Below, piece after piece: positions 1 through 59,490 of a stretch of 59,490 nt of DNA (its first letter is position 1; each line of letters starts with the position of its first letter). The notes below the pieces were generated by a model. It saw only the letters and a program-made list of their open reading frames with translations. It did no database searches and was not told where the DNA came from. A program made the translations under genes and the position numbers. Location: NCBI GenBank assembly GCA_016935615.1, contig JAFGQO010000054.1:1-59490 (forward strand). Direction: 5' to 3'. This DNA is from Bacteroidales bacterium. Lineage in GTDB: Bacteria; Bacteroidota; Bacteroidia; Bacteroidales; UBA10428.

Positions 1-115
1 GAAGAAATACAAAGTCTGCTCATATAAATAACTATAAATCAATAAATGTATTATCGATCCTTATATCGAACTCACGTGGTTTTAATAAAATCTCATTTCA
101 ACCAAATCAGAAGGC

Positions 116-143
116 AAAAAAAACCGCTTCATCAGGAAGCGGT
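116..143 (-). terminator. Rho-independent terminator of the small T9SS cargo gene
   Basis: A perfect 8-bp stem (123-130 with 136-143) closes a 5-nt loop and, read on the minus strand, is followed at once by a run of eight T. It begins 25 nt past the stop codon of the gene ending at 168, so it is placed to end that transcript. Confidence 0.85.
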
Positions 144-167
144 CTCAATTATTGCTATTCAGAATTA

Positions 168-944
168 TTATCTGATCACAAGCTTAGCAACTTTGTTGCC
201 AACCTTAACCAAGTAAAGTCCGGAATTCAATGAACTTATGTTAAGGAATCCATTATTAAGAGAAGTTGTAAGCTTTAATTGACCAGCAATATTGTATAGT
301 TCAACAACACAGTTGTCCTCAATATCTCCGGTAAACCTGATCAATTCACTACTGCTTGCCGGGTTCGGGGAGAGTAACAATTCGTTTGTTTTAACTGTAG
401 TAACACCAATAGCTGAAATAACCTCCCCATATTTGGAAGTAAGAAGGATATTATCCCAATATAACTCGGTGACAGCTGTATTATTCTGCAAATCCAATTG
501 CGTTATTGTGTCAAAAGTTTCAAATTCTGCAGCATTGGTAAGATCAACTTCATAATGAAGCCATTCTCCGGCAATTGTGGTTGGATAATAAGATGATGTA
601 ACATCTGTTCCATCCGATGTTTTACCATGAACATTTACAATAAAATCTACTGCACCCGTAGCATCGTAAATATCAAATGAAAACATACTAAAACTGTCAG
701 CCATATAAGATAAATTATGCAGCGACATCCCTTGATATTGGTTAATCGTAATATTCTGCAGAGCTTTGGTTGAAGTATTGGGCTCAGCAATAAGCGGATT
801 ATCAACTATCTCGTATGTTTCTCCATAAAGCATCCATATATTTGTAACGCCATCCTCAAAGTCACCCAGGTTGATATCACCTGTAGCTTTTATGAAACCT
901 GTTGCAAATATTGCAAAAGTTAATATAAGTAATGTTTTCTTCAT
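168..944 (-). CDS. Small secreted protein with T9SS type A sorting domain
   Basis: A 258-aa exported protein. Residues 1-20 form a signal peptide. Residues about 22-170 are rich in aromatic and beta-strand residues and look like a jelly-roll, carbohydrate-binding-like sandwich, but I cannot assign a family. The last 75 residues are a type IX secretion type A C-terminal domain: an LSPNPAS motif near residue 190, an ELYNIAGQ strand, a GLYLVKV strand and a terminal KLVIR. In this family the domain directs passage across the outer membrane and is then removed or joined to A-LPS. The gene stands alone and has its own terminator. No catalytic motif is visible, so a surface binding role is only a guess. 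Confidence 0.85.
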   Translation of the reverse strand: MKKTLLILTFAIFATGFIKATGDINLGDFEDGVTNIWMLYGETYEIVDNPLIAEPNTSTKALQNITINQYQGMSLHNLSYMADSFSMFSFDIYDATGAVDFIVNVHGKTSDGTDVTSSYYPTTIAGEWLHYEVDLTNAAEFETFDTITQLDLQNNTAVTELYWDNILLTSKYGEVISAIGVTTVKTNELLLSPNPASSSELIRFTGDIEDNCVVELYNIAGQLKLTTSLNNGFLNISSLNSGLYLVKVGNKVAKLVIR

Positions 945-1436
945 AATAGGTTAGTTTTAATTAGTAAATAGATATTTAGTTTAATTCATAACAACAATCA
1001 GGTAAGTATTCATGTAATGTATATAAGGATTAAAAAAACCGCTAGTACTTTTGTCCTAAAAGCTGGTAATTTTATCTCTTAGTGCGTAAGATGCTGAATT
1101 TCAACGCATTGAAGCTCCTCGCCGCAAGCAGCGAGGAACTATTCTCACGAGCATAGCGAGTAATCTTCGATCCTTCTTTGTTTATTTTTTTGCGCTCGCT
1201 AACCCCGCAGCAAGCTACGGGGAATGCGCTCGCAGGATTCAACTAAAAACAGAATTTATTTATTTCTCTATTTTCGATATACTTTTTAACCCGGACCTGA
1301 CAAAGTCTCCAGGCTATGCCGTTACTAAAGGTCAGCCTGCCAAACGGAAGGAAAATTTTCAACTAACATAACTATCCTAGATCTGTCGTTGATAAAGCAA
1401 AGCGTAATCCGGGTCTTTTCCCTGGTAAGCCGCTTT
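945..1436. repeat. Palindrome-rich intergenic element (REP-like)
   Basis: This 490-bp stretch has no convincing gene. Its middle (about 1080-1240) is more GC-rich than its surroundings and carries several hairpins: a 7-bp stem 1116-1122/1131-1137, an 8-bp stem with one mismatch 1203-1210/1215-1222, and a direct repeat of tgcgctcgc at 1191-1199 and 1225-1233. It is built like the element at 32641-32900, with small GC stems in AT-rich DNA, and is probably a dispersed extragenic repeat. The remainder (1240-1436) shows nothing I can name. Confidence 0.55.
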
Positions 1437-1625
1437 TTATATTGGTAGCCAAAAACAGTGCGGTGCAATGTTAATGGCATCATACAGCGCTTTATAATAG
1501 CCTTCCTTTATTAACAATAAATAATAACATAATAATGCAAGTAGTTGAAATTCTTTTCGTTTTGCTTCAATTTGGTTCTCATCTTGGTGGACAATATCCC
1601 AACCTGAAGATTCAAAAGTTTTCAC
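1437..1625 (-). CDS. Doubtful small hypothetical protein
   Basis: An open frame of 62 codons opening with GTG, 29 nt downstream of the GNAT gene and on the same strand. The first half is charged (GWDIVHQDENQIEAKRKEF) and the second is a short hydrophobic stretch (LLALLCYYLLLI). The frame stays open upstream of the GTG into the end of the GNAT gene, so it could be a remnant of a longer gene. I do not recognise it, and its coding status is uncertain. Confidence 0.25.
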   Translation of the reverse strand: MKTFESSGWDIVHQDENQIEAKRKEFQLLALLCYYLLLIKEGYYKALYDAINIAPHCFWLPI

Positions 1626-1654
1626 TGCAATCCCGGTAAAAATCCTGATATTTT

Positions 1655-2458
1655 TTATCCATAATTTCCTCCGATTCTGCTATACATACAGTCCGGTTTC
1701 CATGATATATCTTTGCCAAGAATCATTCTTGTTCCTTTTGTACCTAATTCTTCAAATCCGTTTTGTTTCAGAAAGTCAATCCCTGTATAATTCTCAGACG
1801 GAAGCACGGCCATATCTGCTTTTGAATATTTAACTTTCATCAATTCGATTCCCGCTTCCGGATTGTTGGCAAATAGTAATCCTTCACCCAAATCGGGCAA
1901 ATAGAATCCCTGTAGTTTACTATCGCTTAAATATACCAAACAGCTATCAAGGTACATTCTTATCAATGATTCTCTGTCTTCTCCGGATATTAATCTGTCA
2001 AGTTGTATTATCTCCGGATAAAAGTCTTCTATATAGGGTACAATATTTTCTGAAACAGCTTTATTGTTCCACGGTTGCTCTCTTTTAAACCAAATGTAGT
2101 CTGTTACCGGTCTGAATCCGGCTTTTTTATATACAGGTTCTCCGAGTTCAGTAGCTATCAATAAAACCGACTCAATTGATTTACTTTTAAGGTCGGTTAA
2201 CAGATTATCGATTATCTGAGATCCGATTCCCTGATTTCGATATTCTTTACCAACTATTACGTGAGCCATCCAGGCAGTATTCCTGAATAATATTGAAGTT
2301 CCCAATCCGATTATTTTATTGTCCAGGGAAACCTTTACAGGATTACAGAAATCGTTTTTAACATACCTCAGAAATTCCTCTTTTATATCACGCCATCCTT
2401 CAGGCTGCAAATCTCCAATCTGTTCCAGATCATAATATGTGATTTTATCGAACTGCAT
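1655..2458 (-). CDS. GNAT family N-acetyltransferase, two-domain
   Basis: Acetyl-CoA-dependent N-acetyltransferase of unknown substrate. The N-terminal half holds the GNAT core: a beta strand ending in AHVIVG, then the acetyl-CoA pyrophosphate loop EYRNQGIGSQI, then a GEPVYKKAGF motif near residue 110 typical of strand 6-7. The C-terminal half (about 140-265) looks like a second, degenerate GNAT fold of the kind found in tandem GNAT proteins. I start at the ATG at 2458 because the only in-frame alternative is a TTG at 2479. Neighbours give no hint of the substrate. Confidence 0.8.
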   Translation of the reverse strand: MQFDKITYYDLEQIGDLQPEGWRDIKEEFLRYVKNDFCNPVKVSLDNKIIGLGTSILFRNTAWMAHVIVGKEYRNQGIGSQIIDNLLTDLKSKSIESVLLIATELGEPVYKKAGFRPVTDYIWFKREQPWNNKAVSENIVPYIEDFYPEIIQLDRLISGEDRESLIRMYLDSCLVYLSDSKLQGFYLPDLGEGLLFANNPEAGIELMKVKYSKADMAVLPSENYTGIDFLKQNGFEELGTKGTRMILGKDISWKPDCMYSRIGGNYG

Positions 2459-2685
2459 CTTTGTAATATCTGCACACAAATTAAAAATATACCAGGTTTT
2501 TATTTGTTTATGATAACTGGTTCATGAAGGCGAAAAATAACCGGTATGCTATTTTTTTGCTCTTGGCTAAACCTTCCTCCCGAGAGGTTTGGAGGAGTGT
2601 CTCTTAATCTCCTATAACTATCTTCAAGCATCCCCGGTCTAACAAACCAAACAGATAATTTTTCCTTATTTATACCTGGTAACCT

Positions 2686-3711
2686 CTACTTCAACCCTTC
2701 AACAATATGCTCTTTCATACCCGGGGTTGTAAATACATCGAAATTTCCCTCTTCATCGCTGTATATAAGATACGCTTCCAGCTCATTTTGAGCTTCAAGA
2801 AATTCCATGCTCTTTTCCAGTCCCATGACCATAAAAGCCGTAGCATAGGCATCGGCCGTGATGCATTCGTCTGCAAGAACAGTAGCACTCAGCAAACGGC
2901 TAAGGACAGGATAACCTGTTCTGGGATCTATGCTGTGGGCATATTTTACCCCGTCTTTTTCATAAAATTTGCGGTAATTCCCTGAAGTGGCAAGCGATTT
3001 TGTCTTAACAGCAACAATGGCCTGCAATTTTGCCCCGGGAGTTATATTCCCCTCTTCCGGTCTGTCAATCCCTATTTTCCAGTCTTCGCCTTTGGGATTC
3101 AGTCCTTTGCATTTCAACTCACCTCCAATTTCCACCAGGTAGTTTTTTATTTTTTTGCTGTCCAGGAATTCTGCAACAACATCCACCGAATAGCCCTGTG
3201 CTATGGCATTTACATCGAGCATTACATGGGGATCGTCCTTTACAACACGACGATCCACAAGTTTGACCTTTTCCATCCCTACATAGTTCAGAAGACTGTC
3301 AATTGTGTTGCTGTCAACATCCGTTCCGGGAGTAAAACCAAATCCCCAGGCATTTACAACGGGCGCTACCGTAATATCAAATACTCCTCCTGTTTTTTTA
3401 TTTACTTTTTCCGCCTCACGAAAGACCTTTATGAATTTATCATCCGCTTTCACGTCCGGATCATTCTTATTGATCCTGGAAATAATTGATGCCGGCTCAT
3501 AGGTTGAAAGCGACAGATCAAATTTGTGAAGTACAGCTTTGATTTCCTCCTGCAGATCTCTGTTTTTCCTGTATTCGTATGTAATGTGGTAAGTGGTACC
3601 CTGAATTTCTCCCTCTGTCTTTTTGTATTCCAGACCGGGAGTATCATACATCCATACAGCAATGACCACTGCAATGATCACGATAGTCGGTGTAATAAGT
3701 TTTTTGCCCAT
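2686..3711 (-). CDS. apbE: FAD:protein FMN transferase
   Basis: Transfers FMN from FAD to a threonine side chain, a step needed to mature NqrB and NqrC; it acts on the periplasmic side. The 341-aa protein starts with one membrane helix or lipoprotein-like signal (residues 5-22). It then shows the ApbE landmarks in order: STYEPASIISRIN, a WGFG segment, LDVNAIAQGYSVD, VEIGGELKCKG, HSIDPRTGYPV and the Mg-site segment DECITADAYATAF. Length fits the family. It lies downstream of nqrF on the same strand, with a MITE-like inverted-repeat element in the 195-nt gap, so it could be co-transcribed with the nqr operon or slightly uncoupled from it. Confidence 0.95.
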   Translation of the reverse strand: MGKKLITPTIVIIAVVIAVWMYDTPGLEYKKTEGEIQGTTYHITYEYRKNRDLQEEIKAVLHKFDLSLSTYEPASIISRINKNDPDVKADDKFIKVFREAEKVNKKTGGVFDITVAPVVNAWGFGFTPGTDVDSNTIDSLLNYVGMEKVKLVDRRVVKDDPHVMLDVNAIAQGYSVDVVAEFLDSKKIKNYLVEIGGELKCKGLNPKGEDWKIGIDRPEEGNITPGAKLQAIVAVKTKSLATSGNYRKFYEKDGVKYAHSIDPRTGYPVLSRLLSATVLADECITADAYATAFMVMGLEKSMEFLEAQNELEAYLIYSDEEGNFDVFTTPGMKEHIVEGLK

Positions 3712-3726
3712 AATGAATCAAATTAA

Positions 3727-3886
3727 AAAGAGGCTGTCTCAAAAGGTAAATATTTTAATATAGCCACAAATTCTCGAAGCCTCAAAGAATTCACAAAACT
3801 CTGATATTCAATTATATATGACTTTGTGGACATTTCATGATTTAGTGTCTTGGTGGCGAATTTTCAACTTTTGAGACAGCCTCTTT
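3727..3886. mobile_element. MITE-like element with 19-bp perfect terminal inverted repeats
   Basis: A 160-bp segment bounded by a perfect 19-bp inverted repeat (3727-3745 and 3868-3886, core gaggctgtctcaaaag). The 122-bp interior has no gene. The gaggctgtctcaaaag end resembles the termini of some IS families in Bacteroidota, so this may be a non-autonomous derivative. As RNA it would also form a long-armed hairpin between nqrF and apbE. The interior near its right end (3841-3860) shares a 17-bp motif, 16 of 17 identical, with 13508-13524. Confidence 0.6.
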
Positions 3887-3905
3887 GCAAGTTATAAAGT
3901 TTTCT

Positions 3906-5165
<1,260 letters not shown>

Positions 5166-5184
5166 CTCTCAACCAAAATTATCA

Positions 5185-5808
5185 CTATAGTTTAATCCCC
5201 ATAAAACTCATAAAGGCAATTCCCATAAGACCTGTAATAATAAACGTTATTCCAAGTCCTTTTAATGGTGCCGGTATGTTTGAATACCTTATTTTTTCGC
5301 GAATTGCAGCTATCCCGACAATAGCAAGAAACCAGCCCGCTCCCGATCCCAGTCCGAAAGAAGTAGCTTCCAGTATCGAATTGTACTGACGTTCCTGCAT
5401 AAATAACGATCCTCCTAAAATGGCGCAGTTCACAGCTATAAGAGGCAGAAAAATTCCCAGGGATGAATACAGCGCCGGAGAAAATTTTTCAATTACCATT
5501 TCGACCAGTTGAACCATAGAGGCAATCACTGCAATGAACATAATAAAGGTGAGAAAACTCAGATCCACATCGGCAAGCCGGGGACTCAACCAAACCAGGG
5601 CCCCCTCTTTTAATAAAAAGTTCTCTATCAGGTAATTTACAGGTACAGTTATGCCGAGAACAAAAATTACGGCAATTCCCAGTCCTACGGATGTTTTTAC
5701 TGTTTTTGATACTGCAAGGTATGAACACATACCCAGAAAGTATGCAAATATCATATTGTCAATAAAAACAGACTTAACGAATATGTTGATCAGGTGTTCC
5801 ATAATCAT
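5185..5808 (-). CDS. nqrE: Na+-translocating NADH:quinone reductase subunit E
   Basis: An integral membrane subunit, 207 aa, with about six hydrophobic helices; NqrD and NqrE are homologous to each other and form the half-channel core holding an intramembrane Fe site in this enzyme family. The recognisable segments are [18 protein letters not shown] near the N-terminus and [12 protein letters not shown] in the middle, each with one of the cysteines that ligate the intramembrane iron centre. The start codon shares one base with the nqrD stop (TAATG), pointing to translational coupling. A second in-frame ATG two codons later is possible. Confidence 0.97.
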
Positions 5809-6455
5809 TAATGTGTTTCGATCAGTTCACTGTTCTTACTACGCTGGATCCAGATTATTATGCCAACAACAATAAGTGCCATAGGAGGCAGAATCATCAA
5901 ACCATTGTTAACATAGCCTGCAGAGTATAATCCTGTTTTTTCCAAAACCGGATACCCGTATATTGTTCCTGATCCCAACAATTCGCGGAAGAATGCAACG
6001 ATGATCAGGATCATGCCATAGCCGGCACCGTTTCCCACTCCGTCAAGAAAAGACGGCCAGGGTTTGTTACCCAGTGCGAACGCTTCAAGGCGCCCCATGA
6101 TAATACAATTGGTAATAATGAGACCGACAAAAACCGATAGCTGTTTGCTTACATCATAGGCAAATGCTTTAAGGATCTGGTCCACAAGGATAACCATGGT
6201 TGCAATCACTGTTAATTGCACAATAATCCGTATGCGTGGCGGTATATAGTGTCTGAGCAACGATATGATCACATTCGATAATGCAGTAACTGCAATTACT
6301 GAGATCGCCATTACTATAGAAGGTTTCAGTTTTACCGTAATAGCAAGAGCAGAACATATTCCCAGCACCTGAACAGTAATCGGGTTATTTGTTCCCAATG
6401 GCTCCTTTAGCAATTTTAAATTTTTCGAAGAAAATAATGGTTCCCTGTCACTCAT
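5808..6455 (-). CDS. nqrD: Na+-translocating NADH:quinone reductase subunit D
   Basis: A 215-aa integral membrane subunit, paralogous to NqrE, with about six helices. The conserved segments [18 protein letters not shown] (first cysteine region) and [16 protein letters not shown] (second) are present, matching the inverted-repeat topology of NqrD/E. It lies 4 nt downstream of nqrC and overlaps nqrE by one base, so it is clearly part of one operon. Confidence 0.97.
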
Positions 6456-6459
6456 ATCA

Positions 6460-7287
6460 TCAGTTTCTTAGTGTTTCAAAATATGTAGAATAACTCTTAA
6501 GGCAATCATGGATCATGCTCTCAAGACCTTTGCTTGTAATTGTTCCTCCCGAAATAGCATCAACAGCATACTGATCGGTATCATCTGCACCACCTTTTGC
6601 TACTTCAATGGATTTAAATTCCCCGTCTTTGAAAATTTTCTTTCCCCTGAAATTTTCCTGGAACCATGATTCTTTGATCTCTGCTCCCAACCCGGGAGTT
6701 TCTGATTTGTGATCGAAAACGGCTCCATAAACAGTGTTCAGATCATTTTCAAAAGACATATATCCCCAGATCGGGCCCCACAACCCTTTCCCTCTCAGAG
6801 GAACGATATAATAGGTATTGCCTTCCTTCTCGCAAATAAAAACAGGGAGTTGTCTGTTAGAATTTACCTTCCCCACCTGGCTTTTAACCGATTGCTTATC
6901 TGCAGTTTTGAAATGTATGAATCCTGAAATGTAATTTTTAAAAGGACTTACTCTTCTTTCCCGAACAAGGTTTTCTAATTTTTTGATCTCATCAATTTTG
7001 GCTACTTCTTTTTTCATGTCCACGTTAAAAGCGGTAACTCCCCCCAGCTTCTTACCGTCCGTATTAATAACATAGCTGTCGGTGATGTATTTGTTGAACA
7101 AGCTTTCTGCATTTTTTTTATTGTTCTCAACCTGCACCGATGTAAGAATATTTTGCATGGCTTCCAGTTTAATGTTCTTTTCCTGGAAAGGTTTCAGCTT
7201 CATTGCAACAACAGAGAGCAAAGCAGCAACAACCGTTACCATTACGGCCGAGAAAATGAATATGTAGAGGTTACTGAATTTTTTCAT
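6460..7287 (-). CDS. nqrC: Na+-translocating NADH:quinone reductase subunit C
   Basis: Carries a covalently bound FMN that relays electrons between other Nqr cofactors. The 275-aa protein has one N-terminal membrane helix (about residues 9-30) and a periplasmic FMN-binding domain. The flavinylation motif at 246-252 reads SGGTITS, with Thr249 the expected acceptor; most family members have SGAT, so the residue before the threonine is changed from Ala to Gly. The acceptor itself is kept, and apbE, which adds the FMN, is in the same locus. The gene follows nqrB by 6 nt. Confidence 0.97.
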
Positions 7288-7293
7288 GAAAAT

Positions 7294-8466
7294 TTATGAT
7301 TTTGAAGTCTCCAGTCTTTTCATCCTTCTTTTTATATTGGCTTCGATAACGTAGTGATCAATGAGGGGAGCAAATACATTCATAAGTAATATTGCAAGCA
7401 TAACTCCTTCGGGATATGCAGGATTAAGCACCCGTATCAATATAGCAAGTATTCCTATCAAAAAACCATAGATGTATTTTCCTTTTTCTGTCTGAGCAGC
7501 CGATACGGGATCTGTTGCCATAAATACTGCTCCAAAGGCAAAACCTCCTATGATCAGATGCTGCCATGCAGGTATCGACATGTAATCATTTACAGCAAAC
7601 AGATTTAGTATCAATCCCATAAGAAACCCTCCGGTAAAAACCGAAAGGATAATTTTAGCACTTCCAATGCCTGTGTAAATGAGAATAAATGCACCAATCA
7701 ATATGGCCAGGGTTGATGTTTCACCTATTGATCCGGGAATGGTACCAAGAAACATTTCCACCGGACTGTAAGGCATAGCTTCCAGCTTGCCGGAAGCCGC
7801 ATATCCCATGACTGTTTCACCCGAGAATCCGTCTGCCAGTCCGGCACCATTCTTAAGTCCTGCTATCCAGACTTCTGCACCGGACATTTCAGAAGGGTAT
7901 GCAAAAAACAGGAAAGCTCTTGCTGTAAGTGCCGGATTCAGAATATTCATTCCTGCACCGCCAAATACTTCAACTCCAATAATTACTGCAAATGCAGTAG
8001 CCACGGCAACCATCCACAAAGGAATGTCAACCGGCATAATCAGGGGAATAAGCATCCCGGTGACAAAGAAGCCTTCAGGCACATCGTGCTTACGAATCTG
8101 AGCGAAGATGATTTCGATGGTCAATCCGGTCGCATAAGAAACAATTATAATGGGAAGAACTTTTAAAAATCCGAAGCCAAAAAGTTGCCAGAATGTTTTT
8201 GAGGCTACCTCACCTATGGATGAAAAATGAAAGTAGCCAACATTCCACATACCAAACAGCAGTGCAGGCAACATAGCCAAAACCACAATGATCATGGTTC
8301 TTTTCATATCTATTGCATCTCTGATATGAGAACCGGATCGTGTAACTCTGTCAGGAACAAAAAGAAGCGTTTCAAAAGCATCAAAAAGAGAACGGAATTT
8401 TTCCAGTTTTCCTCCCTGCTCAAAGTTTGGTTTTATATTATCCAGTATTTTTCTGAGTCTTTTCAT
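7294..8466 (-). CDS. nqrB: Na+-translocating NADH:quinone reductase subunit B
   Basis: The large membrane subunit, thought to form the sodium pathway and the ubiquinone/menaquinone site. The 390-aa protein has a cytoplasmic N-terminal stretch and about ten helices. The covalent FMN site GSIGETSTLA is present with the acceptor Thr at residue 250. The segment GGAGMNILNPALTARAFLFFAYP near residue 170-190 and the ATDPVSAAQT motif near 320 are typical of the NqrB/RnfD family. It lies 30 nt after nqrA. Confidence 0.97.
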   Translation of the reverse strand: MKRLRKILDNIKPNFEQGGKLEKFRSLFDAFETLLFVPDRVTRSGSHIRDAIDMKRTMIIVVLAMLPALLFGMWNVGYFHFSSIGEVASKTFWQLFGFGFLKVLPIIIVSYATGLTIEIIFAQIRKHDVPEGFFVTGMLIPLIMPVDIPLWMVAVATAFAVIIGVEVFGGAGMNILNPALTARAFLFFAYPSEMSGAEVWIAGLKNGAGLADGFSGETVMGYAASGKLEAMPYSPVEMFLGTIPGSIGETSTLAILIGAFILIYTGIGSAKIILSVFTGGFLMGLILNLFAVNDYMSIPAWQHLIIGGFAFGAVFMATDPVSAAQTEKGKYIYGFLIGILAILIRVLNPAYPEGVMLAILLMNVFAPLIDHYVIEANIKRRMKRLETSKS

Positions 8467-8496
8467 TACTCTTTATCCGTTATTTGATTCGGCGAA

Positions 8497-9849
8497 TTAA
8501 CCCATCTCCCTGATCATCAGATCAAGACCTTTTCTTACAATTTCCTGAATATCTGTTTTGGAAGTATCAACAAATTCACAAAGTGCAAAATCCTCTTCAA
8601 TTACCTCATAAATACCCAGCTTTTCCATCAGATCAATATCCTCCACAACAATTGCCTTGAGAAGTTGCATAGGATAAATATCCATAGGAAATACTTTCTC
8701 AAAGTTGCCCGTGATCATCAGGGCACGCTTTCCTCCCTTCAGATTTGTATTGATCCTGTATTCTTTTCTGGAAAACATCCATGACCAGAAAGAACGGGAA
8801 AGACTAAACTTATTAAATCCCGGAGAAAGCCATCCCATAAACTCAAAATAGTTTCCTTCGGGGATGACAGTAATTAGTGAATCGTAATATCCTAAAAATC
8901 CATTTTTTGTTACCCTGGTACCGGTTAAAACATTTCCACTGATATACCGCACATTGTTTTCGTTCACATTTCCGCTGGTAATGGATCGAATGCATGAACC
9001 CGCAATTGTCTTGTAATATTTTGGTTTCATAACTTCCGATCCGGCTAAAGCTACAATGCGTGAGGCATCGTAACGACCTGTTATAAATAAACGACCTATC
9101 GCGATAACATTCTGCGGAGAAACCGTCCAAACAATATCCCCTTTGTTTATCGGATCAATAAAATGAATTTGAGTTCCTACATTTCCAACCGGATGAGGAC
9201 CTTTGAACTTGTTTATCTGAATGCCCTGTGCCTGAGTAAACACTGAAGACGGTGGATAAACGCTATCAACATTTACGTGAATTTTGCCTTCCGTCAACTT
9301 TGATAAAGCATCTATTCCTGCCTGAAATTCTTTCTCCATTCCTCTGACCATAAAATCGTAATCAGGTGCCAGCGGAGCAGTATCAAAGGCCGAAATAAAT
9401 ATGGATTTCGGATGATCTTCAGGATTTGCAACAACATTATAGGGTCTCTGAATTATGGAAGGCCATAGTCCGCTTTCGAGCAATTTTTTAGTTACTTTTT
9501 CACGTGATAAATCAGCCGGCTGATCTGTTTTAAAGTCAAAATATTCAATGGCAGCATCAGATTTAATGATAACTTCCAGTATTCTTCTGCGTTCACCCCG
9601 ATTAATGGTTTGCACAACACCGCTGACGGGAGAGGTGAATTTTATTTCCGGTCGATATTTGTTATAAAATAAGGCTGATCCTGCTTTTACTTTATCGCCA
9701 ACTTTTACTGTCAACTTCGGGACTAATCCATGAAAATCCGTTGGCTTGACACCGAAAAGTTCAGATCTCTCAGCTTTCACAAAGATTTTTTCTGCTTTAC
9801 CTTTTAAATTGATGTCCAGACCTTTCCTAATTGTAAACTTATCAGACAT
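8497..9849 (-). CDS. nqrA: Na+-translocating NADH:quinone reductase subunit A
   Basis: A soluble 450-aa subunit docked on the cytoplasmic side and implicated in quinone binding. The N-terminus (IRKGLDINLKGKAEK) and the following segments GLVPKLTVKVGDKVKAG and FTSPVSGVVQTINRGERR are diagnostic; this part resembles a lipoyl/biotinyl-like barrel. Further landmarks are HFIDPINKGDIVWTV and the ASRIVALAGSEV segment. It is the first gene of nqrABCDEF and has a good promoter candidate 28 nt upstream of its ATG. Confidence 0.97.
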   Translation of the reverse strand: MSDKFTIRKGLDINLKGKAEKIFVKAERSELFGVKPTDFHGLVPKLTVKVGDKVKAGSALFYNKYRPEIKFTSPVSGVVQTINRGERRRILEVIIKSDAAIEYFDFKTDQPADLSREKVTKKLLESGLWPSIIQRPYNVVANPEDHPKSIFISAFDTAPLAPDYDFMVRGMEKEFQAGIDALSKLTEGKIHVNVDSVYPPSSVFTQAQGIQINKFKGPHPVGNVGTQIHFIDPINKGDIVWTVSPQNVIAIGRLFITGRYDASRIVALAGSEVMKPKYYKTIAGSCIRSITSGNVNENNVRYISGNVLTGTRVTKNGFLGYYDSLITVIPEGNYFEFMGWLSPGFNKFSLSRSFWSWMFSRKEYRINTNLKGGKRALMITGNFEKVFPMDIYPMQLLKAIVVEDIDLMEKLGIYEVIEEDFALCEFVDTSKTDIQEIVRKGLDLMIREMG

Positions 9850-9877
9850 TTAGATAAAGAACATTTTAAATGTGGCA

Positions 9878-9908
9878 CAAAAATAGCTATTTTTAAAACT
9901 TATGCAAC
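9878..9908 (-). promoter_or_regulatory. Candidate Bacteroidota sigma-A promoter for nqrA
   Basis: On the minus strand there is GTTG (9908-9905, three of four matches to the TTTG -33 box), then exactly 19 nt, then TATTTTTG (9885-9878), a full match to the TAnnTTTG -7 box of Bacteroidota. The box ends 28 nt before the nqrA start codon, giving a leader of about 20-25 nt. Confidence 0.55.
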
Positions 9909-9961
9909 GAAACAGGATCAATTTCAATTGTTAATTTACCAACTGATAATGAAGGAATTTG

Positions 9962-9992
9962 TTTGTTCATTTTTCACAAAAAATAACTTTTG
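9962..9992 (+). promoter_or_regulatory. Weak promoter candidate for the T9SS plug gene
   Basis: TTTG at 9962-9965, 18 nt, then TAACTTTTG (9984-9992), which is the TAnnTTTG box with one extra base. It lies 17 nt before the ATG at 10009, which leaves a very short leader; a weak call. Confidence 0.35.
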
Positions 9993-10008
9993 ATAAAATT
10001 TCATTTCT

Positions 10009-11307
10009 ATGCGAAAACAAAATCAGGATCATCAGAAAATCACCGGTTTGAAATTTGCCTTATTCCTTGAAGTATTTTTTTTGCTTCTGCCGGATGGTCT
10101 TTTATCTCAGGAAACAAATATCGTTGAAGAGTTTTGTCTGGACCCAAACATTCATACCATACTATTTTACCGCTCAGAAAATGACTTAAGTCTGCCGGTT
10201 ATTTTCTTCGGTGATGATGAAAAGCTGTGTTTGCGTTTTGATCATATCGGGGAACCTGAAGAAGATTATTATTATTCTGTCGCGGCATGCTCTTATGACT
10301 GGCAGCTAAATGAGAATCCTGAACACCTTTACCTGGACGGATTCAATAACAACCTGGTAGAAAATAAATATTCATCATTCAATACCACGAAATATTATGC
10401 TCATTTCATGACCAGGATACCCTCCGAAGATTCTAATTTCCTGACAAGCGGCAATTACATTGTAAAAGTGTACAAAGGTTCCGAACCGGAAAAAACAGTA
10501 TTCACCAGGAAATTCTGTATTGCTGAAGCCAGGGTCAATATTAAAGGCAGGGTGAAAAAATCAGACCAAAAGAATCAGGAATTGCAAATTGAGATTGATT
10601 TGTCTGATCTTGATCTTATGAATCCTCTGGGGGAAATAAAAATAGTGGTTGTTCAGAACAATGACTGGAACAATAAGCTGAACATGGCATATAAACCTGT
10701 TTTGCGGGATGATAAATTGTACCTTGACCTGCCTTATCAGCTGATGACCGGAGGAGGTAATGAATTTCGTTATTTCGATATTAAAAGTATCAAGTACATT
10801 TCTGACCGACTGGATAGTATCAAATACATAAGTCCTGAAACACATTTCTACCTGAAACCTGATAAGCTGAAACAATTTGTGCCTTACTTTTCTTCCACAG
10901 ACCTTAACGGCAGATTTTATGTTGACATGCCGGATGCATACGACAGGCATATCGAATCAGATTATGTATATGTTCATTTCACTCTTGAATCGCCGTATGA
11001 ACTGATATCGAAGGTTTATATTTATGGTGCTTTAACAAACTGGGAAACTGATGCAGACAATTCCATGTTCTATAACCCTGAAAAAGGAATATATGAAAAA
11101 AATCTGTTGCTGAAACAGGGCTATTATAATTATGCCTATGCAACAATTGATCAAACTTCTAAAGCAGTTTCTTTTGATATTACGGAAGGAAATCACTCTG
11201 AAACAGAAAACGAATACGCCATCTATGTATATCTGAGAGAACCCATGAGTGATTTTGATCGTCTTGTCGGTTTTCGCATTATAAGCAGCACAGGCAAAGA
11301 AAAATAA
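10009..11307 (+). CDS. Type IX secretion system plug protein family (DUF5103)
   Basis: A 432-aa secreted protein of the DUF5103 family. The best-studied member plugs the periplasmic end of the giant SprA/Sov translocon barrel in the T9SS. The first 34 residues are a signal sequence ending in LLSQ. After it come the segments HTILFYRSENDLSLPV, a tyrosine-rich EEDYYYSVAACSYDWQL, and GNYIVKVYKG, an Ig-like pattern of beta strands typical of the family. The C-terminal half (about 310-410) is a second beta-sandwich (YIYGALTNW, GYYNYAYATID). No other T9SS core gene is beside it, but T9SS cargo and PorP/SprF lie within 6-12 kb. Confidence 0.85.
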   Translation: MRKQNQDHQKITGLKFALFLEVFFLLLPDGLLSQETNIVEEFCLDPNIHTILFYRSENDLSLPVIFFGDDEKLCLRFDHIGEPEEDYYYSVAACSYDWQLNENPEHLYLDGFNNNLVENKYSSFNTTKYYAHFMTRIPSEDSNFLTSGNYIVKVYKGSEPEKTVFTRKFCIAEARVNIKGRVKKSDQKNQELQIEIDLSDLDLMNPLGEIKIVVVQNNDWNNKLNMAYKPVLRDDKLYLDLPYQLMTGGGNEFRYFDIKSIKYISDRLDSIKYISPETHFYLKPDKLKQFVPYFSSTDLNGRFYVDMPDAYDRHIESDYVYVHFTLESPYELISKVYIYGALTNWETDADNSMFYNPEKGIYEKNLLLKQGYYNYAYATIDQTSKAVSFDITEGNHSETENEYAIYVYLREPMSDFDRLVGFRIISSTGKEK

Positions 11308-11316
11308 TTCTAGATC

Positions 11317-12948
11317 TTATTCCTGAGCAAGAAAAGGATATGTATAATCTGCCGGGGGATTGAAATTTTCCTTTATTGACCTTGGTGATAGCCATCGCAA
11401 CAAATTGATCATGGATCCAGCCTTGTCATTTGTGCCGGATCCTCTTGAACCGCCAAAAGGCTGTTGTCCCACAACTGCTCCTGTCGGTTTATCATTTATA
11501 TAGAAATTTCCCGCCGCATAACGCAGCTTATCCATCGCCCGAACAATACTATTCCGATCTTTTGTAAAAACAGCTCCTGTCAAAGCATATTTTGATGTAC
11601 CATTCAAAAGGGTCATGGTTTCATCAAATTTGTCTGAAGGATAAATGTACAGGGTTAAAATTGGCCCGAACAATTCCTCTTCCATGGTATAATAATGAGG
11701 ATCGGTGGTTAAGATAACCGTAGGCTCAATAAAATAACCGTTTGTTTTATTGCAATTCCCTCCGAAAAGGATTTCAGCGTTTTTATCCTTTCTGACCTTC
11801 TCAATGACTCCCGAAAGCTTATCAAAAGAAGCTTCATCTATTACTGCATTGATAAAATTACTGAAATCTTCCGGCGGTCCCATCTTTAAATTATCCAGAT
11901 TGATTTTAAGGTTTTCCCTGATATTTTCCCATAATGAATCAGGTATATATGCCCGGGAAGCAGCCGAACATTTTTGACCCTGATACTCAAATGCACCTCT
12001 TATCAGTGCAGTACATACCTGTTTAATATCGGCCGAGGGATGTACCAATACAAAATCTTTGCCTCCCGTTTCACCAACAATTCTGGGATATGATTTGTAT
12101 GTGCCGATTTTTTGACCTATTGTTTTCCAAATGCTCTGAAAAACACCTGTTGATCCTGTAAAATGAATACCGGCAAAATCCTGATCATTAAGTATCACTT
12201 CCGTAGCATCAGGACCAGAAACAAAGATCATATTGATTACTCCCGCAGGGAGACCCGCTTCAATTAACAGCTCCATAATTACCGTCGCTGAATATATCTG
12301 GGACTTTGAAGGTTTCCATACCACGGTATTTCCAAGCATTGCCGGCGAGGTCGGGAGGTTTCCGGCAATGGAAGTAAAGTTAAAAGGTGTTAATGCAAAA
12401 ACAAATCCTTCGAGAGGACGCCAGTCGGTCCGGTTCCAGATACCCTTTACCGAATTGGGCTGTATGGCATAGATCTTTTCCATAAATTTTGCATTGAACC
12501 GGAAAAAATCAATCATCTCACACGCAGAGTCGATCTCTGCCTGAAAAGCATTTTTTGACTGGCCAAGCATGGTTGCTGCATTCATTTTTGCCCTGTAAGG
12601 CCCTGACAGCAGATCAGCCGCTTTAAGAAATATGGATGCTCTCTCTTCCCAGGATGTGTTCAACCAGTTTTCTTTTGCTTTCCTGGCAGCATCAATAGCC
12701 ATCTGCACTTCTTTTTTCCCTCCCTGATAATAATATCCAATGGTATGTCTAATTTCATGTGGAGGATGTATCCTGATTTTTTTATCGGTTTTCACTTCCC
12801 TGCCACCGATAATCATGGGTATTTCTTTTTCAACCGACCGAGCTTTCTCCAGGGCATCCTTCAACTCAATTCTTTCCAGCGAACCCGGTGAATAGGTTAG
12901 CTGAGATTCGTTAACCGGTTCAGGTATTTTACATATTGCTTCCTTCAT
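11317..12948 (-). CDS. pruA: L-glutamate gamma-semialdehyde dehydrogenase (P5C dehydrogenase)
   Basis: Oxidises glutamate semialdehyde (open form of 1-pyrroline-5-carboxylate) to glutamate with NAD+, the second step of proline breakdown. The 543-aa protein is an aldehyde dehydrogenase with catalytic Cys327 (QGQKCSAASR) and general base Glu293 (VGETGGKD). The Rossmann segment IHFTGSTGVF is near residue 262, and the C-terminal motif QQPFGGSRGSGTNDKAG is typical of P5C dehydrogenases. It is monofunctional. The first-step enzyme, proline dehydrogenase, is encoded 15 kb away at 27600-28511, not adjacent. It converges on the plug gene with a 9-nt gap. Confidence 0.95.
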   Translation of the reverse strand: MKEAICKIPEPVNESQLTYSPGSLERIELKDALEKARSVEKEIPMIIGGREVKTDKKIRIHPPHEIRHTIGYYYQGGKKEVQMAIDAARKAKENWLNTSWEERASIFLKAADLLSGPYRAKMNAATMLGQSKNAFQAEIDSACEMIDFFRFNAKFMEKIYAIQPNSVKGIWNRTDWRPLEGFVFALTPFNFTSIAGNLPTSPAMLGNTVVWKPSKSQIYSATVIMELLIEAGLPAGVINMIFVSGPDATEVILNDQDFAGIHFTGSTGVFQSIWKTIGQKIGTYKSYPRIVGETGGKDFVLVHPSADIKQVCTALIRGAFEYQGQKCSAASRAYIPDSLWENIRENLKINLDNLKMGPPEDFSNFINAVIDEASFDKLSGVIEKVRKDKNAEILFGGNCNKTNGYFIEPTVILTTDPHYYTMEEELFGPILTLYIYPSDKFDETMTLLNGTSKYALTGAVFTKDRNSIVRAMDKLRYAAGNFYINDKPTGAVVGQQPFGGSRGSGTNDKAGSMINLLRWLSPRSIKENFNPPADYTYPFLAQE

Positions 12949-13087
12949 GATCAGTTTTATTTTAAAATTATTCGAATTTCCGATGGAAAAAAATGATATT
13001 TATTATCTGATTATGAAATAGTTATATGATTTTTCTCATGTTTTTTACAACAAAATTGAAATTGTAAATAAATCCTGCTCATTTGAC

Positions 13088-13118
13088 TTTGCAGAATTGC
13101 TATTCGTTACTAATTTTG
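13088..13118 (+). promoter_or_regulatory. Strong Bacteroidota promoter of the divIC-like gene
   Basis: TTTG at 13088-13091, exactly 19 nt, then TAATTTTG at 13111-13118: a full match to the Bacteroidota consensus TTTG-N19-TAnnTTTG. The start codon at 13150 is 31 nt downstream, giving a leader of about 25 nt. Confidence 0.75.
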
Positions 13119-13149
13119 GTTTTTACAGATTCACTTCTTTAAGAATACT

Positions 13150-13455
13150 ATGATTCATTCTTCGGATAAAAAGCAAATCGTCAAATGGCTCAGGAATAAA
13201 TTTGTTATTGCAGGTGCAGTATTTACTATATGGATATGTTTTCTCGATGAGAATAACCTTCTGGAACGCTTTCACCACCTGAGGGAATTAAAACAACTGG
13301 AAGCTGATAAAGCATATTATCAGAAAAAAATCGAAGAAGATAAAAAGCGCCTGAATGAATTGAAAACGGATGATGAAAACCTGGAAAAATTTGCCAGAGA
13401 ACAATACCTGATGAAAAAAGACAACGAAGATGTTTTTGTTATTGTCGAAGAATGA
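13150..13455 (+). CDS. Septum formation initiator family protein (FtsB/DivIC-like)
   Basis: A 101-aa bitopic membrane protein of the FtsB/DivIC family, part of the divisome complex that activates septal peptidoglycan synthesis. One helix (about residues 18-34, FVIAGAVFTIWICFLD) is followed by a periplasmic coiled coil (about 40-80, many K/E with regular leucines) and the family's conserved tail EKFAREQYLMKKDNEDVFVI. It is monocistronic, with a near-perfect promoter upstream. Confidence 0.9.
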   Translation: MIHSSDKKQIVKWLRNKFVIAGAVFTIWICFLDENNLLERFHHLRELKQLEADKAYYQKKIEEDKKRLNELKTDDENLEKFAREQYLMKKDNEDVFVIVEE

Positions 13456-13592
13456 TATTATATAATCATTATGGTGTTTTTGTGGCAAGAATAAATAAAT
13501 AATGATGCCACTAAGACACTAAAGCTCAAAGATATACTAAGATGTTCATTTTAAATAATTGATCTGTTGCGAGTTATATTTCGAACTCATGT
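13456..13592. other. Convergent intergenic gap with a short dispersed repeat
   Basis: Between the divIC-like gene and the glycosyltransferase there is a 6-bp inverted repeat (gtggca/tgccac, about 13480-13513) and the motif gccactaagacactaaa (13508-13524). The latter matches the minus strand of 3841-3858 at 16 of 17 positions. It may be a dispersed repeat and could help end both transcripts. Confidence 0.4.
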
Positions 13593-14882
13593 TTAAAGTA
13601 TCTGATCAGATGTGATTTTACCTTTCCTGTCCGATTCCCTGAACCTGTTTAGTAAAGAAATGATTTCGGTGCTTTCAACGGATTCGCCGATCTCTTCAAG
13701 AAATTTCACAACAGCCTCAGTCACGGAAATTTTTTTGTGTTGTTTGAGATGAACATAATTCAGGTATTTCACGACCTTAAATCCATCAAACCATAAAAAA
13801 AATCTTTTCCGGAAGGATTGCAGCGAAGAGGTATTTCTTTTTATCTCTTCAAGTTTATTGAGAAAATTTTGATCCGCCAGAAATGATCTGACACCTGGCG
13901 CAAAGAATTTTGTTATGTTCTCTGCTGAAGAAATTGTGTTTTGATAAAACTTATCTGCAGCATCGAACACCTGCTTCAGCTCAAAAAATGCCTGCGGATT
14001 ATAAGTGGTGTACTCTTTATCAGGTTGCTGAGATAATTTTGAAACAACAGGACCTGTACCAAACGGAACTCTGGATGATGGCCGGGAAGAAAGGAAGACA
14101 CAGCTGTTATTTATTTCAGTAAACTCAGCATCCGGGAAAACTTTGTTTAAAAAATAAAAATCTTCCCCTGCCTGTCTGTGGTTCATGCCACCATGACTTG
14201 CATATAAGCCGGCTTTTATGCCGAAACATGAACCAATGGTATAGTGGGAATGCGGAAAGCCGGTAAAATCCAGAATATGCTTATAATAACGCAAATGAAG
14301 CTCGTACTGGACTATTGCACTATATATTTCATGAGAATACTGTTCTTCGTCCAGATCATGAGCAAATTGATAGATGCACCCACCCAGGGTATTGTTATTA
14401 CGTATCTTTTCTTCACACACAGTAAAATAGTTATGATCAACCCTGGAATCGGCATCAAGAGAAAGAATTACCCCATTTTCATTATTGATCTGGCCAAACC
14501 TCTCAACGGCCAGATCCATACCGATCTTTCTTGCCAAACCCACTCCTGCATGTTTTGCCGGAAGATTATCGGCCAAAACAGTGAAAAACTTCAATTTGTC
14601 ATTGCTGTTATTTAAACCCCATTGGCACAACAATTCATGTATTTTAATGTTACGTTCTTTGTTAACCAATGAATCATTCCCGGAAAAATTCACAACAACA
14701 ATAACTTCAGTATCTCCTTCGGGCTTATCGGCATCTTTTATTGATGCTAATATGTTTAGTATCCCATCTTCAAGGTATGCAGGAATCACCACTATAAAAC
14801 GCAAGAGCCCCGATGGGGGCTCCTGGATCTTGTATTTGTTGTTGTATTTGAATTTCCGGAAATACTTATCAGCAAAGGTCAT
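13593..14882 (-). CDS. Glycosyltransferase family 2 (GT-A fold)
   Basis: Transfers a sugar from a nucleotide-sugar donor to an unknown acceptor. The 429-aa protein has the GT-A fold: LRFIVVIPAYLED (first strand), EVIVVVNFSGNDS (second strand), the metal-binding DxD in ILSLDADSRVD, and a catalytic acidic pair in QAGEDFYFLNK. The C-terminal 150 residues are helical and not assigned. No membrane helices are seen, so it acts in the cytoplasm. I prefer the ATG at 14882 over a TTG two codons earlier. It follows the OmpH-like gene by 12 nt. Confidence 0.8.
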   Translation of the reverse strand: MTFADKYFRKFKYNNKYKIQEPPSGLLRFIVVIPAYLEDGILNILASIKDADKPEGDTEVIVVVNFSGNDSLVNKERNIKIHELLCQWGLNNSNDKLKFFTVLADNLPAKHAGVGLARKIGMDLAVERFGQINNENGVILSLDADSRVDHNYFTVCEEKIRNNNTLGGCIYQFAHDLDEEQYSHEIYSAIVQYELHLRYYKHILDFTGFPHSHYTIGSCFGIKAGLYASHGGMNHRQAGEDFYFLNKVFPDAEFTEINNSCVFLSSRPSSRVPFGTGPVVSKLSQQPDKEYTTYNPQAFFELKQVFDAADKFYQNTISSAENITKFFAPGVRSFLADQNFLNKLEEIKRNTSSLQSFRKRFFLWFDGFKVVKYLNYVHLKQHKKISVTEAVVKFLEEIGESVESTEIISLLNRFRESDRKGKITSDQIL

Positions 14883-14894
14883 ATACAATGAATA

Positions 14895-15506
14895 TTAATC
14901 ATCATCCTTTTCTTTGTTATACTTTTCATTGATACCCTTAACAACTGATTTTGTTATATCCAATCCCTCATTAGCATACAAAATATTCCCTCCGAATGTT
15001 GTTCCCAGGATAAACTGGTATTCATCAGCTTCTTCAAGATCCGCAAGGTATTCCATGATTGAATTCAGTACTTTTCTTTGAGCTACCTGTTCCATCTCAG
15101 CCAATTCAACCTGAAGATTATTCTGAAGCTGATACAATGCCTGTTCTTTCTGCATGAGTTCCTGCTGGAGTTTTTCCGCTTCTGCACGAGTAACCAGTTG
15201 ACGATCAATTTTATATTGAAAATCCTGCATATCGCTACGAAGAGTTTTTTCCTTTGCTGCCAATTGTGCTTCAGAGGTTTTAAGTTTTTCCTGTAATTCA
15301 GACTGAATGTCAAAGTACATGTCATATTTATTCAAAACACTATCTATATTCAGGTATACAATTCCACCGGCCGGAATTGGCAAATCTATTGACTGTTCAT
15401 CCGATGCATCTGAAGAAATATTATTTTTGCCTGTAAAAAATAAAATAAAAAGTGCAATTGCAGCAGCTAATGAAATTGAGCTTAAAATAGTAGGTAAATT
15501 TTTCAT
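14895..15506 (-). CDS. OmpH/Skp family periplasmic chaperone-like protein
   Basis: A 203-aa protein with a signal anchor (residues 5-24) and a long coiled coil (about 60-150, KLKTSEAQLAAKEKTLRSD, QQELMQKEQALYQLQ) flanked by short beta strands (GIVYLNIDSVL and EYQFILGTTFGGNILYANEGLDIT). That plan matches Skp/OmpH chaperones, which escort unfolded outer-membrane proteins. The region between SDAS and VYLN is a short Ser/Asp linker. Pairing with a cytoplasmic glycosyltransferase tells little about its client. Confidence 0.85.
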   Translation of the reverse strand: MKNLPTILSSISLAAAIALFILFFTGKNNISSDASDEQSIDLPIPAGGIVYLNIDSVLNKYDMYFDIQSELQEKLKTSEAQLAAKEKTLRSDMQDFQYKIDRQLVTRAEAEKLQQELMQKEQALYQLQNNLQVELAEMEQVAQRKVLNSIMEYLADLEEADEYQFILGTTFGGNILYANEGLDITKSVVKGINEKYNKEKDDD

Positions 15507-15543
15507 TATAAATTATCTAAATGATTATCTGATTAATGCGCTA

Positions 15544-15551
15544 CAAAAATA
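15544..15551 (-). promoter_or_regulatory. Candidate -7 box upstream of the OmpH-like gene
   Basis: The minus strand reads TATTTTTG, a full TAnnTTTG match, 37 nt before the start codon at 15506. No good TTTG lies at the expected spacing, so only the -7 element is supported. Confidence 0.35.
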
Positions 15552-15727
15552 AGATTTTAGCTTTAACAATTCACATAAATGAAATAATTAACTTTAATGA
15601 GATAAGCTCTTCTGAGGCTCAGGACGTTTGTTGAGATCAAGAATATTGCAGGCCAGACAAAAGAGCATGAAAGTAACCGAACAGTATTTTAAAATAAAAG
15701 CATGGGAATTATTTGCATGATCTTACA

Positions 15728-16690
15728 CTAAAACTCAGGACAGGGAACCTCGCCTTTCTTTTTTCTTTTCGGAAGAAGGAACTTATAGGTCAGTGTAATT
15801 TCGTGCGATCCGCGAACATCCGAAAGGAGATTTGAAATTGTAAAATCGTAACTATATCCTATATTTAATTGTCTGGTTTTTATACCCACCAGAAAAACCA
15901 TGGCATCACCTCTGTGTGAATTAACAAAAGGTATACCTCTGTACCAAAGACCCAATACCAGGGGATAATTATGCCAGTAAACACCCAGATCAAATTGTCT
16001 GATGCTTGCCTGTTGTTTGTACATAAATGCAAATGTCATGGTTTCATCGCTCGGCTTTAGCAGTTTGCCTTTTCGGCGAAATTCATATCCTCCGTAACAA
16101 CTGTATTTGATGTCAACTTTAGCTTCTGAAGCATACAAAGAGATGTTGGGTGTTAACAAATGATCGGCAGATCCCCCTATCCAGAATTTTTTAGTATAGA
16201 TCAGGGCAGACGTTCCTATATCAATGTCCCGTGATCTTTCTCTTGACGGATCGGGAACTGAAGTTGAAGAACCAATGATTTCATCAATGAATGTCAGATC
16301 ACCGAAAAAGCCATGTTCAACATAAGCAAAAGATAAGCCCGGCCTGACATGCCAGGTATGGAAAATCTGGAAATTGTAGGAATAATGAAGTCCAATATTA
16401 AGAGAACCCATTTTGCCGGTACCTGAAACATCATGATAGGCAAGAACACCTATTCCGCTATTGAAGGTTGAAAAATAATGATCATAAGATATACTGTATG
16501 CCCTGAATGGTGATGAGGCTTCCCACCACTGATCCCTGTATGCGAGACAAATACGACTTCCATCTACTGCTCCGGCAAATGAAGGACCCAGATAAAGCGG
16601 ATTTGAATAAAACTGTGAGAATTGTGGGTCCTGACAGTACACACTTCTATATAAGAGGAAAAACAATATAATAGTGAAAAATTTGCGCAC
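15728..16690 (-). CDS. PorP/SprF family type IX secretion outer-membrane protein
   Basis: A 320-aa outer-membrane barrel of the PorP/SprF family, needed for export and surface attachment of T9SS cargo that carries type B sorting domains. The N-terminus has a signal peptide followed by the family mark QDPQFSQFYSNPLYLGPSFAGA. The remainder is alternating amphipathic strands (GIGVLAYHDVSGTG, HYSYNFQI, WHVRPGLSFAYVEHGF), ending in a strand-rich HEITLTYKFLL. The start is GTG; no ATG is available nearby. It lies 132 nt downstream of the 1834-aa type B cargo gene on the same strand, the classic SprB-SprF arrangement. Confidence 0.93.
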   Translation of the reverse strand: MRKFFTIILFFLLYRSVYCQDPQFSQFYSNPLYLGPSFAGAVDGSRICLAYRDQWWEASSPFRAYSISYDHYFSTFNSGIGVLAYHDVSGTGKMGSLNIGLHYSYNFQIFHTWHVRPGLSFAYVEHGFFGDLTFIDEIIGSSTSVPDPSRERSRDIDIGTSALIYTKKFWIGGSADHLLTPNISLYASEAKVDIKYSCYGGYEFRRKGKLLKPSDETMTFAFMYKQQASIRQFDLGVYWHNYPLVLGLWYRGIPFVNSHRGDAMVFLVGIKTRQLNIGYSYDFTISNLLSDVRGSHEITLTYKFLLPKRKKKGEVPCPEF

Positions 16691-16822
16691 TGTTTTTTAA
16701 CATTTACCCTATGTTACGGATATAACACTTAGTTGGTTTATAAAACGAAAATAATTCTTTTAATAACTGAAATAATTTTGACAAAGAACAAGTTATAAAC
16801 AGTAAAAGGCCCAATATTATGA

Positions 16823-19800
16823 TCAATACTGTATTTGAGGTACAATCAATAATGTTACGTCACCACTTACTTCAAAAGGTTGTCCGTTAGTGAACCTGCC
16901 TTTTGCCCTCCACATGTATACATCCTGTTTTGCAGGCTGCCCCTGTAAATAACCATTCCATCCATGATTAACATCATTGGATTCAAAAATCAAAACTCCC
17001 CAGCGATTGTATACCTCAAGTTTGTATTCTTCCACACCCTGAGCATACGGTCTGAATATCCTGGTATCCAAATCCGCAGGATCTGATACCCATTCATCCC
17101 TTGCCCCTGCAGGATCAACTGTAAATGCTGTCGGAAACTGTATATTCCCTTCTCCATGTACATAAATAGGAATAGAATGAACAACCGTATCATAACACCC
17201 CAAATCAGATTCTGCAATTAGCGCTACATAATAAACTCCTTCTTCTTCATAAAACCATGTCGGATTTTTCTCCGTAGACTGAGAATTTTCAATGCTGAAT
17301 GAAGGATTTGATGCACCCGGATCCTGATTTGTAAAGAACCACCAGTAATAATCTCCGCCACTTGTCTGATTATAAAAACTAATGATATCAGGTGGTTGAT
17401 TCTGGCTGGCCATAAACACGGATGAATCATTGAAAGTAAAGTTTGCTGTAGGTCTCGGATAAACAAATACTATCCTGTCATCATAGTTTGGCCCACCATC
17501 ACCCCATACTTCCAGCCGGACAGTATATACTCCCGGTTCGGTAAATGTATGGACAGGCATTGTATCAGTAGAATATCCTCCGTCACCGAAATCCCATTCA
17601 TACTGGTCGGGATATACATATTTTGTGGTTGCAACAAAATCAAGTGTAATAGGTACACAGGCAGAAATATCCTCTTCAAGCATAACCTGCGGTAAAGGAG
17701 GTCTGATCTGTATCTCCCTGATAATGGTGTCCCTGCATTCCGGGTTATCCGTATTCCAGGCTATCATCTGAACCGGAAAATAATAATTGTTCTCAGGATC
17801 GCCCCAGTACATGTAACCATAAGCATGATTAAAGGATTCAGCATCCTGGTTGTCCGTTACTCCATCTCCGTAATCCCATTCATAACTCCAGCTGCTTTGA
17901 TAAAATGTTTCATTATTGAAAGTTACTGTTGTCTGATCCTCATCTGAATTATACGACTGGATCATGGGATTCGGAATAAACTCTGCTGTTGGATTGGGAA
18001 ACACGGTGATTGTTCCTGTTGTATCGTCATAGCAATTGAATTGCGATATCGCACTGAATGTGATTTCGTACACTTCATCACCCGGCGTGTCATTTACAAA
18101 CCTGTGTGAAGGGTCTTTCAGGGGGCTGAATGTCTGACCGTTGATGTACCACAACATACTGCTTACATTTACCGTATCTCCTGTAAATTGTACATCAAGA
18201 GGGCTGCATCCTTCAGTTACATCACATGTAAATGCTACCCGGACATTCGGATAGATATTGATCAGTTTTGTGATGGAATCAACACATCCTCTGTCAGATG
18301 TAACAGCAAGAGTGATCGGTTTGGAAACAACAACTGTTGAATCGTTTCCAAATATATTGCTCGGATTTTCCAGGGTACTTGTGCTTTCACCTGCAAAATT
18401 CCAGAAGTAACTTAAATTTGATCCGACCGATATATTTGTCATTTGCAGTTCAAACGGGGGACAATCCGAAGCCGTGGGAAAATAGAAATCTGCATCCGGT
18501 TTGGCATAAACAGTAATAATAACTGATGTGTCATCCGTACAATTGTACATTGAACGTGCAAGCAAATCGATTGTGTAGTTGACATCGGTGATATTATTGA
18601 AGTTCTCGAACACATGACTTGGATTTACAGCCGAAGAACCTGATCCGTCACTAAAAGTCCATATATAGTTGTCCGCATTCACGGAATTATTGGTTAAAAA
18701 GGTTGTATCCGGTGAACAGAAGGCAGATTGATCAGGCGTAAAATCAGCAATCACAAGAGGATAAACAATTACCTCCACCGAATGTGTATCAGCACAGGCC
18801 ATATGCTGGGGATCGCCGGCACCATAGGCTACGAGCCTGGCGATAATTGTATCTGCATCGGATGTGAAGTTGGTAAATGCAGGTACATCCGGTTCGTAGT
18901 CTGTAAATGTTCCCAGACCGCTCCCGATAAAATCCCATTCAAAAATATTGGCCCCTGCGGACGAAAGGTTCTCAGGCTTGATAGTAAAGGGTGAACAGCT
19001 ATCGGCAATTGGCAAATTAAAATCAGCATCGATAGAAGCAAATACATTTACCGAATCATACATCACACTGTCGCATCCATAGGGATTGGACGCCGTAAGT
19101 GAAATGTAATATGTTGTGTCATAATGAGATAGATTTGTATAGTTCTTAATAAATGTTGGTGATGGATTTGTGCTGGTAGTACCGTTCCCGAAGTTCCACA
19201 AATAGGAAAGAGATCCGCCTGAAGAATTGTTATTGAATGTCACAGCCAATGGTGAACAACCCAAAGGATCCACAAGGTTAAAAGCGGCAATAACATGCGG
19301 ATAAACTGATATGGTCCGCACCAGCGTATCGGTACACCCTTCAAAATTCTCCGTAACCAGACGTACATAATACATAGTATCCGATGCCATATTTTCATTC
19401 CAGTATTGATGTGTAAACGAAGCATCAGACGTATTTGAAACGGGTGATCCGTCACCAAAATCCCATTCAAATAAATGCGCTCTTACACTTAAGTTTGAAA
19501 AAGTTGCCAGAACAGGCGTACAATTATTATCATAGTCGATACCAAAATTGGCCCTGATAAACGGATGTACTGTAATAAGTGTATCGTACTCGTCATCACA
19601 AAAATATTCCGATGTAGCCGTCATATGAACATTGTAAACAGAATCTGCATCCGATCTGTTATAAAAGTTATGCAGGAACGACGATCCAAGTGTATCCTGC
19701 AGGATGGTTCCGTCGTCAAAATCCCAGTTATAAAATAGTTTATATCCAACCGAATGGTTGGTGAACAGGATAGTGTCCGCATCACAAATATCTATCCTGT

Positions 19801-22327
19801 CGGCATCAAACTCAGCATGTACTGCAGGAAAAACCACAATGTCACGCTGTGGGAATGAATCGACACAACCAAATTGGTTCATACCCCACAAATTGATATG
19901 AAGAGTATCGGGTCCGGCTGTTATGCTTGTATCACGGTGATACAAATATATTGGATCCTTATTCAGCGCAATATAATTGCTGTCGCCATAGAAATAGTCA
20001 ATATGCCAGTAAAACGTATCAACTCCAATGGAATTCCCCGGATTCAACTCAATATCCAAAGGAGAACAACTGGCACTGGTCTCAATTGCCATTACGGTTC
20101 TTACCCTCGGGTGAACCGTAATGTTTTCAGAAACGGAATCAAAACAACCAAAAGGCGATTCCGTAGTGAGTCGGACAGTATATACATGATCTATCGAATC
20201 AAAATTGTAATATCGGTGTACCGGATCTTCTTCAAACGATTGTGAATAATCGCCAAAATCCCAGTAATAACTCGTACTATCATAATGACCGGTTGTCTGG
20301 TTGGTAAACTGTATATCAAGAGGCGGACAACCCCTGTTTGTATCGACATCAAATCCTGCTGTAATTCTTGGTTTAACGCTTACCGTCTTGGTTTTCTCAC
20401 TTCCACAGCTATAAAAAGAAGCAAAAGCATGAAGTTCAATGGTGTAGTTGACGATCGAATCCGTATTGTTTACCGGGAAGGTCCAGGTGAATGGATTCGA
20501 TATTGTATCCTGATCAATTTCCTGGTAAGGATTCGTAAACACCCATACCATTTTATCACAATCAATCGGCGAGGCCGTGTTAGTAGTATTGGTAATGGTT
20601 ATAGGATTCGGAGAACATACTTCATTGTCACTTAACACAAAGTTCGCATTGGGCCCGAGCACCACCTTGGCAAAGATTGTAATCGTTGTATCGGCAAAAC
20701 ACTCCTGCTCAATATCCACATTAAAAGAATAATCTGCAGTGGTCGGAGGATACAGGTAGGGATCAGCAACATTTGTGTCAGACAGGTAATCGACTATTGA
20801 ATCGGCAAGGGGATCGGTACTGTACCAGTGATAGGATATCCCTCCTCCTGCCACCAGGTGTATAGGATCCAGGTTGCAATAGACTCCTGCGGGAGGAGAC
20901 AGATATCCGCCTATACCTGCTGACGATTCACTGGATGCATAATCGGAAAAATACCCGTATTTGCATCCTGTGCCGGCACCCCCGTTAATTACCCCCAGGT
21001 GAAAACGTGCAACGGAATTGCTGACACGTGCTTCCGCTCCGGGAGGAATATTGGTGGCGAAAAAAGCATTCACAGTGGGATTTTGCCTTAATACAACAAA
21101 AGCCGAATCAGAATCAAGGTAATCAAAATAAGCCTCGGGGACAGGATAGGTCACCGCTCCCACTGTGAGAGTAAAACTGCCGGAACTCTGATTTTTCCTC
21201 GGACTGCCGTCTACCGTGTCATTCCTGACCATAATGTTCAAATAAAAATTATCCAGCCCATTGGGAGTACGGGTGAAAGTAACATCATGCGATCCTGTAC
21301 ACCCCTCAATGGTTGGCAATAACGCTCCTCCCATCTCGCAGCCAAAGCCGGTAATGTGGTTTATATAAACAGGCTTATCACTGGATACATGAGTGTATGT
21401 GTTGACTATGGAATAATGTTCCACATCTCCCGCATTGAGAAAACCCTGTGAAATACCGTCAATGAAAATTTCGGTCGCATTTTCAGTGGCAGTAACAAAT
21501 ATGCGTTCTCCGTAATACAGGTATCCTCTCATCACGATATACTCCCTTCCGACTATTTCTACCGGTACGATCTGATCTCCCATAATATCCCTGCACCCTT
21601 CCGGATGGGCCATGGAATCATCGTAGATGGTAATGGCAATGTCTTTGTCCGATGTAACATGCACTCCGTTAATATGCCGGTTGGCAGCACGGTCAGCCGC
21701 CCTGAAAACGAAGGTTTCCCCTGCATTGAGAACCACAGTGCGTAATGCCGGCACTGGAAAATACAACCAGCCGTCGTTCTGCTGTATATTAACAGTTGTG
21801 TTGTTTTCCGTAGCCACGATCACGAATCCGCTCCAGTCAGTTCCACTATAGTTGCCATTGTTCCAATAATCCTGAGTAGATACCCAGAAATCCCTTCCCA
21901 GGGCATTTTTCCCTTTCAAAGGGAATATATCCCTGTTCCAGTACTGGTCGAGCTCATAATATACAGTGATCTCTCCCGGATCCGATTCGATCTTGAACCC
22001 GTTGATCTGCATTCCGTTTAACAAATCGGATGAAGGATAGTTCTCAATTTCATCAAAAGCAAGAATATTATCCAATCTGAGTGTATAGTGTTCCATTTCC
22101 GCCAGATCGAATTCAATGGGAACAAACGCAGGATCCGCAGGGCGACTGAGGATTACATGCGTTGCATAAGCCGCTGTAAAATGCATATAAATAGGAGCCC
22201 CATTCCAGGGTGAATCACCATGAACGGAAGATACATCCGGCGCAGCAAACCAGAATTCGTTGTCAGTTTGAGCATAGGTGTTAATGGTACAGCTTATAAC
22301 GATCAGGAGTAGACTTAAAAATCGCAT
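16823..22327 (-). CDS. Giant PKD-repeat surface protein with T9SS type B (gliding-motility) C-terminal domain
   Basis: An 1834-aa secreted adhesin-like protein. A signal peptide (1-19) is followed by a domain of about 400 residues resembling the N-terminal IgGFc-binding domain (NEFWFAAPDVS, GREYIVMRGYLYYGERIFV). Then come roughly a dozen PKD-like beta-sandwich repeats of about 80-95 residues, each with a W-D-F-G-D-G-type turn, for example near YYWDFGDYSQ, FEWDFGDGSP and YEWDFGDGGY. The last 90 residues are a type B sorting domain: QFPTAFTVDPAG, YKLEVYNRWGVLIFES, GWNGYLQGQPAKQDVYMW. It is divergent from another giant T9SS cargo gene, and the PorP/SprF gene follows it. A surface adhesin or gliding adhesin is likely. 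Confidence 0.93.
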   Translation of the reverse strand: MRFLSLLLIVISCTINTYAQTDNEFWFAAPDVSSVHGDSPWNGAPIYMHFTAAYATHVILSRPADPAFVPIEFDLAEMEHYTLRLDNILAFDEIENYPSSDLLNGMQINGFKIESDPGEITVYYELDQYWNRDIFPLKGKNALGRDFWVSTQDYWNNGNYSGTDWSGFVIVATENNTTVNIQQNDGWLYFPVPALRTVVLNAGETFVFRAADRAANRHINGVHVTSDKDIAITIYDDSMAHPEGCRDIMGDQIVPVEIVGREYIVMRGYLYYGERIFVTATENATEIFIDGISQGFLNAGDVEHYSIVNTYTHVSSDKPVYINHITGFGCEMGGALLPTIEGCTGSHDVTFTRTPNGLDNFYLNIMVRNDTVDGSPRKNQSSGSFTLTVGAVTYPVPEAYFDYLDSDSAFVVLRQNPTVNAFFATNIPPGAEARVSNSVARFHLGVINGGAGTGCKYGYFSDYASSESSAGIGGYLSPPAGVYCNLDPIHLVAGGGISYHWYSTDPLADSIVDYLSDTNVADPYLYPPTTADYSFNVDIEQECFADTTITIFAKVVLGPNANFVLSDNEVCSPNPITITNTTNTASPIDCDKMVWVFTNPYQEIDQDTISNPFTWTFPVNNTDSIVNYTIELHAFASFYSCGSEKTKTVSVKPRITAGFDVDTNRGCPPLDIQFTNQTTGHYDSTSYYWDFGDYSQSFEEDPVHRYYNFDSIDHVYTVRLTTESPFGCFDSVSENITVHPRVRTVMAIETSASCSPLDIELNPGNSIGVDTFYWHIDYFYGDSNYIALNKDPIYLYHRDTSITAGPDTLHINLWGMNQFGCVDSFPQRDIVVFPAVHAEFDADRIDICDADTILFTNHSVGYKLFYNWDFDDGTILQDTLGSSFLHNFYNRSDADSVYNVHMTATSEYFCDDEYDTLITVHPFIRANFGIDYDNNCTPVLATFSNLSVRAHLFEWDFGDGSPVSNTSDASFTHQYWNENMASDTMYYVRLVTENFEGCTDTLVRTISVYPHVIAAFNLVDPLGCSPLAVTFNNNSSGGSLSYLWNFGNGTTSTNPSPTFIKNYTNLSHYDTTYYISLTASNPYGCDSVMYDSVNVFASIDADFNLPIADSCSPFTIKPENLSSAGANIFEWDFIGSGLGTFTDYEPDVPAFTNFTSDADTIIARLVAYGAGDPQHMACADTHSVEVIVYPLVIADFTPDQSAFCSPDTTFLTNNSVNADNYIWTFSDGSGSSAVNPSHVFENFNNITDVNYTIDLLARSMYNCTDDTSVIITVYAKPDADFYFPTASDCPPFELQMTNISVGSNLSYFWNFAGESTSTLENPSNIFGNDSTVVVSKPITLAVTSDRGCVDSITKLINIYPNVRVAFTCDVTEGCSPLDVQFTGDTVNVSSMLWYINGQTFSPLKDPSHRFVNDTPGDEVYEITFSAISQFNCYDDTTGTITVFPNPTAEFIPNPMIQSYNSDEDQTTVTFNNETFYQSSWSYEWDYGDGVTDNQDAESFNHAYGYMYWGDPENNYYFPVQMIAWNTDNPECRDTIIREIQIRPPLPQVMLEEDISACVPITLDFVATTKYVYPDQYEWDFGDGGYSTDTMPVHTFTEPGVYTVRLEVWGDGGPNYDDRIVFVYPRPTANFTFNDSSVFMASQNQPPDIISFYNQTSGGDYYWWFFTNQDPGASNPSFSIENSQSTEKNPTWFYEEEGVYYVALIAESDLGCYDTVVHSIPIYVHGEGNIQFPTAFTVDPAGARDEWVSDPADLDTRIFRPYAQGVEEYKLEVYNRWGVLIFESNDVNHGWNGYLQGQPAKQDVYMWRAKGRFTNGQPFEVSGDVTLLIVPQIQY

Positions 22328-22508
22328 GATTAGAATGGTTTAGTATATCTGCATAATATACGTTAAAAAACCGGAAAAGGTTCATAAAATAATGAACTGG
22401 AAGCACTTAAATACAAGTCAGACAGGTAAATTTATGTTGAAAAAAATATAACTTAACAATATGCTATACGTAGAAATAATAAATGTAGTTTAACAGAATC
22501 TGATTAAA

Positions 22509-25500
22509 ATGAAAAGATCTTTGCTTTACAGATTGTTGGCAATTCACGTTATGTGTATTTTCTTGATCCCTTTGCTGACAGCACAGACTGATACGTTATA
22601 TTATCTCAATTCCAGTTTTGAAACGCCTGATGACCAGGCAACATGGACAAGTCTGCCGGCTCATCCGACTGTGAAATGGAAGTATGACACAGGTGGTGAT
22701 CAGTATCCATTAAGTGCAAAAAGCGGAATCCTTAATGCATGGCTCTTCTGGCCAGATCCCGGAACAAGTGTTTACAGAACGCTTCAATCACAGGCCATTG
22801 ATCTGTCTGTTGCCGAGAGACCCGAGCTAACTTTCTGGCATGCCCAGGCAAAAAGTTTTCTCGGTCAGGATGAATTAACCATACTGTTTAAAGCAGGTTC
22901 CTCTGCCGACTGGGATACAATAATTGCCTATACCGAACGCTTGGATGACTGGACAGGAGAAATATATAATATTAATGAGATCGATGAGAAATACCTGTGC
23001 GAAGACTTCTACCTGGGATTCCTGGGTATGGCCAACGGTGGACACGGAGTTTGTGTTGACAGTGTGGTAATAAAAGAAAAAGCCATCATTGATAAATTTG
23101 TGAAGAGTATTGCCTATACCGATGTAGAGCATGAAGTAATCGCTTCCAAGACCGAACAACTGCCTTTGATCAGGGTTGAAATTGAGATCATGGGAAACAA
23201 TGGCAGCAGCGACCTGAACAGTGTGTCATTCCAGTTGAATTCCGGAAGTGAAAGTTACTTTAAATCTTCCGGCTTTAAATTGTTTCATACAATAAGCAGT
23301 AGTTACAAGAGTAAAGAAAAGGGTCAATCCACACAAGTCGGTTCTGCCGTATCCATTTCAGGAGGAGAAGTGGAATTTACCGGTCTTTCCCACGAGCTGG
23401 AGCTTGGTAAGAACTACCTGTGGCTCACGGCAGATCTGGCCGATGACATTGAACACAACAGCCAGTTCGGTTTTGGTGTGAATGCCCAATCACTCTCATA
23501 TAACGATACACTACTGCCTGTTTCATCGATCTCAAACGTTGTAACTGCAACTGTAGAAGAAGCTGTTTTTTATGACAATTACTCAACCACCACAGGCTGG
23601 AATATTGAAGGGGATTTTGAAATTGCTGTTCCTGAAGGAAAAGTATACATCAAGTCAAAGGATCCCGGTTTTGCCTATTCCGGGACCAAAGTCCTAGGGA
23701 CAGATCTTACCGACAACGGTGCTTATCCTGATACAATAAACGGTACCAACAGTTACCATGCAATATCACCAATGATCAACCTCAGGTATTATAACAATAT
23801 AAAGATCTATATGAGGAAATGGATTGATTTCAATCCGATTGACCGGGCCTCTATGTCCGTATCCGTTAACGGAGGAAAAACATGGACAACCATCTGGCAA
23901 AGCTATATTGATCATCCTTCGCCTTCTTCGTATTGGGAAGAATTGTTATTCTCCAATGTAGCCAATACATTGTTGTCCAGGAACGACAGCGTTCAATTCC
24001 GTTTCTCGGTATTGGATACCGATGCACAGGTAGGAGACAGCAGGGCAGGATTCAATATTGATAATTTCACCATTCTTGGAAATCACCTGGCTAAAGATCT
24101 GGCCATTACGGAAATACACTCTCCCTTCGATGATTGCATCGGCTTTTACAACGATACGGTTAAAGTAACCATAAGGAATTATGCCGAAGAAGCAACACCG
24201 GCAATGATCCCTGTGTATTTCGGATTGTGGGGGATTGACAGCACTCTGGTATATGATACGATATACTCATCAATAGCCGTTGACGATAGCATTATTTTTA
24301 CATTCAGCGAGCTGGCAAATTTCCCCCAGGGAGATGTTTACGATAAATTTGTAATAGGTGTTGCTCTGGATGGTGACGAAGATTTTTCAAACGATACAAT
24401 GACAAAACCTCTTTTTATTCGTGATACTTATATTCCTCCTTCCACTGAGGATTTTGAATACAAAGGAGGTATATGGCTCCCTTCCGAAGGTTCAACCTGG
24501 CTTTGCAAAGAACCTGAAGGCGGAAGCATTCCTAAACTTCCGGATTCACCGAATTCCTGGATACTTTCCCCGTACGGAAATTATGAGAACGGCGACACCT
24601 CATACCTTGAGAGCAACTGTTATGACCTTTCATTCGTCCGGCGACATATTATTGAACTTGATTACTGGCTTGATTCCGAAGAAGGTAAGGACGGAGCAGC
24701 AGTGGAATATTCCATTGACGACGGCGAGAACTGGAACCTGTTAGATCACACTGCCTTAAGCACCTATTGGGGCTGGTACGACAGTCCGGTTGATGCCCTG
24801 GGGCATAACGGGTGGTCAGGGATTAGTGGTGACTGGCTCACAGTGAAAGAATTATTGCCTGAATCATTTAGCACTGAAGTAAAAGTAAAATTCAGAGTAA
24901 AATGGGCCTCAGACGATGATAACAATGGCCGCGGTCTTGCTTTTGACAATTTCAAATTGTACCCTGCTCCGGTTGATGTCGGAGTATCAAGCATATCCGT
25001 TCCGAAAGATACATGTCAGTATACATATCCTGACGAACTGAGCATTTGGGTGACAAACTTCGGATACAATGATCTGAATACGAACGATACTATTATCCTG
25101 GGTTACGATTTTGAAAGCGAACCTGCAGTAATAGACACCTTCTACCTGGCATCCGATTTAATACCAGGCGATAGTGTATTGCATGTCATGCCGACTTCGT
25201 TCGATGTAAATACCCCGGGGACATATGAAATAAAAGCCTATACTCTCATTGAAGATGATCCGTTCTTTTATGGTACAAATAATGATACACTCATTAAATC
25301 GTTCGAAATATGGCAAAGCCCGGTCACCGGACTTGTCGATACCATTTCTTCAAGAAGACCTGATACCGTGATGATTGAGCCTGTTTTTGACCCGGATTAC
25401 TCTTATTTGTGGGGGGACAACTCAACAACTCCTGTTTATGATGTTGAAGATCCGGGTATGTATTACCTCACGGTCACTGAAATAGTCCATGGATGCGAAA

Positions 25501-27440
25501 CATACGATTCGATATACATTGAGTTACTATTTAACGATGTATCTGTAGACAGCATCATCTGGCCTCAATCTTCCTGCGAATTAACAAATGCCGAGAGTAT
25601 AGAGATACAGGTAAGAAATACAGGAACAGATAGCCTGATCATCGGAGATAAAATTTTACTCTTTTATGAATTTAACAGCAATCCGGTTGTAAAAGATTCA
25701 ATTGTACTTGAATCCAGACTATTATCAGGTGCTGCAAAATGGTTTACTTTTGAGAGCAGAACCGAAGATATGAGTGCAATTGGAGATTACAACCTGAAAA
25801 CATATTGTTTCTTCGGCGGCGATACGATTCCCGAGAATGACACCATAGAAAGAACAATCAGTGTATATGGTTATCCTGATCTTGATCTTGGAAACGATAC
25901 CATTATTGATGGATTGAGTTATTATATTGATGTCGATCCGACTTTTGCTTCTTATTTATGGAATGATGGAAATGAAAATGGATCAAGGCTGATAGATACT
26001 TCAGGAATATACTGGCTTGATGTTGTTGACGTACATGGATGTCCTGCATCCGATACAATTGATATCTGGTTCAGAATTCATGATGTAAGACCTGTTATGC
26101 TGGTAAGTCCTGCAAATGCCTGTAACAGAACCGGCAGCGAACCGGTTGTACTCAGGATACAGAATTACGGAAGCGATACCCTTACTTCATCAAATAATAT
26201 TGCAGTATCATTCAAGTATGAAAGCCAGCCGAGAGTAAATGCAAATGTTACCGTCAGTGAGCTTCTCCCCGGTCAGTATTATGATCATACATTTGTTTCG
26301 GAAAGTGTTGATCTGACTGCACTGGGTGATTATGATTTCAATTTGACCGCTGTCACAGCCGGCGATATGAGAATTGAAAACGACACCCTGGATTGGGTTG
26401 TAAGTACTCTGCAAAATCCTATAATAGATTTAGGTGTTAAAGAAGATTCCGTATACAAAATGGCAGAAATGTTACTTGATGCAGGTTACGGCGAGAATTA
26501 TACATATTTATGGCATGATAACTCAACGGAACAAACCTATACGGTAACTGATGTAACAAATGTTGAAGTGTTTGTTCTGGATACTGTAACAGGTTGCTAT
26601 GGTGGCGATACTGTAACTGTTCATCTGGATATATTAGACTATGTCATTGCATCGATTGATATTGATAACAGTGCATGTTCGGGAGATTATGACAATGTTG
26701 AGGTGCTTATACTGAATAATGGGAACCAACCAAGAACGTATGCATTTATTACGTTGGAATATCGTCGCGGAGGTGACTATTTATTTACTGAAGAATTTGA
26801 AAACATCGGTACATGGATAGATAATACTTCAAAAGTCCATACGACACAACAAACTATTCCTTTGAATGATCTGGGTTCGGAAGATATAAGCATCACCATT
26901 AGTTCAGAAGGTGACCTGAGGCCCGAAAATGATGAGTTCAATCTCCCCATAGTTGTGATTCCAAGTCCGGATGTTGATTTTGGCGGCGAAGCCTTAGAAG
27001 TAGAATTCCCGTATACCCTTGATGCCGGGTCAGGCCATGCATCTTATTTATGGAGTGACGGCTCAACAGAGTCAACCTATACGGCCACTCAGTCGGGAAC
27101 ATACAGTGTGACAGTTACCGGTACAAATGGTTGTCAGACAGTCCGGTCAGTGTATCTTGATACTGACCTTGCAGTTAGTTCTATAGCAGCAGATGAATGG
27201 AATATTCAGTATTATCCGAATCCCGCGAATGAATACATTACTGTTGAAGCTGAGTTTGAACGCCCGGGAGAATACATTCTTGAACTCTTTAATGCGCAAA
27301 ACAGCATATTGATAATGCGTCGTATTGAGAATAAGGAATTTAATGAGGATCTCTATATAGGTGATTTGCCTGCCGGTCTCTATTTCATCCGAATTCGAAA
27401 CCACGAAGCCTATCATATCAGTAAATTGGTAATTCGATAA
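22509..27440 (+). CDS. Giant multi-module secreted protein with T9SS type A sorting domain
   Basis: A 1643-aa secreted protein. A signal peptide (1-25, ending LLTAQ) precedes MAM/laminin-like beta-sandwich domains (SSFETPDDQATW, SFEDNFTI-like segments) and a BNR-like DNFTILGN unit. From about residue 820 to 1555 there are four tandem modules of about 180 residues, each made of a CARDB-like sandwich (GVSSISVPKDTC..., DVSVDSIIWPQSSC...) and a unit containing YLWxDxS followed by a GC motif. The final 80 residues are a type A T9SS domain (QYYPNPANEYITVE, GLYFIRIRN, KLVIR). No enzyme motif is seen. A structural or adhesive surface role is inferred. Confidence 0.9.
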   Translation: MKRSLLYRLLAIHVMCIFLIPLLTAQTDTLYYLNSSFETPDDQATWTSLPAHPTVKWKYDTGGDQYPLSAKSGILNAWLFWPDPGTSVYRTLQSQAIDLSVAERPELTFWHAQAKSFLGQDELTILFKAGSSADWDTIIAYTERLDDWTGEIYNINEIDEKYLCEDFYLGFLGMANGGHGVCVDSVVIKEKAIIDKFVKSIAYTDVEHEVIASKTEQLPLIRVEIEIMGNNGSSDLNSVSFQLNSGSESYFKSSGFKLFHTISSSYKSKEKGQSTQVGSAVSISGGEVEFTGLSHELELGKNYLWLTADLADDIEHNSQFGFGVNAQSLSYNDTLLPVSSISNVVTATVEEAVFYDNYSTTTGWNIEGDFEIAVPEGKVYIKSKDPGFAYSGTKVLGTDLTDNGAYPDTINGTNSYHAISPMINLRYYNNIKIYMRKWIDFNPIDRASMSVSVNGGKTWTTIWQSYIDHPSPSSYWEELLFSNVANTLLSRNDSVQFRFSVLDTDAQVGDSRAGFNIDNFTILGNHLAKDLAITEIHSPFDDCIGFYNDTVKVTIRNYAEEATPAMIPVYFGLWGIDSTLVYDTIYSSIAVDDSIIFTFSELANFPQGDVYDKFVIGVALDGDEDFSNDTMTKPLFIRDTYIPPSTEDFEYKGGIWLPSEGSTWLCKEPEGGSIPKLPDSPNSWILSPYGNYENGDTSYLESNCYDLSFVRRHIIELDYWLDSEEGKDGAAVEYSIDDGENWNLLDHTALSTYWGWYDSPVDALGHNGWSGISGDWLTVKELLPESFSTEVKVKFRVKWASDDDNNGRGLAFDNFKLYPAPVDVGVSSISVPKDTCQYTYPDELSIWVTNFGYNDLNTNDTIILGYDFESEPAVIDTFYLASDLIPGDSVLHVMPTSFDVNTPGTYEIKAYTLIEDDPFFYGTNNDTLIKSFEIWQSPVTGLVDTISSRRPDTVMIEPVFDPDYSYLWGDNSTTPVYDVEDPGMYYLTVTEIVHGCETYDSIYIELLFNDVSVDSIIWPQSSCELTNAESIEIQVRNTGTDSLIIGDKILLFYEFNSNPVVKDSIVLESRLLSGAAKWFTFESRTEDMSAIGDYNLKTYCFFGGDTIPENDTIERTISVYGYPDLDLGNDTIIDGLSYYIDVDPTFASYLWNDGNENGSRLIDTSGIYWLDVVDVHGCPASDTIDIWFRIHDVRPVMLVSPANACNRTGSEPVVLRIQNYGSDTLTSSNNIAVSFKYESQPRVNANVTVSELLPGQYYDHTFVSESVDLTALGDYDFNLTAVTAGDMRIENDTLDWVVSTLQNPIIDLGVKEDSVYKMAEMLLDAGYGENYTYLWHDNSTEQTYTVTDVTNVEVFVLDTVTGCYGGDTVTVHLDILDYVIASIDIDNSACSGDYDNVEVLILNNGNQPRTYAFITLEYRRGGDYLFTEEFENIGTWIDNTSKVHTTQQTIPLNDLGSEDISITISSEGDLRPENDEFNLPIVVIPSPDVDFGGEALEVEFPYTLDAGSGHASYLWSDGSTESTYTATQSGTYSVTVTGTNGCQTVRSVYLDTDLAVSSIAADEWNIQYYPNPANEYITVEAEFERPGEYILELFNAQNSILIMRRIENKEFNEDLYIGDLPAGLYFIRIRNHEAYHISKLVIR

Positions 27441-27462
27441 TCCATTATTATACTACTTTCAT

Positions 27463-27496
27463 AAAAGCCGCAGCATCCAGCTTGCGGCTTTTTTAA
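27463..27496 (+). terminator. Rho-independent terminator of the 1643-aa cargo gene
   Basis: A perfect 10-bp stem (27463-27472 with 27483-27492) closes a 10-nt loop, and the right arm runs straight into a T tract. It lies 22 nt after the stop codon at 27440. Confidence 0.9.
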
Positions 27497-27599
27497 TAGT
27501 ATAAATGATAATTGTCCTGTTTTATAATTTTTTGAATTTATAAATTTCTAATTATCAAATACTTAAACATGATAAAAATCATATTTGAGAACCAATAAA

Positions 27600-28511
27600 A
27601 TGATCAACAAACTGATAGCCTGGATAATTCCTTTTCTTCCTGAAAAATTCATATGGATTTTTTCAAAAAAATACATTGCCGGAAAGAATTTTCATGATGC
27701 GGTAAAAATTGTGAAGCTTTTAAATGCTAAAGGAGTTTTAACAACAATTGATATTTTGGGTGAATCTTTAAGCAATAAACAACAGGCTAAAAAATTTCAG
27801 AAAAAGTACATTCAAACCATTGAAAAATCTTCAGAGAATGATCTTCTCACTACCTTTTCATTAAAACCAACAATGTTTGACTTGCTCAAAGATTTTGAGT
27901 TTTGTTATCAGACTATTCGTGAGATAGTTATTAATGCTGTCAGGCATAATTTCATGATTAGAATTGATATGGAAGACTCTCAATGTACCGATCTTGAACT
28001 TGAGCTCTTTGAGAAGCTTTATCGTGAATTCCCTTTCAATGTTGGTATTGTAATTCAAGCCTATCTGAAAAGATCTCTTTCGGATTTGAAGACCATTCAA
28101 AAATTCAATATACCAAACCACCCGTTAAATATCAGGTTATGCAAAGGTATTTATATTGAATCCCCGGATATAGCCTATAAAAAAAAGAACGAAATAAATA
28201 CCAATTTTTTACGATGTCTTAACTTTATTTTAGCTCAAAATATGTTTCCGGCGATTGCCACTCATGACAAAAAACTGATTCGCAATTGTCTTTCGCTAAT
28301 CTCAAAACACAAAGCCAAAAAAGATCATTATGAGTTTCAAATGTTGTATGGTGTTACCCCAAGATTGCGTGATACAATTGTAAATGAAGGACACACTATG
28401 CGCATTTATGTTCCTTATGGCGAAAAATGGTTTCATTACTGCACCAGAAGATTAAAAGAAAATCCTCACATAGTATGTGATATCATTTTAGGGTTTTTGG
28501 TAAGAAATTAA
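27600..28511 (+). CDS. Proline dehydrogenase family protein
   Basis: FAD-dependent first step of proline catabolism: proline to 1-pyrroline-5-carboxylate, with electrons going to quinone. The 303-aa TIM-barrel protein carries the family segments FSLKPTMF, IRIDMEDSQ, IVIQAYLKRS, IRLCKGIYIE (Arg/Lys), PAIATHDKKL, FQMLYGV and the substrate-binding MRIYVPYGEKWFHYCTRRLKENP region. These are the ProDH fingerprints in order. I start at the ATG (27600); a TTG lies five codons upstream. It is monofunctional, and its partner P5C dehydrogenase is at 11317-12948 on the other strand. Confidence 0.92.
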   Translation: MINKLIAWIIPFLPEKFIWIFSKKYIAGKNFHDAVKIVKLLNAKGVLTTIDILGESLSNKQQAKKFQKKYIQTIEKSSENDLLTTFSLKPTMFDLLKDFEFCYQTIREIVINAVRHNFMIRIDMEDSQCTDLELELFEKLYREFPFNVGIVIQAYLKRSLSDLKTIQKFNIPNHPLNIRLCKGIYIESPDIAYKKKNEINTNFLRCLNFILAQNMFPAIATHDKKLIRNCLSLISKHKAKKDHYEFQMLYGVTPRLRDTIVNEGHTMRIYVPYGEKWFHYCTRRLKENPHIVCDIILGFLVRN

Positions 28512-28524
28512 CAAGCAAAAAAAA

Positions 28525-28956
28525 TTATTTTGTCCTTAACTGTTTTAAAAGATAATCTTTAAACTCAACTTCGGTCACATAGACTTTGAGTACTTTCTCA
28601 TCAGGCAGCACTTTTCGTAATTTTTCACTGTATATAACCAATAGGTCCGTTTCCTGCTTCTCGTAAAAAAGATATTTTTCAAGGGTTTCAGTAATTTCAT
28701 TTTTCGACATGTAATCAGCATTTTGCATATAATATCGAATAAGTGCTCTCTTTTCGGAAGATATTTTGTTCTTCCGATTCTGATAATCATTGTACACAGT
28801 CCAGAAATTATCAGCCTCAGTATTGGAAAGGTTAAGTTTTTTATTAAAAAAATCCACTTTTTGTTTTCTGATATTATCCCTTTCAGATTTTGAGGACTGC
28901 CCAAAAACACAGACAGCAAGCAGAATCAATAAATAAGTAAGTAAAAACTTCTTCAT
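28525..28956 (-). CDS. Secreted Spy-like helical protein in an ECF sigma operon
   Basis: A 143-aa protein with a signal peptide (residues 1-18, ending VFGQ) and a helical body. The segment VDFFNKKLNLSNTEADNFWTVYNDYQNRKN recalls the LxLTxxExxxFWPVY pattern of small Spy/CpxP-like periplasmic proteins seen in Bacteroidota. The rest (to KDYLLKQLRTK) is helical and charged. The ATG at 28956 is chosen because it places the signal peptide first; longer frames upstream lack one. It lies 10 nt after the anti-sigma-like gene and ends 13 nt from the convergent proline dehydrogenase. It probably modulates or is a target of this envelope-stress unit (inference). Confidence 0.75.
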   Translation of the reverse strand: MKKFLLTYLLILLAVCVFGQSSKSERDNIRKQKVDFFNKKLNLSNTEADNFWTVYNDYQNRKNKISSEKRALIRYYMQNADYMSKNEITETLEKYLFYEKQETDLLVIYSEKLRKVLPDEKVLKVYVTEVEFKDYLLKQLRTK

Positions 28957-28966
28957 TATTTTAAGA

Positions 28967-29401
28967 TTAAAGTTCATCTGCAATGGATTCAATTTCAATA
29001 TCCTCATCCAATAAATACCGAATAATTTCATCCTTATATGTCGGATCTGAGCCATAATCGTAAACCATTTCTTCGGCTTCCTGTCTTTCAGTATAATTCT
29101 CTATTATATACATTTCATCAAGGTCATAAATGTCATCTTCAAATGCCAATGCTATTTCTGAGTTTAACAGAGCTGTTTCACTGTGTTTATTCCCTGATAT
29201 TTTATAAAAAACCAGAATTGCCAATACAATTGCAGCTACTGATGCAACTGAATATATATAGGGTTTAAGAGAGTAGTATAATGATCTTTTTTTAGCATCT
29301 TTCTGCTCACCAAGTTTATCCTGTAAACGAGATAAAAATTCGTCAAAATATCCATCCGGAACTGCAAAAGGATTTTGTTTCTTAATCTCAGACAGTTTCA
29401 T
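28967..29401 (-). CDS. Membrane anti-sigma-factor-like protein
   Basis: A 144-aa protein with a cytoplasmic N-terminus, one membrane helix (about residues 49-66, VASVAAIVLAILVFYKI) and a short acidic periplasmic tail. The N-terminus has the NPFAVPDGYFDEF motif found in many Bacteroidota proteins encoded beside ECF sigma factors and thought to be anti-sigma or regulatory partners. It lies 66 nt downstream of the sigma gene. Zinc-binding ZAS cysteines are absent, so it would not be a classical ZAS anti-sigma protein. Confidence 0.75.
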   Translation of the reverse strand: MKLSEIKKQNPFAVPDGYFDEFLSRLQDKLGEQKDAKKRSLYYSLKPYIYSVASVAAIVLAILVFYKISGNKHSETALLNSEIALAFEDDIYDLDEMYIIENYTERQEAEEMVYDYGSDPTYKDEIIRYLLDEDIEIESIADEL

Positions 29402-29467
29402 TGGTATTTAATTTTATTGACATTGTCATTTGCTTCCTTCAGTTTGACTGTTAAAATTAGAAAAGGT

Positions 29468-30028
29468 TTATTCGTTCATAAGAAATTTTTCTACTTTTTT
29501 TACTGCATGATGATATGATGCTTTCAGGGAACCCACTGAAATATTAAGTATCCCTGCTATTGTCTCATACTTCATTTCATCATAATACCTCATTAAAAAA
29601 ACTATTCTCTGCTTTTCAGGCAAGGTGAGAATTGCTTTCTGGAGTTTCTTCTGGATCTGATCTCCATTAAAATATTCATCACTTTCAAGTTTCCTTTCCA
29701 AACCGTATTCAACATCCGTCAAAGGCACAAAATACCTTTTTTTTTTCTTTCTTAAAAAACTCAGAGCCTCGTTCGTTGCAATTCTGTATAGCCAGGTAAA
29801 AAGACCTGCATCTTCTCTGAAACTCTTTAAACCATTCCAGGCTTTAATAAATGTGTTCTGCAGCGTATCATCGGTATCATCATGATCAATAATCAGCTTT
29901 CTTATATGCCAGTACAGACGTTCCTGATACCTTTTTACAATAAGGTTAAAGGCATAATCACTTTTTTCCGGCTCATGAAATAACCGTATGAGTTCAGAAT
30001 CAGAATATTCTCCCTTCCTGTTAGCCAT
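29468..30028 (-). CDS. ECF-type RNA polymerase sigma factor
   Basis: Directs RNA polymerase to a small regulon, usually in answer to an envelope signal. The 186-aa protein has a sigma-2 region (YQERLYWHIRKLIIDHDDTDDTLQNTFIKAWNGL) and a sigma-4 region with the helix-turn-helix (LPEKQRIVFLMRYYDEMKYETIAGILNISVGSLKASYHHAVKKV). The linker between is short, as in ECF factors. I start at ATG 30028, five codons inside a TTG-initiated frame. It heads a three-gene operon with an anti-sigma-like membrane protein and a Spy-like periplasmic protein. Confidence 0.92.
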   Translation of the reverse strand: MANRKGEYSDSELIRLFHEPEKSDYAFNLIVKRYQERLYWHIRKLIIDHDDTDDTLQNTFIKAWNGLKSFREDAGLFTWLYRIATNEALSFLRKKKKRYFVPLTDVEYGLERKLESDEYFNGDQIQKKLQKAILTLPEKQRIVFLMRYYDEMKYETIAGILNISVGSLKASYHHAVKKVEKFLMNE

Positions 30029-30210
30029 TCCTGTTATCGACAAAAGGTATTTTTACAGTGTTTGATGAAAATTATACAAAAAGGTTTAATCCTTTTCAAT
30101 ATCAAATGATATTCAGATAAGTAAATTTATATACTTTACCATGAGTTCGAAATAAAAAATGGGAATCTTCCATGAATATGCAATGTATTTGAATGTCTGT
30201 TTGGCGTAAA

Positions 30211-30241
30211 CAAAATTATCGCATCTGCAATGTTATTCAGA
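30211..30241 (-). promoter_or_regulatory. Promoter candidate for the ECF sigma operon
   Basis: On the minus strand: TCTG (30241-30238, three of four TTTG matches), exactly 19 nt, then TAATTTTG (30218-30211), a full -7 match. It would give a leader of about 180 nt to the sigma gene. The remaining sequence in the 328-nt gap 30029-30356 shows no gene and no other clear signal. Confidence 0.4.
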
Positions 30242-30356
30242 TGATTTGACATCGTATGCGACAAAAACACAAGTATATTTTAACCTGTCCTATTTGTAAA
30301 TTCACAGTTTGATCTTCGCCAAAGCAGGTTATCCCGATTCTCTTTTATTCTATAAA

Positions 30357-30995
30357 TCAATCGATTTCATCCAATTTTTCAATGGCCCGCAAATGATCAA
30401 CATTTCCCCATTCTTCGAGTATCCACTGTTTATTCTTCACTGAAAATACATTGATAGAAGCATTGTTAATTGTAAAATTCCTGATTCCTGATAACGGATA
30501 ATTAAAAACCATTCGTATCATACAATCAAGAACGCCTCCATGTGTAATTATCAGTATCTTTTCCCCCTTATGGATACTTATTATCCTGTTTAATCCTTGT
30601 GTAACCCGGTCATAGAATTCTGTGAGACTCTCACCGTTTTCTATTGCATAACTGACCTTTCTTTTCATGTAACCAGATATAACATCAGGATATTTTTCTG
30701 ATATTTCCTCCCTGGTAAGACCTTCCATAATTCCAAAATTTCGTTCTCTTAACGTTTGGTCCCGAATAATATTCAACCTGGTTTTGGAAGCAATGATTTC
30801 AGCTGTTTTTATTGCCCTTCCCAAATCACTTGAAATTATTATATCAAATTTCCTTTTGCATAATTTCCCGGCCACCAGTTCTGCCTGTTTTAACCCTTTG
30901 GATGTTAAATTGCTGTCCTTTACTCCCTGCAACCGCATTGCAACATTCCATTCAGTCTCCCCATGCCTGATCAATGTAATCCATGTCTTTTCCAT
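30357..30995 (-). CDS. Histidine phosphatase family protein
   Basis: A 212-aa phosphatase or mutase of the phosphoglycerate mutase-like superfamily. The phosphohistidine motif is LIRHGETEWN with catalytic His11, and the second catalytic histidine sits in ILIITHGGVLD. Further family marks are LTSKGLKQAELVA and the acidic RERNFGIMEG. It could be an alpha-ribazole phosphatase, a broad phosphatase or a phosphoglycerate mutase; nothing in the sequence or neighbourhood separates these. Confidence 0.9.
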   Translation of the reverse strand: MEKTWITLIRHGETEWNVAMRLQGVKDSNLTSKGLKQAELVAGKLCKRKFDIIISSDLGRAIKTAEIIASKTRLNIIRDQTLRERNFGIMEGLTREEISEKYPDVISGYMKRKVSYAIENGESLTEFYDRVTQGLNRIISIHKGEKILIITHGGVLDCMIRMVFNYPLSGIRNFTINNASINVFSVKNKQWILEEWGNVDHLRAIEKLDEID

Positions 30996-31045
30996 TGAAT
31001 ACTATTTGATTAATTTAAATCTAAGTGTAATGTTTTAATTATCTG

Positions 31046-32515
31046 CTATTTACGTTTATTTCTCTTTAGTGATTTTTTTGGATCATTGTATTTTCTGATT
31101 TTATAATTCAGATAACCAATTGCAATTGCCACAACAGGATTTATCAGATTGAAGAAACAGTATGGCAAATAAGTAAATGTTGATACTCCAAGTACTCTGG
31201 ATTGAGTTGCTCCGCATGTATTCCAGGGTACCAGAACCGATGTCAATGTTCCCCCGTCTTCAAGTGTTCTGCTCAGAACTTCCGGTTTCAACCCTCTTTT
31301 TCTGTAAATATCAGAATACATCCTGCCCGGAACAACAATTGAAATGTATTGATCGGATGCTGTGATATTGAAAAATATTGATGTGAAAATTGTTGACATA
31401 ATCAATGATCCTGTTGATTTAACTTTCCTGATTATCGTTTCTGTAATACGCGATAAAAAACCTGCTGCTTCCATAGAACCACCGAAAACCATTGCAGATA
31501 ATATAAGCCAAACAGTATTTAGCATACCCTTCATGCCGCTGGTAGAAAAAAGTTCATTGACAATCACATTATCTGATGCAATATTTATATCTCCAAACAT
31601 GGCCTGCATAAATGCTTTGTAAGATTGAATCATATAAGGTGCATGCATTTGTGCAATTTCTCTGATTTGCTGAGGTTGAAAGATAACAGCAAATATGCCT
31701 CCCAGCAATGTTCCAATTAAAAGTGAAGGCAGCGGAGGTGTTTTTTTAATAATTACAACAATTAATAATACAGGAACCAGCAATAATACGGGAGAGATAT
31801 AAAAATCCCTGTCAATAGCCATCAGTACTCCTTCTATATTTGCCACATCATTGTTGTAATCATATACAAACCCTGTTGTGAGAAAAATCAGGATGGCCAA
31901 TACAATGGATGGACCGGTTGTAATGACCATATACCTGATATGAGTAAACAGGTCAGTTCCTGCAACGGCAGGTGCCAGATTTGTTGTATCAGACAACGGC
32001 GACATCTTGTCTCCAAAATATGCGCCTGAAATGATTGCTCCGGCTACCATTCCTTCATGTATTCCCAAAGTTTTTCCAATTCCAAGAAGAGCAACACCAA
32101 TGGTAGCAATGGTAGTCCACGATGATCCAGTGGCAAGAGAAACAAGTCCGCAAACTACAATTGCTGTTACAAGAAAAACTTTGGGATGAATAATTTTCAA
32201 ACCATAATATATCATTGCCGGTACAACACCACTGATAAGCCATGTGCCTGCAAGAGAACCTATAAGAAGCAGAATTAGCATGGCTGGCATGGCTTTACCG
32301 ATATTCTGCAATATTGAATCACTGATTCTGATCCAATTGATCCTGAAGCGAATTGCAATTAACGAAGCTAGTGATGCAGCGAGCAACAGAATAATTTGAT
32401 TTGATCCGTCAAGTGTTTTTTCTTTGAAAATCAGAACATTGGCTGTAAGAAAAACGATCAGAAAAATAACCGGCAGAAATGAAACCAGCAACGAAGGTCT
32501 TTTTGAAATGTCCAT
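31046..32515 (-). CDS. nhaC: Na+/H+ antiporter NhaC
   Basis: Exports Na+ against H+ across the inner membrane. The 489-aa protein has about eleven to twelve hydrophobic helices. The conserved NhaC segment AIISGAYFGDKMSPLSDTTNLAPA is near residue 160, and VLVPWNTCGA is near residue 430. I begin at ATG 32515 instead of the TTG one codon upstream. With Nqr in the same window, the organism clearly invests in sodium cycling. It is encoded on the same strand as, and 50 nt upstream of, the histidine phosphatase gene. Confidence 0.93.
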   Translation of the reverse strand: MDISKRPSLLVSFLPVIFLIVFLTANVLIFKEKTLDGSNQIILLLAASLASLIAIRFRINWIRISDSILQNIGKAMPAMLILLLIGSLAGTWLISGVVPAMIYYGLKIIHPKVFLVTAIVVCGLVSLATGSSWTTIATIGVALLGIGKTLGIHEGMVAGAIISGAYFGDKMSPLSDTTNLAPAVAGTDLFTHIRYMVITTGPSIVLAILIFLTTGFVYDYNNDVANIEGVLMAIDRDFYISPVLLLVPVLLIVVIIKKTPPLPSLLIGTLLGGIFAVIFQPQQIREIAQMHAPYMIQSYKAFMQAMFGDINIASDNVIVNELFSTSGMKGMLNTVWLILSAMVFGGSMEAAGFLSRITETIIRKVKSTGSLIMSTIFTSIFFNITASDQYISIVVPGRMYSDIYRKRGLKPEVLSRTLEDGGTLTSVLVPWNTCGATQSRVLGVSTFTYLPYCFFNLINPVVAIAIGYLNYKIRKYNDPKKSLKRNKRK

Positions 32516-32640
32516 CAATTATAAAATAAATTACGTACATTTCAAAGAACGTGTTTTTGCTAGAAAAATCCTAAAATAGAAGTGTAGTATTTCAATTATA
32601 CATGCTTTAGAACAGTATGATTTTCCAGAGCTTTTACCTT

Positions 32641-32900
32641 CTGCCGCTGATATCAAATCCCGATAGGGATTGAATTTAAATCCCTGAATGCGAAATTCGT
32701 AAAACGAATGAAACTCCCCGCCATGCTCCGTCGCACGCTGTCGCTGAAGTTTTAGCGTAGGCGCCAGAAGCTATGGCGCAAGCGACAAGCAGACGGGGTA
32801 TCTTCATTTGGTTTTTATCAAAACCGTCTCAAGAGGTGGCGTATTTACCCTCGCTCCCGCTTTCAGCGGCATTAAAAAAACCAAAACAATCCATTCAGGC
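32641..32900. repeat. Nested palindromic intergenic element (REP-like)
   Basis: The 530-nt gap 32516-33045 holds no gene but has an unusual structure. Nested inverted repeats run from aatgaa (32707-32712)/ttcatt (32803-32808) through ccccg (32716-32720)/cgggg (32794-32798) and tgtcgct (32739-32745)/agcgaca (32781-32787) to gcgcc (32761-32765)/ggcgc (32775-32779), a potential 102-nt stem-loop. Just before it, aatccc/gggatt (32656-32661/32666-32671) forms a small hairpin with a 4-nt loop. It is much more GC-rich than its AT-rich surroundings and resembles the element at 945-1436 in style. Confidence 0.65.
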
Positions 32901-33045
32901 ATGGCGGCATGATATAAATACCTATAATATTTACAATAAAATACTATAATTATAACATATCAAAGAAATAATACACAATGAATTAATTATTTTTGTAATT
33001 TGTATATAGCAATGCCTGTCATAATCCTGCATAATACATTTTAGT

Positions 33046-33633
33046 ATGGTATTAAATTATAATTTTTTTGAGCCGGACGAAAATCAGGAACCACAAAAAG
33101 GGAAAGTGCTGTTAAGTGAACCTTTTTTGTTGGATAATTATTTTAAGCGTTCTATTGTACTGATAACAGAGTACAATGAAAATGGCACCATTGGTTTTGT
33201 GTTAAACAAACCTGTTGATGTGAATATTAATGAGGTAGTTGAGAATTTTCCAAAAATTGATGCCGATGTCGCACTTGGAGGTCCGGTTAGCACAAATTCG
33301 TTGCATTACCTTCATACATTGGGAGATATAATACCTCAGAGTGTTCATGTTCTGGGAAACATATACTGGGGAGGTGATTTTGAAGTTGTTGAAAGATTAA
33401 TTTCGTCAGGAAATATTGATAAAGGACAAATCCGCTTTTTTCTTGGATATTCCGGGTGGTCACCGAATCAATTAGAAGATGAGCTTGCGGAAAATGCATG
33501 GGTTGTAGGTGATATTTCTCCGGATGAAGTTATGATGCCTATGAACAAACATTTCTGGACAAAAACATTACAGCGCATGGGTAAAAAATACGAAATGTGG
33601 GCAAATTTCCCGGAAAATCCGGAAATGAATTAA
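33046..33633 (+). CDS. YqgE/AlgH family protein
   Basis: A 195-aa cytoplasmic protein of the widespread YqgE/AlgH family, whose biochemical role is not settled. Family marks are KGKVLLSEPFLLDNYFKRSIVLI near the start, TIGFVLNKPVDV, the glycine-rich ALGGPVS, and RFFLGYSGWSPNQLEDEL near residue 130. Length is typical. It is monocistronic and runs tail to tail into the aminotransferase gene: the two stop codons share bases at 33630-33633. Confidence 0.92.
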   Translation: MVLNYNFFEPDENQEPQKGKVLLSEPFLLDNYFKRSIVLITEYNENGTIGFVLNKPVDVNINEVVENFPKIDADVALGGPVSTNSLHYLHTLGDIIPQSVHVLGNIYWGGDFEVVERLISSGNIDKGQIRFFLGYSGWSPNQLEDELAENAWVVGDISPDEVMMPMNKHFWTKTLQRMGKKYEMWANFPENPEMN

Positions 33634-34481
33634 TTCTCAAAAGCTTTTCTATTCAATTCAGCCAGTAATTTTCTTGTTACAAAATTAAAATATCTTCTGT
33701 CTCCATATGCTCCAATCCACCTGATCCCCTGAATTGTATTTGTAATAAAAATTTCATCCGCTTCAATCAAATCTTTCTTTAGTATGGTACATTCTTTAAT
33801 ACTGAAGTTTGACGAGGAAGCGATTTCAATTATAACTTCTCTCATAATTCCTGAAATACAACCTTCTGACAAAGGAGGTGTTATAATTTCTTTCTCAAAA
33901 ACAAGGAACAGATTTGAACTAATGCATTCAGCTATACGCTTGTACTCATTCAGAATAATACATTCGTCCAGACTATTATCCCTGCGATATAAACCTGCCA
34001 GAATATATACCAAAGCATTATTGGTCTTTAAATTTGATAACCTGTTAACAGGCTTATAAAGCTCATTGAAAATATCTATTGTCAGACCTTTTGGATTTAA
34101 TTCATACATCTCATTTTCAAGAGCCGAAGCTTCAAGCATCCAGGAGACGGAGTTTTTTTCAGGAGTATACAAACCACCCTGATCCCGATATACGGTAAGC
34201 CTTAGTCGCGCACCTTTAAAAATCCTGTTCTTATTCAAAAGCTTCTCAATATAATTCCGGATTATTTCAAGTGTCAAATCATTTCCTGCATTCATCTTTA
34301 ACACGCTCATACCATATGATAACCTGCGCCAGTGACGATCTATAAATTGAGGTTCTGTTCCCAGACAATGTATGGTTTCAAATAAAGCATCTCCATAACA
34401 AAAAGCCCTGTTGTCATGTCTCAAACTGTTTTCATCGCTTAATAAAAACTTACCGTTATGACAAATAAATCCGGAATACAT
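33630..34481 (-). CDS. Class IV PLP-dependent aminotransferase
   Basis: A PLP enzyme of the branched-chain/D-amino-acid aminotransferase and 4-amino-4-deoxychorismate lyase family. The start MYSGFICHNGKFL matches the family's FxNGxF opening, followed by FCYGDALFETIHC and RLRLTVYRDQGGLY. The PLP lysine lies in SNLKTNNALVYILAG, then DECIILNEYKRIAECISSNLFLVF and SEGCISGIMREVIIE. Sequence alone does not separate BCAT, D-AAT and PabC; the last two are favoured by size. The start is ATG 34481, not the TTG at 34502. It lies 26 nt after the rhomboid gene. Confidence 0.88.
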   Translation of the reverse strand: MYSGFICHNGKFLLSDENSLRHDNRAFCYGDALFETIHCLGTEPQFIDRHWRRLSYGMSVLKMNAGNDLTLEIIRNYIEKLLNKNRIFKGARLRLTVYRDQGGLYTPEKNSVSWMLEASALENEMYELNPKGLTIDIFNELYKPVNRLSNLKTNNALVYILAGLYRRDNSLDECIILNEYKRIAECISSNLFLVFEKEIITPPLSEGCISGIMREVIIEIASSSNFSIKECTILKKDLIEADEIFITNTIQGIRWIGAYGDRRYFNFVTRKLLAELNRKAFEN

Positions 34482-34507
34482 AAAGTATAAGTATATCAGC
34501 AATCAGT

Positions 34508-35125
34508 TTATAAAATACCAAGTTGTGAAAGAAAAAATTTAAATAAGCTGAAATCAATAAACAGTGGGAAGACAAAACCAAAAACAGCACCAAGAAAATG
34601 TGCATCGTGGTTAATATTATCACCTCCCCTACGCGACATATACTGAGCGTACAAAAGGTATAGTATGGCAAATATTATTCCGGGAATGCCAATTAAACCA
34701 TAGAGATATAACTTTTGCCAGGGCTCAAAAAAAATGCTGAAAAAAACAACTGCTGATACAGCACCCGACGCGCCAACCGAATTATACATCGGATCATCCC
34801 TAAATTTAATCAAACTGATGGTTGATGCAAAAACGATTGCCGATAAATACAAAATCAAATAAACCGGCAAGGGGAATTTGATCATATCCTGGGCAGCAAG
34901 GATTTTTAATGTTTGTTCTACATATACACCAAAAAAATACAAAACAAGCATATTGACAATTAAATGCCACCAGTTTGCATGCACAAAACCATGAGTCAGT
35001 AACCGGTAGTATTCTTTCCTGTGATATATCTGGTAAGCATTAAACTGAAGGCGATAAAACAAAGATTTATTGCTTAAAGCCAGTACAGATACCAAAGAGG
35101 TAATTGCTATTAATACTAATGTCAT
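34508..35125 (-). CDS. Rhomboid family intramembrane serine protease
   Basis: Cleaves membrane proteins within the bilayer. The 205-aa protein has six hydrophobic helices. The catalytic dyad is Ser120 (VGASGAVSA, the GxSG motif) and His176 (DAHFLGAVFG, the AHxxG motif). The HxxxN oxyanion motif HGFVHANWWHLIVNML is at residues 45-60. This is the compact six-helix bacterial form, without extra domains. It starts 4 nt after the holA stop. Confidence 0.92.
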   Translation of the reverse strand: MTLVLIAITSLVSVLALSNKSLFYRLQFNAYQIYHRKEYYRLLTHGFVHANWWHLIVNMLVLYFFGVYVEQTLKILAAQDMIKFPLPVYLILYLSAIVFASTISLIKFRDDPMYNSVGASGAVSAVVFFSIFFEPWQKLYLYGLIGIPGIIFAILYLLYAQYMSRRGGDNINHDAHFLGAVFGFVFPLFIDFSLFKFFLSQLGIL

Positions 35126-35129
35126 GTTT

Positions 35130-36137
35130 TCAATTCAATTTAAGTATTTTATAAATCAATTCTTTCAATAGATCATGTGGAGTGCCTGATAAATTTCCAA
35201 CACCTTTCGATTTTAAATCGTATTCTCTGAGCAGATGAATAATGCCTGCGGTTTTTGCCGGATTGAAAACCTGCGCCGCTTTTTGATATTCTGAAATAAA
35301 GTATGGATGAATTTTTAATTTCCCGGAAATATTTTGTTTCGATTTGTCTTTCATAACAGCATATAGAAAAACCTTGCTAAAGAAGAAATATAGGGATGTA
35401 ATAGTAACAGTTATCGGGTTACTTTTCTGATTGTGTCCAAAGTATTCTGCAATTTGAAAAGCTTTTAGTGCGTCTCTTTCCACTAATGCTTTCTGCAATT
35501 CAATTGTATTGTAATCTTTACTGATGCCTATGTTCTCTTCAATTGATCTGATCGATATTTGCTTTTCATTATCCGGAAGAGCAATCATCAGCTTTTCAAG
35601 CTCCATTTCAATTTTTTCCAGATCACTCCCTAAATACTGAGTTAACAATAGTGATGCCTGAGGTTGTATAGAATACCCCTTTTCCTTTAAATGCTGGTTA
35701 ATCCAGCCGGGAATTTTATCTTCATAAAGTCTTTTGGATTCAAAAACAACCCCGGCCTTTTCAAATTCCTTATAAAGTTTCTTCCTTTTATCAAAACTTT
35801 TATATTTATAACCCAAAACCAGAATTGTTGATTTTAAAGGATTGGAGACATAGTAAATAAGATCATTAAAGCTTCCTAAATTCTGAGCTTCCCGAACAAC
35901 AACAACATGATATTCCGATACCATCGGAAATCTTTTGGCTGCATTTATCACAGCAGCCGCATCATAATCTTTACCATACATTATAGTCAAATTAAACGCT
36001 TTCTCCTCTTCCTTCAGAACATTCTCTGAAATATATTCACAAATCCTGTCAATATAATATGGCTCATCGCCCATAAGCAGATATACAGGAACAAATTTTT
36101 TGTTCTTAAGATCCTTTATGATTTGTTCATAAGTCAT
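35130..36137 (-). CDS. holA: DNA polymerase III subunit delta
   Basis: The clamp-loader subunit that opens the beta sliding clamp at the replication fork. The 335-aa protein starts with the family segment PVYLLMGDEPYYIDRICEYI, followed by FNLTIMYGKDYDAAAVINAAKRFPM, VVVREAQNL, the STILVLGYKYKSFDKRKKLYKEFEK region, and SLLLTQYLGSDLEKIEMELEKLMIAL before the C-terminal helical collar domain. Length and order are typical. It is divergent from the small HSDR_N gene. Confidence 0.93.
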   Translation of the reverse strand: MTYEQIIKDLKNKKFVPVYLLMGDEPYYIDRICEYISENVLKEEEKAFNLTIMYGKDYDAAAVINAAKRFPMVSEYHVVVVREAQNLGSFNDLIYYVSNPLKSTILVLGYKYKSFDKRKKLYKEFEKAGVVFESKRLYEDKIPGWINQHLKEKGYSIQPQASLLLTQYLGSDLEKIEMELEKLMIALPDNEKQISIRSIEENIGISKDYNTIELQKALVERDALKAFQIAEYFGHNQKSNPITVTITSLYFFFSKVFLYAVMKDKSKQNISGKLKIHPYFISEYQKAAQVFNPAKTAGIIHLLREYDLKSKGVGNLSGTPHDLLKELIYKILKLN

Positions 36138-36216
36138 AGAATACTTTTCAATCTGGCTAAAAATAGAAAAAGATTATTAATTTGCCTTTGCGAATTACAA
36201 ATATCAACAATCTATT

Positions 36217-36666
36217 ATGAAGAAGCTTAATCTTCCGGAATATTCGTTTAAGATTACTTCTGAAGACACCAGGTTGTTTATATACGATACTTTCAGAAAA
36301 AAAAAGGTGTTGCTTACTCCGGAGGAATGGGTCAGGCAAAATATCCTGATGTTTCTGGTACGGGAAAAAAAATATCCTGCGTCTCTCATTTCAATTGAAT
36401 CAGGGATCAAAGTCAACCGATTAATGAAACGATATGATGCCCTTGTATATAACCTGCATGGAAATCCGGTGATGTTAATTGAATGTAAAGCTCCCGGGGT
36501 TGGTATCCATCAGGATACATTTGATCAGATATCATCCTATAATCTTTCCGTTACCGCAAAATTTCTTTTGGTAAGCAATGGGATTAAACATTATTGCTGC
36601 AGATTGAATAAAACCGGGAATTCTTACGATTTTCTGGAAGAGATCCCTTTCTTTCATGAATTATGA
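36217..36666 (+). CDS. HSDR_N-type PD-(D/E)xK nuclease-like protein, solitary
   Basis: A 149-aa protein matching the type I restriction enzyme R-subunit N-terminal (HSDR_N_2) family. The nuclease core is RYDALVYNLHGNPVMLIECKAP, with Asp in the first strand and the E-x-K pair in the second; NILMFLVREKKYP is upstream. No helicase, methylase or specificity subunit is nearby, so it is unlikely to act as a restriction enzyme. Proteins of this kind often lie next to holA in Bacteroidota, suggesting a replication or repair role (inference). Its stop overlaps the end of the Wzc gene by 6 nt, tail to tail. Confidence 0.82.
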   Translation: MKKLNLPEYSFKITSEDTRLFIYDTFRKKKVLLTPEEWVRQNILMFLVREKKYPASLISIESGIKVNRLMKRYDALVYNLHGNPVMLIECKAPGVGIHQDTFDQISSYNLSVTAKFLLVSNGIKHYCCRLNKTGNSYDFLEEIPFFHEL

Positions 36667-39063
36667 AGACTTGTTCTTCCTGCTTTTCCAAGTACCCTTT
36701 CTTTCCTCACTCCCCTCGACATAGCCGTATCCATATCCATAACCATATCCATACTTAGATTTTGGTAAAACTACATCATTGAGTAAAATGTTGATTTTTT
36801 CAATTTTTCGTACCTCAAGATCTTCAAGAACATTGGTCAATACTTCCTGTGATGTAAAATTATAGCGTACAACAAGAAGAATAATATCAGAATTTGAATA
36901 CAGTTGCAATGCATCCGAGACCACTCCAACAGGTGGAGAATCAACAATGATGATATCATATTTCTTATTCAACTCTTTGAAGAGTATCTTTGCCTGATCA
37001 GAGGCTGCCAGTTCCGATGGATTCGGAGGTATAGGACCTGCCAATATGAGATCAAAATTCATCTTCTCATCACTATAGATAATCTCATTATACCCGGCAT
37101 TTTTGCTTAAATAATTGCTTAAGCCGACCTTTCTATTCAAACCAAGATACTCCCTGAGATGGGACTTTCTTAAATCAAAATCAACCAGAATTGTTTTCTT
37201 GCCATAAAAAGCATAAACTGATGCAAGGTTTAACGCCGTGAAACTTTTCCCCTCTCCTTGTATTGCAGACGTTATAAGAATTGTATTGGACTTGCTCTCA
37301 TCAATGACAAACTGAAGATTTGTCCTCAGCGTCCGATAAGATTCCGTAAGTACCGAGTTTGGTTCAGTAAGTACTGCGGAAAAATCTTTTAGTTTTGAAT
37401 CAATAACCTGTCCTACAATGGGTTGTTTGGATATTTTTTGGATATCTTCCCGTATCCGTATCTTGTTGTTAAAAGTTTCTCTGAAATAAATCAAGGCTCC
37501 CGGGCAAAAAAATCCCAGCATCAGTGCCAGAATTAAAGTCAGTTTAACATTTGGAGATACAATTACAGCATCAGCAGGATCTGCAACATCCAGAATCTCA
37601 TTTGCCGGTAAATTGGATGCCTTAAATATTTCCATTTCTGAACGACGTGTTAAGAGATAGGTATACAACTCATCGTTCAATTTAAATTTTCGTTCAATAT
37701 TCAATAGCTGCTGCTGATCTTTAGGAAGACGGTTCAATGTTTGTTCAGCACTGAAAATCTGAGTATTGGTTTCTTCAATTTCAATTTCAGTAGCTTCCAG
37801 TATGGTGCTGGCAGCGTCTATTAATTTTCGCCTTGTATCATCAATTCTTACTTCGAGTGAACTTAGATAAGGATTATCTTTAATTGAGTTGAATGAAATT
37901 TCAGTTCGTTCACTGTACAATTCCGCCAATTCAACAATCAGACTGTTCAGAACAGGATCGTTGATTTCCAGAGTCGTAGGTGCTATTAGATCGTTGATAT
38001 CAGATTTTGTCTGCAAACTCTGAAGCAAATAACTGAAATAACGTTTTTTTACAAGAAGTTTTGCTCTTTCAACTTCCAGAACTTCAAGTTTAGTATATAC
38101 TTTCTCTGCCTGAAATCCAATATCCAGCACCTGTTTTGACGACTGAAAATCCTGAAGCCGTTCACCTGAATGATACAATGAATCAACGATATCACCCAAT
38201 TGAGCATCAATAAAACGAATTGTTGCAATTGCTATTTTATTATCTCTTTCCACACCTCTGATCAGATATTCCTTCACAAGCTTGTTCAGAAAATCTCCGG
38301 CTTTTCCCGGATTCCTGTAACGAAAGGAAACACTCAGAATGGAAGATCCCCGATCATTTTCGATTTTAAAATTCCTGAAAATTGTAATGAGTTGTGCAAG
38401 AGAATGAAACTTACAATAATACTCTTTATCCAACTCCTGATTCTTGATGAACGTATAACCTGGTAAAATGGTAAAACGACAATATGAATTGCCGGTAATC
38501 TGGCCAAATTTAACTGTGTCAGAAAATTTAAATTCAGGTATAATTTGCTGAGACCTCTCCTTTGAAAAATCATAAAGAATAACTTCTTCGCCCTCCGCTT
38601 CAATTTTCATCAATGAGTCGTTTATAAAGACCAATGAAAAATATATTCCTACAGGCTGCAAATGCGTTGTGTCAATTTCAATTGTAAATGGAGTATTTTT
38701 ATACAGCTCAACTTTGTTGAATCCCTGCTTTATATAATAACTTGTTCTGAAATCCAGTTGCCTTAATGCCCGGGAAGTAACTGATTTCGAACGCAAAACA
38801 CCCTTTTCATTTTCTAATTGATATGGATCGGAATACAGAGAAGTGAACAATTCTGCTTTATCAAGTGGATTTTGTTCTCTGTTTACCAGTATATGAGTAG
38901 ACAATTCATACTGCTTTGTAGACAATGAAATAAAAATGATACCAAGCAGTATTGCCAACATGATACTGCCTGCAAAAAACAGCCAGTTGCGAATAAATAG
39001 TCTCAGCCATTTCTTTATATCTATACCTTGCTCCTCTAATGCAATCAGATCTTCATCTTTCAT
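36661..39063 (-). CDS. Polysaccharide co-polymerase with tyrosine autokinase (Wzc-like)
   Basis: Controls chain length and export of surface polysaccharide by cycles of autophosphorylation. The 800-aa protein has a membrane helix at 27-48, a large periplasmic domain with a coiled-coil stretch (about 290-480), a second helix at 508-528, and a cytoplasmic BY-kinase: Walker A GEGKS (603-607), Walker A' ILVDFDLRKS (625-634), Walker B IIIVDSPP (704-711). The tail has alternating Tyr-Gly with tyrosines at 771, 773, 775, 777, 779 and 781, the likely autophosphorylation cluster. It lies 15 nt downstream of the Wza-like gene. Confidence 0.95.
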   Translation of the reverse strand: MKDEDLIALEEQGIDIKKWLRLFIRNWLFFAGSIMLAILLGIIFISLSTKQYELSTHILVNREQNPLDKAELFTSLYSDPYQLENEKGVLRSKSVTSRALRQLDFRTSYYIKQGFNKVELYKNTPFTIEIDTTHLQPVGIYFSLVFINDSLMKIEAEGEEVILYDFSKERSQQIIPEFKFSDTVKFGQITGNSYCRFTILPGYTFIKNQELDKEYYCKFHSLAQLITIFRNFKIENDRGSSILSVSFRYRNPGKAGDFLNKLVKEYLIRGVERDNKIAIATIRFIDAQLGDIVDSLYHSGERLQDFQSSKQVLDIGFQAEKVYTKLEVLEVERAKLLVKKRYFSYLLQSLQTKSDINDLIAPTTLEINDPVLNSLIVELAELYSERTEISFNSIKDNPYLSSLEVRIDDTRRKLIDAASTILEATEIEIEETNTQIFSAEQTLNRLPKDQQQLLNIERKFKLNDELYTYLLTRRSEMEIFKASNLPANEILDVADPADAVIVSPNVKLTLILALMLGFFCPGALIYFRETFNNKIRIREDIQKISKQPIVGQVIDSKLKDFSAVLTEPNSVLTESYRTLRTNLQFVIDESKSNTILITSAIQGEGKSFTALNLASVYAFYGKKTILVDFDLRKSHLREYLGLNRKVGLSNYLSKNAGYNEIIYSDEKMNFDLILAGPIPPNPSELAASDQAKILFKELNKKYDIIIVDSPPVGVVSDALQLYSNSDIILLVVRYNFTSQEVLTNVLEDLEVRKIEKINILLNDVVLPKSKYGYGYGYGYGYVEGSEERKGTWKSRKNKSS

Positions 39064-39078
39064 TTAGGAAATCCTGTA

Positions 39079-39858
39079 TTAATCCAAAAACAATGCCGCT
39101 CCTAAAATAGCTATAGAAAAGAAATAAAACAGTGTTTGGTATGGAAATTTATCATATGCCCATGATTTTGAACCTCTCGGCTCGATGTACAAAACATCAT
39201 TAGGCTGCATATAATAATAGGGAGACTCGAGTAATCGATTATCCGTTAAATCAAGCATATAAATCTCAGAGCCATTCTGAGTTTGTCGTACCAGTTTTGC
39301 CTCTTTATAATTTCCATAATCTGTTATTCCACCTGCTAATCCTATTGCCTGAAACACATTGATCTGATCTTGTTCAATGGTAAAGTTGCCCGGAGAATTT
39401 ACTTCTCCAAGTACACCAACCTGATAATTCACCAGCTTTACGAATGCTGTCGCTTCTTTGAAATACTCATTAAGCTGAGTCTGTATAGATTGTTGTACCT
39501 CCTGAACAGTCAATCCTTTTACAAACAGTTTTTCTATAAATGAAAAGGATATGTATCCAAACTCATCTACTACATATGTATTTAAATATTGATATGTAGA
39601 ATTCATCAGGTATGGAAAATCGGACTGAAAAAACTTGCTCGTTTTGGGATCAACACTATAAACGCGTATGTAAATATGATCTCCTGTCTGAATCCTGTAA
39701 GTTGTTGTACGCGGATTCGAAAACTGAGTGGTCATCTCTTTATTGACTCTCTCTTGTATTAATTTCACTTTTTTTTGTGAAACACATGAAGTCAATAGTA
39801 ATGCTACCGTTAAGACAGCAATAAAGGGTGTGCTAATCTGGTTGTAAATACGTTCCAT
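39079..39858 (-). CDS. Polysaccharide export lipoprotein (Wza-like)
   Basis: The outer-membrane exit channel component for capsule or exopolysaccharide. The 259-aa protein has a lipoprotein signal with Cys25 (LLLTSC), a polysaccharide export domain (YRIQTGDHIYIRVYSVDP, DEFGYISFSFIEKLFVKGLT) and an SLBB-like domain (VGVLGEVNSPGNFTIEQDQINVFQAIGLAGG). It ends in a hydrophobic segment (FFSIAILGAALFL) typical of the Bacteroidota version. It forms a pair with the Wzc-like gene downstream and follows the double-SPOR protein gene by 19 nt. Confidence 0.93.
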   Translation of the reverse strand: MERIYNQISTPFIAVLTVALLLTSCVSQKKVKLIQERVNKEMTTQFSNPRTTTYRIQTGDHIYIRVYSVDPKTSKFFQSDFPYLMNSTYQYLNTYVVDEFGYISFSFIEKLFVKGLTVQEVQQSIQTQLNEYFKEATAFVKLVNYQVGVLGEVNSPGNFTIEQDQINVFQAIGLAGGITDYGNYKEAKLVRQTQNGSEIYMLDLTDNRLLESPYYYMQPNDVLYIEPRGSKSWAYDKFPYQTLFYFFSIAILGAALFLD

Positions 39859-39877
39859 ATCAATAGATTTTAATGAT

Positions 39878-41518
39878 TTACTTATTATGAATTGCTTTGT
39901 ATAAATTTTGCTTTGATCCTGCTTCGTAAGCTACGACAAATGCTTTTCCGGGTATACCATTTCTAAGAGCCATTGCCTGCTGATAATCTGTACCAGCATA
40001 GATCTGGTATTTAAACCATCCTTCCTCTATTATCTCCCTGCAGTTGGGAGAATGCCGGCAAACCGATTTTATTTCATCTTCTGATAATCTTACTTTCGAA
40101 GCCATGACCTGTACATAAAAATCGATTTTATTTTCAATTACACCCCTGCCACGACGTTTAACATCTGCTTCAACAACCCTTGTCATTTCACGTGCTTCCT
40201 GAAGACTGATTGTTATTCCATCATTTGTTGCTATTACCCAGGCATCTCTGACTCCTGAATGGACTGCGATGCGATTTGCATTGGTAAACAGTCTGAATCC
40301 CGTAATGCGATATTTGTACCAGTTTTCTTCTCTGATCACTTCAACGGTTAAATTGCCCGGATATATTGCACGCATCTGAGTTCTGGTAATAGGAATTCTG
40401 CTTGCTGCCAGTTGAACCATAAACCTGACACCTGAAGATTGTGAGGCAGCACTGATGTCAAAGACTTCCCTTGAATGCATACCGACTTCCTTTTCAGAAA
40501 AATCTTCTTTATAAAATGTTTCAGGAATTGTTGTCTCTCCTGCAGGTTCAATGTAATCCTGTGGTATTTCGGCTATCAATGAATCCTTATCTGCAGGAAT
40601 TGTTTCCGGATACACCGGCTCACCATATGTCGCATAAATGTCTCCTGTGGCATGCTGATGCAATATTGTCCTTGCTTCCTCAACAGAAACTTCAGAAACG
40701 CCAACTGCTCCTGCTCTTGTAACCATTATAGGTTCCGGAATAGACTCATCTTCAATATAAGCATCGTATTTCTGAATTACTGCTTGATCTATTGCCAAAT
40801 TCTCACTGATCTGATCAATGTTACTTGATTTATAATCCTCCTGTTCATAGGAATCCTCCTGTTCCTGATCATTGTAATAATCATCTGCAAGCTCTTCCTC
40901 TTGCGGAAGGCTAATAGTCTCACCCGATTGGGCTTTAAAAGCCAATACCATATTTTCAATTGCCGCATTTTCCATCCCGGCTGCATCGTTCAATAATGCA
41001 GCCTTTTCGTAAGGATTGTTCACTCCGGATGCTTCTTTCCTTTTCAGAGAAGCATTGTTCATCATTTCTTCAGCAGCTGTTATGTAACTTTCAGGATCGC
41101 CATAAGTAATTGTATTTGACGCTTCAATGTTTCTCCGGCAGATTTCGTACAGCGATTGATATGCTCCGGAATACAACTTATCAGCTTGCATTTGCGTTGA
41201 GAGAGCCTTACTCTCAGCTTTGGTTATTTCTTTTTGTAATGTCTTTTCATCCAGTTCATAATCAGACTGTAATTCCAGCGCTTCGTTATAATAATTATTC
41301 GCCTCCTGTGTTAATTCGCCTGCCTCTTTTATTTTCTCCAGTTCTTTATCTACAGCATTCTTATCCTTATCAAGGACATAATTATTCAATTCGGAAATTT
41401 CCTGGCCCGAAGATTTTATTGCTAAAATACAAAGGAGTATCAGAAGACAATATTTAGTCACTGTATTAATTATGGATTGAATAAACGATAACAACAACTT
41501 TTCAGAAAAATTTGGCAT
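39878..41518 (-). CDS. Periplasmic protein with two SPOR-like modules
   Basis: A 546-aa exported protein. A hydrophobic N-terminal segment (23-37) is followed by a helical, charged region (40-190, possible coiled coil) and an acidic low-complexity stretch (205-235, rich in Asp/Glu/Tyr/Gln). The C-terminal third has two SPOR-like repeats: residues 364-431 (RFMVQLAASRIPITRTQM, WYKYRITGF) and 465-532 (DFYVQVMASKVRLSEDEI, WFKYQIYAG). SPOR domains bind denuded peptidoglycan. Placed directly before wza/wzc and after the PD40 array, it may tie the export channel to the cell wall (inference). I know no named family for the whole protein. Confidence 0.75.
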   Translation of the reverse strand: MPNFSEKLLLSFIQSIINTVTKYCLLILLCILAIKSSGQEISELNNYVLDKDKNAVDKELEKIKEAGELTQEANNYYNEALELQSDYELDEKTLQKEITKAESKALSTQMQADKLYSGAYQSLYEICRRNIEASNTITYGDPESYITAAEEMMNNASLKRKEASGVNNPYEKAALLNDAAGMENAAIENMVLAFKAQSGETISLPQEEELADDYYNDQEQEDSYEQEDYKSSNIDQISENLAIDQAVIQKYDAYIEDESIPEPIMVTRAGAVGVSEVSVEEARTILHQHATGDIYATYGEPVYPETIPADKDSLIAEIPQDYIEPAGETTIPETFYKEDFSEKEVGMHSREVFDISAASQSSGVRFMVQLAASRIPITRTQMRAIYPGNLTVEVIREENWYKYRITGFRLFTNANRIAVHSGVRDAWVIATNDGITISLQEAREMTRVVEADVKRRGRGVIENKIDFYVQVMASKVRLSEDEIKSVCRHSPNCREIIEEGWFKYQIYAGTDYQQAMALRNGIPGKAFVVAYEAGSKQNLYKAIHNK

Positions 41519-41610
41519 TTGTTGATCCCAAATGTTACTTATATTTGAAATTACTGCATATTAAGTTATAAATATTATTTGGAAACTTAATATATAAGTT
41601 ACTAAAAATG

Positions 41611-42147
41611 TTAATTATCTGTATTAATCAATTGAAGTATTACTTCATCGACATATTCATTGCGGGTAGTTTTTACCCATTCCTTTTTTGTCCCTATTAT
41701 TCTGAATCCGGCCTTTTGAAAAAGGTTAAGACTGGCTGTATTTTCAGATTGTATGTTACAATACAGTTGATGAAGATTAAGTGTTGAAAAAGCATATGCA
41801 ATAATTTCTTTAAGAGCGAGTGAAGCAATTCCTTTGTTCCGGTCTGATTTGCTTCCAATTAAAATACCTATGCCTGCCCTGAGATGGATAGGATTGAAGT
41901 CAAAAAGATCAATAGAACCCACGGTCCGCCATTTTTTATCTTTAAAAATATCTATCATCAACCGCAGTTGTTTCGCCTGGTAGATATCAAGATGTGAATT
42001 GTTAAGGTATTTTCGCAAAATATATCTTGAGAATGGAGTAATTGTGTCACTTATCAGCCAAACCTGTTTATCATTCTCCCATTTGTAAAGCAAATCAATG
42101 TCCTCGGGCTCAAGAGCTCTGAGGTTAATTTTTGTCTGGTTCTTCAT
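41611..42147 (-). CDS. GNAT family N-acetyltransferase (RimJ/RimL-like)
   Basis: A 178-aa acetyltransferase. Marks are LRALEPEDIDLLYKWENDKQVW, the GIGILIGSKSDRNKGIASLALKEI acetyl-CoA loop and the LHQLYCNIQSENTASLNLFQKAGF strand-helix segment near the C-terminus, as in ribosomal-protein and sugar acetyltransferases. It follows the fifth PD40 paralogue with no gap (stop and start abut at 42148/42147). In a polysaccharide locus it could modify a sugar, but no substrate can be read from sequence. Confidence 0.85.
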   Translation of the reverse strand: MKNQTKINLRALEPEDIDLLYKWENDKQVWLISDTITPFSRYILRKYLNNSHLDIYQAKQLRLMIDIFKDKKWRTVGSIDLFDFNPIHLRAGIGILIGSKSDRNKGIASLALKEIIAYAFSTLNLHQLYCNIQSENTASLNLFQKAGFRIIGTKKEWVKTTRNEYVDEVILQLINTDN

Positions 42148-43845
42148 TTATTTTGTACTTTTAATTCCCTGATAATTCTGAATTGTATTTATATTTCTTA
42201 TAAATGCATCAGGATACCCTGATTTTCTTAATTCAAACAACACGACCAAAGCTTCGGAATATACTTTGAATTCTCCGTAAGTATACCGATGCAGACCATC
42301 ATTACCAAGGGATACGGTCAATGGTGAGATCAAGAACAGTTTCTTGCTCTTGTGTTTTTCCAGGGCCATTATCTGTATTGTATAAACAGATACAGTATCA
42401 GCAACAGAATTGTCTTTTTTTGTATCAGAAATAATATCCTTGTTCATTGCCCGATTTTCCGGCGTATACGAACTGTTATGAATAACACCGGCAGAAGTAA
42501 TTTCAGAATCAGATGCAAATGCGACGATTTCACCATATGCCAAATCAGAAAATTTCCCTGTTTGAATTTTATAGATGTCATTTTTCCCAAATCCCTCTGC
42601 CTCATCACGTGAAAAATACCCTGTACCAGTTTCCTTATAATATAAGAAAAATATATCATCACCTGTTGTATTTAAAGGTGTGCCCAGATTAACTGGATTT
42701 TTCCACCCTCCCCTTTCATTTATTTCTGAACACATTATGTCCATGTTGCCAATAGTTTCATGACCATCAGAACTAAAGTATAATCCCGTACCATCAACCG
42801 TTATGAATGGTGCTTCTTCATCTCTTTCCGTATTGATAACAGGCCCTAAATTTACTACATTGCCCCAATCGCTCTCCTCTCTGTTTGCACAATAGATGTC
42901 AAACCCACCTTCTCCTCCCGTTCTGTTGCTGGCAAAATATAAATAGTATCCATCTGAACTTATGCATACACTGGATTCATGAAAACGTGTGTTAATTTTT
43001 GAAGATAAAGGATTCATCGGTTCCCATATGCTGTCATTCATTTTACTGACAAAAATATCATAGTTATTCTGATCATTACAGATCAGATACAATTCTGATC
43101 CATCATAAGATAAAGAAGCTGTGTAGCAGTTCCCATATGAACCAATCTGCTCATTTATTTCCATCGGCTGGGTCCATCCTGAAAGAGTCTTTTTTGTCAT
43201 AACAACTCTATCATAAGATTCCCAAAACTGTGTATATATCATTGTCATCTCATCTCCGCTTAAAACGGGATTGTAGTCTGAAAAACGAGTATTAATATTA
43301 TGCCCCAGGTTTATTATCCTAACCTGTTTCTTCGTTTGTTGAAACTCTTTTGAAATGCCCAATGCAACAATACGATCCTGTATTAATTTGTGTTTTTCCT
43401 TATCAGATTCGGCAATTAATTCTTTGTATTTATGATATGCATAGGAAGCCTCGGACAAATTATTGTCTCTGTGATTTGCATCGCCCAGCAGCAACCATGC
43501 TTCAATAGGGGCTCTGCTATCTTTATACTTTCCTGCAACATATTTCCTGTTTATCTCCAATACGGATTTTTTAAGGTATGGAAGAGCTTTGTGCTGTTCA
43601 CCTATCATATTCATATAGCAATATCCAACCCGATAATTGATATTACAATTGTCAGGATTGTATTCAAGTGATGACAAATAAAAGTTTAAGGCTTCACGAA
43701 ATCTTTTCTGTTCCAGATAAAATTCACCATAAAGAAAGTCTTCTCTCGGATCATTTGTTGCCTGTCCATTTCCTTTGGATATGAAAAACAGAGCAGGTAA
43801 GAAAACTAAAAAACAGTATTTGTTGTATTTTCGAAAAGCTTTCAA
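42148..43845 (-). CDS. TPR-PD40 paralogue 5, with C-terminal SPOR-like domain
   Basis: A 565-aa exported protein. Signal sequence 1-27 is followed by TPR helices (about 30-170, DFLYGEFYLEQKRFREALNFYL, NINYRVGYCYMN). A PD40-type beta-propeller (about 180-430) has repeated marks such as SGDEMTMIYTQ, SSDGYYLYFASNRTGGEGGFDIYCA, YFSSDGHETIGNMDI and NLGTPLNTTGDDIFFLYY. The tail (about 484-553, VYTIQIMALEKHKSKK, HRYTYGEFKVYSEA) is SPOR-like, so this head is joined to a peptidoglycan-binding tail. No ATG start exists; the frame has a stop seven codons upstream and must open with TTG at 43845. It is the last of five tandem paralogues. Confidence 0.82.
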   Translation of the reverse strand: MKAFRKYNKYCFLVFLPALFFISKGNGQATNDPREDFLYGEFYLEQKRFREALNFYLSSLEYNPDNCNINYRVGYCYMNMIGEQHKALPYLKKSVLEINRKYVAGKYKDSRAPIEAWLLLGDANHRDNNLSEASYAYHKYKELIAESDKEKHKLIQDRIVALGISKEFQQTKKQVRIINLGHNINTRFSDYNPVLSGDEMTMIYTQFWESYDRVVMTKKTLSGWTQPMEINEQIGSYGNCYTASLSYDGSELYLICNDQNNYDIFVSKMNDSIWEPMNPLSSKINTRFHESSVCISSDGYYLYFASNRTGGEGGFDIYCANREESDWGNVVNLGPVINTERDEEAPFITVDGTGLYFSSDGHETIGNMDIMCSEINERGGWKNPVNLGTPLNTTGDDIFFLYYKETGTGYFSRDEAEGFGKNDIYKIQTGKFSDLAYGEIVAFASDSEITSAGVIHNSSYTPENRAMNKDIISDTKKDNSVADTVSVYTIQIMALEKHKSKKLFLISPLTVSLGNDGLHRYTYGEFKVYSEALVVLFELRKSGYPDAFIRNINTIQNYQGIKSTK

Positions 43846-43872
43846 TTTTGTAATTAATGCTTCACCGAATGT

Positions 43873-45189
43873 TTACCTGGATTCCTCAAAATTTAAAATT
43901 GTATTTTCTTTTATTCTGATCAGAAAAATATCTGTTTCTCCGGACCCTTCAACATCTTCTGTTGCGTAATATCCTTCCCGAAGTTTATCAGACGGACAAT
44001 AAAAAAGGTTGTTTCGCGTATCATTTATCGGATACCCAATATTCACAGGGATTGTCCATTTTTTCCCATTCTTTTTGCTGTAGAATATATCATACCCTCC
44101 CATATTGTAGTGCCCTTCAGATGAAAAAAACAGAACATTCGGAGAAGAAAAATCATAGGCACATTGTTCATTGAACTCAGTATTTATGGATTTACCAAGA
44201 TTCTTAGGCTTACTCCATATTCCCTTCGATGTTAGCTTTGATTGAAAAATATCATACCCTCCCTTACTTTTTGATCGGTTGCTCGAAATATATATTTCAT
44301 TGCCGTCCCTGTTAAAACTTGCATGAATATCGGACGATGCTGAATTTATATCAGCCAAAGCCACTGCCTTTGACCATGTTCCTCCTTCTAAAAAAGAAAT
44401 GTATATATTTTCCGTACCTGCTTCTTTTTTTACAAGTAAAAGTTGTTTTCCATCGTATGATAATCCGGTAGGATAGAATTCACCATCTGATAAGATCTCA
44501 GGATTAATATTTACTGCTTTTCGCCATTTTTCTTTTTCCCGGATTGAATAAAAAACTGCGTCATAAAATTTAAGGCGTCTGATAAAAACAAGAGTCTGTC
44601 CATCACCGGAAACTACAGGCCTTTCTTCAACAAAATCACTGTTAATGGCATCTCCAAGATTAACTTTTTCATAATCGAGGGGTGCATCCTGAATTATTTT
44701 TGCTCTTTCGCATGATTTTATTTCATTCTCAACAATATTCTGATTGTAGTTTCCCCAGAAATAAGGTGAATCAATAAATTTCTCATAACTTTCCAACGCT
44801 TTGTCCAGTTGATTGTTTATTCTATAGGCATTCCCAAGATAAAAATATGCATGCAACGGAGCATTCGTCTCATCCTGTGATCTTTTTTTGTACTTGTTTT
44901 TTGGCACAATTTTTTTAATGGCTTTCTCAAAATACGGAATAGCAAGATGTTCCTTTGAAGGTATATTCAGATAACATTCCCCGACCTTAAAATTATAATT
45001 GGAATTCAAAGAATCGATGGCCAATAGTTTCAGATAATAAATTACGGCGTCCTTATAATCTCCGCGGTTGAAAAAATATTCCCCATCCTTAAAATTTTCA
45101 GCAATTGGCTTATTATCCTGGCACAGTGAATCCGGAAAATCAACGCATAATACAAACAATATCACCAGATAAAAGAATGACTTTTTCAT
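43873..45189 (-). CDS. TPR-PD40 paralogue 4, no C-terminal anchor
   Basis: A 438-aa exported protein with the shared head only. A signal peptide (1-25) is followed by TPR helices (GEYFFNRGDYKDAVIYYLKLL, NFKVGECYLNIPSKEHLAIPYFEKA) and a PD40 propeller (SGDGQTLVFIRRLKFYDAVFY, SFNRDGNEIYISSNRSKSKGGYDIFQ, FFSSEGHYNMGGYDIFYS, NIGYPINDTRNNLFYC). It stops about 30 residues after the last blade with no OmpA, SPOR or membrane tail. It starts at ATG 45189, since the upstream alternative is a TTG. It probably acts as a free or partner-bound subunit (inference). Confidence 0.82.
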   Translation of the reverse strand: MKKSFFYLVILFVLCVDFPDSLCQDNKPIAENFKDGEYFFNRGDYKDAVIYYLKLLAIDSLNSNYNFKVGECYLNIPSKEHLAIPYFEKAIKKIVPKNKYKKRSQDETNAPLHAYFYLGNAYRINNQLDKALESYEKFIDSPYFWGNYNQNIVENEIKSCERAKIIQDAPLDYEKVNLGDAINSDFVEERPVVSGDGQTLVFIRRLKFYDAVFYSIREKEKWRKAVNINPEILSDGEFYPTGLSYDGKQLLLVKKEAGTENIYISFLEGGTWSKAVALADINSASSDIHASFNRDGNEIYISSNRSKSKGGYDIFQSKLTSKGIWSKPKNLGKSINTEFNEQCAYDFSSPNVLFFSSEGHYNMGGYDIFYSKKNGKKWTIPVNIGYPINDTRNNLFYCPSDKLREGYYATEDVEGSGETDIFLIRIKENTILNFEESR

Positions 45190-45309
45190 AGATTGCAAAA
45201 TTGGTTGTTTCAAAAATAATAAAAAGGGTACTTACATGTAGCTCAATTTATTAAGTGTTCACTTTGAAGTTAAGTTCGTATTCAAAAACAGGACGGATCC
45301 TTCACAATA

Positions 45310-47154
45310 TTAATGTACCTTCAGATGGTCAGGGACAGGATCAATGCGCTTGATAATTATCACATTTTTATCAATGCCTAAAACTTCAAATTCGACTCTG
45401 CGGTTGTATTTTCGACCTTCACTATTATCAGATCCGTCAGAATGTGTATTTACAGCAATAAAATCAACTTCTCCTTTCTCTATTGGTTTCAATCTTCCCG
45501 CATCAATACCTTGTTCAATCAAATAGTTCATCACGGCCAGAGCTCTTTTTTTTGCCAGTTTGAGATTGTATTCGGCAGGTCCTAACGGATCAGTATATCC
45601 AAGCAATTCAACATATACATCTTCATTTGATTTAAGAAGACCAATCAATGGTTTTATATCACTTTTACCCGTTTCAGACAAAATGTACTTGTCAAATCCA
45701 AACAAAACAGGTGAGATAACAATTGTTTTTATTTCAGAAACCTCAACGGGTTCCTTTTCTTCAACCTCTGTGCTATCGGTTATGTCAACCGGAGACTTTG
45801 TAAGGATCTCCACCAGGTTTTGTGCTTCTGTTGTTTCAGGTTGTTCTGCAATACTTTCCTCAACCTCAACCGGATATACAACCTGATAAATATCTGTAGC
45901 TCCATGCCCTTCTTCCATAATTTTTGCCATATAGGCTATTTCCCCGTTATTCCAAGGAAAATAGAATAAATCATCATCTGTTGTATTGATAGGATAACCA
46001 AGATTCTGAGGCATCGACCATTCTTTTTCGCTAATACGCTCAGATTTGAAAATATCATAACCCCCCATGCCTCTGAATCCCTGAGAACTAAAATACAGGA
46101 TTTTTTCATCCTCTGTGATAAACGGAGTATCCTCATTAAGTTTTGAGTTTATTGTTTCTCCTATATTGACGGCTGGTCCCCATTTGCCTTCATCATTGAG
46201 ATGGGCTATGTAGATATCCATTTCTCCTTTGTTCCCTTTTCTGTTGCTTGTAAAATAAAGTGTTTCTCCATCTTTGGAAACAGAAGCATGTGATTCCCAA
46301 TATTTAGTATTAATATTGGCACCCAGAGGAACAGATTTGGTCCACCTGTTATCCATGTAATAACTAACATATATATCGCTATTGAAAGCGTCTTCCCTGG
46401 AAAGAAACAGCATTTTCCCGTCAAAAGAAATCGAAGTGACAAACTGATCCCCATCTGACATCAATTGAGGTGTGATATTCTCAGGTTCAGACCATTTGTT
46501 ATCAATTTTTTTTGAAAAATATACGGCATTATAAAATGGAAGCTTATGCATATATACAAGAGTTGTCCCGTCACCTGATACAACAGCCTTAAAGTTCTCA
46601 TTTCCCTGATTGATAGTTGTTCCCAGATTAATAAATTCAACCTCTACCGGTTCCTTCATAAATTCAATGGCAATATTGGAAGCTTCAATTTGTTGATTAG
46701 CATACTCATGCAGATTGGTTTCCTCTTCAGGCAATAATTCTTTGTATTTATTGTAGGAATTGATTGCTTCTTTAAGCCTGTTATTAACACGATAGGCATT
46801 GCCCAGATATAAATAAACATCAATAGGTGCATTTTTTTCTTTGAGGCTTGATTCGCGATATTTGGGTGAAACAGATTCTTTTGCCTTTTCCAGGTATTCA
46901 ATTGCTTTGTTTTTTTGTCCTGCAATATTCAAATAACATATTCCTATTCTATAGTTAATATTCGCATTATTCTTATACCCTCTTCTGTAAACTTGCAGGT
47001 AATCATTAAGTGCATCGGCATAAAACTCCTGAGTAAGAAAGAATTCAGCATCAGAGAAATATTCCTTTAATGCAATTTCACTTTCACTGCGTTGAGCATA
47101 AGATGATACCAGATTAACAAGGCAACAAAGAAATGTTAAGATAAGCTTATTCAT
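45310..47154 (-). CDS. TPR-PD40 paralogue 3, with OmpA-like peptidoglycan-binding domain
   Basis: A 614-aa exported protein with PorE-like design. A signal peptide (1-20) is followed by TPR helices (about 25-165), a PD40 propeller (about 175-430: SGDGTTLVYMHKLPFYNAVYF, SKDGETLYFTSNRKGNKGEMDIY, YFSSQGFRGMGGYDIFKS) and an acidic linker (430-480, many Glu/Thr). The OmpA domain (about 482-592) has GYTDPLGPAEYNLKLAKKRA with the conserved Asp and Arg that grip diaminopimelate, and GRKYNRRVEFEV. PorE of the T9SS joins the same three parts. The gene is one of five tandem paralogues in an envelope operon. Confidence 0.87.
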   Translation of the reverse strand: MNKLILTFLCCLVNLVSSYAQRSESEIALKEYFSDAEFFLTQEFYADALNDYLQVYRRGYKNNANINYRIGICYLNIAGQKNKAIEYLEKAKESVSPKYRESSLKEKNAPIDVYLYLGNAYRVNNRLKEAINSYNKYKELLPEEETNLHEYANQQIEASNIAIEFMKEPVEVEFINLGTTINQGNENFKAVVSGDGTTLVYMHKLPFYNAVYFSKKIDNKWSEPENITPQLMSDGDQFVTSISFDGKMLFLSREDAFNSDIYVSYYMDNRWTKSVPLGANINTKYWESHASVSKDGETLYFTSNRKGNKGEMDIYIAHLNDEGKWGPAVNIGETINSKLNEDTPFITEDEKILYFSSQGFRGMGGYDIFKSERISEKEWSMPQNLGYPINTTDDDLFYFPWNNGEIAYMAKIMEEGHGATDIYQVVYPVEVEESIAEQPETTEAQNLVEILTKSPVDITDSTEVEEKEPVEVSEIKTIVISPVLFGFDKYILSETGKSDIKPLIGLLKSNEDVYVELLGYTDPLGPAEYNLKLAKKRALAVMNYLIEQGIDAGRLKPIEKGEVDFIAVNTHSDGSDNSEGRKYNRRVEFEVLGIDKNVIIIKRIDPVPDHLKVH

Positions 47155-47171
47155 CAGGATTGCTTTTTATT

Positions 47172-47229
47172 CAAATTTAAGTCAATAACATGAGAAAAAC
47201 AGATTACAGTATCAACAATCTTAATCTGT
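47172..47229 (-). other. AT-rich hairpin and -7-like box between paralogues 2 and 3
   Basis: Read on the minus strand, an 8-bp perfect stem (47222-47229 with 47199-47206, 15-nt loop) is followed by five T, like a weak terminator. Next comes TAAATTTG (47179-47172), a full -7 box, 18 nt before the start of paralogue 3. Together they could end part of the upstream transcript and start a new one. The -33 box is weak (TCTG at 20-nt spacing). Confidence 0.3.
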
Positions 47230-47290
47230 AATAAAGCAAGTTTAAATTAATAAAAAAATGGAATATTCTAAAGGAGTGCTGCTCAGTTAA

Positions 47291-49309
47291 TTATTTCTGT
47301 TTCTGAATGAAAGCCTCAGGAATTTCAATCTCTATTAAAAATAGTACACCTGAAATTTCATATATTGGTTCTATTTCAACCCTTCTGTTATATCGTCTTC
47401 CTTCCGGACAATCTGTCCCGTCAGCATTTGTATTCATCGCTATGGGATTTGATTCGCCTTTGGCAACGATCTTAAATCTCTCCTTGGCAACAGAATTTGA
47501 ACTAAGGTAATTGACTATTTTTTCAGCACGAAGTTTCGATAATTTTAGGTTGTAGCTATCGCTGCCCACAGCGTCAGTATAGCCAATAATTTGAAAAGTT
47601 ATTGAATCATATTTCTCCATCCAGTTTCTTAATTCATCAAGAAAAATCTTGCTTTCTTCAGAAATCTTATAACTATCGAATCCGAAAAGAATATGTTTCA
47701 AGCGTAATGTATCTCTTGCAATGCCCTCTGCTACAAGACTATCAACAGGCAATGATGCCTGAATACTTGTTACCAGCTCCTTATCTGTATCCCCTTCATT
47801 GAAGACAATAGTACCTTCACTGGATTTTCCGCTGTTATCAATAACCGAAACTGAAAATGAGCCTGCAGGTAATAAAAATTCATAACTGCCATCAGGATTT
47901 GGACTTGTTTGTATCAGCGTATCAGAAGTTTCGCTGTTAATAACCAAAACTTGCTGATCTTTATAATTTGTGCTGTCTGTTGTTTCAGATCTGCCTCTAA
48001 GTGTAAATCGAGGTGAGTTTGCAAATACCATGCTATTGTAACGGTAAATATCATACAAAGTATTGCCTGGTTTCTCGAGACGTGACATCAAACCGGAAAC
48101 ACCTTCTTCAAGTGGAAAATAAAATAAGTCATCATCTGTGGTAGATACCGGTGAACCCATATTGATCGGTTGACGCCATTCGTTTTTTCCTTTACGCTGT
48201 GCACGGAAAATATCATAACCTCCCATATTTAAATGGCCCTGTGAACTAAAATAAAGTATTTCATTGTCAACATTCATGATTGGATTCTCTTCATTAAACG
48301 GAGTATTAATCGTTGATCCAAGGTTGACAGCGGGCCCCCAGTCACCATTCTCATCAATTTCAGACATATAAATATCCAAGCCTCCATAACCTTCCGGTCG
48401 GTTACTGGTAAAATACAGGGTCTTACCATCAGCAGAAAAGCTGGCATGAGTTTCGTGATATTTTGTGTTTATATTCTTATTCAGCGACTCCAGCCCGGAC
48501 CATCCATCTTCAGTTAATCTGGTGGTATATATTTCACCAGCTTTTAATACTTCATACAAATACAATAACAACTGGCTGCCATCAGAAGAAGCACCAACAA
48601 GAATATGATCTCCATCACTGCCAATCTTAGGAGTCAGGTTATTCGGTATTCCCCATCCTTCATCCTCCATTTGAACCTGCATAAGAGCATCATAAAACTT
48701 CAATTCTTCCATATAGTATAGAACACTGTCATGCCTAACCAACACAGGATTATAGTTCGAGAATTCATCGTTGATCTGCCCTGGTAATTTCTCTGTTCTT
48801 GGTTCACCCGGAAATGCTGCAAGCAAAATAGCATTTTCACATCGTCTTATGTGCATATCAATAATTGCATCCATTTCCAGATCATTGTTTGCCAATGTAT
48901 CTCGTAACGATTCAAAAATCTTTATTGCTTTTTTAGGTTCATTGTTGATGCGATAGGCAATTCCGAGCATCATAATAGCTTTCAACGGCGCTTTTGTTTC
49001 TTCGATTGAATTTTGATAATTAAATGTTATATTCTGACAAGCATTTTCCAGATAAGAAATGGATTTATCCTTCTGCCCCCGGATGTTCAAATAACATATC
49101 CCTATTTTATAGGAGATATTAGAATTTATAATCTCTTTTTTTTCCAATAGCATATAGAGGGGCAGAGCTTCAACATACTCTTCCGCATCAAGATATTCTT
49201 CAGCATCGTCATATATATCCTTATTTGACAGCCATATCTGGCAAAAGATATAAGTCCCAAAAGACATTTGAAATAACAGTATTAGAATTAAACGTAAGAT
49301 ATATTTCAT
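47291..49309 (-). CDS. TPR-PD40 paralogue 2, with beta-sandwich insert and OmpA-like domain
   Basis: A 672-aa exported protein. A signal peptide (1-24) is followed by TPR helices (about 35-165), a PD40 propeller (about 180-420: SSDGSQLLLYLYEVL, SADGKTLYFTSNRPEGYGGLDIYMS, YFSSQGHLNMGGYDIFRAQ, NMGSPVSTTDDDLFYF) and a small carboxypeptidase-regulatory-like sandwich (about 435-525, PDGSYEFLLPAGSFSVSVIDNSG). The OmpA domain (about 545-650) has GYTDAVGSDSYNLKLSKLRAEKI and GRRYNRRVEIEP. All PG-binding residues of the OmpA motif are present. The C-terminus runs past the OmpA domain by a short hydrophobic stretch (ISGVLFLIEIEI). It starts 9 nt after paralogue 1 ends. Confidence 0.87.
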   Translation of the reverse strand: MKYILRLILILLFQMSFGTYIFCQIWLSNKDIYDDAEEYLDAEEYVEALPLYMLLEKKEIINSNISYKIGICYLNIRGQKDKSISYLENACQNITFNYQNSIEETKAPLKAIMMLGIAYRINNEPKKAIKIFESLRDTLANNDLEMDAIIDMHIRRCENAILLAAFPGEPRTEKLPGQINDEFSNYNPVLVRHDSVLYYMEELKFYDALMQVQMEDEGWGIPNNLTPKIGSDGDHILVGASSDGSQLLLYLYEVLKAGEIYTTRLTEDGWSGLESLNKNINTKYHETHASFSADGKTLYFTSNRPEGYGGLDIYMSEIDENGDWGPAVNLGSTINTPFNEENPIMNVDNEILYFSSQGHLNMGGYDIFRAQRKGKNEWRQPINMGSPVSTTDDDLFYFPLEEGVSGLMSRLEKPGNTLYDIYRYNSMVFANSPRFTLRGRSETTDSTNYKDQQVLVINSETSDTLIQTSPNPDGSYEFLLPAGSFSVSVIDNSGKSSEGTIVFNEGDTDKELVTSIQASLPVDSLVAEGIARDTLRLKHILFGFDSYKISEESKIFLDELRNWMEKYDSITFQIIGYTDAVGSDSYNLKLSKLRAEKIVNYLSSNSVAKERFKIVAKGESNPIAMNTNADGTDCPEGRRYNRRVEIEPIYEISGVLFLIEIEIPEAFIQKQK

Positions 49310-49318
49310 ATCATTCTA

Positions 49319-52300
49319 CTATTTTTTCCGTTTCAGGGTTAACAGAATAATAACTATCAATATTACAACATTTACAAAAACTATGGCTGTCAGGAATTTT
49401 TTATTCCTCCAGATACTTATTCCTTTGTTTTTATCTTTCATTCTCAACCTTTCTGACAACCCACGTTCCAATATCATTCTAATAAGCAGGTTGTTAATGT
49501 CTGATTCTGTAAAGTGATAATCCTGTGCAACAACAAGCAGATATTGCAACAGCTCAAAAGGATTAGAGAAATATTTCAACGATGTATCTGCAAGTGCATC
49601 ATTGATTGATTTGATATTATAGGACTTAATCTTTTCAGAAAACTTATTGATGTCAGTAATGCCAATCAGGTCCAGCAACAAATTGTACACTTCTTCTCTG
49701 GAATAATTCCTGTACTGAGATTGTTCCACAAGAAATTTCAACAAATTCTCGTAGGTATTGATTTGACTTTCATCAAGATTCAGTAATAAAAGCTGGGATT
49801 TTAAGGTGCCACTTGCGTTATTGGTCAGTACTTCATTGAATATATTAAGATAATATTTTCTGTTTAATGATACCTTCTCAAGAGTTTTGATGAGTTCTTC
49901 GTATGTAAAGTTTTCATTCTCAACTGCACCAAACAAATGATTCAATAAATCAACAGAATTATGAATAGCCAATGATTCAATCTGTAACTGAGCCAGATGA
50001 TTTTTTAATTCTCCCGAGGATGCTATCAATACGTTCTGGAAGAAGAATTGCAGATCTTCAGTAGTAGATGCAAGCTGCAATATAGAATTCGCATCCTGAT
50101 CTCCTATATTGTCAGTAAAAAGTTCCCAGGTCCGAACCGATCCGGAAATATCAAAATCCCCGGCATAAAATTCTGTTGTATCTTTCCGGAAACTTGACAG
50201 ATAAGCGTATAATGAATTTCCATCAACAAAATCATTGGTCAGCAATTCAAGCAAAACTTTCTGTAGATCTATCTTCGAAATAAGATTGTTATTTACCAGA
50301 GTCTTAATATAAATCAAGGGAATTGAAGAAGAGTCAAGAGCGGCTTCCCATACTGAATCCTGGTCAGCATATACAGCTTTGAATTCCAAATCGAACATAT
50401 CTTTGTCTTTTTGAGAAAAATAGACGGAAAACAACCTGTTCACATCATCTGTGGTAAATCCTTCCTTATCGGAAACCTCGATCAGGTGAAGGTAGAATTG
50501 GGAATAACTATCAAAATCATCCATTTCAATCTTTCTCAGATATTTTTGGAGTGTACCTTCAGAGATCATATCAAATGATTTTATATAAACAGATGCTCCC
50601 GGTACAATTTCTTCCAGCTTTTTTTCTTCCTCGACTGCCAAAGGCAAATAATAGGTAATGCTAACAAGAGTTGAGGAAACACCTCCTTCAGGATCAGTAG
50701 CTGTGAACTCCAGCAGGTTCTCTCCGGGCTTAGGTTTATAGAAATATGTAAATCTTTTTCTTACAGATTCGACAGACTCTGTGAAAATGAGACTATCATT
50801 TAACAAAATCCGGATATCCAGATCAGCTCCTTTCGGAACAATCAGATCAATGGGAATTATGCTTGAATCTGTTACAGCATAAAAATCACTTTTGGTTTTA
50901 ATTTTTGTTTTTGCAGCAGTTGGAATCGGCGGACTGATAGCAGACGATTTTTCCAGCACAATCTCAGGAATGATGACAAGAGACTCGGGTTGATTGACAG
51001 TCAAATCGATGTTTTGTTGAAATGTTTCAGTTTCCGGACCTTCAATGAATAAGATATATTCTCCCTGAGACATGGAAAGAAAGAGCGTACCGTCATCTTC
51101 AACTTTCGTTTCACTGACTATTTCCTTTGTATTCGCATTGAGTATTGTCGCTTTCAGCTTTCGGCAGTATTTGGGATCTGCATCATCAGTTATAATTTTT
51201 CCCTGCACATGGAATGTTCTCGGTATGTATTTGTTATAAACTTCAACTTCATAAATATCAAGCATTCCCTCTGTATTGTTTTCATCAAATAGTGCCATAA
51301 AACCAAAAGAGTTCACTCCCATCGGACAATAGAATAAATCATCTCCAGTAGTATTTAAAGGAGAACCCATATTTCTGGGCTTACTCCAGGTACCATCACT
51401 TTGTAAATTGCTAATAAAAATATCGTATCCTCCAATTGTATTATGATCCTGAGAACTAAAAAACAAAGTATATCCTTCATTAGAGACAAATGGCGTTTCT
51501 TCGTTGTTTGGTGAATTAATAACCGGGCCAAGGTTTACTGCCGGCTCCCAGTCTCCTTTTGGATTGCGCTTTGATTTGTAAATATCGAGACCACCGTATC
51601 CACCTGAGCGGTTCGAAGTGAAGTAAAGATAATCTCCGTCAACTGAAGGTGATGCATGTGATTCCCAATATTTTGTATTGATATTGTCATTCAGTTTGAT
51701 CAAAGAACCCCATCTTTCTCCTTCCATCTTGCTGGAGTATATATTCCCATCAAAATTATCGCTCCTGTATACGAAAATCTCATCTCCAAAATAGGATATT
51801 CCACAGGAGTATGAATTTCCGTCCAGGCCAAAATCAGGTGTAAGGTTTTCAGGTTCAGACCATGTGCCATCACTATTTTTCCTGCTGATAAAAACACCAT
51901 CATAGAATTGAAGTTTTCTTGTGAATATCAGTGTATTCCCATCACCTGAAACCACAGGATTAATTTCTTCAAACCTTGTATTGATAGGATTCCGAACATT
52001 CACCGGTGAAAAATAAACCGGCTCCTGCAACATTTTTTTTGCTAACTGACACGCATCAATATCCTCATCAACAATTGTCAAATTAAATTCTGCAGGATCA
52101 GCAAGTTCTCTGAATCGACGATAATTTTCTATCGCTTTGTCCAGCATATTGTTTATATGATATGCTCTTCCAAGATAATAATATGCTTCAAGCGGAGCCT
52201 TCTTCTCCCTGTAATTGTTTTGTCGGTAATCCATAGATATGTTCTGTGAAGCTTTTTCCAGATATTGAATTGACTTGGCGGTAAGGTAAACATCGTTAAG

Positions 52301-52519
52301 ATAACATATGCCAATTTTATACTGAACATTATAATTCTCCGGTTCAACCCGAAATATCTGCTGGTATAATGGTAAAGCATCCTTGTATTCCTCAAATAGA
52401 AAATAAGATTCTGCTTCAATAAATAATTTCTTAGGATTTGTTTCTTCCTGAGCGGATAATTTCAAACAGAAAAGCAACAGAAAAATCAAGAGAGATGGAA
52501 ACGAATTATAAATTCTCAT
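49319..52519 (-). CDS. TPR-PD40 paralogue 1, with helical-repeat region and C-terminal membrane helix
   Basis: A 1066-aa exported protein, the largest of the five. Order: signal peptide 1-22, TPR helices 30-160, PD40 propeller 170-425 (SPSVDGDYLYFTSNRSGGYGGLDIY, FFSSQDHNTIGGYDIFIS), carboxypeptidase-regulatory-like sandwich 434-515, Ig-like sandwich 550-625, then about 400 residues of predicted helices (640-1035) with a recurring motif F/Y-T/S-x-x-[DE]-[VLI] followed by Leu (688, 871, 939, 1003). It ends with a membrane helix 1042-1062 and the basic tail LKRKK. The C-terminus is thus likely cytoplasmic-facing and the head periplasmic, unlike its OmpA/SPOR siblings. I know no family for the helical region. 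Confidence 0.82.
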   Translation of the reverse strand: MRIYNSFPSLLIFLLLFCLKLSAQEETNPKKLFIEAESYFLFEEYKDALPLYQQIFRVEPENYNVQYKIGICYLNDVYLTAKSIQYLEKASQNISMDYRQNNYREKKAPLEAYYYLGRAYHINNMLDKAIENYRRFRELADPAEFNLTIVDEDIDACQLAKKMLQEPVYFSPVNVRNPINTRFEEINPVVSGDGNTLIFTRKLQFYDGVFISRKNSDGTWSEPENLTPDFGLDGNSYSCGISYFGDEIFVYRSDNFDGNIYSSKMEGERWGSLIKLNDNINTKYWESHASPSVDGDYLYFTSNRSGGYGGLDIYKSKRNPKGDWEPAVNLGPVINSPNNEETPFVSNEGYTLFFSSQDHNTIGGYDIFISNLQSDGTWSKPRNMGSPLNTTGDDLFYCPMGVNSFGFMALFDENNTEGMLDIYEVEVYNKYIPRTFHVQGKIITDDADPKYCRKLKATILNANTKEIVSETKVEDDGTLFLSMSQGEYILFIEGPETETFQQNIDLTVNQPESLVIIPEIVLEKSSAISPPIPTAAKTKIKTKSDFYAVTDSSIIPIDLIVPKGADLDIRILLNDSLIFTESVESVRKRFTYFYKPKPGENLLEFTATDPEGGVSSTLVSITYYLPLAVEEEKKLEEIVPGASVYIKSFDMISEGTLQKYLRKIEMDDFDSYSQFYLHLIEVSDKEGFTTDDVNRLFSVYFSQKDKDMFDLEFKAVYADQDSVWEAALDSSSIPLIYIKTLVNNNLISKIDLQKVLLELLTNDFVDGNSLYAYLSSFRKDTTEFYAGDFDISGSVRTWELFTDNIGDQDANSILQLASTTEDLQFFFQNVLIASSGELKNHLAQLQIESLAIHNSVDLLNHLFGAVENENFTYEELIKTLEKVSLNRKYYLNIFNEVLTNNASGTLKSQLLLLNLDESQINTYENLLKFLVEQSQYRNYSREEVYNLLLDLIGITDINKFSEKIKSYNIKSINDALADTSLKYFSNPFELLQYLLVVAQDYHFTESDINNLLIRMILERGLSERLRMKDKNKGISIWRNKKFLTAIVFVNVVILIVIILLTLKRKK

Positions 52520-52545
52520 CTTTTAACGAATTGGTTGGGAATAAA

Positions 52546-52553
52546 CAAATTTA
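52546..52553 (-). promoter_or_regulatory. Candidate -7 box for the PD40 array
   Basis: On the minus strand TAAATTTG, a full TAnnTTTG match, lies 26 nt before the start codon of paralogue 1. No good TTTG is found at 17-20 nt spacing, so this rests on the -7 box and its distance. Confidence 0.35.
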
Positions 52554-52617
52554 AAAATAATTTGTAATGCACGTAATGATTATTTCATGAGAGTAACCAC
52601 TTATTAAGGTAAATCTT

Positions 52618-52649
52618 CTGTTTTTTAAGGTAAAAGACTTAAAAAACAG
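52618..52649 (-). other. AT-rich 11-bp perfect inverted repeat over the E2 stop codon
   Basis: Arms 52618-52628 and 52639-52649 (ctgttttttaa/ttaaaaaacag) with a 10-nt loop; the second arm includes the stop codon of the E2 gene. It lacks a T tract after it on the minus strand, so it is not a standard terminator, but it could stabilise the transcript end or slow polymerase before the PD40 array. Confidence 0.4.
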
Positions 52650-53985
52650 GTAATTCTTCCGATAAATACCTCCCTATAGTATGTACAAACACACCTCCCA
52701 GTGAACCATCAATAACCCTGTGATCATAGGTTAGAGATAAAACAAGAATATCTCTGATCCCTATTGCATTGCTCCCGTCAATTAAAACAACTCCGGGTTT
52801 TTTCTTAATTGCCCCTGCCGCTAATATAGCCACTTCAGGCTGATTTATTATCGGTGTACCGGAAATATTATCATATCTCCCCATATTTGTTATTGTAAAT
52901 GTGCCTCCTTTTATTTCGGCAGGCAACAATTTGTTTTTCCTTGCTCTGTCTGAAAGATCATAGACTTGCCTGGATATGCTTATAAAATTACATTTGTCAG
53001 CATCCTTAATTACCGGCACAATAAGGTTGCCATCAGGCAATGCAGTAGCAATCCCAATATTTATATATTTTTTTCTGACAATATAGTCGCCGGCAACAGA
53101 AACATTTATTCCGGGAAAATCCTTTAACGCTTTTACTGTTGCTAAAACGATTATGGGTGTATAAGTCAGTTTCACTCCATGCTTTTTATAAAAATCCTCT
53201 TTTTTTATCTCTCTCCAATCCACCAAAGATGTAACATCAATTTCAACAGTTGATGTAACATGCGGAGAAATACGCTTGGAGCGTACCATGTGCTCGGCAA
53301 TTAATTTTCTGGTACGATCCATTTCAATCAATTCTTCTCCCGGCTGTAAAATGTAACTGTTTTTCAGGCTCTCTTTTCCGGTATTCAGATTTTGATTACC
53401 GTATATCTCTTTGTCATACTCATTCCTGAATCTTCTTCCAGACTGAATGTATGAATTTAAATCCTCCTTTGTTATTCTTCCCCCCAGTCCGGTACCTCTG
53501 ATATGCTGTAATTCGTTAAAAGAGATGCCTCTGTTTTTGGCAAAATATCGTACATAGGGAGTAATAAGGTCCCCACTTGCAGATTGTTTTGCTGTAAAAG
53601 GTTTTTGAGAGCCGGATGATTTTTTTTCTTTAATTCTCGCCCCTGTATCAATCTCCTTTTTTATATTTTTGGAAGCTGGTCTTTCAGATAGATCAGATTT
53701 TTCTTCATCATCCCTATCCGCCGGAATTGCTCCCTTTTTTTCAACTTCACTTTCAATAATTGCCAATACTTCCCCAACCTTTGGAATTTCTCCTTCCCGG
53801 TAAATAATTCTGGATATCACTCCGGATGCCGGCGAAGGTATTTCGGAATCAACTTTGTCAGTAGCCACCTCCAACAAAGGATCATCTGCCTGAATAAACT
53901 CACCGACACCAACAAACCATCTTGTTATTGCAGCTTCTATTATCCCCTCACCCATTGCCGGTAATATAACCTCTGTTTTACTCAT
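52639..53985 (-). CDS. Dihydrolipoamide acyltransferase (E2) family protein
   Basis: Lipoyl-dependent acyltransferase of the 2-oxo acid dehydrogenase type. The 448-aa protein has an N-terminal lipoyl domain with lipoylation site Lys44 (EVATDKVDSEIP), a charged linker (80-135), an E3/E1-binding domain (about 136-180, TPYVRYFAKNRGISFNEL, GTGLGGRITKEDL) and a catalytic domain with His422 and Asp426 (YDHRVIDGSLGG). No E1 or E3 gene lies in the window, so it is an orphan here. It sits 5 nt after the glycosyltransferase-fusion gene and before the PD40 array, an unusual place for a central-metabolism gene. Confidence 0.93.
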   Translation of the reverse strand: MSKTEVILPAMGEGIIEAAITRWFVGVGEFIQADDPLLEVATDKVDSEIPSPASGVISRIIYREGEIPKVGEVLAIIESEVEKKGAIPADRDDEEKSDLSERPASKNIKKEIDTGARIKEKKSSGSQKPFTAKQSASGDLITPYVRYFAKNRGISFNELQHIRGTGLGGRITKEDLNSYIQSGRRFRNEYDKEIYGNQNLNTGKESLKNSYILQPGEELIEMDRTRKLIAEHMVRSKRISPHVTSTVEIDVTSLVDWREIKKEDFYKKHGVKLTYTPIIVLATVKALKDFPGINVSVAGDYIVRKKYINIGIATALPDGNLIVPVIKDADKCNFISISRQVYDLSDRARKNKLLPAEIKGGTFTITNMGRYDNISGTPIINQPEVAILAAGAIKKKPGVVLIDGSNAIGIRDILVLSLTYDHRVIDGSLGGVFVHTIGRYLSEELPVF

Positions 53986-53990
53986 TGCAT

Positions 53991-55949
53991 TTATCTGCCT
54001 AAATATCTGAAATCCCTGAAAATAATAGATATGTCAGTACTCATCTTATAATCTTTTGCATATAACAAGTTCATACGCTTAATAGTTTCACTATTTATTT
54101 TTTTATTCCTTGATCCGGGTATTGGAGTTAGAATACCCTTGTTTAGTTTTGGTAGTGTGCCGATCTCAGCTTCATTATCCGGATAAAATCCTATCCATGT
54201 TCTGAAACCTGTCAGAGTCAGAAAAATATTTCTGATCAACCCTAATGGATTCCTGACAATGAATAATGCAACCGGTAAGATTAGTAATAAAATCAACGCC
54301 ACCAGGATATCAAACAGCCTTTTTGTTCTTTGTGCAAAGCCCTGGCTAAGAGAATTAAAATGTACTATATACAATTCACCGGCTGTATTAATGGAATTGC
54401 TGCCAATAATTGAAAGACTTTCGGGTGGAGCAATTTTATAGTCTATTGAAGGATCGCTAATGCTTAACATTGTTTGAATGATTTTGTGTGAAGGAATATC
54501 CTTCGCACAAAAAACAATTTCATCAATCCGGTTTATTTTGACAATTTCATTCAATTGCGAGAGATCACCTATGTACGATTCGCTATTGCCCTTGCCGTTA
54601 ATCCCTGCAATGCCTACCAGATTTGGAACAATATTGGTCTGTTTCATGATGGAAAATACACGATTACTCTCTTTCAATGAACCTGCAATAATAATTCTTT
54701 TCTTTTGTCTGCTTAACGACAGGTTTACAGTATGAAACAGTTTTCCAACAGTGATCCGGGTTAAAAAAACCGACACTGTTGCCCAAACAGTACCCAACAA
54801 TAAGAGAGCCCTTGAATACCTTAAGCTTTCAGGAAGAAGAGCATAGATGATAAACAGGGCAATTGTTCCCATCGAAATACCCTTCAGCAAGTCAACAATT
54901 CGTGTTCGCTTTTCATAAGCCCCGGCAATAAATAAAAAGAAAAACCACAACAAAATATATGCCGGTACAACATATTTAAGGTACTCTTCCGGATAATAAT
55001 TGTCCATTCCAAACTTAATTTTTTCCCAAAATGGTTCAAAAAAATAAAATCCGAAATAAATAAAAAATGCATCGGACAGAGGTACAATTGCTTTTAAAAA
55101 AAATCTTCTGAATATGGATAAAGACGCCCGTAAATAAATTGCCAGATTAATCAGGGCACTGAACAGAAAAGCATTTTTTGCAGAAAAATGTTTTTTGGCG
55201 AAAATAATCATTGCTTTATAAAAAACCATTACGTAATTGATGCTTCCCTTTTTTGTGCTTTCCCCTTTGTAGTGGATAATAGTAGTTTCAGGAAAGTAAT
55301 AATTGTTATACCCTGCAAGAATGATTCTGTATGACAAGTCAATATCTTCGCCATACATAAAAAATGCTTCATCAAGATATCCTGTCTTGTCCAAAACATT
55401 TTTCCTGATAAACATAAATGCACCCGGTAAAATCTCAATTTTACTGATCTTGTTATTATCGAGATATCCAAGATGGTATTTCCCAAATAATTTTGATCTG
55501 GGGAAAAGTCTGGACAATCCGAATATTTTAAAAAATGAAACCAATGGGGTGGGTAATGCCCTTTTGGATTCGGGAAGGAAATTTCCTTTGCCGTCAATCA
55601 TTTTCACTCCGAGTCCTCCTGCATCGGAATGATTATCCATAAAAGATATACATTTCGAGAATGTATCTTCCTGTACAATCGTATCAGGATTAAGCATCAA
55701 CAGATATTTCCCTTTTGCAATAGCCAATCCCTGATTATTCGCTTTGGAAAAACCATAATTCTTTTTATTCTCAACCAGAATAACTTCAGGGAATTTTTCT
55801 CTGATCATCTGGCAGGAGCCATCAACAGAATTATTATCAACAACAATAATTTCACAATGAATACCTTCAATGGATTTGTAAACCGAATGAAGACATTGCT
55901 CAAGAAAATACTTGACATTATAATTTACTATAATTACCGAAAGATCCAT
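53991..55949 (-). CDS. Fusion of family 2 glycosyltransferase and degenerate sugar-phosphate transferase
   Basis: A 652-aa membrane enzyme. Residues 1-240 are a GT2 glycosyltransferase: SVIIVNYNVKYFLEQCL, VVDNNSVDGS, the YLLMLNPDT metal site and FFMYGEDIDLSYRI. Several membrane helices follow (about 250-410). Residues 413-538 look like the CoA-binding-like Rossmann domain of polyprenyl glycosyl-1-phosphate transferases (RIIIAGS at 418-424, EIVFCAKDIPS). The tail has the membrane-entry motif KRLFDILVALILLLILPVA (543-561) and the closing YAKDYKMSTDISIIF (630-644), but lacks the catalytic KFRSM-type segment between. It probably adds sugars in exopolysaccharide assembly, with the second half non-catalytic (inference). 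Confidence 0.82.
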   Translation of the reverse strand: MDLSVIIVNYNVKYFLEQCLHSVYKSIEGIHCEIIVVDNNSVDGSCQMIREKFPEVILVENKKNYGFSKANNQGLAIAKGKYLLMLNPDTIVQEDTFSKCISFMDNHSDAGGLGVKMIDGKGNFLPESKRALPTPLVSFFKIFGLSRLFPRSKLFGKYHLGYLDNNKISKIEILPGAFMFIRKNVLDKTGYLDEAFFMYGEDIDLSYRIILAGYNNYYFPETTIIHYKGESTKKGSINYVMVFYKAMIIFAKKHFSAKNAFLFSALINLAIYLRASLSIFRRFFLKAIVPLSDAFFIYFGFYFFEPFWEKIKFGMDNYYPEEYLKYVVPAYILLWFFFLFIAGAYEKRTRIVDLLKGISMGTIALFIIYALLPESLRYSRALLLLGTVWATVSVFLTRITVGKLFHTVNLSLSRQKKRIIIAGSLKESNRVFSIMKQTNIVPNLVGIAGINGKGNSESYIGDLSQLNEIVKINRIDEIVFCAKDIPSHKIIQTMLSISDPSIDYKIAPPESLSIIGSNSINTAGELYIVHFNSLSQGFAQRTKRLFDILVALILLLILPVALFIVRNPLGLIRNIFLTLTGFRTWIGFYPDNEAEIGTLPKLNKGILTPIPGSRNKKINSETIKRMNLLYAKDYKMSTDISIIFRDFRYLGR

Positions 55950-56004
55950 CGGCCAGAAAAGAGGATAAATTTACAATAATATAATTAAGAAGTACCCTTA
56001 GATT

Positions 56005-56754
56005 TTACTTTGGGATTTTAATCTCTTCAGCGCATTCCATCATTAATAATCGACAAGCATTTCTATGTCCCAATGTACATGACTTATTAAAATGATAACA
56101 TGCATTTTCCATTTCTTCCAGTCTGAAATAAGTCATTGCCAGATTAAAATGAGTAATAGGATTTTCACTTTCGATCTTCAGGGCTTTCTCAAATTGCAAT
56201 GCAGCTTCATCATATTCTCTTAATTCATATTTTACCATTCCTTTCCCGTGATATGCTGCAGCAGATTTCGAATTTACCGCCAGTGTTGCATCAAAATCAG
56301 ATTCTGCCAGATCAAAATCCTGAAGGTAAAAATGAGCCATGCCCCGGTTAAGATATACTTTGTAAACAGATTCATCAGGCATATCAAGCTGCAAGGCTTG
56401 ATCAAAATCTTCAATTGCCTTGTTGTATTTTTCTTTTTGCAGATGAAGAAGAGCTCTCAGATAATAATATTCAGGATGGTTATTATACATCCTGATATAT
56501 TCTTCAATATCCCTATATGCATCCTTGCTTCTCTCATTTTCAATAAGAATGCTTATTTTCTTCTCCTGTATATCAATATTGTCAGGCTTTCTGACAAGAA
56601 AATCTTCCAGTGTTGTTAGAGCCCTGACAATATCTCCGGATGCAACATATCGATCTGTCAGTAATAATGTCGATTCAACATCTTCCTGCTGTGAAAACAG
56701 ACTACCATTCAACAAAACTATCAGAAGAATAGAAAGTAATAATCTGTTGTTCAT
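56005..56754 (-). CDS. Exported tetratricopeptide repeat protein
   Basis: A 249-aa protein with signal peptide 1-21 (SLFSQQ) and about five TPR units between residues 27 and 235 (for example ASGDIVRALTTLEDFLVRKPDN, AIEDFDQALQLDMPDE, AYHGKGMVKYELREYDEAALQFEKALKIE). The end has an LGHRNACRLL motif. TPRs mediate protein contacts; it may be an adaptor in the adjacent envelope locus, which is inference. It precedes the glycosyltransferase-fusion gene by 55 nt, co-directional. Confidence 0.85.
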   Translation of the reverse strand: MNNRLLLSILLIVLLNGSLFSQQEDVESTLLLTDRYVASGDIVRALTTLEDFLVRKPDNIDIQEKKISILIENERSKDAYRDIEEYIRMYNNHPEYYYLRALLHLQKEKYNKAIEDFDQALQLDMPDESVYKVYLNRGMAHFYLQDFDLAESDFDATLAVNSKSAAAYHGKGMVKYELREYDEAALQFEKALKIESENPITHFNLAMTYFRLEEMENACYHFNKSCTLGHRNACRLLMMECAEEIKIPK

Positions 56755-56902
56755 AATTCTATTCTATTTGCGACGTAAGATAGTAAAAAGATATGTGAGT
56801 TTACCCTTACACAGATACAATTAATAAACACTCTGCATCAAGTTATTCCCTGATACAGGTTAAAAAGCACCATGCCCATTTGACGAAAATCAAATCTGCA
56901 TA

Positions 56903-57751
56903 TTACTTCCTTTCGAGCTTTTTAAAATCCTGACTCAGAAAGCCGTCCGGATTTTTGCTTGATATTTTATGATAATCGAAATAATAAAAATTAGCATCGG
57001 CGGCACCTATGATTATCTTGTAACACCTAGCATTGATTTTTGTGCCTTCCGGTCCCACTTTATGTAAAAAAACCACATCATTATTTCTTCTGGAAATAGC
57101 ATCGGTAATATCTTCTTTCGTAACAATCCGGAAATCTGATGAGTATATTTTTTTTATTCTTGCTGTTGAATTCACATCATCTGAAAGTTCTTCCTCAAGC
57201 AGATACAACGTCTTTCCCTGAATATTTTTCATGTTGTCGTTATAGTGTTGCAGTACATTGGCAGAAACAATCTCAGGATGATCTTTGATCAATATTGCGT
57301 GGTTCTGAATAAATCTCACCAGAATAGCAAGTTTGTATATATAATTATCCTCTTCAACATTATAATATGCCAATGGCACTGATGCAATATCAGGCATTTG
57401 ATTCTTTCTGTAATAATCTCCTCCAAGCGATAAATGAAGGAATCTATAAATGGCATCTGTTTTATCGTTCTCGAAAGTAACTTTTGACATATAAAGAAAG
57501 GAATATTGAGGATCAAAACGAAGTTCTTCAAACTGTTTTAAAGTAATAAATTCAAATTCTGTAATATCCCATTCCTGTTGCATAACTTCCTTTATTACAA
57601 TGTTATATTCCATTAGCGGATTATCAAGCAATACCACCATAGTTTTTGTATTAAAGAATGCATTGATATCATCTCTGGTTGGCACATAACTTTGTGACAG
57701 AACGATTGCAGATAGTGCAATAAAAACCAAGCTGATTATTGACTTTTTCAT
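56903..57751 (-). CDS. Secreted protein of unknown function
   Basis: A 282-aa protein with a clear signal peptide (1-19, ending VLSQ). The body mixes helices and strands with no motif I recognise: DINAFFNTKTMVVLLDNPLMEYN near the start, FLYMSKVTFENDKTDA, and GAADANFYYFDYHKISSKNPDGF near the end. Two residues stretches (GEDY-like YYRKNQMPD and YYNVEEDNYIY) are Tyr-rich. It lies 11 nt after the upstream secreted-protein gene, with which it likely forms an operon. Similar pairs may exist in other Bacteroidota, but I cannot name a family. Confidence 0.7.
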   Translation of the reverse strand: MKKSIISLVFIALSAIVLSQSYVPTRDDINAFFNTKTMVVLLDNPLMEYNIVIKEVMQQEWDITEFEFITLKQFEELRFDPQYSFLYMSKVTFENDKTDAIYRFLHLSLGGDYYRKNQMPDIASVPLAYYNVEEDNYIYKLAILVRFIQNHAILIKDHPEIVSANVLQHYNDNMKNIQGKTLYLLEEELSDDVNSTARIKKIYSSDFRIVTKEDITDAISRRNNDVVFLHKVGPEGTKINARCYKIIIGAADANFYYFDYHKISSKNPDGFLSQDFKKLERK

Positions 57752-57762
57752 AATGTTATTGT

Positions 57763-58440
57763 TTAATTTTTTGGGAAATAAAGAGGATTTTTAGCATTGT
57801 ATTTTCTGATATATACGAACTTAAGTTGTTTTCTCTTCTTTTTACTTAATGCAACATATTCATCGTGCAATTCGGGATCCTGCATAAGGATAACTTCAAT
57901 TGCTTCATAGGTATAATCAAGAACCCTGCCAGTATTGAAATCCAGAATATACTGCCGCATCTCCGTAGAAGGATATGATGCAGAGGGAATTCTGTATGGA
58001 TCGTAATAATAAGAATTGTAATAGTATGGTGAATTGTAATAATCAGTATAGGTTGTATGACTTGCAATGAAATGACAAATAGAACCAATTAATGTAATTC
58101 TGAAGAAATCATCCTCTATTTGGATATAGATAAATCCGTTTCTGGAATACCCCCATATTTTATCGGGATTTAGTTTGTCCCGGTTGCCCAGGTTATCATA
58201 ATAATACACACTGGATTTCACCAATACCTTATCAAAAAAATCCGGATCATTGTAATCGTATTCCGAAATAATCCTTGATTTTGGCAAAGGCGAATTTGTT
58301 TTAACATCTTCAAAGTTAAGGTAAAGACCTTCCTTAAACTGAAAATCAGAATTATACTCCACCATATTGGAAGAATCTGCCTGAGAAAAATTGGTTTGGG
58401 TACTTAAAAGTACTAAAATCAGTATGGCAATATATTTCAT
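57763..58440 (-). CDS. Secreted tyrosine-rich protein of unknown function
   Basis: A 225-aa protein with signal peptide 1-20 (NFSQ). Residues 28-120 look like beta strands (YLNFEDVKTNSPLPKS, NGFIYIQIEDDFFRI). Residues 131-149 are markedly Tyr-rich, with ten tyrosines in nineteen residues, and a basic KKKRKQ patch is near 200. A cytoplasmic or secreted fate depends on the signal, which looks sound. I start at ATG 58440, eight codons inside a longer TTG-started frame, because it places the signal peptide first. First gene of the minus-strand envelope block. Confidence 0.7.
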   Translation of the reverse strand: MKYIAILILVLLSTQTNFSQADSSNMVEYNSDFQFKEGLYLNFEDVKTNSPLPKSRIISEYDYNDPDFFDKVLVKSSVYYYDNLGNRDKLNPDKIWGYSRNGFIYIQIEDDFFRITLIGSICHFIASHTTYTDYYNSPYYYNSYYYDPYRIPSASYPSTEMRQYILDFNTGRVLDYTYEAIEVILMQDPELHDEYVALSKKKRKQLKFVYIRKYNAKNPLYFPKN

Positions 58441-58461
58441 ATGAAAGACTGTCTCCTTCAA

Positions 58462-58469
58462 CAAATTTA
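58462..58469 (-). promoter_or_regulatory. Candidate -7 box at the head of the envelope block
   Basis: On the minus strand TAAATTTG, a full -7 match, ends 21 nt before the start codon at 58440. The -33 position at 20-nt spacing reads TTTC (three of four). Confidence 0.4.
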
Positions 58470-58625
58470 ACTTTTCTCAATTAAAGTCTGAAATTAACAA
58501 CCGGTTTTATAACAGCTCTTTGGTTAATAATTACTTTGCTGATTGTCATTTTAAAAACGAATAAAATTACTATTTATGCTAATTATTAATTAAATTTAAT
58601 AAGTAATATACCAAATTACCCTGTT

Positions 58626-59490
58626 ATGGGATTACTTCGATACCTTACAAATTATTTCTCAAAGAAAGTTGATAACAACCTTGATACGGAAGTTATTAAC
58701 AAGGTAATAACCATAAGCTATGCATCTGCGATATCTCTTTTTTTCTATATTGCTTTCGGCATCATCGCCCTGTTCAATGAAAATTATCTTCTGGCCCTGG
58801 TACTAGGAGTTGCATCAGCATTAACCTATTTTGTCTATCAATATCTTTTAAAATCTTCGAAGATAGAGTTATCATCAAATCTTATTCTTATAATTACTGC
58901 ATTCGTTCTTTTGTATTGTCTTGCGACAGGCGGAGCATTTGGAAGCGGATTCCTGTGGTTATTTCCTTATCCTATACTGGCTATTGCACTTAAAGGTCTT
59001 GATAATGGCACAAGAATCTCACTGGTATTTCTGATATGTATTACGCTAATTTGTTATCTTAATCTTCTTTTCCCTGCTCTTCCTGACTATGAACTCAGCT
59101 TTAGCCTGAGAATTATCGGAGCCTACCTTTCAATTCATGCAATTATTTATACTTATGAGTTTTTGCAGATGCGAAACCAAAAAACAATGCAGAAATGGAT
59201 TGATGAAAGCAGGAATGAAAGCAAGCAGAAGGATGATTTTTTATCGAAATTATCTCACCAGATCAGAACTCCCTTAAATAACATTACATTAATTTCCAAC
59301 CTGGTAGACAGAAGTAAATTGCCGGCTGATCAGCAGGATCTGTTTGATACTATTATAGCTTCAACAAACAACCTTGTTGATGTTGTAAATAATATTGTTC
59401 AGGTATCAACAATAGATATCGATAAGGAAGAACAGAATTTGGTGAGTTTTAATATCGAATCAACAATTAATAATACGTTATCATTGTTTA
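58626..59490 (+). CDS. Membrane sensor histidine kinase (3' end beyond window)
   Basis: The first 288 codons of a kinase that runs off the window. About six hydrophobic helices fill residues 35-175 (AISLFFYIAFGIIALF, LILIITAFVLLYCLA, IGAYLSIHAIIYTYEF), followed by a short coiled linker rich in Gln/Lys. The dimerisation and phosphoacceptor box is at 205-220 (FLSKLSHQIRTPLNNI) with His211 as the phosphate acceptor. The ATP-binding domain would begin just past the window edge. It is divergent from the envelope block (186 nt between start codons) and could control it, which is only a possibility. Confidence 0.88.
   Translation, partial: MGLLRYLTNYFSKKVDNNLDTEVINKVITISYASAISLFFYIAFGIIALFNENYLLALVLGVASALTYFVYQYLLKSSKIELSSNLILIITAFVLLYCLATGGAFGSGFLWLFPYPILAIALKGLDNGTRISLVFLICITLICYLNLLFPALPDYELSFSLRIIGAYLSIHAIIYTYEFLQMRNQKTMQKWIDESRNESKQKDDFLSKLSHQIRTPLNNITLISNLVDRSKLPADQQDLFDTIIASTNNLVDVVNNIVQVSTIDIDKEEQNLVSFNIESTINNTLSLF

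What the first reader, a model, noticed from the sequence alone, without database searches (positions are those of the whole stretch)
42148..52519. Five tandem TPR-PD40 paralogues sharing a head but carrying different C-terminal anchors
Five adjacent co-directional genes encode secreted proteins with the same N-terminal TPR plus PD40 propeller. The shared marks are a SNRxGxxGxxDIY blade turn, YFSSxGxxxxGGYDIF and NxGxPxNTTxDDLFY. Their tails differ: helical repeats plus a C-terminal membrane helix; sandwich plus OmpA; OmpA; none; SPOR. OmpA and SPOR both bind peptidoglycan and a C-terminal membrane helix fits the inner membrane, so the set could form a scaffold across the envelope. PorE of the T9SS joins the same TPR, propeller and OmpA parts, but five diversified copies in a row beside wza/wzc is not an arrangement I know. 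This is my best candidate for an undescribed system.
Basis: partly seen in the sequence, partly recalled or inferred. Interest (0 to 1): 0.8.

Follow-up and report, generated by a model that had tools for sequence, protein, structure and literature searches.

The report
Conserved propeller-protein array spanning the periplasm
Many Bacteroidales bacteria carry a row of sister genes for periplasmic proteins that share one propeller-shaped head but end in different anchors (one in the inner membrane on a stalk of variable length, others on the cell wall), an old, coordinated gene set that is probably an undescribed envelope tether.

Summary
Confirmed: five adjacent genes (42148-52519, minus strand) encode exported TPR + PD40-propeller proteins with different tails. 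I found 72 distinct arrays of 1-6 heads ending at the same GNAT gene. Of 67 multi-gene arrays, 52 have exactly one member with a C-terminal membrane helix, none has two, and it is never the OmpA member; 61 carry OmpA on another member. Head phylogeny follows tail type, so these are ancient specialised paralogues. The membrane member carries 0-12 copies of an undescribed helical repeat, forming a confidently predicted solenoid without a PDB match. Corrections: none of the five is PorE (109-193 bits against a cut-off of 600). Almost none carries a lipobox, so inner-membrane and peptidoglycan anchoring is supported but not outer-membrane anchoring. wza/wzc adjacency is confined to this family and a few relatives (13 of 50 arrays); the lasting neighbours are GT2/E2 genes and GNAT. 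Best reading (inferred): a Tol-Pal-like set in which TolB-like heads tie the inner membrane to peptidoglycan. No interaction or phenotype was tested.

The parts
49319..52519 (-). T1, 1066 aa: signal segment, TPR (res. ~29-164), PD40 propeller (~169-428), two Ig-like domains (~435-623), helical-repeat solenoid (~642-1019), C-terminal TM (~1040-1062), cytoplasmic KRKK
   Evidence: orthologue in nearly all family genomes
49463..50602 (-). T1 helical-repeat stalk: about 24 helices, 4 repeat units recognised; undescribed repeat, 0-12 copies in relatives
   Evidence: AF2 pLDDT 86.5, pTM 0.82; no PDB or viral fold match at E<=0.001; no consistent Pfam family; repeat counts
49334..49402 (-). T1 C-terminal transmembrane helix, followed by the basic tail
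   Evidence: hydrophobic helix plus basic tail in T1 relatives throughout; no C-terminal sorting family above cut-off
47291..49309 (-). T2, 672 aa: TPR + PD40 + Ig-like + OmpA peptidoglycan-binding domain
   Evidence: OmpA 2.8e-18; Asp579 and Arg594 of the OmpA motif invariant in 18 aligned sequences
45310..47154 (-). T3, 614 aa: TPR + PD40 + OmpA
   Evidence: OmpA 2.6e-15; Asp522 and Arg537 invariant in 19 aligned sequences
43873..45213 (-). T4, 446 aa: TPR + PD40, no tail
   Evidence: tailless clade of 14 rows, SH-aLRT 100
42148..43845 (-). T5, 565 aa: TPR + PD40 + SPOR-like C-terminal domain; optional member
   Evidence: present in a minority of the family's loci
41611..42147 (-). GNAT acetyltransferase: the constant downstream neighbour of the array, often overlapping or abutting it; also present in genomes without the array
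39878..41518 (-). Exported protein with two C-terminal SPOR-like stretches; optional, together with Wza/Wzc
   Evidence: SPOR in 10 of 13 members, best 2.4e-6; window member itself below threshold
39079..39858 (-). Wza-like polysaccharide export lipoprotein (Poly_export + SLBB); optional neighbour
36661..39063 (-). Wzc-like tyrosine autokinase; optional neighbour
52639..53985 (-). 2-oxoacid dehydrogenase E2: frequent upstream neighbour of the array
53991..55949 (-). GT2 glycosyltransferase fused to a polyprenyl-glycosylphosphotransferase-like membrane part: next upstream neighbour

Best explanation
The five genes are the local version of an old Bacteroidales gene set of specialised PorE-like (TPR + TolB-like propeller) periplasmic proteins that act together as an inner-membrane-to-peptidoglycan tether. 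SHOWN: shared heads, tails sorted by clade, one and only one inner-membrane-type member per typical array, OmpA on other members, conserved order between the GT2/E2 genes and the GNAT gene. INFERRED: T1 sits in the inner membrane through its C-terminal helix and holds its propeller head out into the periplasm on a helical stalk whose repeat number sets the reach; T2 and T3 hold equivalent heads on peptidoglycan through OmpA domains; T4 is a soluble head that links or caps; T5, where present, would add a SPOR contact to glycan-denuded (septal) peptidoglycan. The homologous heads bind each other, directly or through a common partner, and so couple inner membrane and cell wall, stabilising the envelope or positioning an envelope machine.
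For: Recurrence: 72 distinct arrays ending at GNAT, in at least 18 families of the order. Division of anchors: exactly one TM member in 52 of 67 multi-gene arrays (shuffled mean 26.8, maximum 40), none with two; TM and OmpA never in one protein (about 20 expected by chance); TM gene first in 46 (14 expected). TM-bearing heads form one side of a branch (19 rows including L161, SH-aLRT 87, unstarred), T4 clade 100, T3 clade 99; tail labels need 13 changes against 46.5 shuffled. Array members kept when the locus has split: E2-T1 in one place and others with GNAT elsewhere (L099/L243; L118/L245; L122/L246). Peptidoglycan-binding Asp and Arg invariant in T2 and T3. Repeats in 66 of 80 TM members, 0 of 145 OmpA members, 0 of 8 unlinked homologues. 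Propeller fold matches TolB and the TolB/Pal complex.
Against: No interaction, localisation or phenotype is shown. 15 of 67 arrays lack a recognisable TM member and 6 lack recognised OmpA. The counted loci share ancestry, so shuffles overstate significance, and the sample was gathered mainly by head similarity. The full-length T1 model has pTM 0.48, so domain placement is unknown. Only 4 of 40 loci chosen by GNAT have the array next to it, so the system is dispensable in much of the order. Conserved synteny alone can reflect slow rearrangement.
Confidence: 0.5

Rival explanations
1. The set is a lineage-specific elaboration of the T9SS accessory protein PorE: the heads dock on T9SS outer-membrane parts (PorP/SprF, the Sov translocon) and the array serves particular T9SS cargo.
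For: PorE in P. gingivalis is needed for T9SS and is recovered with Sov (PMC5053529, PMC8754138). The window genome has SprA, a true PorE and T9SS cargo. In L118 and L122 a PorP/SprF-like gene plus a giant PKD protein lie right behind T1.
Against: A separate true PorE is present in the window genome (675.9 bits) and the five members score 109-193 against a cut-off of 600. PorE homologues described so far end in OmpA; an inner-membrane-anchored one is not in the papers I read. SprA is in 233 of 247 order genomes, so co-occurrence cannot discriminate.
Confidence: 0.22
2. The array is a scaffold for polysaccharide export, organising the Wza-Wzc trans-envelope complex.
For: In this family SPOR2-Wza-Wzc often lies directly downstream, and T5-type members were seen only in loci with SPOR2-Wza-Wzc wherever the contig reaches far enough. 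A GT2 gene with a glycosylphosphotransferase-like part lies upstream.
Against: Wza is downstream in only 13 of 50 arrays with room, nearly all in this family. Family members such as L028, L029 and L031 keep T1, T3 and T4 without it. The GT2 or E2 genes also sit there when the array is absent (L208, L224, L233, L242).
Confidence: 0.12
3. T1's C-terminal helix is not a permanent anchor but a sorting or release signal cut by the nearby rhomboid protease (34508-35125), so the heads act as free periplasmic or surface proteins.
For: The rhomboid resembles rhombosortase (43.3 bits, below the cut-off of 84) and travels with the locus; helix plus basic tail is the general shape of C-terminal sorting signals.
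Against: No GlyGly-CTERM match and no constant motif before the helix among relatives; an inner-membrane helix with a basic cytoplasmic tail needs no processing. Some array loci show no rhomboid nearby.
Confidence: 0.06
4. Merely a tandem duplication of PorE-like genes kept by drift, without joint function.
For: PorE homologues are often multiple (2-13 per species, PMC5053529).
Against: Head clades match tail types across families, the order is conserved, anchors are mutually exclusive, and members persist after the locus splits.
Confidence: 0.04

Closest known systems
PorE (PG1058), T9SS-associated TPR-WD40-CRD-OmpA lipoprotein, NCBIfam NF052230
   Same: Same head order (TPR then PD40 propeller), Ig/CRD-like domain and, in T2/T3, the OmpA peptidoglycan-binding end
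   Different: Scores 109-193 bits against a cut-off of 600; no lipobox; multi-gene array; T1 has an inner-membrane anchor on a helical stalk; a separate true PorE exists in the genome
CHU_0125, Pal-like TPR-PD40-OmpA protein of Cytophaga hutchinsonii, NCBIfam NF053607
   Same: Same domains as T2/T3; deletion of chu_0125 causes hypersensitivity and about 6-fold more vesicles (PMC5891637)
   Different: Members score 137-202 bits against a cut-off of 620; a single described protein, no array, no inner-membrane partner
Tol-Pal system (TolB propeller, Pal OmpA-like, CpoB TPR, TolA inner-membrane transducer)
   Same: TolB is among the best propeller fold matches; the heads combine CpoB-like TPR and TolB-like propeller, as proposed for PorE (PMC12204202), with Pal-like OmpA ends and one inner-membrane member
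   Different: No TolA or TolQR-like gene in the locus; the propeller is repeated in every member; the inner-membrane member is a predicted type I protein with a helical solenoid
Wza-Wzc polysaccharide export
   Same: Adjacent in this genome
   Different: Neighbour mainly in one lineage; not part of the conserved core

Membership tests
PorE (NF052230) | Whole-protein score above the curated cut-off (600 bits) | tested here: not met
   108.8-192.7 bits for the five; 675.9 for the separate gene on contig C91
PorE (NF052230) | TPR + PD40 propeller head | tested here: met
PorE (NF052230) | C-terminal OmpA peptidoglycan-binding domain | tested here: inconclusive
   Met by T2 and T3, not by T1, T4, T5
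PorE (NF052230) | N-terminal lipidation (outer-membrane lipoprotein, as in P. gingivalis) | tested here: not met
   No lipobox in the five; 2 of 249 array members have one. The genome's own true PorE also lacks one by the same simple pattern
PorE (NF052230) | Required for T9SS secretion | not testable with these tools
   needs mutants
CHU_0125 family (NF053607) | Score above the curated cut-off (620 bits) | tested here: not met
   137-202 bits
Tol-Pal | TolB-type propeller fold | tested here: met
   TolB structures among the top fold matches, E about 1e-6, TM-score by target about 0.4-0.46
Tol-Pal | TolB family score above cut-off (343 bits) | tested here: not met
   22-25 bits for T3 and T4, no hit listed for the others
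Tol-Pal | Pal-like OmpA domain with peptidoglycan-binding Asp/Arg | tested here: met
   T2, T3
Tol-Pal | TolQRA motor encoded with the set | tested here: not met
   No such gene among the neighbours scanned
Wza-Wzc export machinery | Constant co-location with the array | tested here: not met
   13 of 50 arrays

The most novel reading that the evidence does not exclude
A new trans-periplasmic tether of Bacteroidales, a 'distributed Tol-Pal': paralogous TolB-like propellers anchored separately in the inner membrane and on peptidoglycan bind one another, and the number of helical repeats in the inner-membrane member works as a ruler that sets or tracks the inner-membrane-to-wall distance.
Probability: 0.25. 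Interest if true: 0.8.

Novelty: new variant of a known kind. Interest (0 to 1): 0.6.

Why it matters
How Bacteroidota couple inner membrane, wall and outer membrane is poorly known; PorE was recently proposed to be a compact Tol-Pal-like tether (PMC12204202), but with no inner-membrane partner identified. This locus offers genetically linked, co-inherited candidates, including an inner-membrane-anchored sister of PorE on a variable-length helical stalk of undescribed repeat. It makes the question testable by a handful of deletions and pull-downs, and it gives a gene order and a logic to proteins otherwise annotated as scattered 'PD40/OmpA' genes.

Tried and rejected
Chance tandem duplication: rejected. 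PorE or CHU_0125 membership: rejected on curated scores. wza/wzc as a defining partner: rejected. GNAT as a functional subunit: not supported, since 205 of 247 order genomes have it and most sampled loci lack the array beside it; the array looks like a cassette that can be missing between GT2/E2 and GNAT. T9SS co-occurrence: uninformative because SprA is nearly universal in the sample. GlyGly-type sorting signal on T1: no match. Phage origin of the T1 tail: no match. Known fold for the stalk: no PDB match at E<=0.001 and none in the viral library; AlphaFold DB was not available. Forcing all array heads into one clade against the unlinked homologues (one very long branch, L048, left out) is not rejected (p-AU 0.905), but this does not prove monophyly. 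Two queries failed for frame or coordinates.

Full report
WHAT IS THERE. The five ORFs exist at the stated coordinates, all on the minus strand. In transcription order I call them T1 (1066 aa), T2 (672), T3 (614), T4 (446) and T5 (565), followed by GNAT, a double-SPOR-like protein (SPOR2), Wza and Wzc. Pfam finds PD40 and TPR in all five, OmpA in T2 and T3, and a sub-threshold SPOR in T5; relatives of T5 and SPOR2 match SPOR better (4 of 8, best 2.3e-9; 10 of 13, best 2.4e-6). The other four heads are 39-46% identical to T3.

NOT PorE. In the window's own genome the other TPR-PD40 homologues lie on other contigs and match T3 at E 1e-42 or weaker, against 1e-87 to 1e-107 within the array. One of them, on C91, is a true PorE (675.9 bits, cut-off 600). 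The five array members score only 109-193 for PorE and 137-202 for CHU_0125 (cut-off 620). So the array is related to, but distinct from, both named families.

RECURRENCE. The T1 tail is found in nearly every genome of the window's family searched, in about a dozen further families of the order with strong scores, and not convincingly in a sample of the rest of the phylum. Record titles place the relatives in Bacteroidales. Neighbourhoods in the family show GT2 - E2 - [array] - GNAT - (SPOR2 - Wza - Wzc) - HolA - rhomboid, with T1, T2, T3, T4 in the same order and each best matching its own positional counterpart. In other families the array has 1-6 members, again usually ending at GNAT. After removing duplicates there are 72 arrays ending at GNAT with the upstream gene visible; the median gap to GNAT is 6 nt.

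DIVISION OF ANCHORS. Of 67 arrays with two or more heads, 52 have exactly one member with a C-terminal membrane helix by hydrophobicity (50 if a net basic tail is also demanded), none has two, and it is first in 46. No protein has both TM and OmpA although about 20 would be expected by chance, and 61 arrays have OmpA on another member. These loci share ancestry, so the shuffles are descriptive, not strict tests.

HISTORY. In a tree of 94 heads the TM-type members fall on one side of a branch (19 rows, SH-aLRT 87, unstarred), T4-type tailless members form a clade (14 rows, 100) and T3-type members another (16 rows, 99); the four labels need 13 changes against a shuffled mean of 46.5. The unlinked homologues fall outside except one very long branch. 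Heads and tails have therefore been inherited together since before these families split. In two lineages the locus is split, with E2-T1 in one place and other members with GNAT elsewhere, yet the members are kept. That argues for a functional link beyond synteny.

THE STALK. T1's tail holds two Ig-like domains and a helical region. Folded alone, the helical region gives a confident solenoid (pLDDT 86.5, pTM 0.82) with no PDB or viral match at E<=0.001 and no consistent Pfam family. A repeat model seeded from two units finds 0-12 copies in TM-type members (66 of 80 have at least one), none in 145 OmpA members, none in 8 unlinked homologues and some in 6 of 137 others; copy number grows with protein length, from 573 to 1494 aa. 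The helix is followed by a basic tail in T1 relatives, which with an N-terminal signal predicts a type I inner-membrane protein with its head in the periplasm (established topology rule, not tested here). The full-length model has pTM 0.48, so its overall shape is not reliable.

WHAT IT IS NOT TIED TO. Wza follows in 13 of 50 arrays with enough downstream sequence, 12 with SPOR2, nearly all in this family. GNAT is in 205 of 247 order genomes, and in 40 loci chosen by GNAT alone only 4 had the array; several have E2 or GT2 before GNAT with no array, i.e. an apparent empty site. So GNAT, E2 and GT2 are landmarks rather than proven partners. SprA is in 233 of 247 genomes, so T9SS co-occurrence cannot be judged. 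Only 2 of 249 array members have a lipobox by a simple pattern, so the evidence covers inner membrane and peptidoglycan but not the outer membrane.

MECHANISM. The propeller's best PDB matches include TolB and TolB/Pal. PorE has been proposed to be a CpoB-TolB-Pal fusion acting as an outer-membrane-to-peptidoglycan tether (PMC12204202), and loss of CHU_0125 damages the outer membrane (PMC5891637). I infer that the array is a related but distributed device: equivalent heads are held from the inner membrane (T1) and from peptidoglycan (T2, T3), with a free head (T4) and sometimes a SPOR-tailed one (T5), and meet in the periplasm. The head-head contact is the untested step. The PG1058 paper notes 2-13 homologues per species and N- and C-terminal extensions (PMC5053529), and another counts fourteen in Tannerella forsythia (PMC7192894). 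None of the papers I found describes the tandem set or the inner-membrane member, but only open-licence papers were searchable.

VERDICT. A real, conserved, apparently undescribed gene set built from a known protein kind; interesting because it supplies an inner-membrane partner for PorE-like tethers. Function remains inferred.

Noticed in passing
window 15728-22327: A PorP/SprF gene beside a 1834-aa PKD-repeat protein with a CHU_C T9SS sorting domain: a likely type B cargo and anchor pair. In L118 and L122 a similar pair sits right behind the T1 gene.
   Followed up: partly
window 22509-27440: 1643-aa protein with a Por_Secre_tail T9SS sorting domain, on the plus strand.
   Followed up: no
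window 34508-35125: Rhomboid resembling rhombosortase (43.3 bits, below the cut-off of 84), found close to the array in many loci; no GlyGly-CTERM match on T1.
   Followed up: partly
L208, L224, L233, L242: Loci where E2 or GT2 is followed directly (or after one small ORF) by GNAT with no propeller array: apparent empty sites.
   Followed up: partly
L022 13016-15424: A second T5-type gene lies after GNAT, so GNAT is enclosed by two array members.
   Followed up: no
L034, L037 (one 3.5 Mb contig): T1 is split into two pieces about 2.7 Mb apart in this genome: a rearrangement or an assembly error.
   Followed up: no
window 39878-41518: Exported double-SPOR-like protein travelling with Wza-Wzc; T5-type members were seen only in loci that also carry it, wherever the contig is long enough.
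   Followed up: partly
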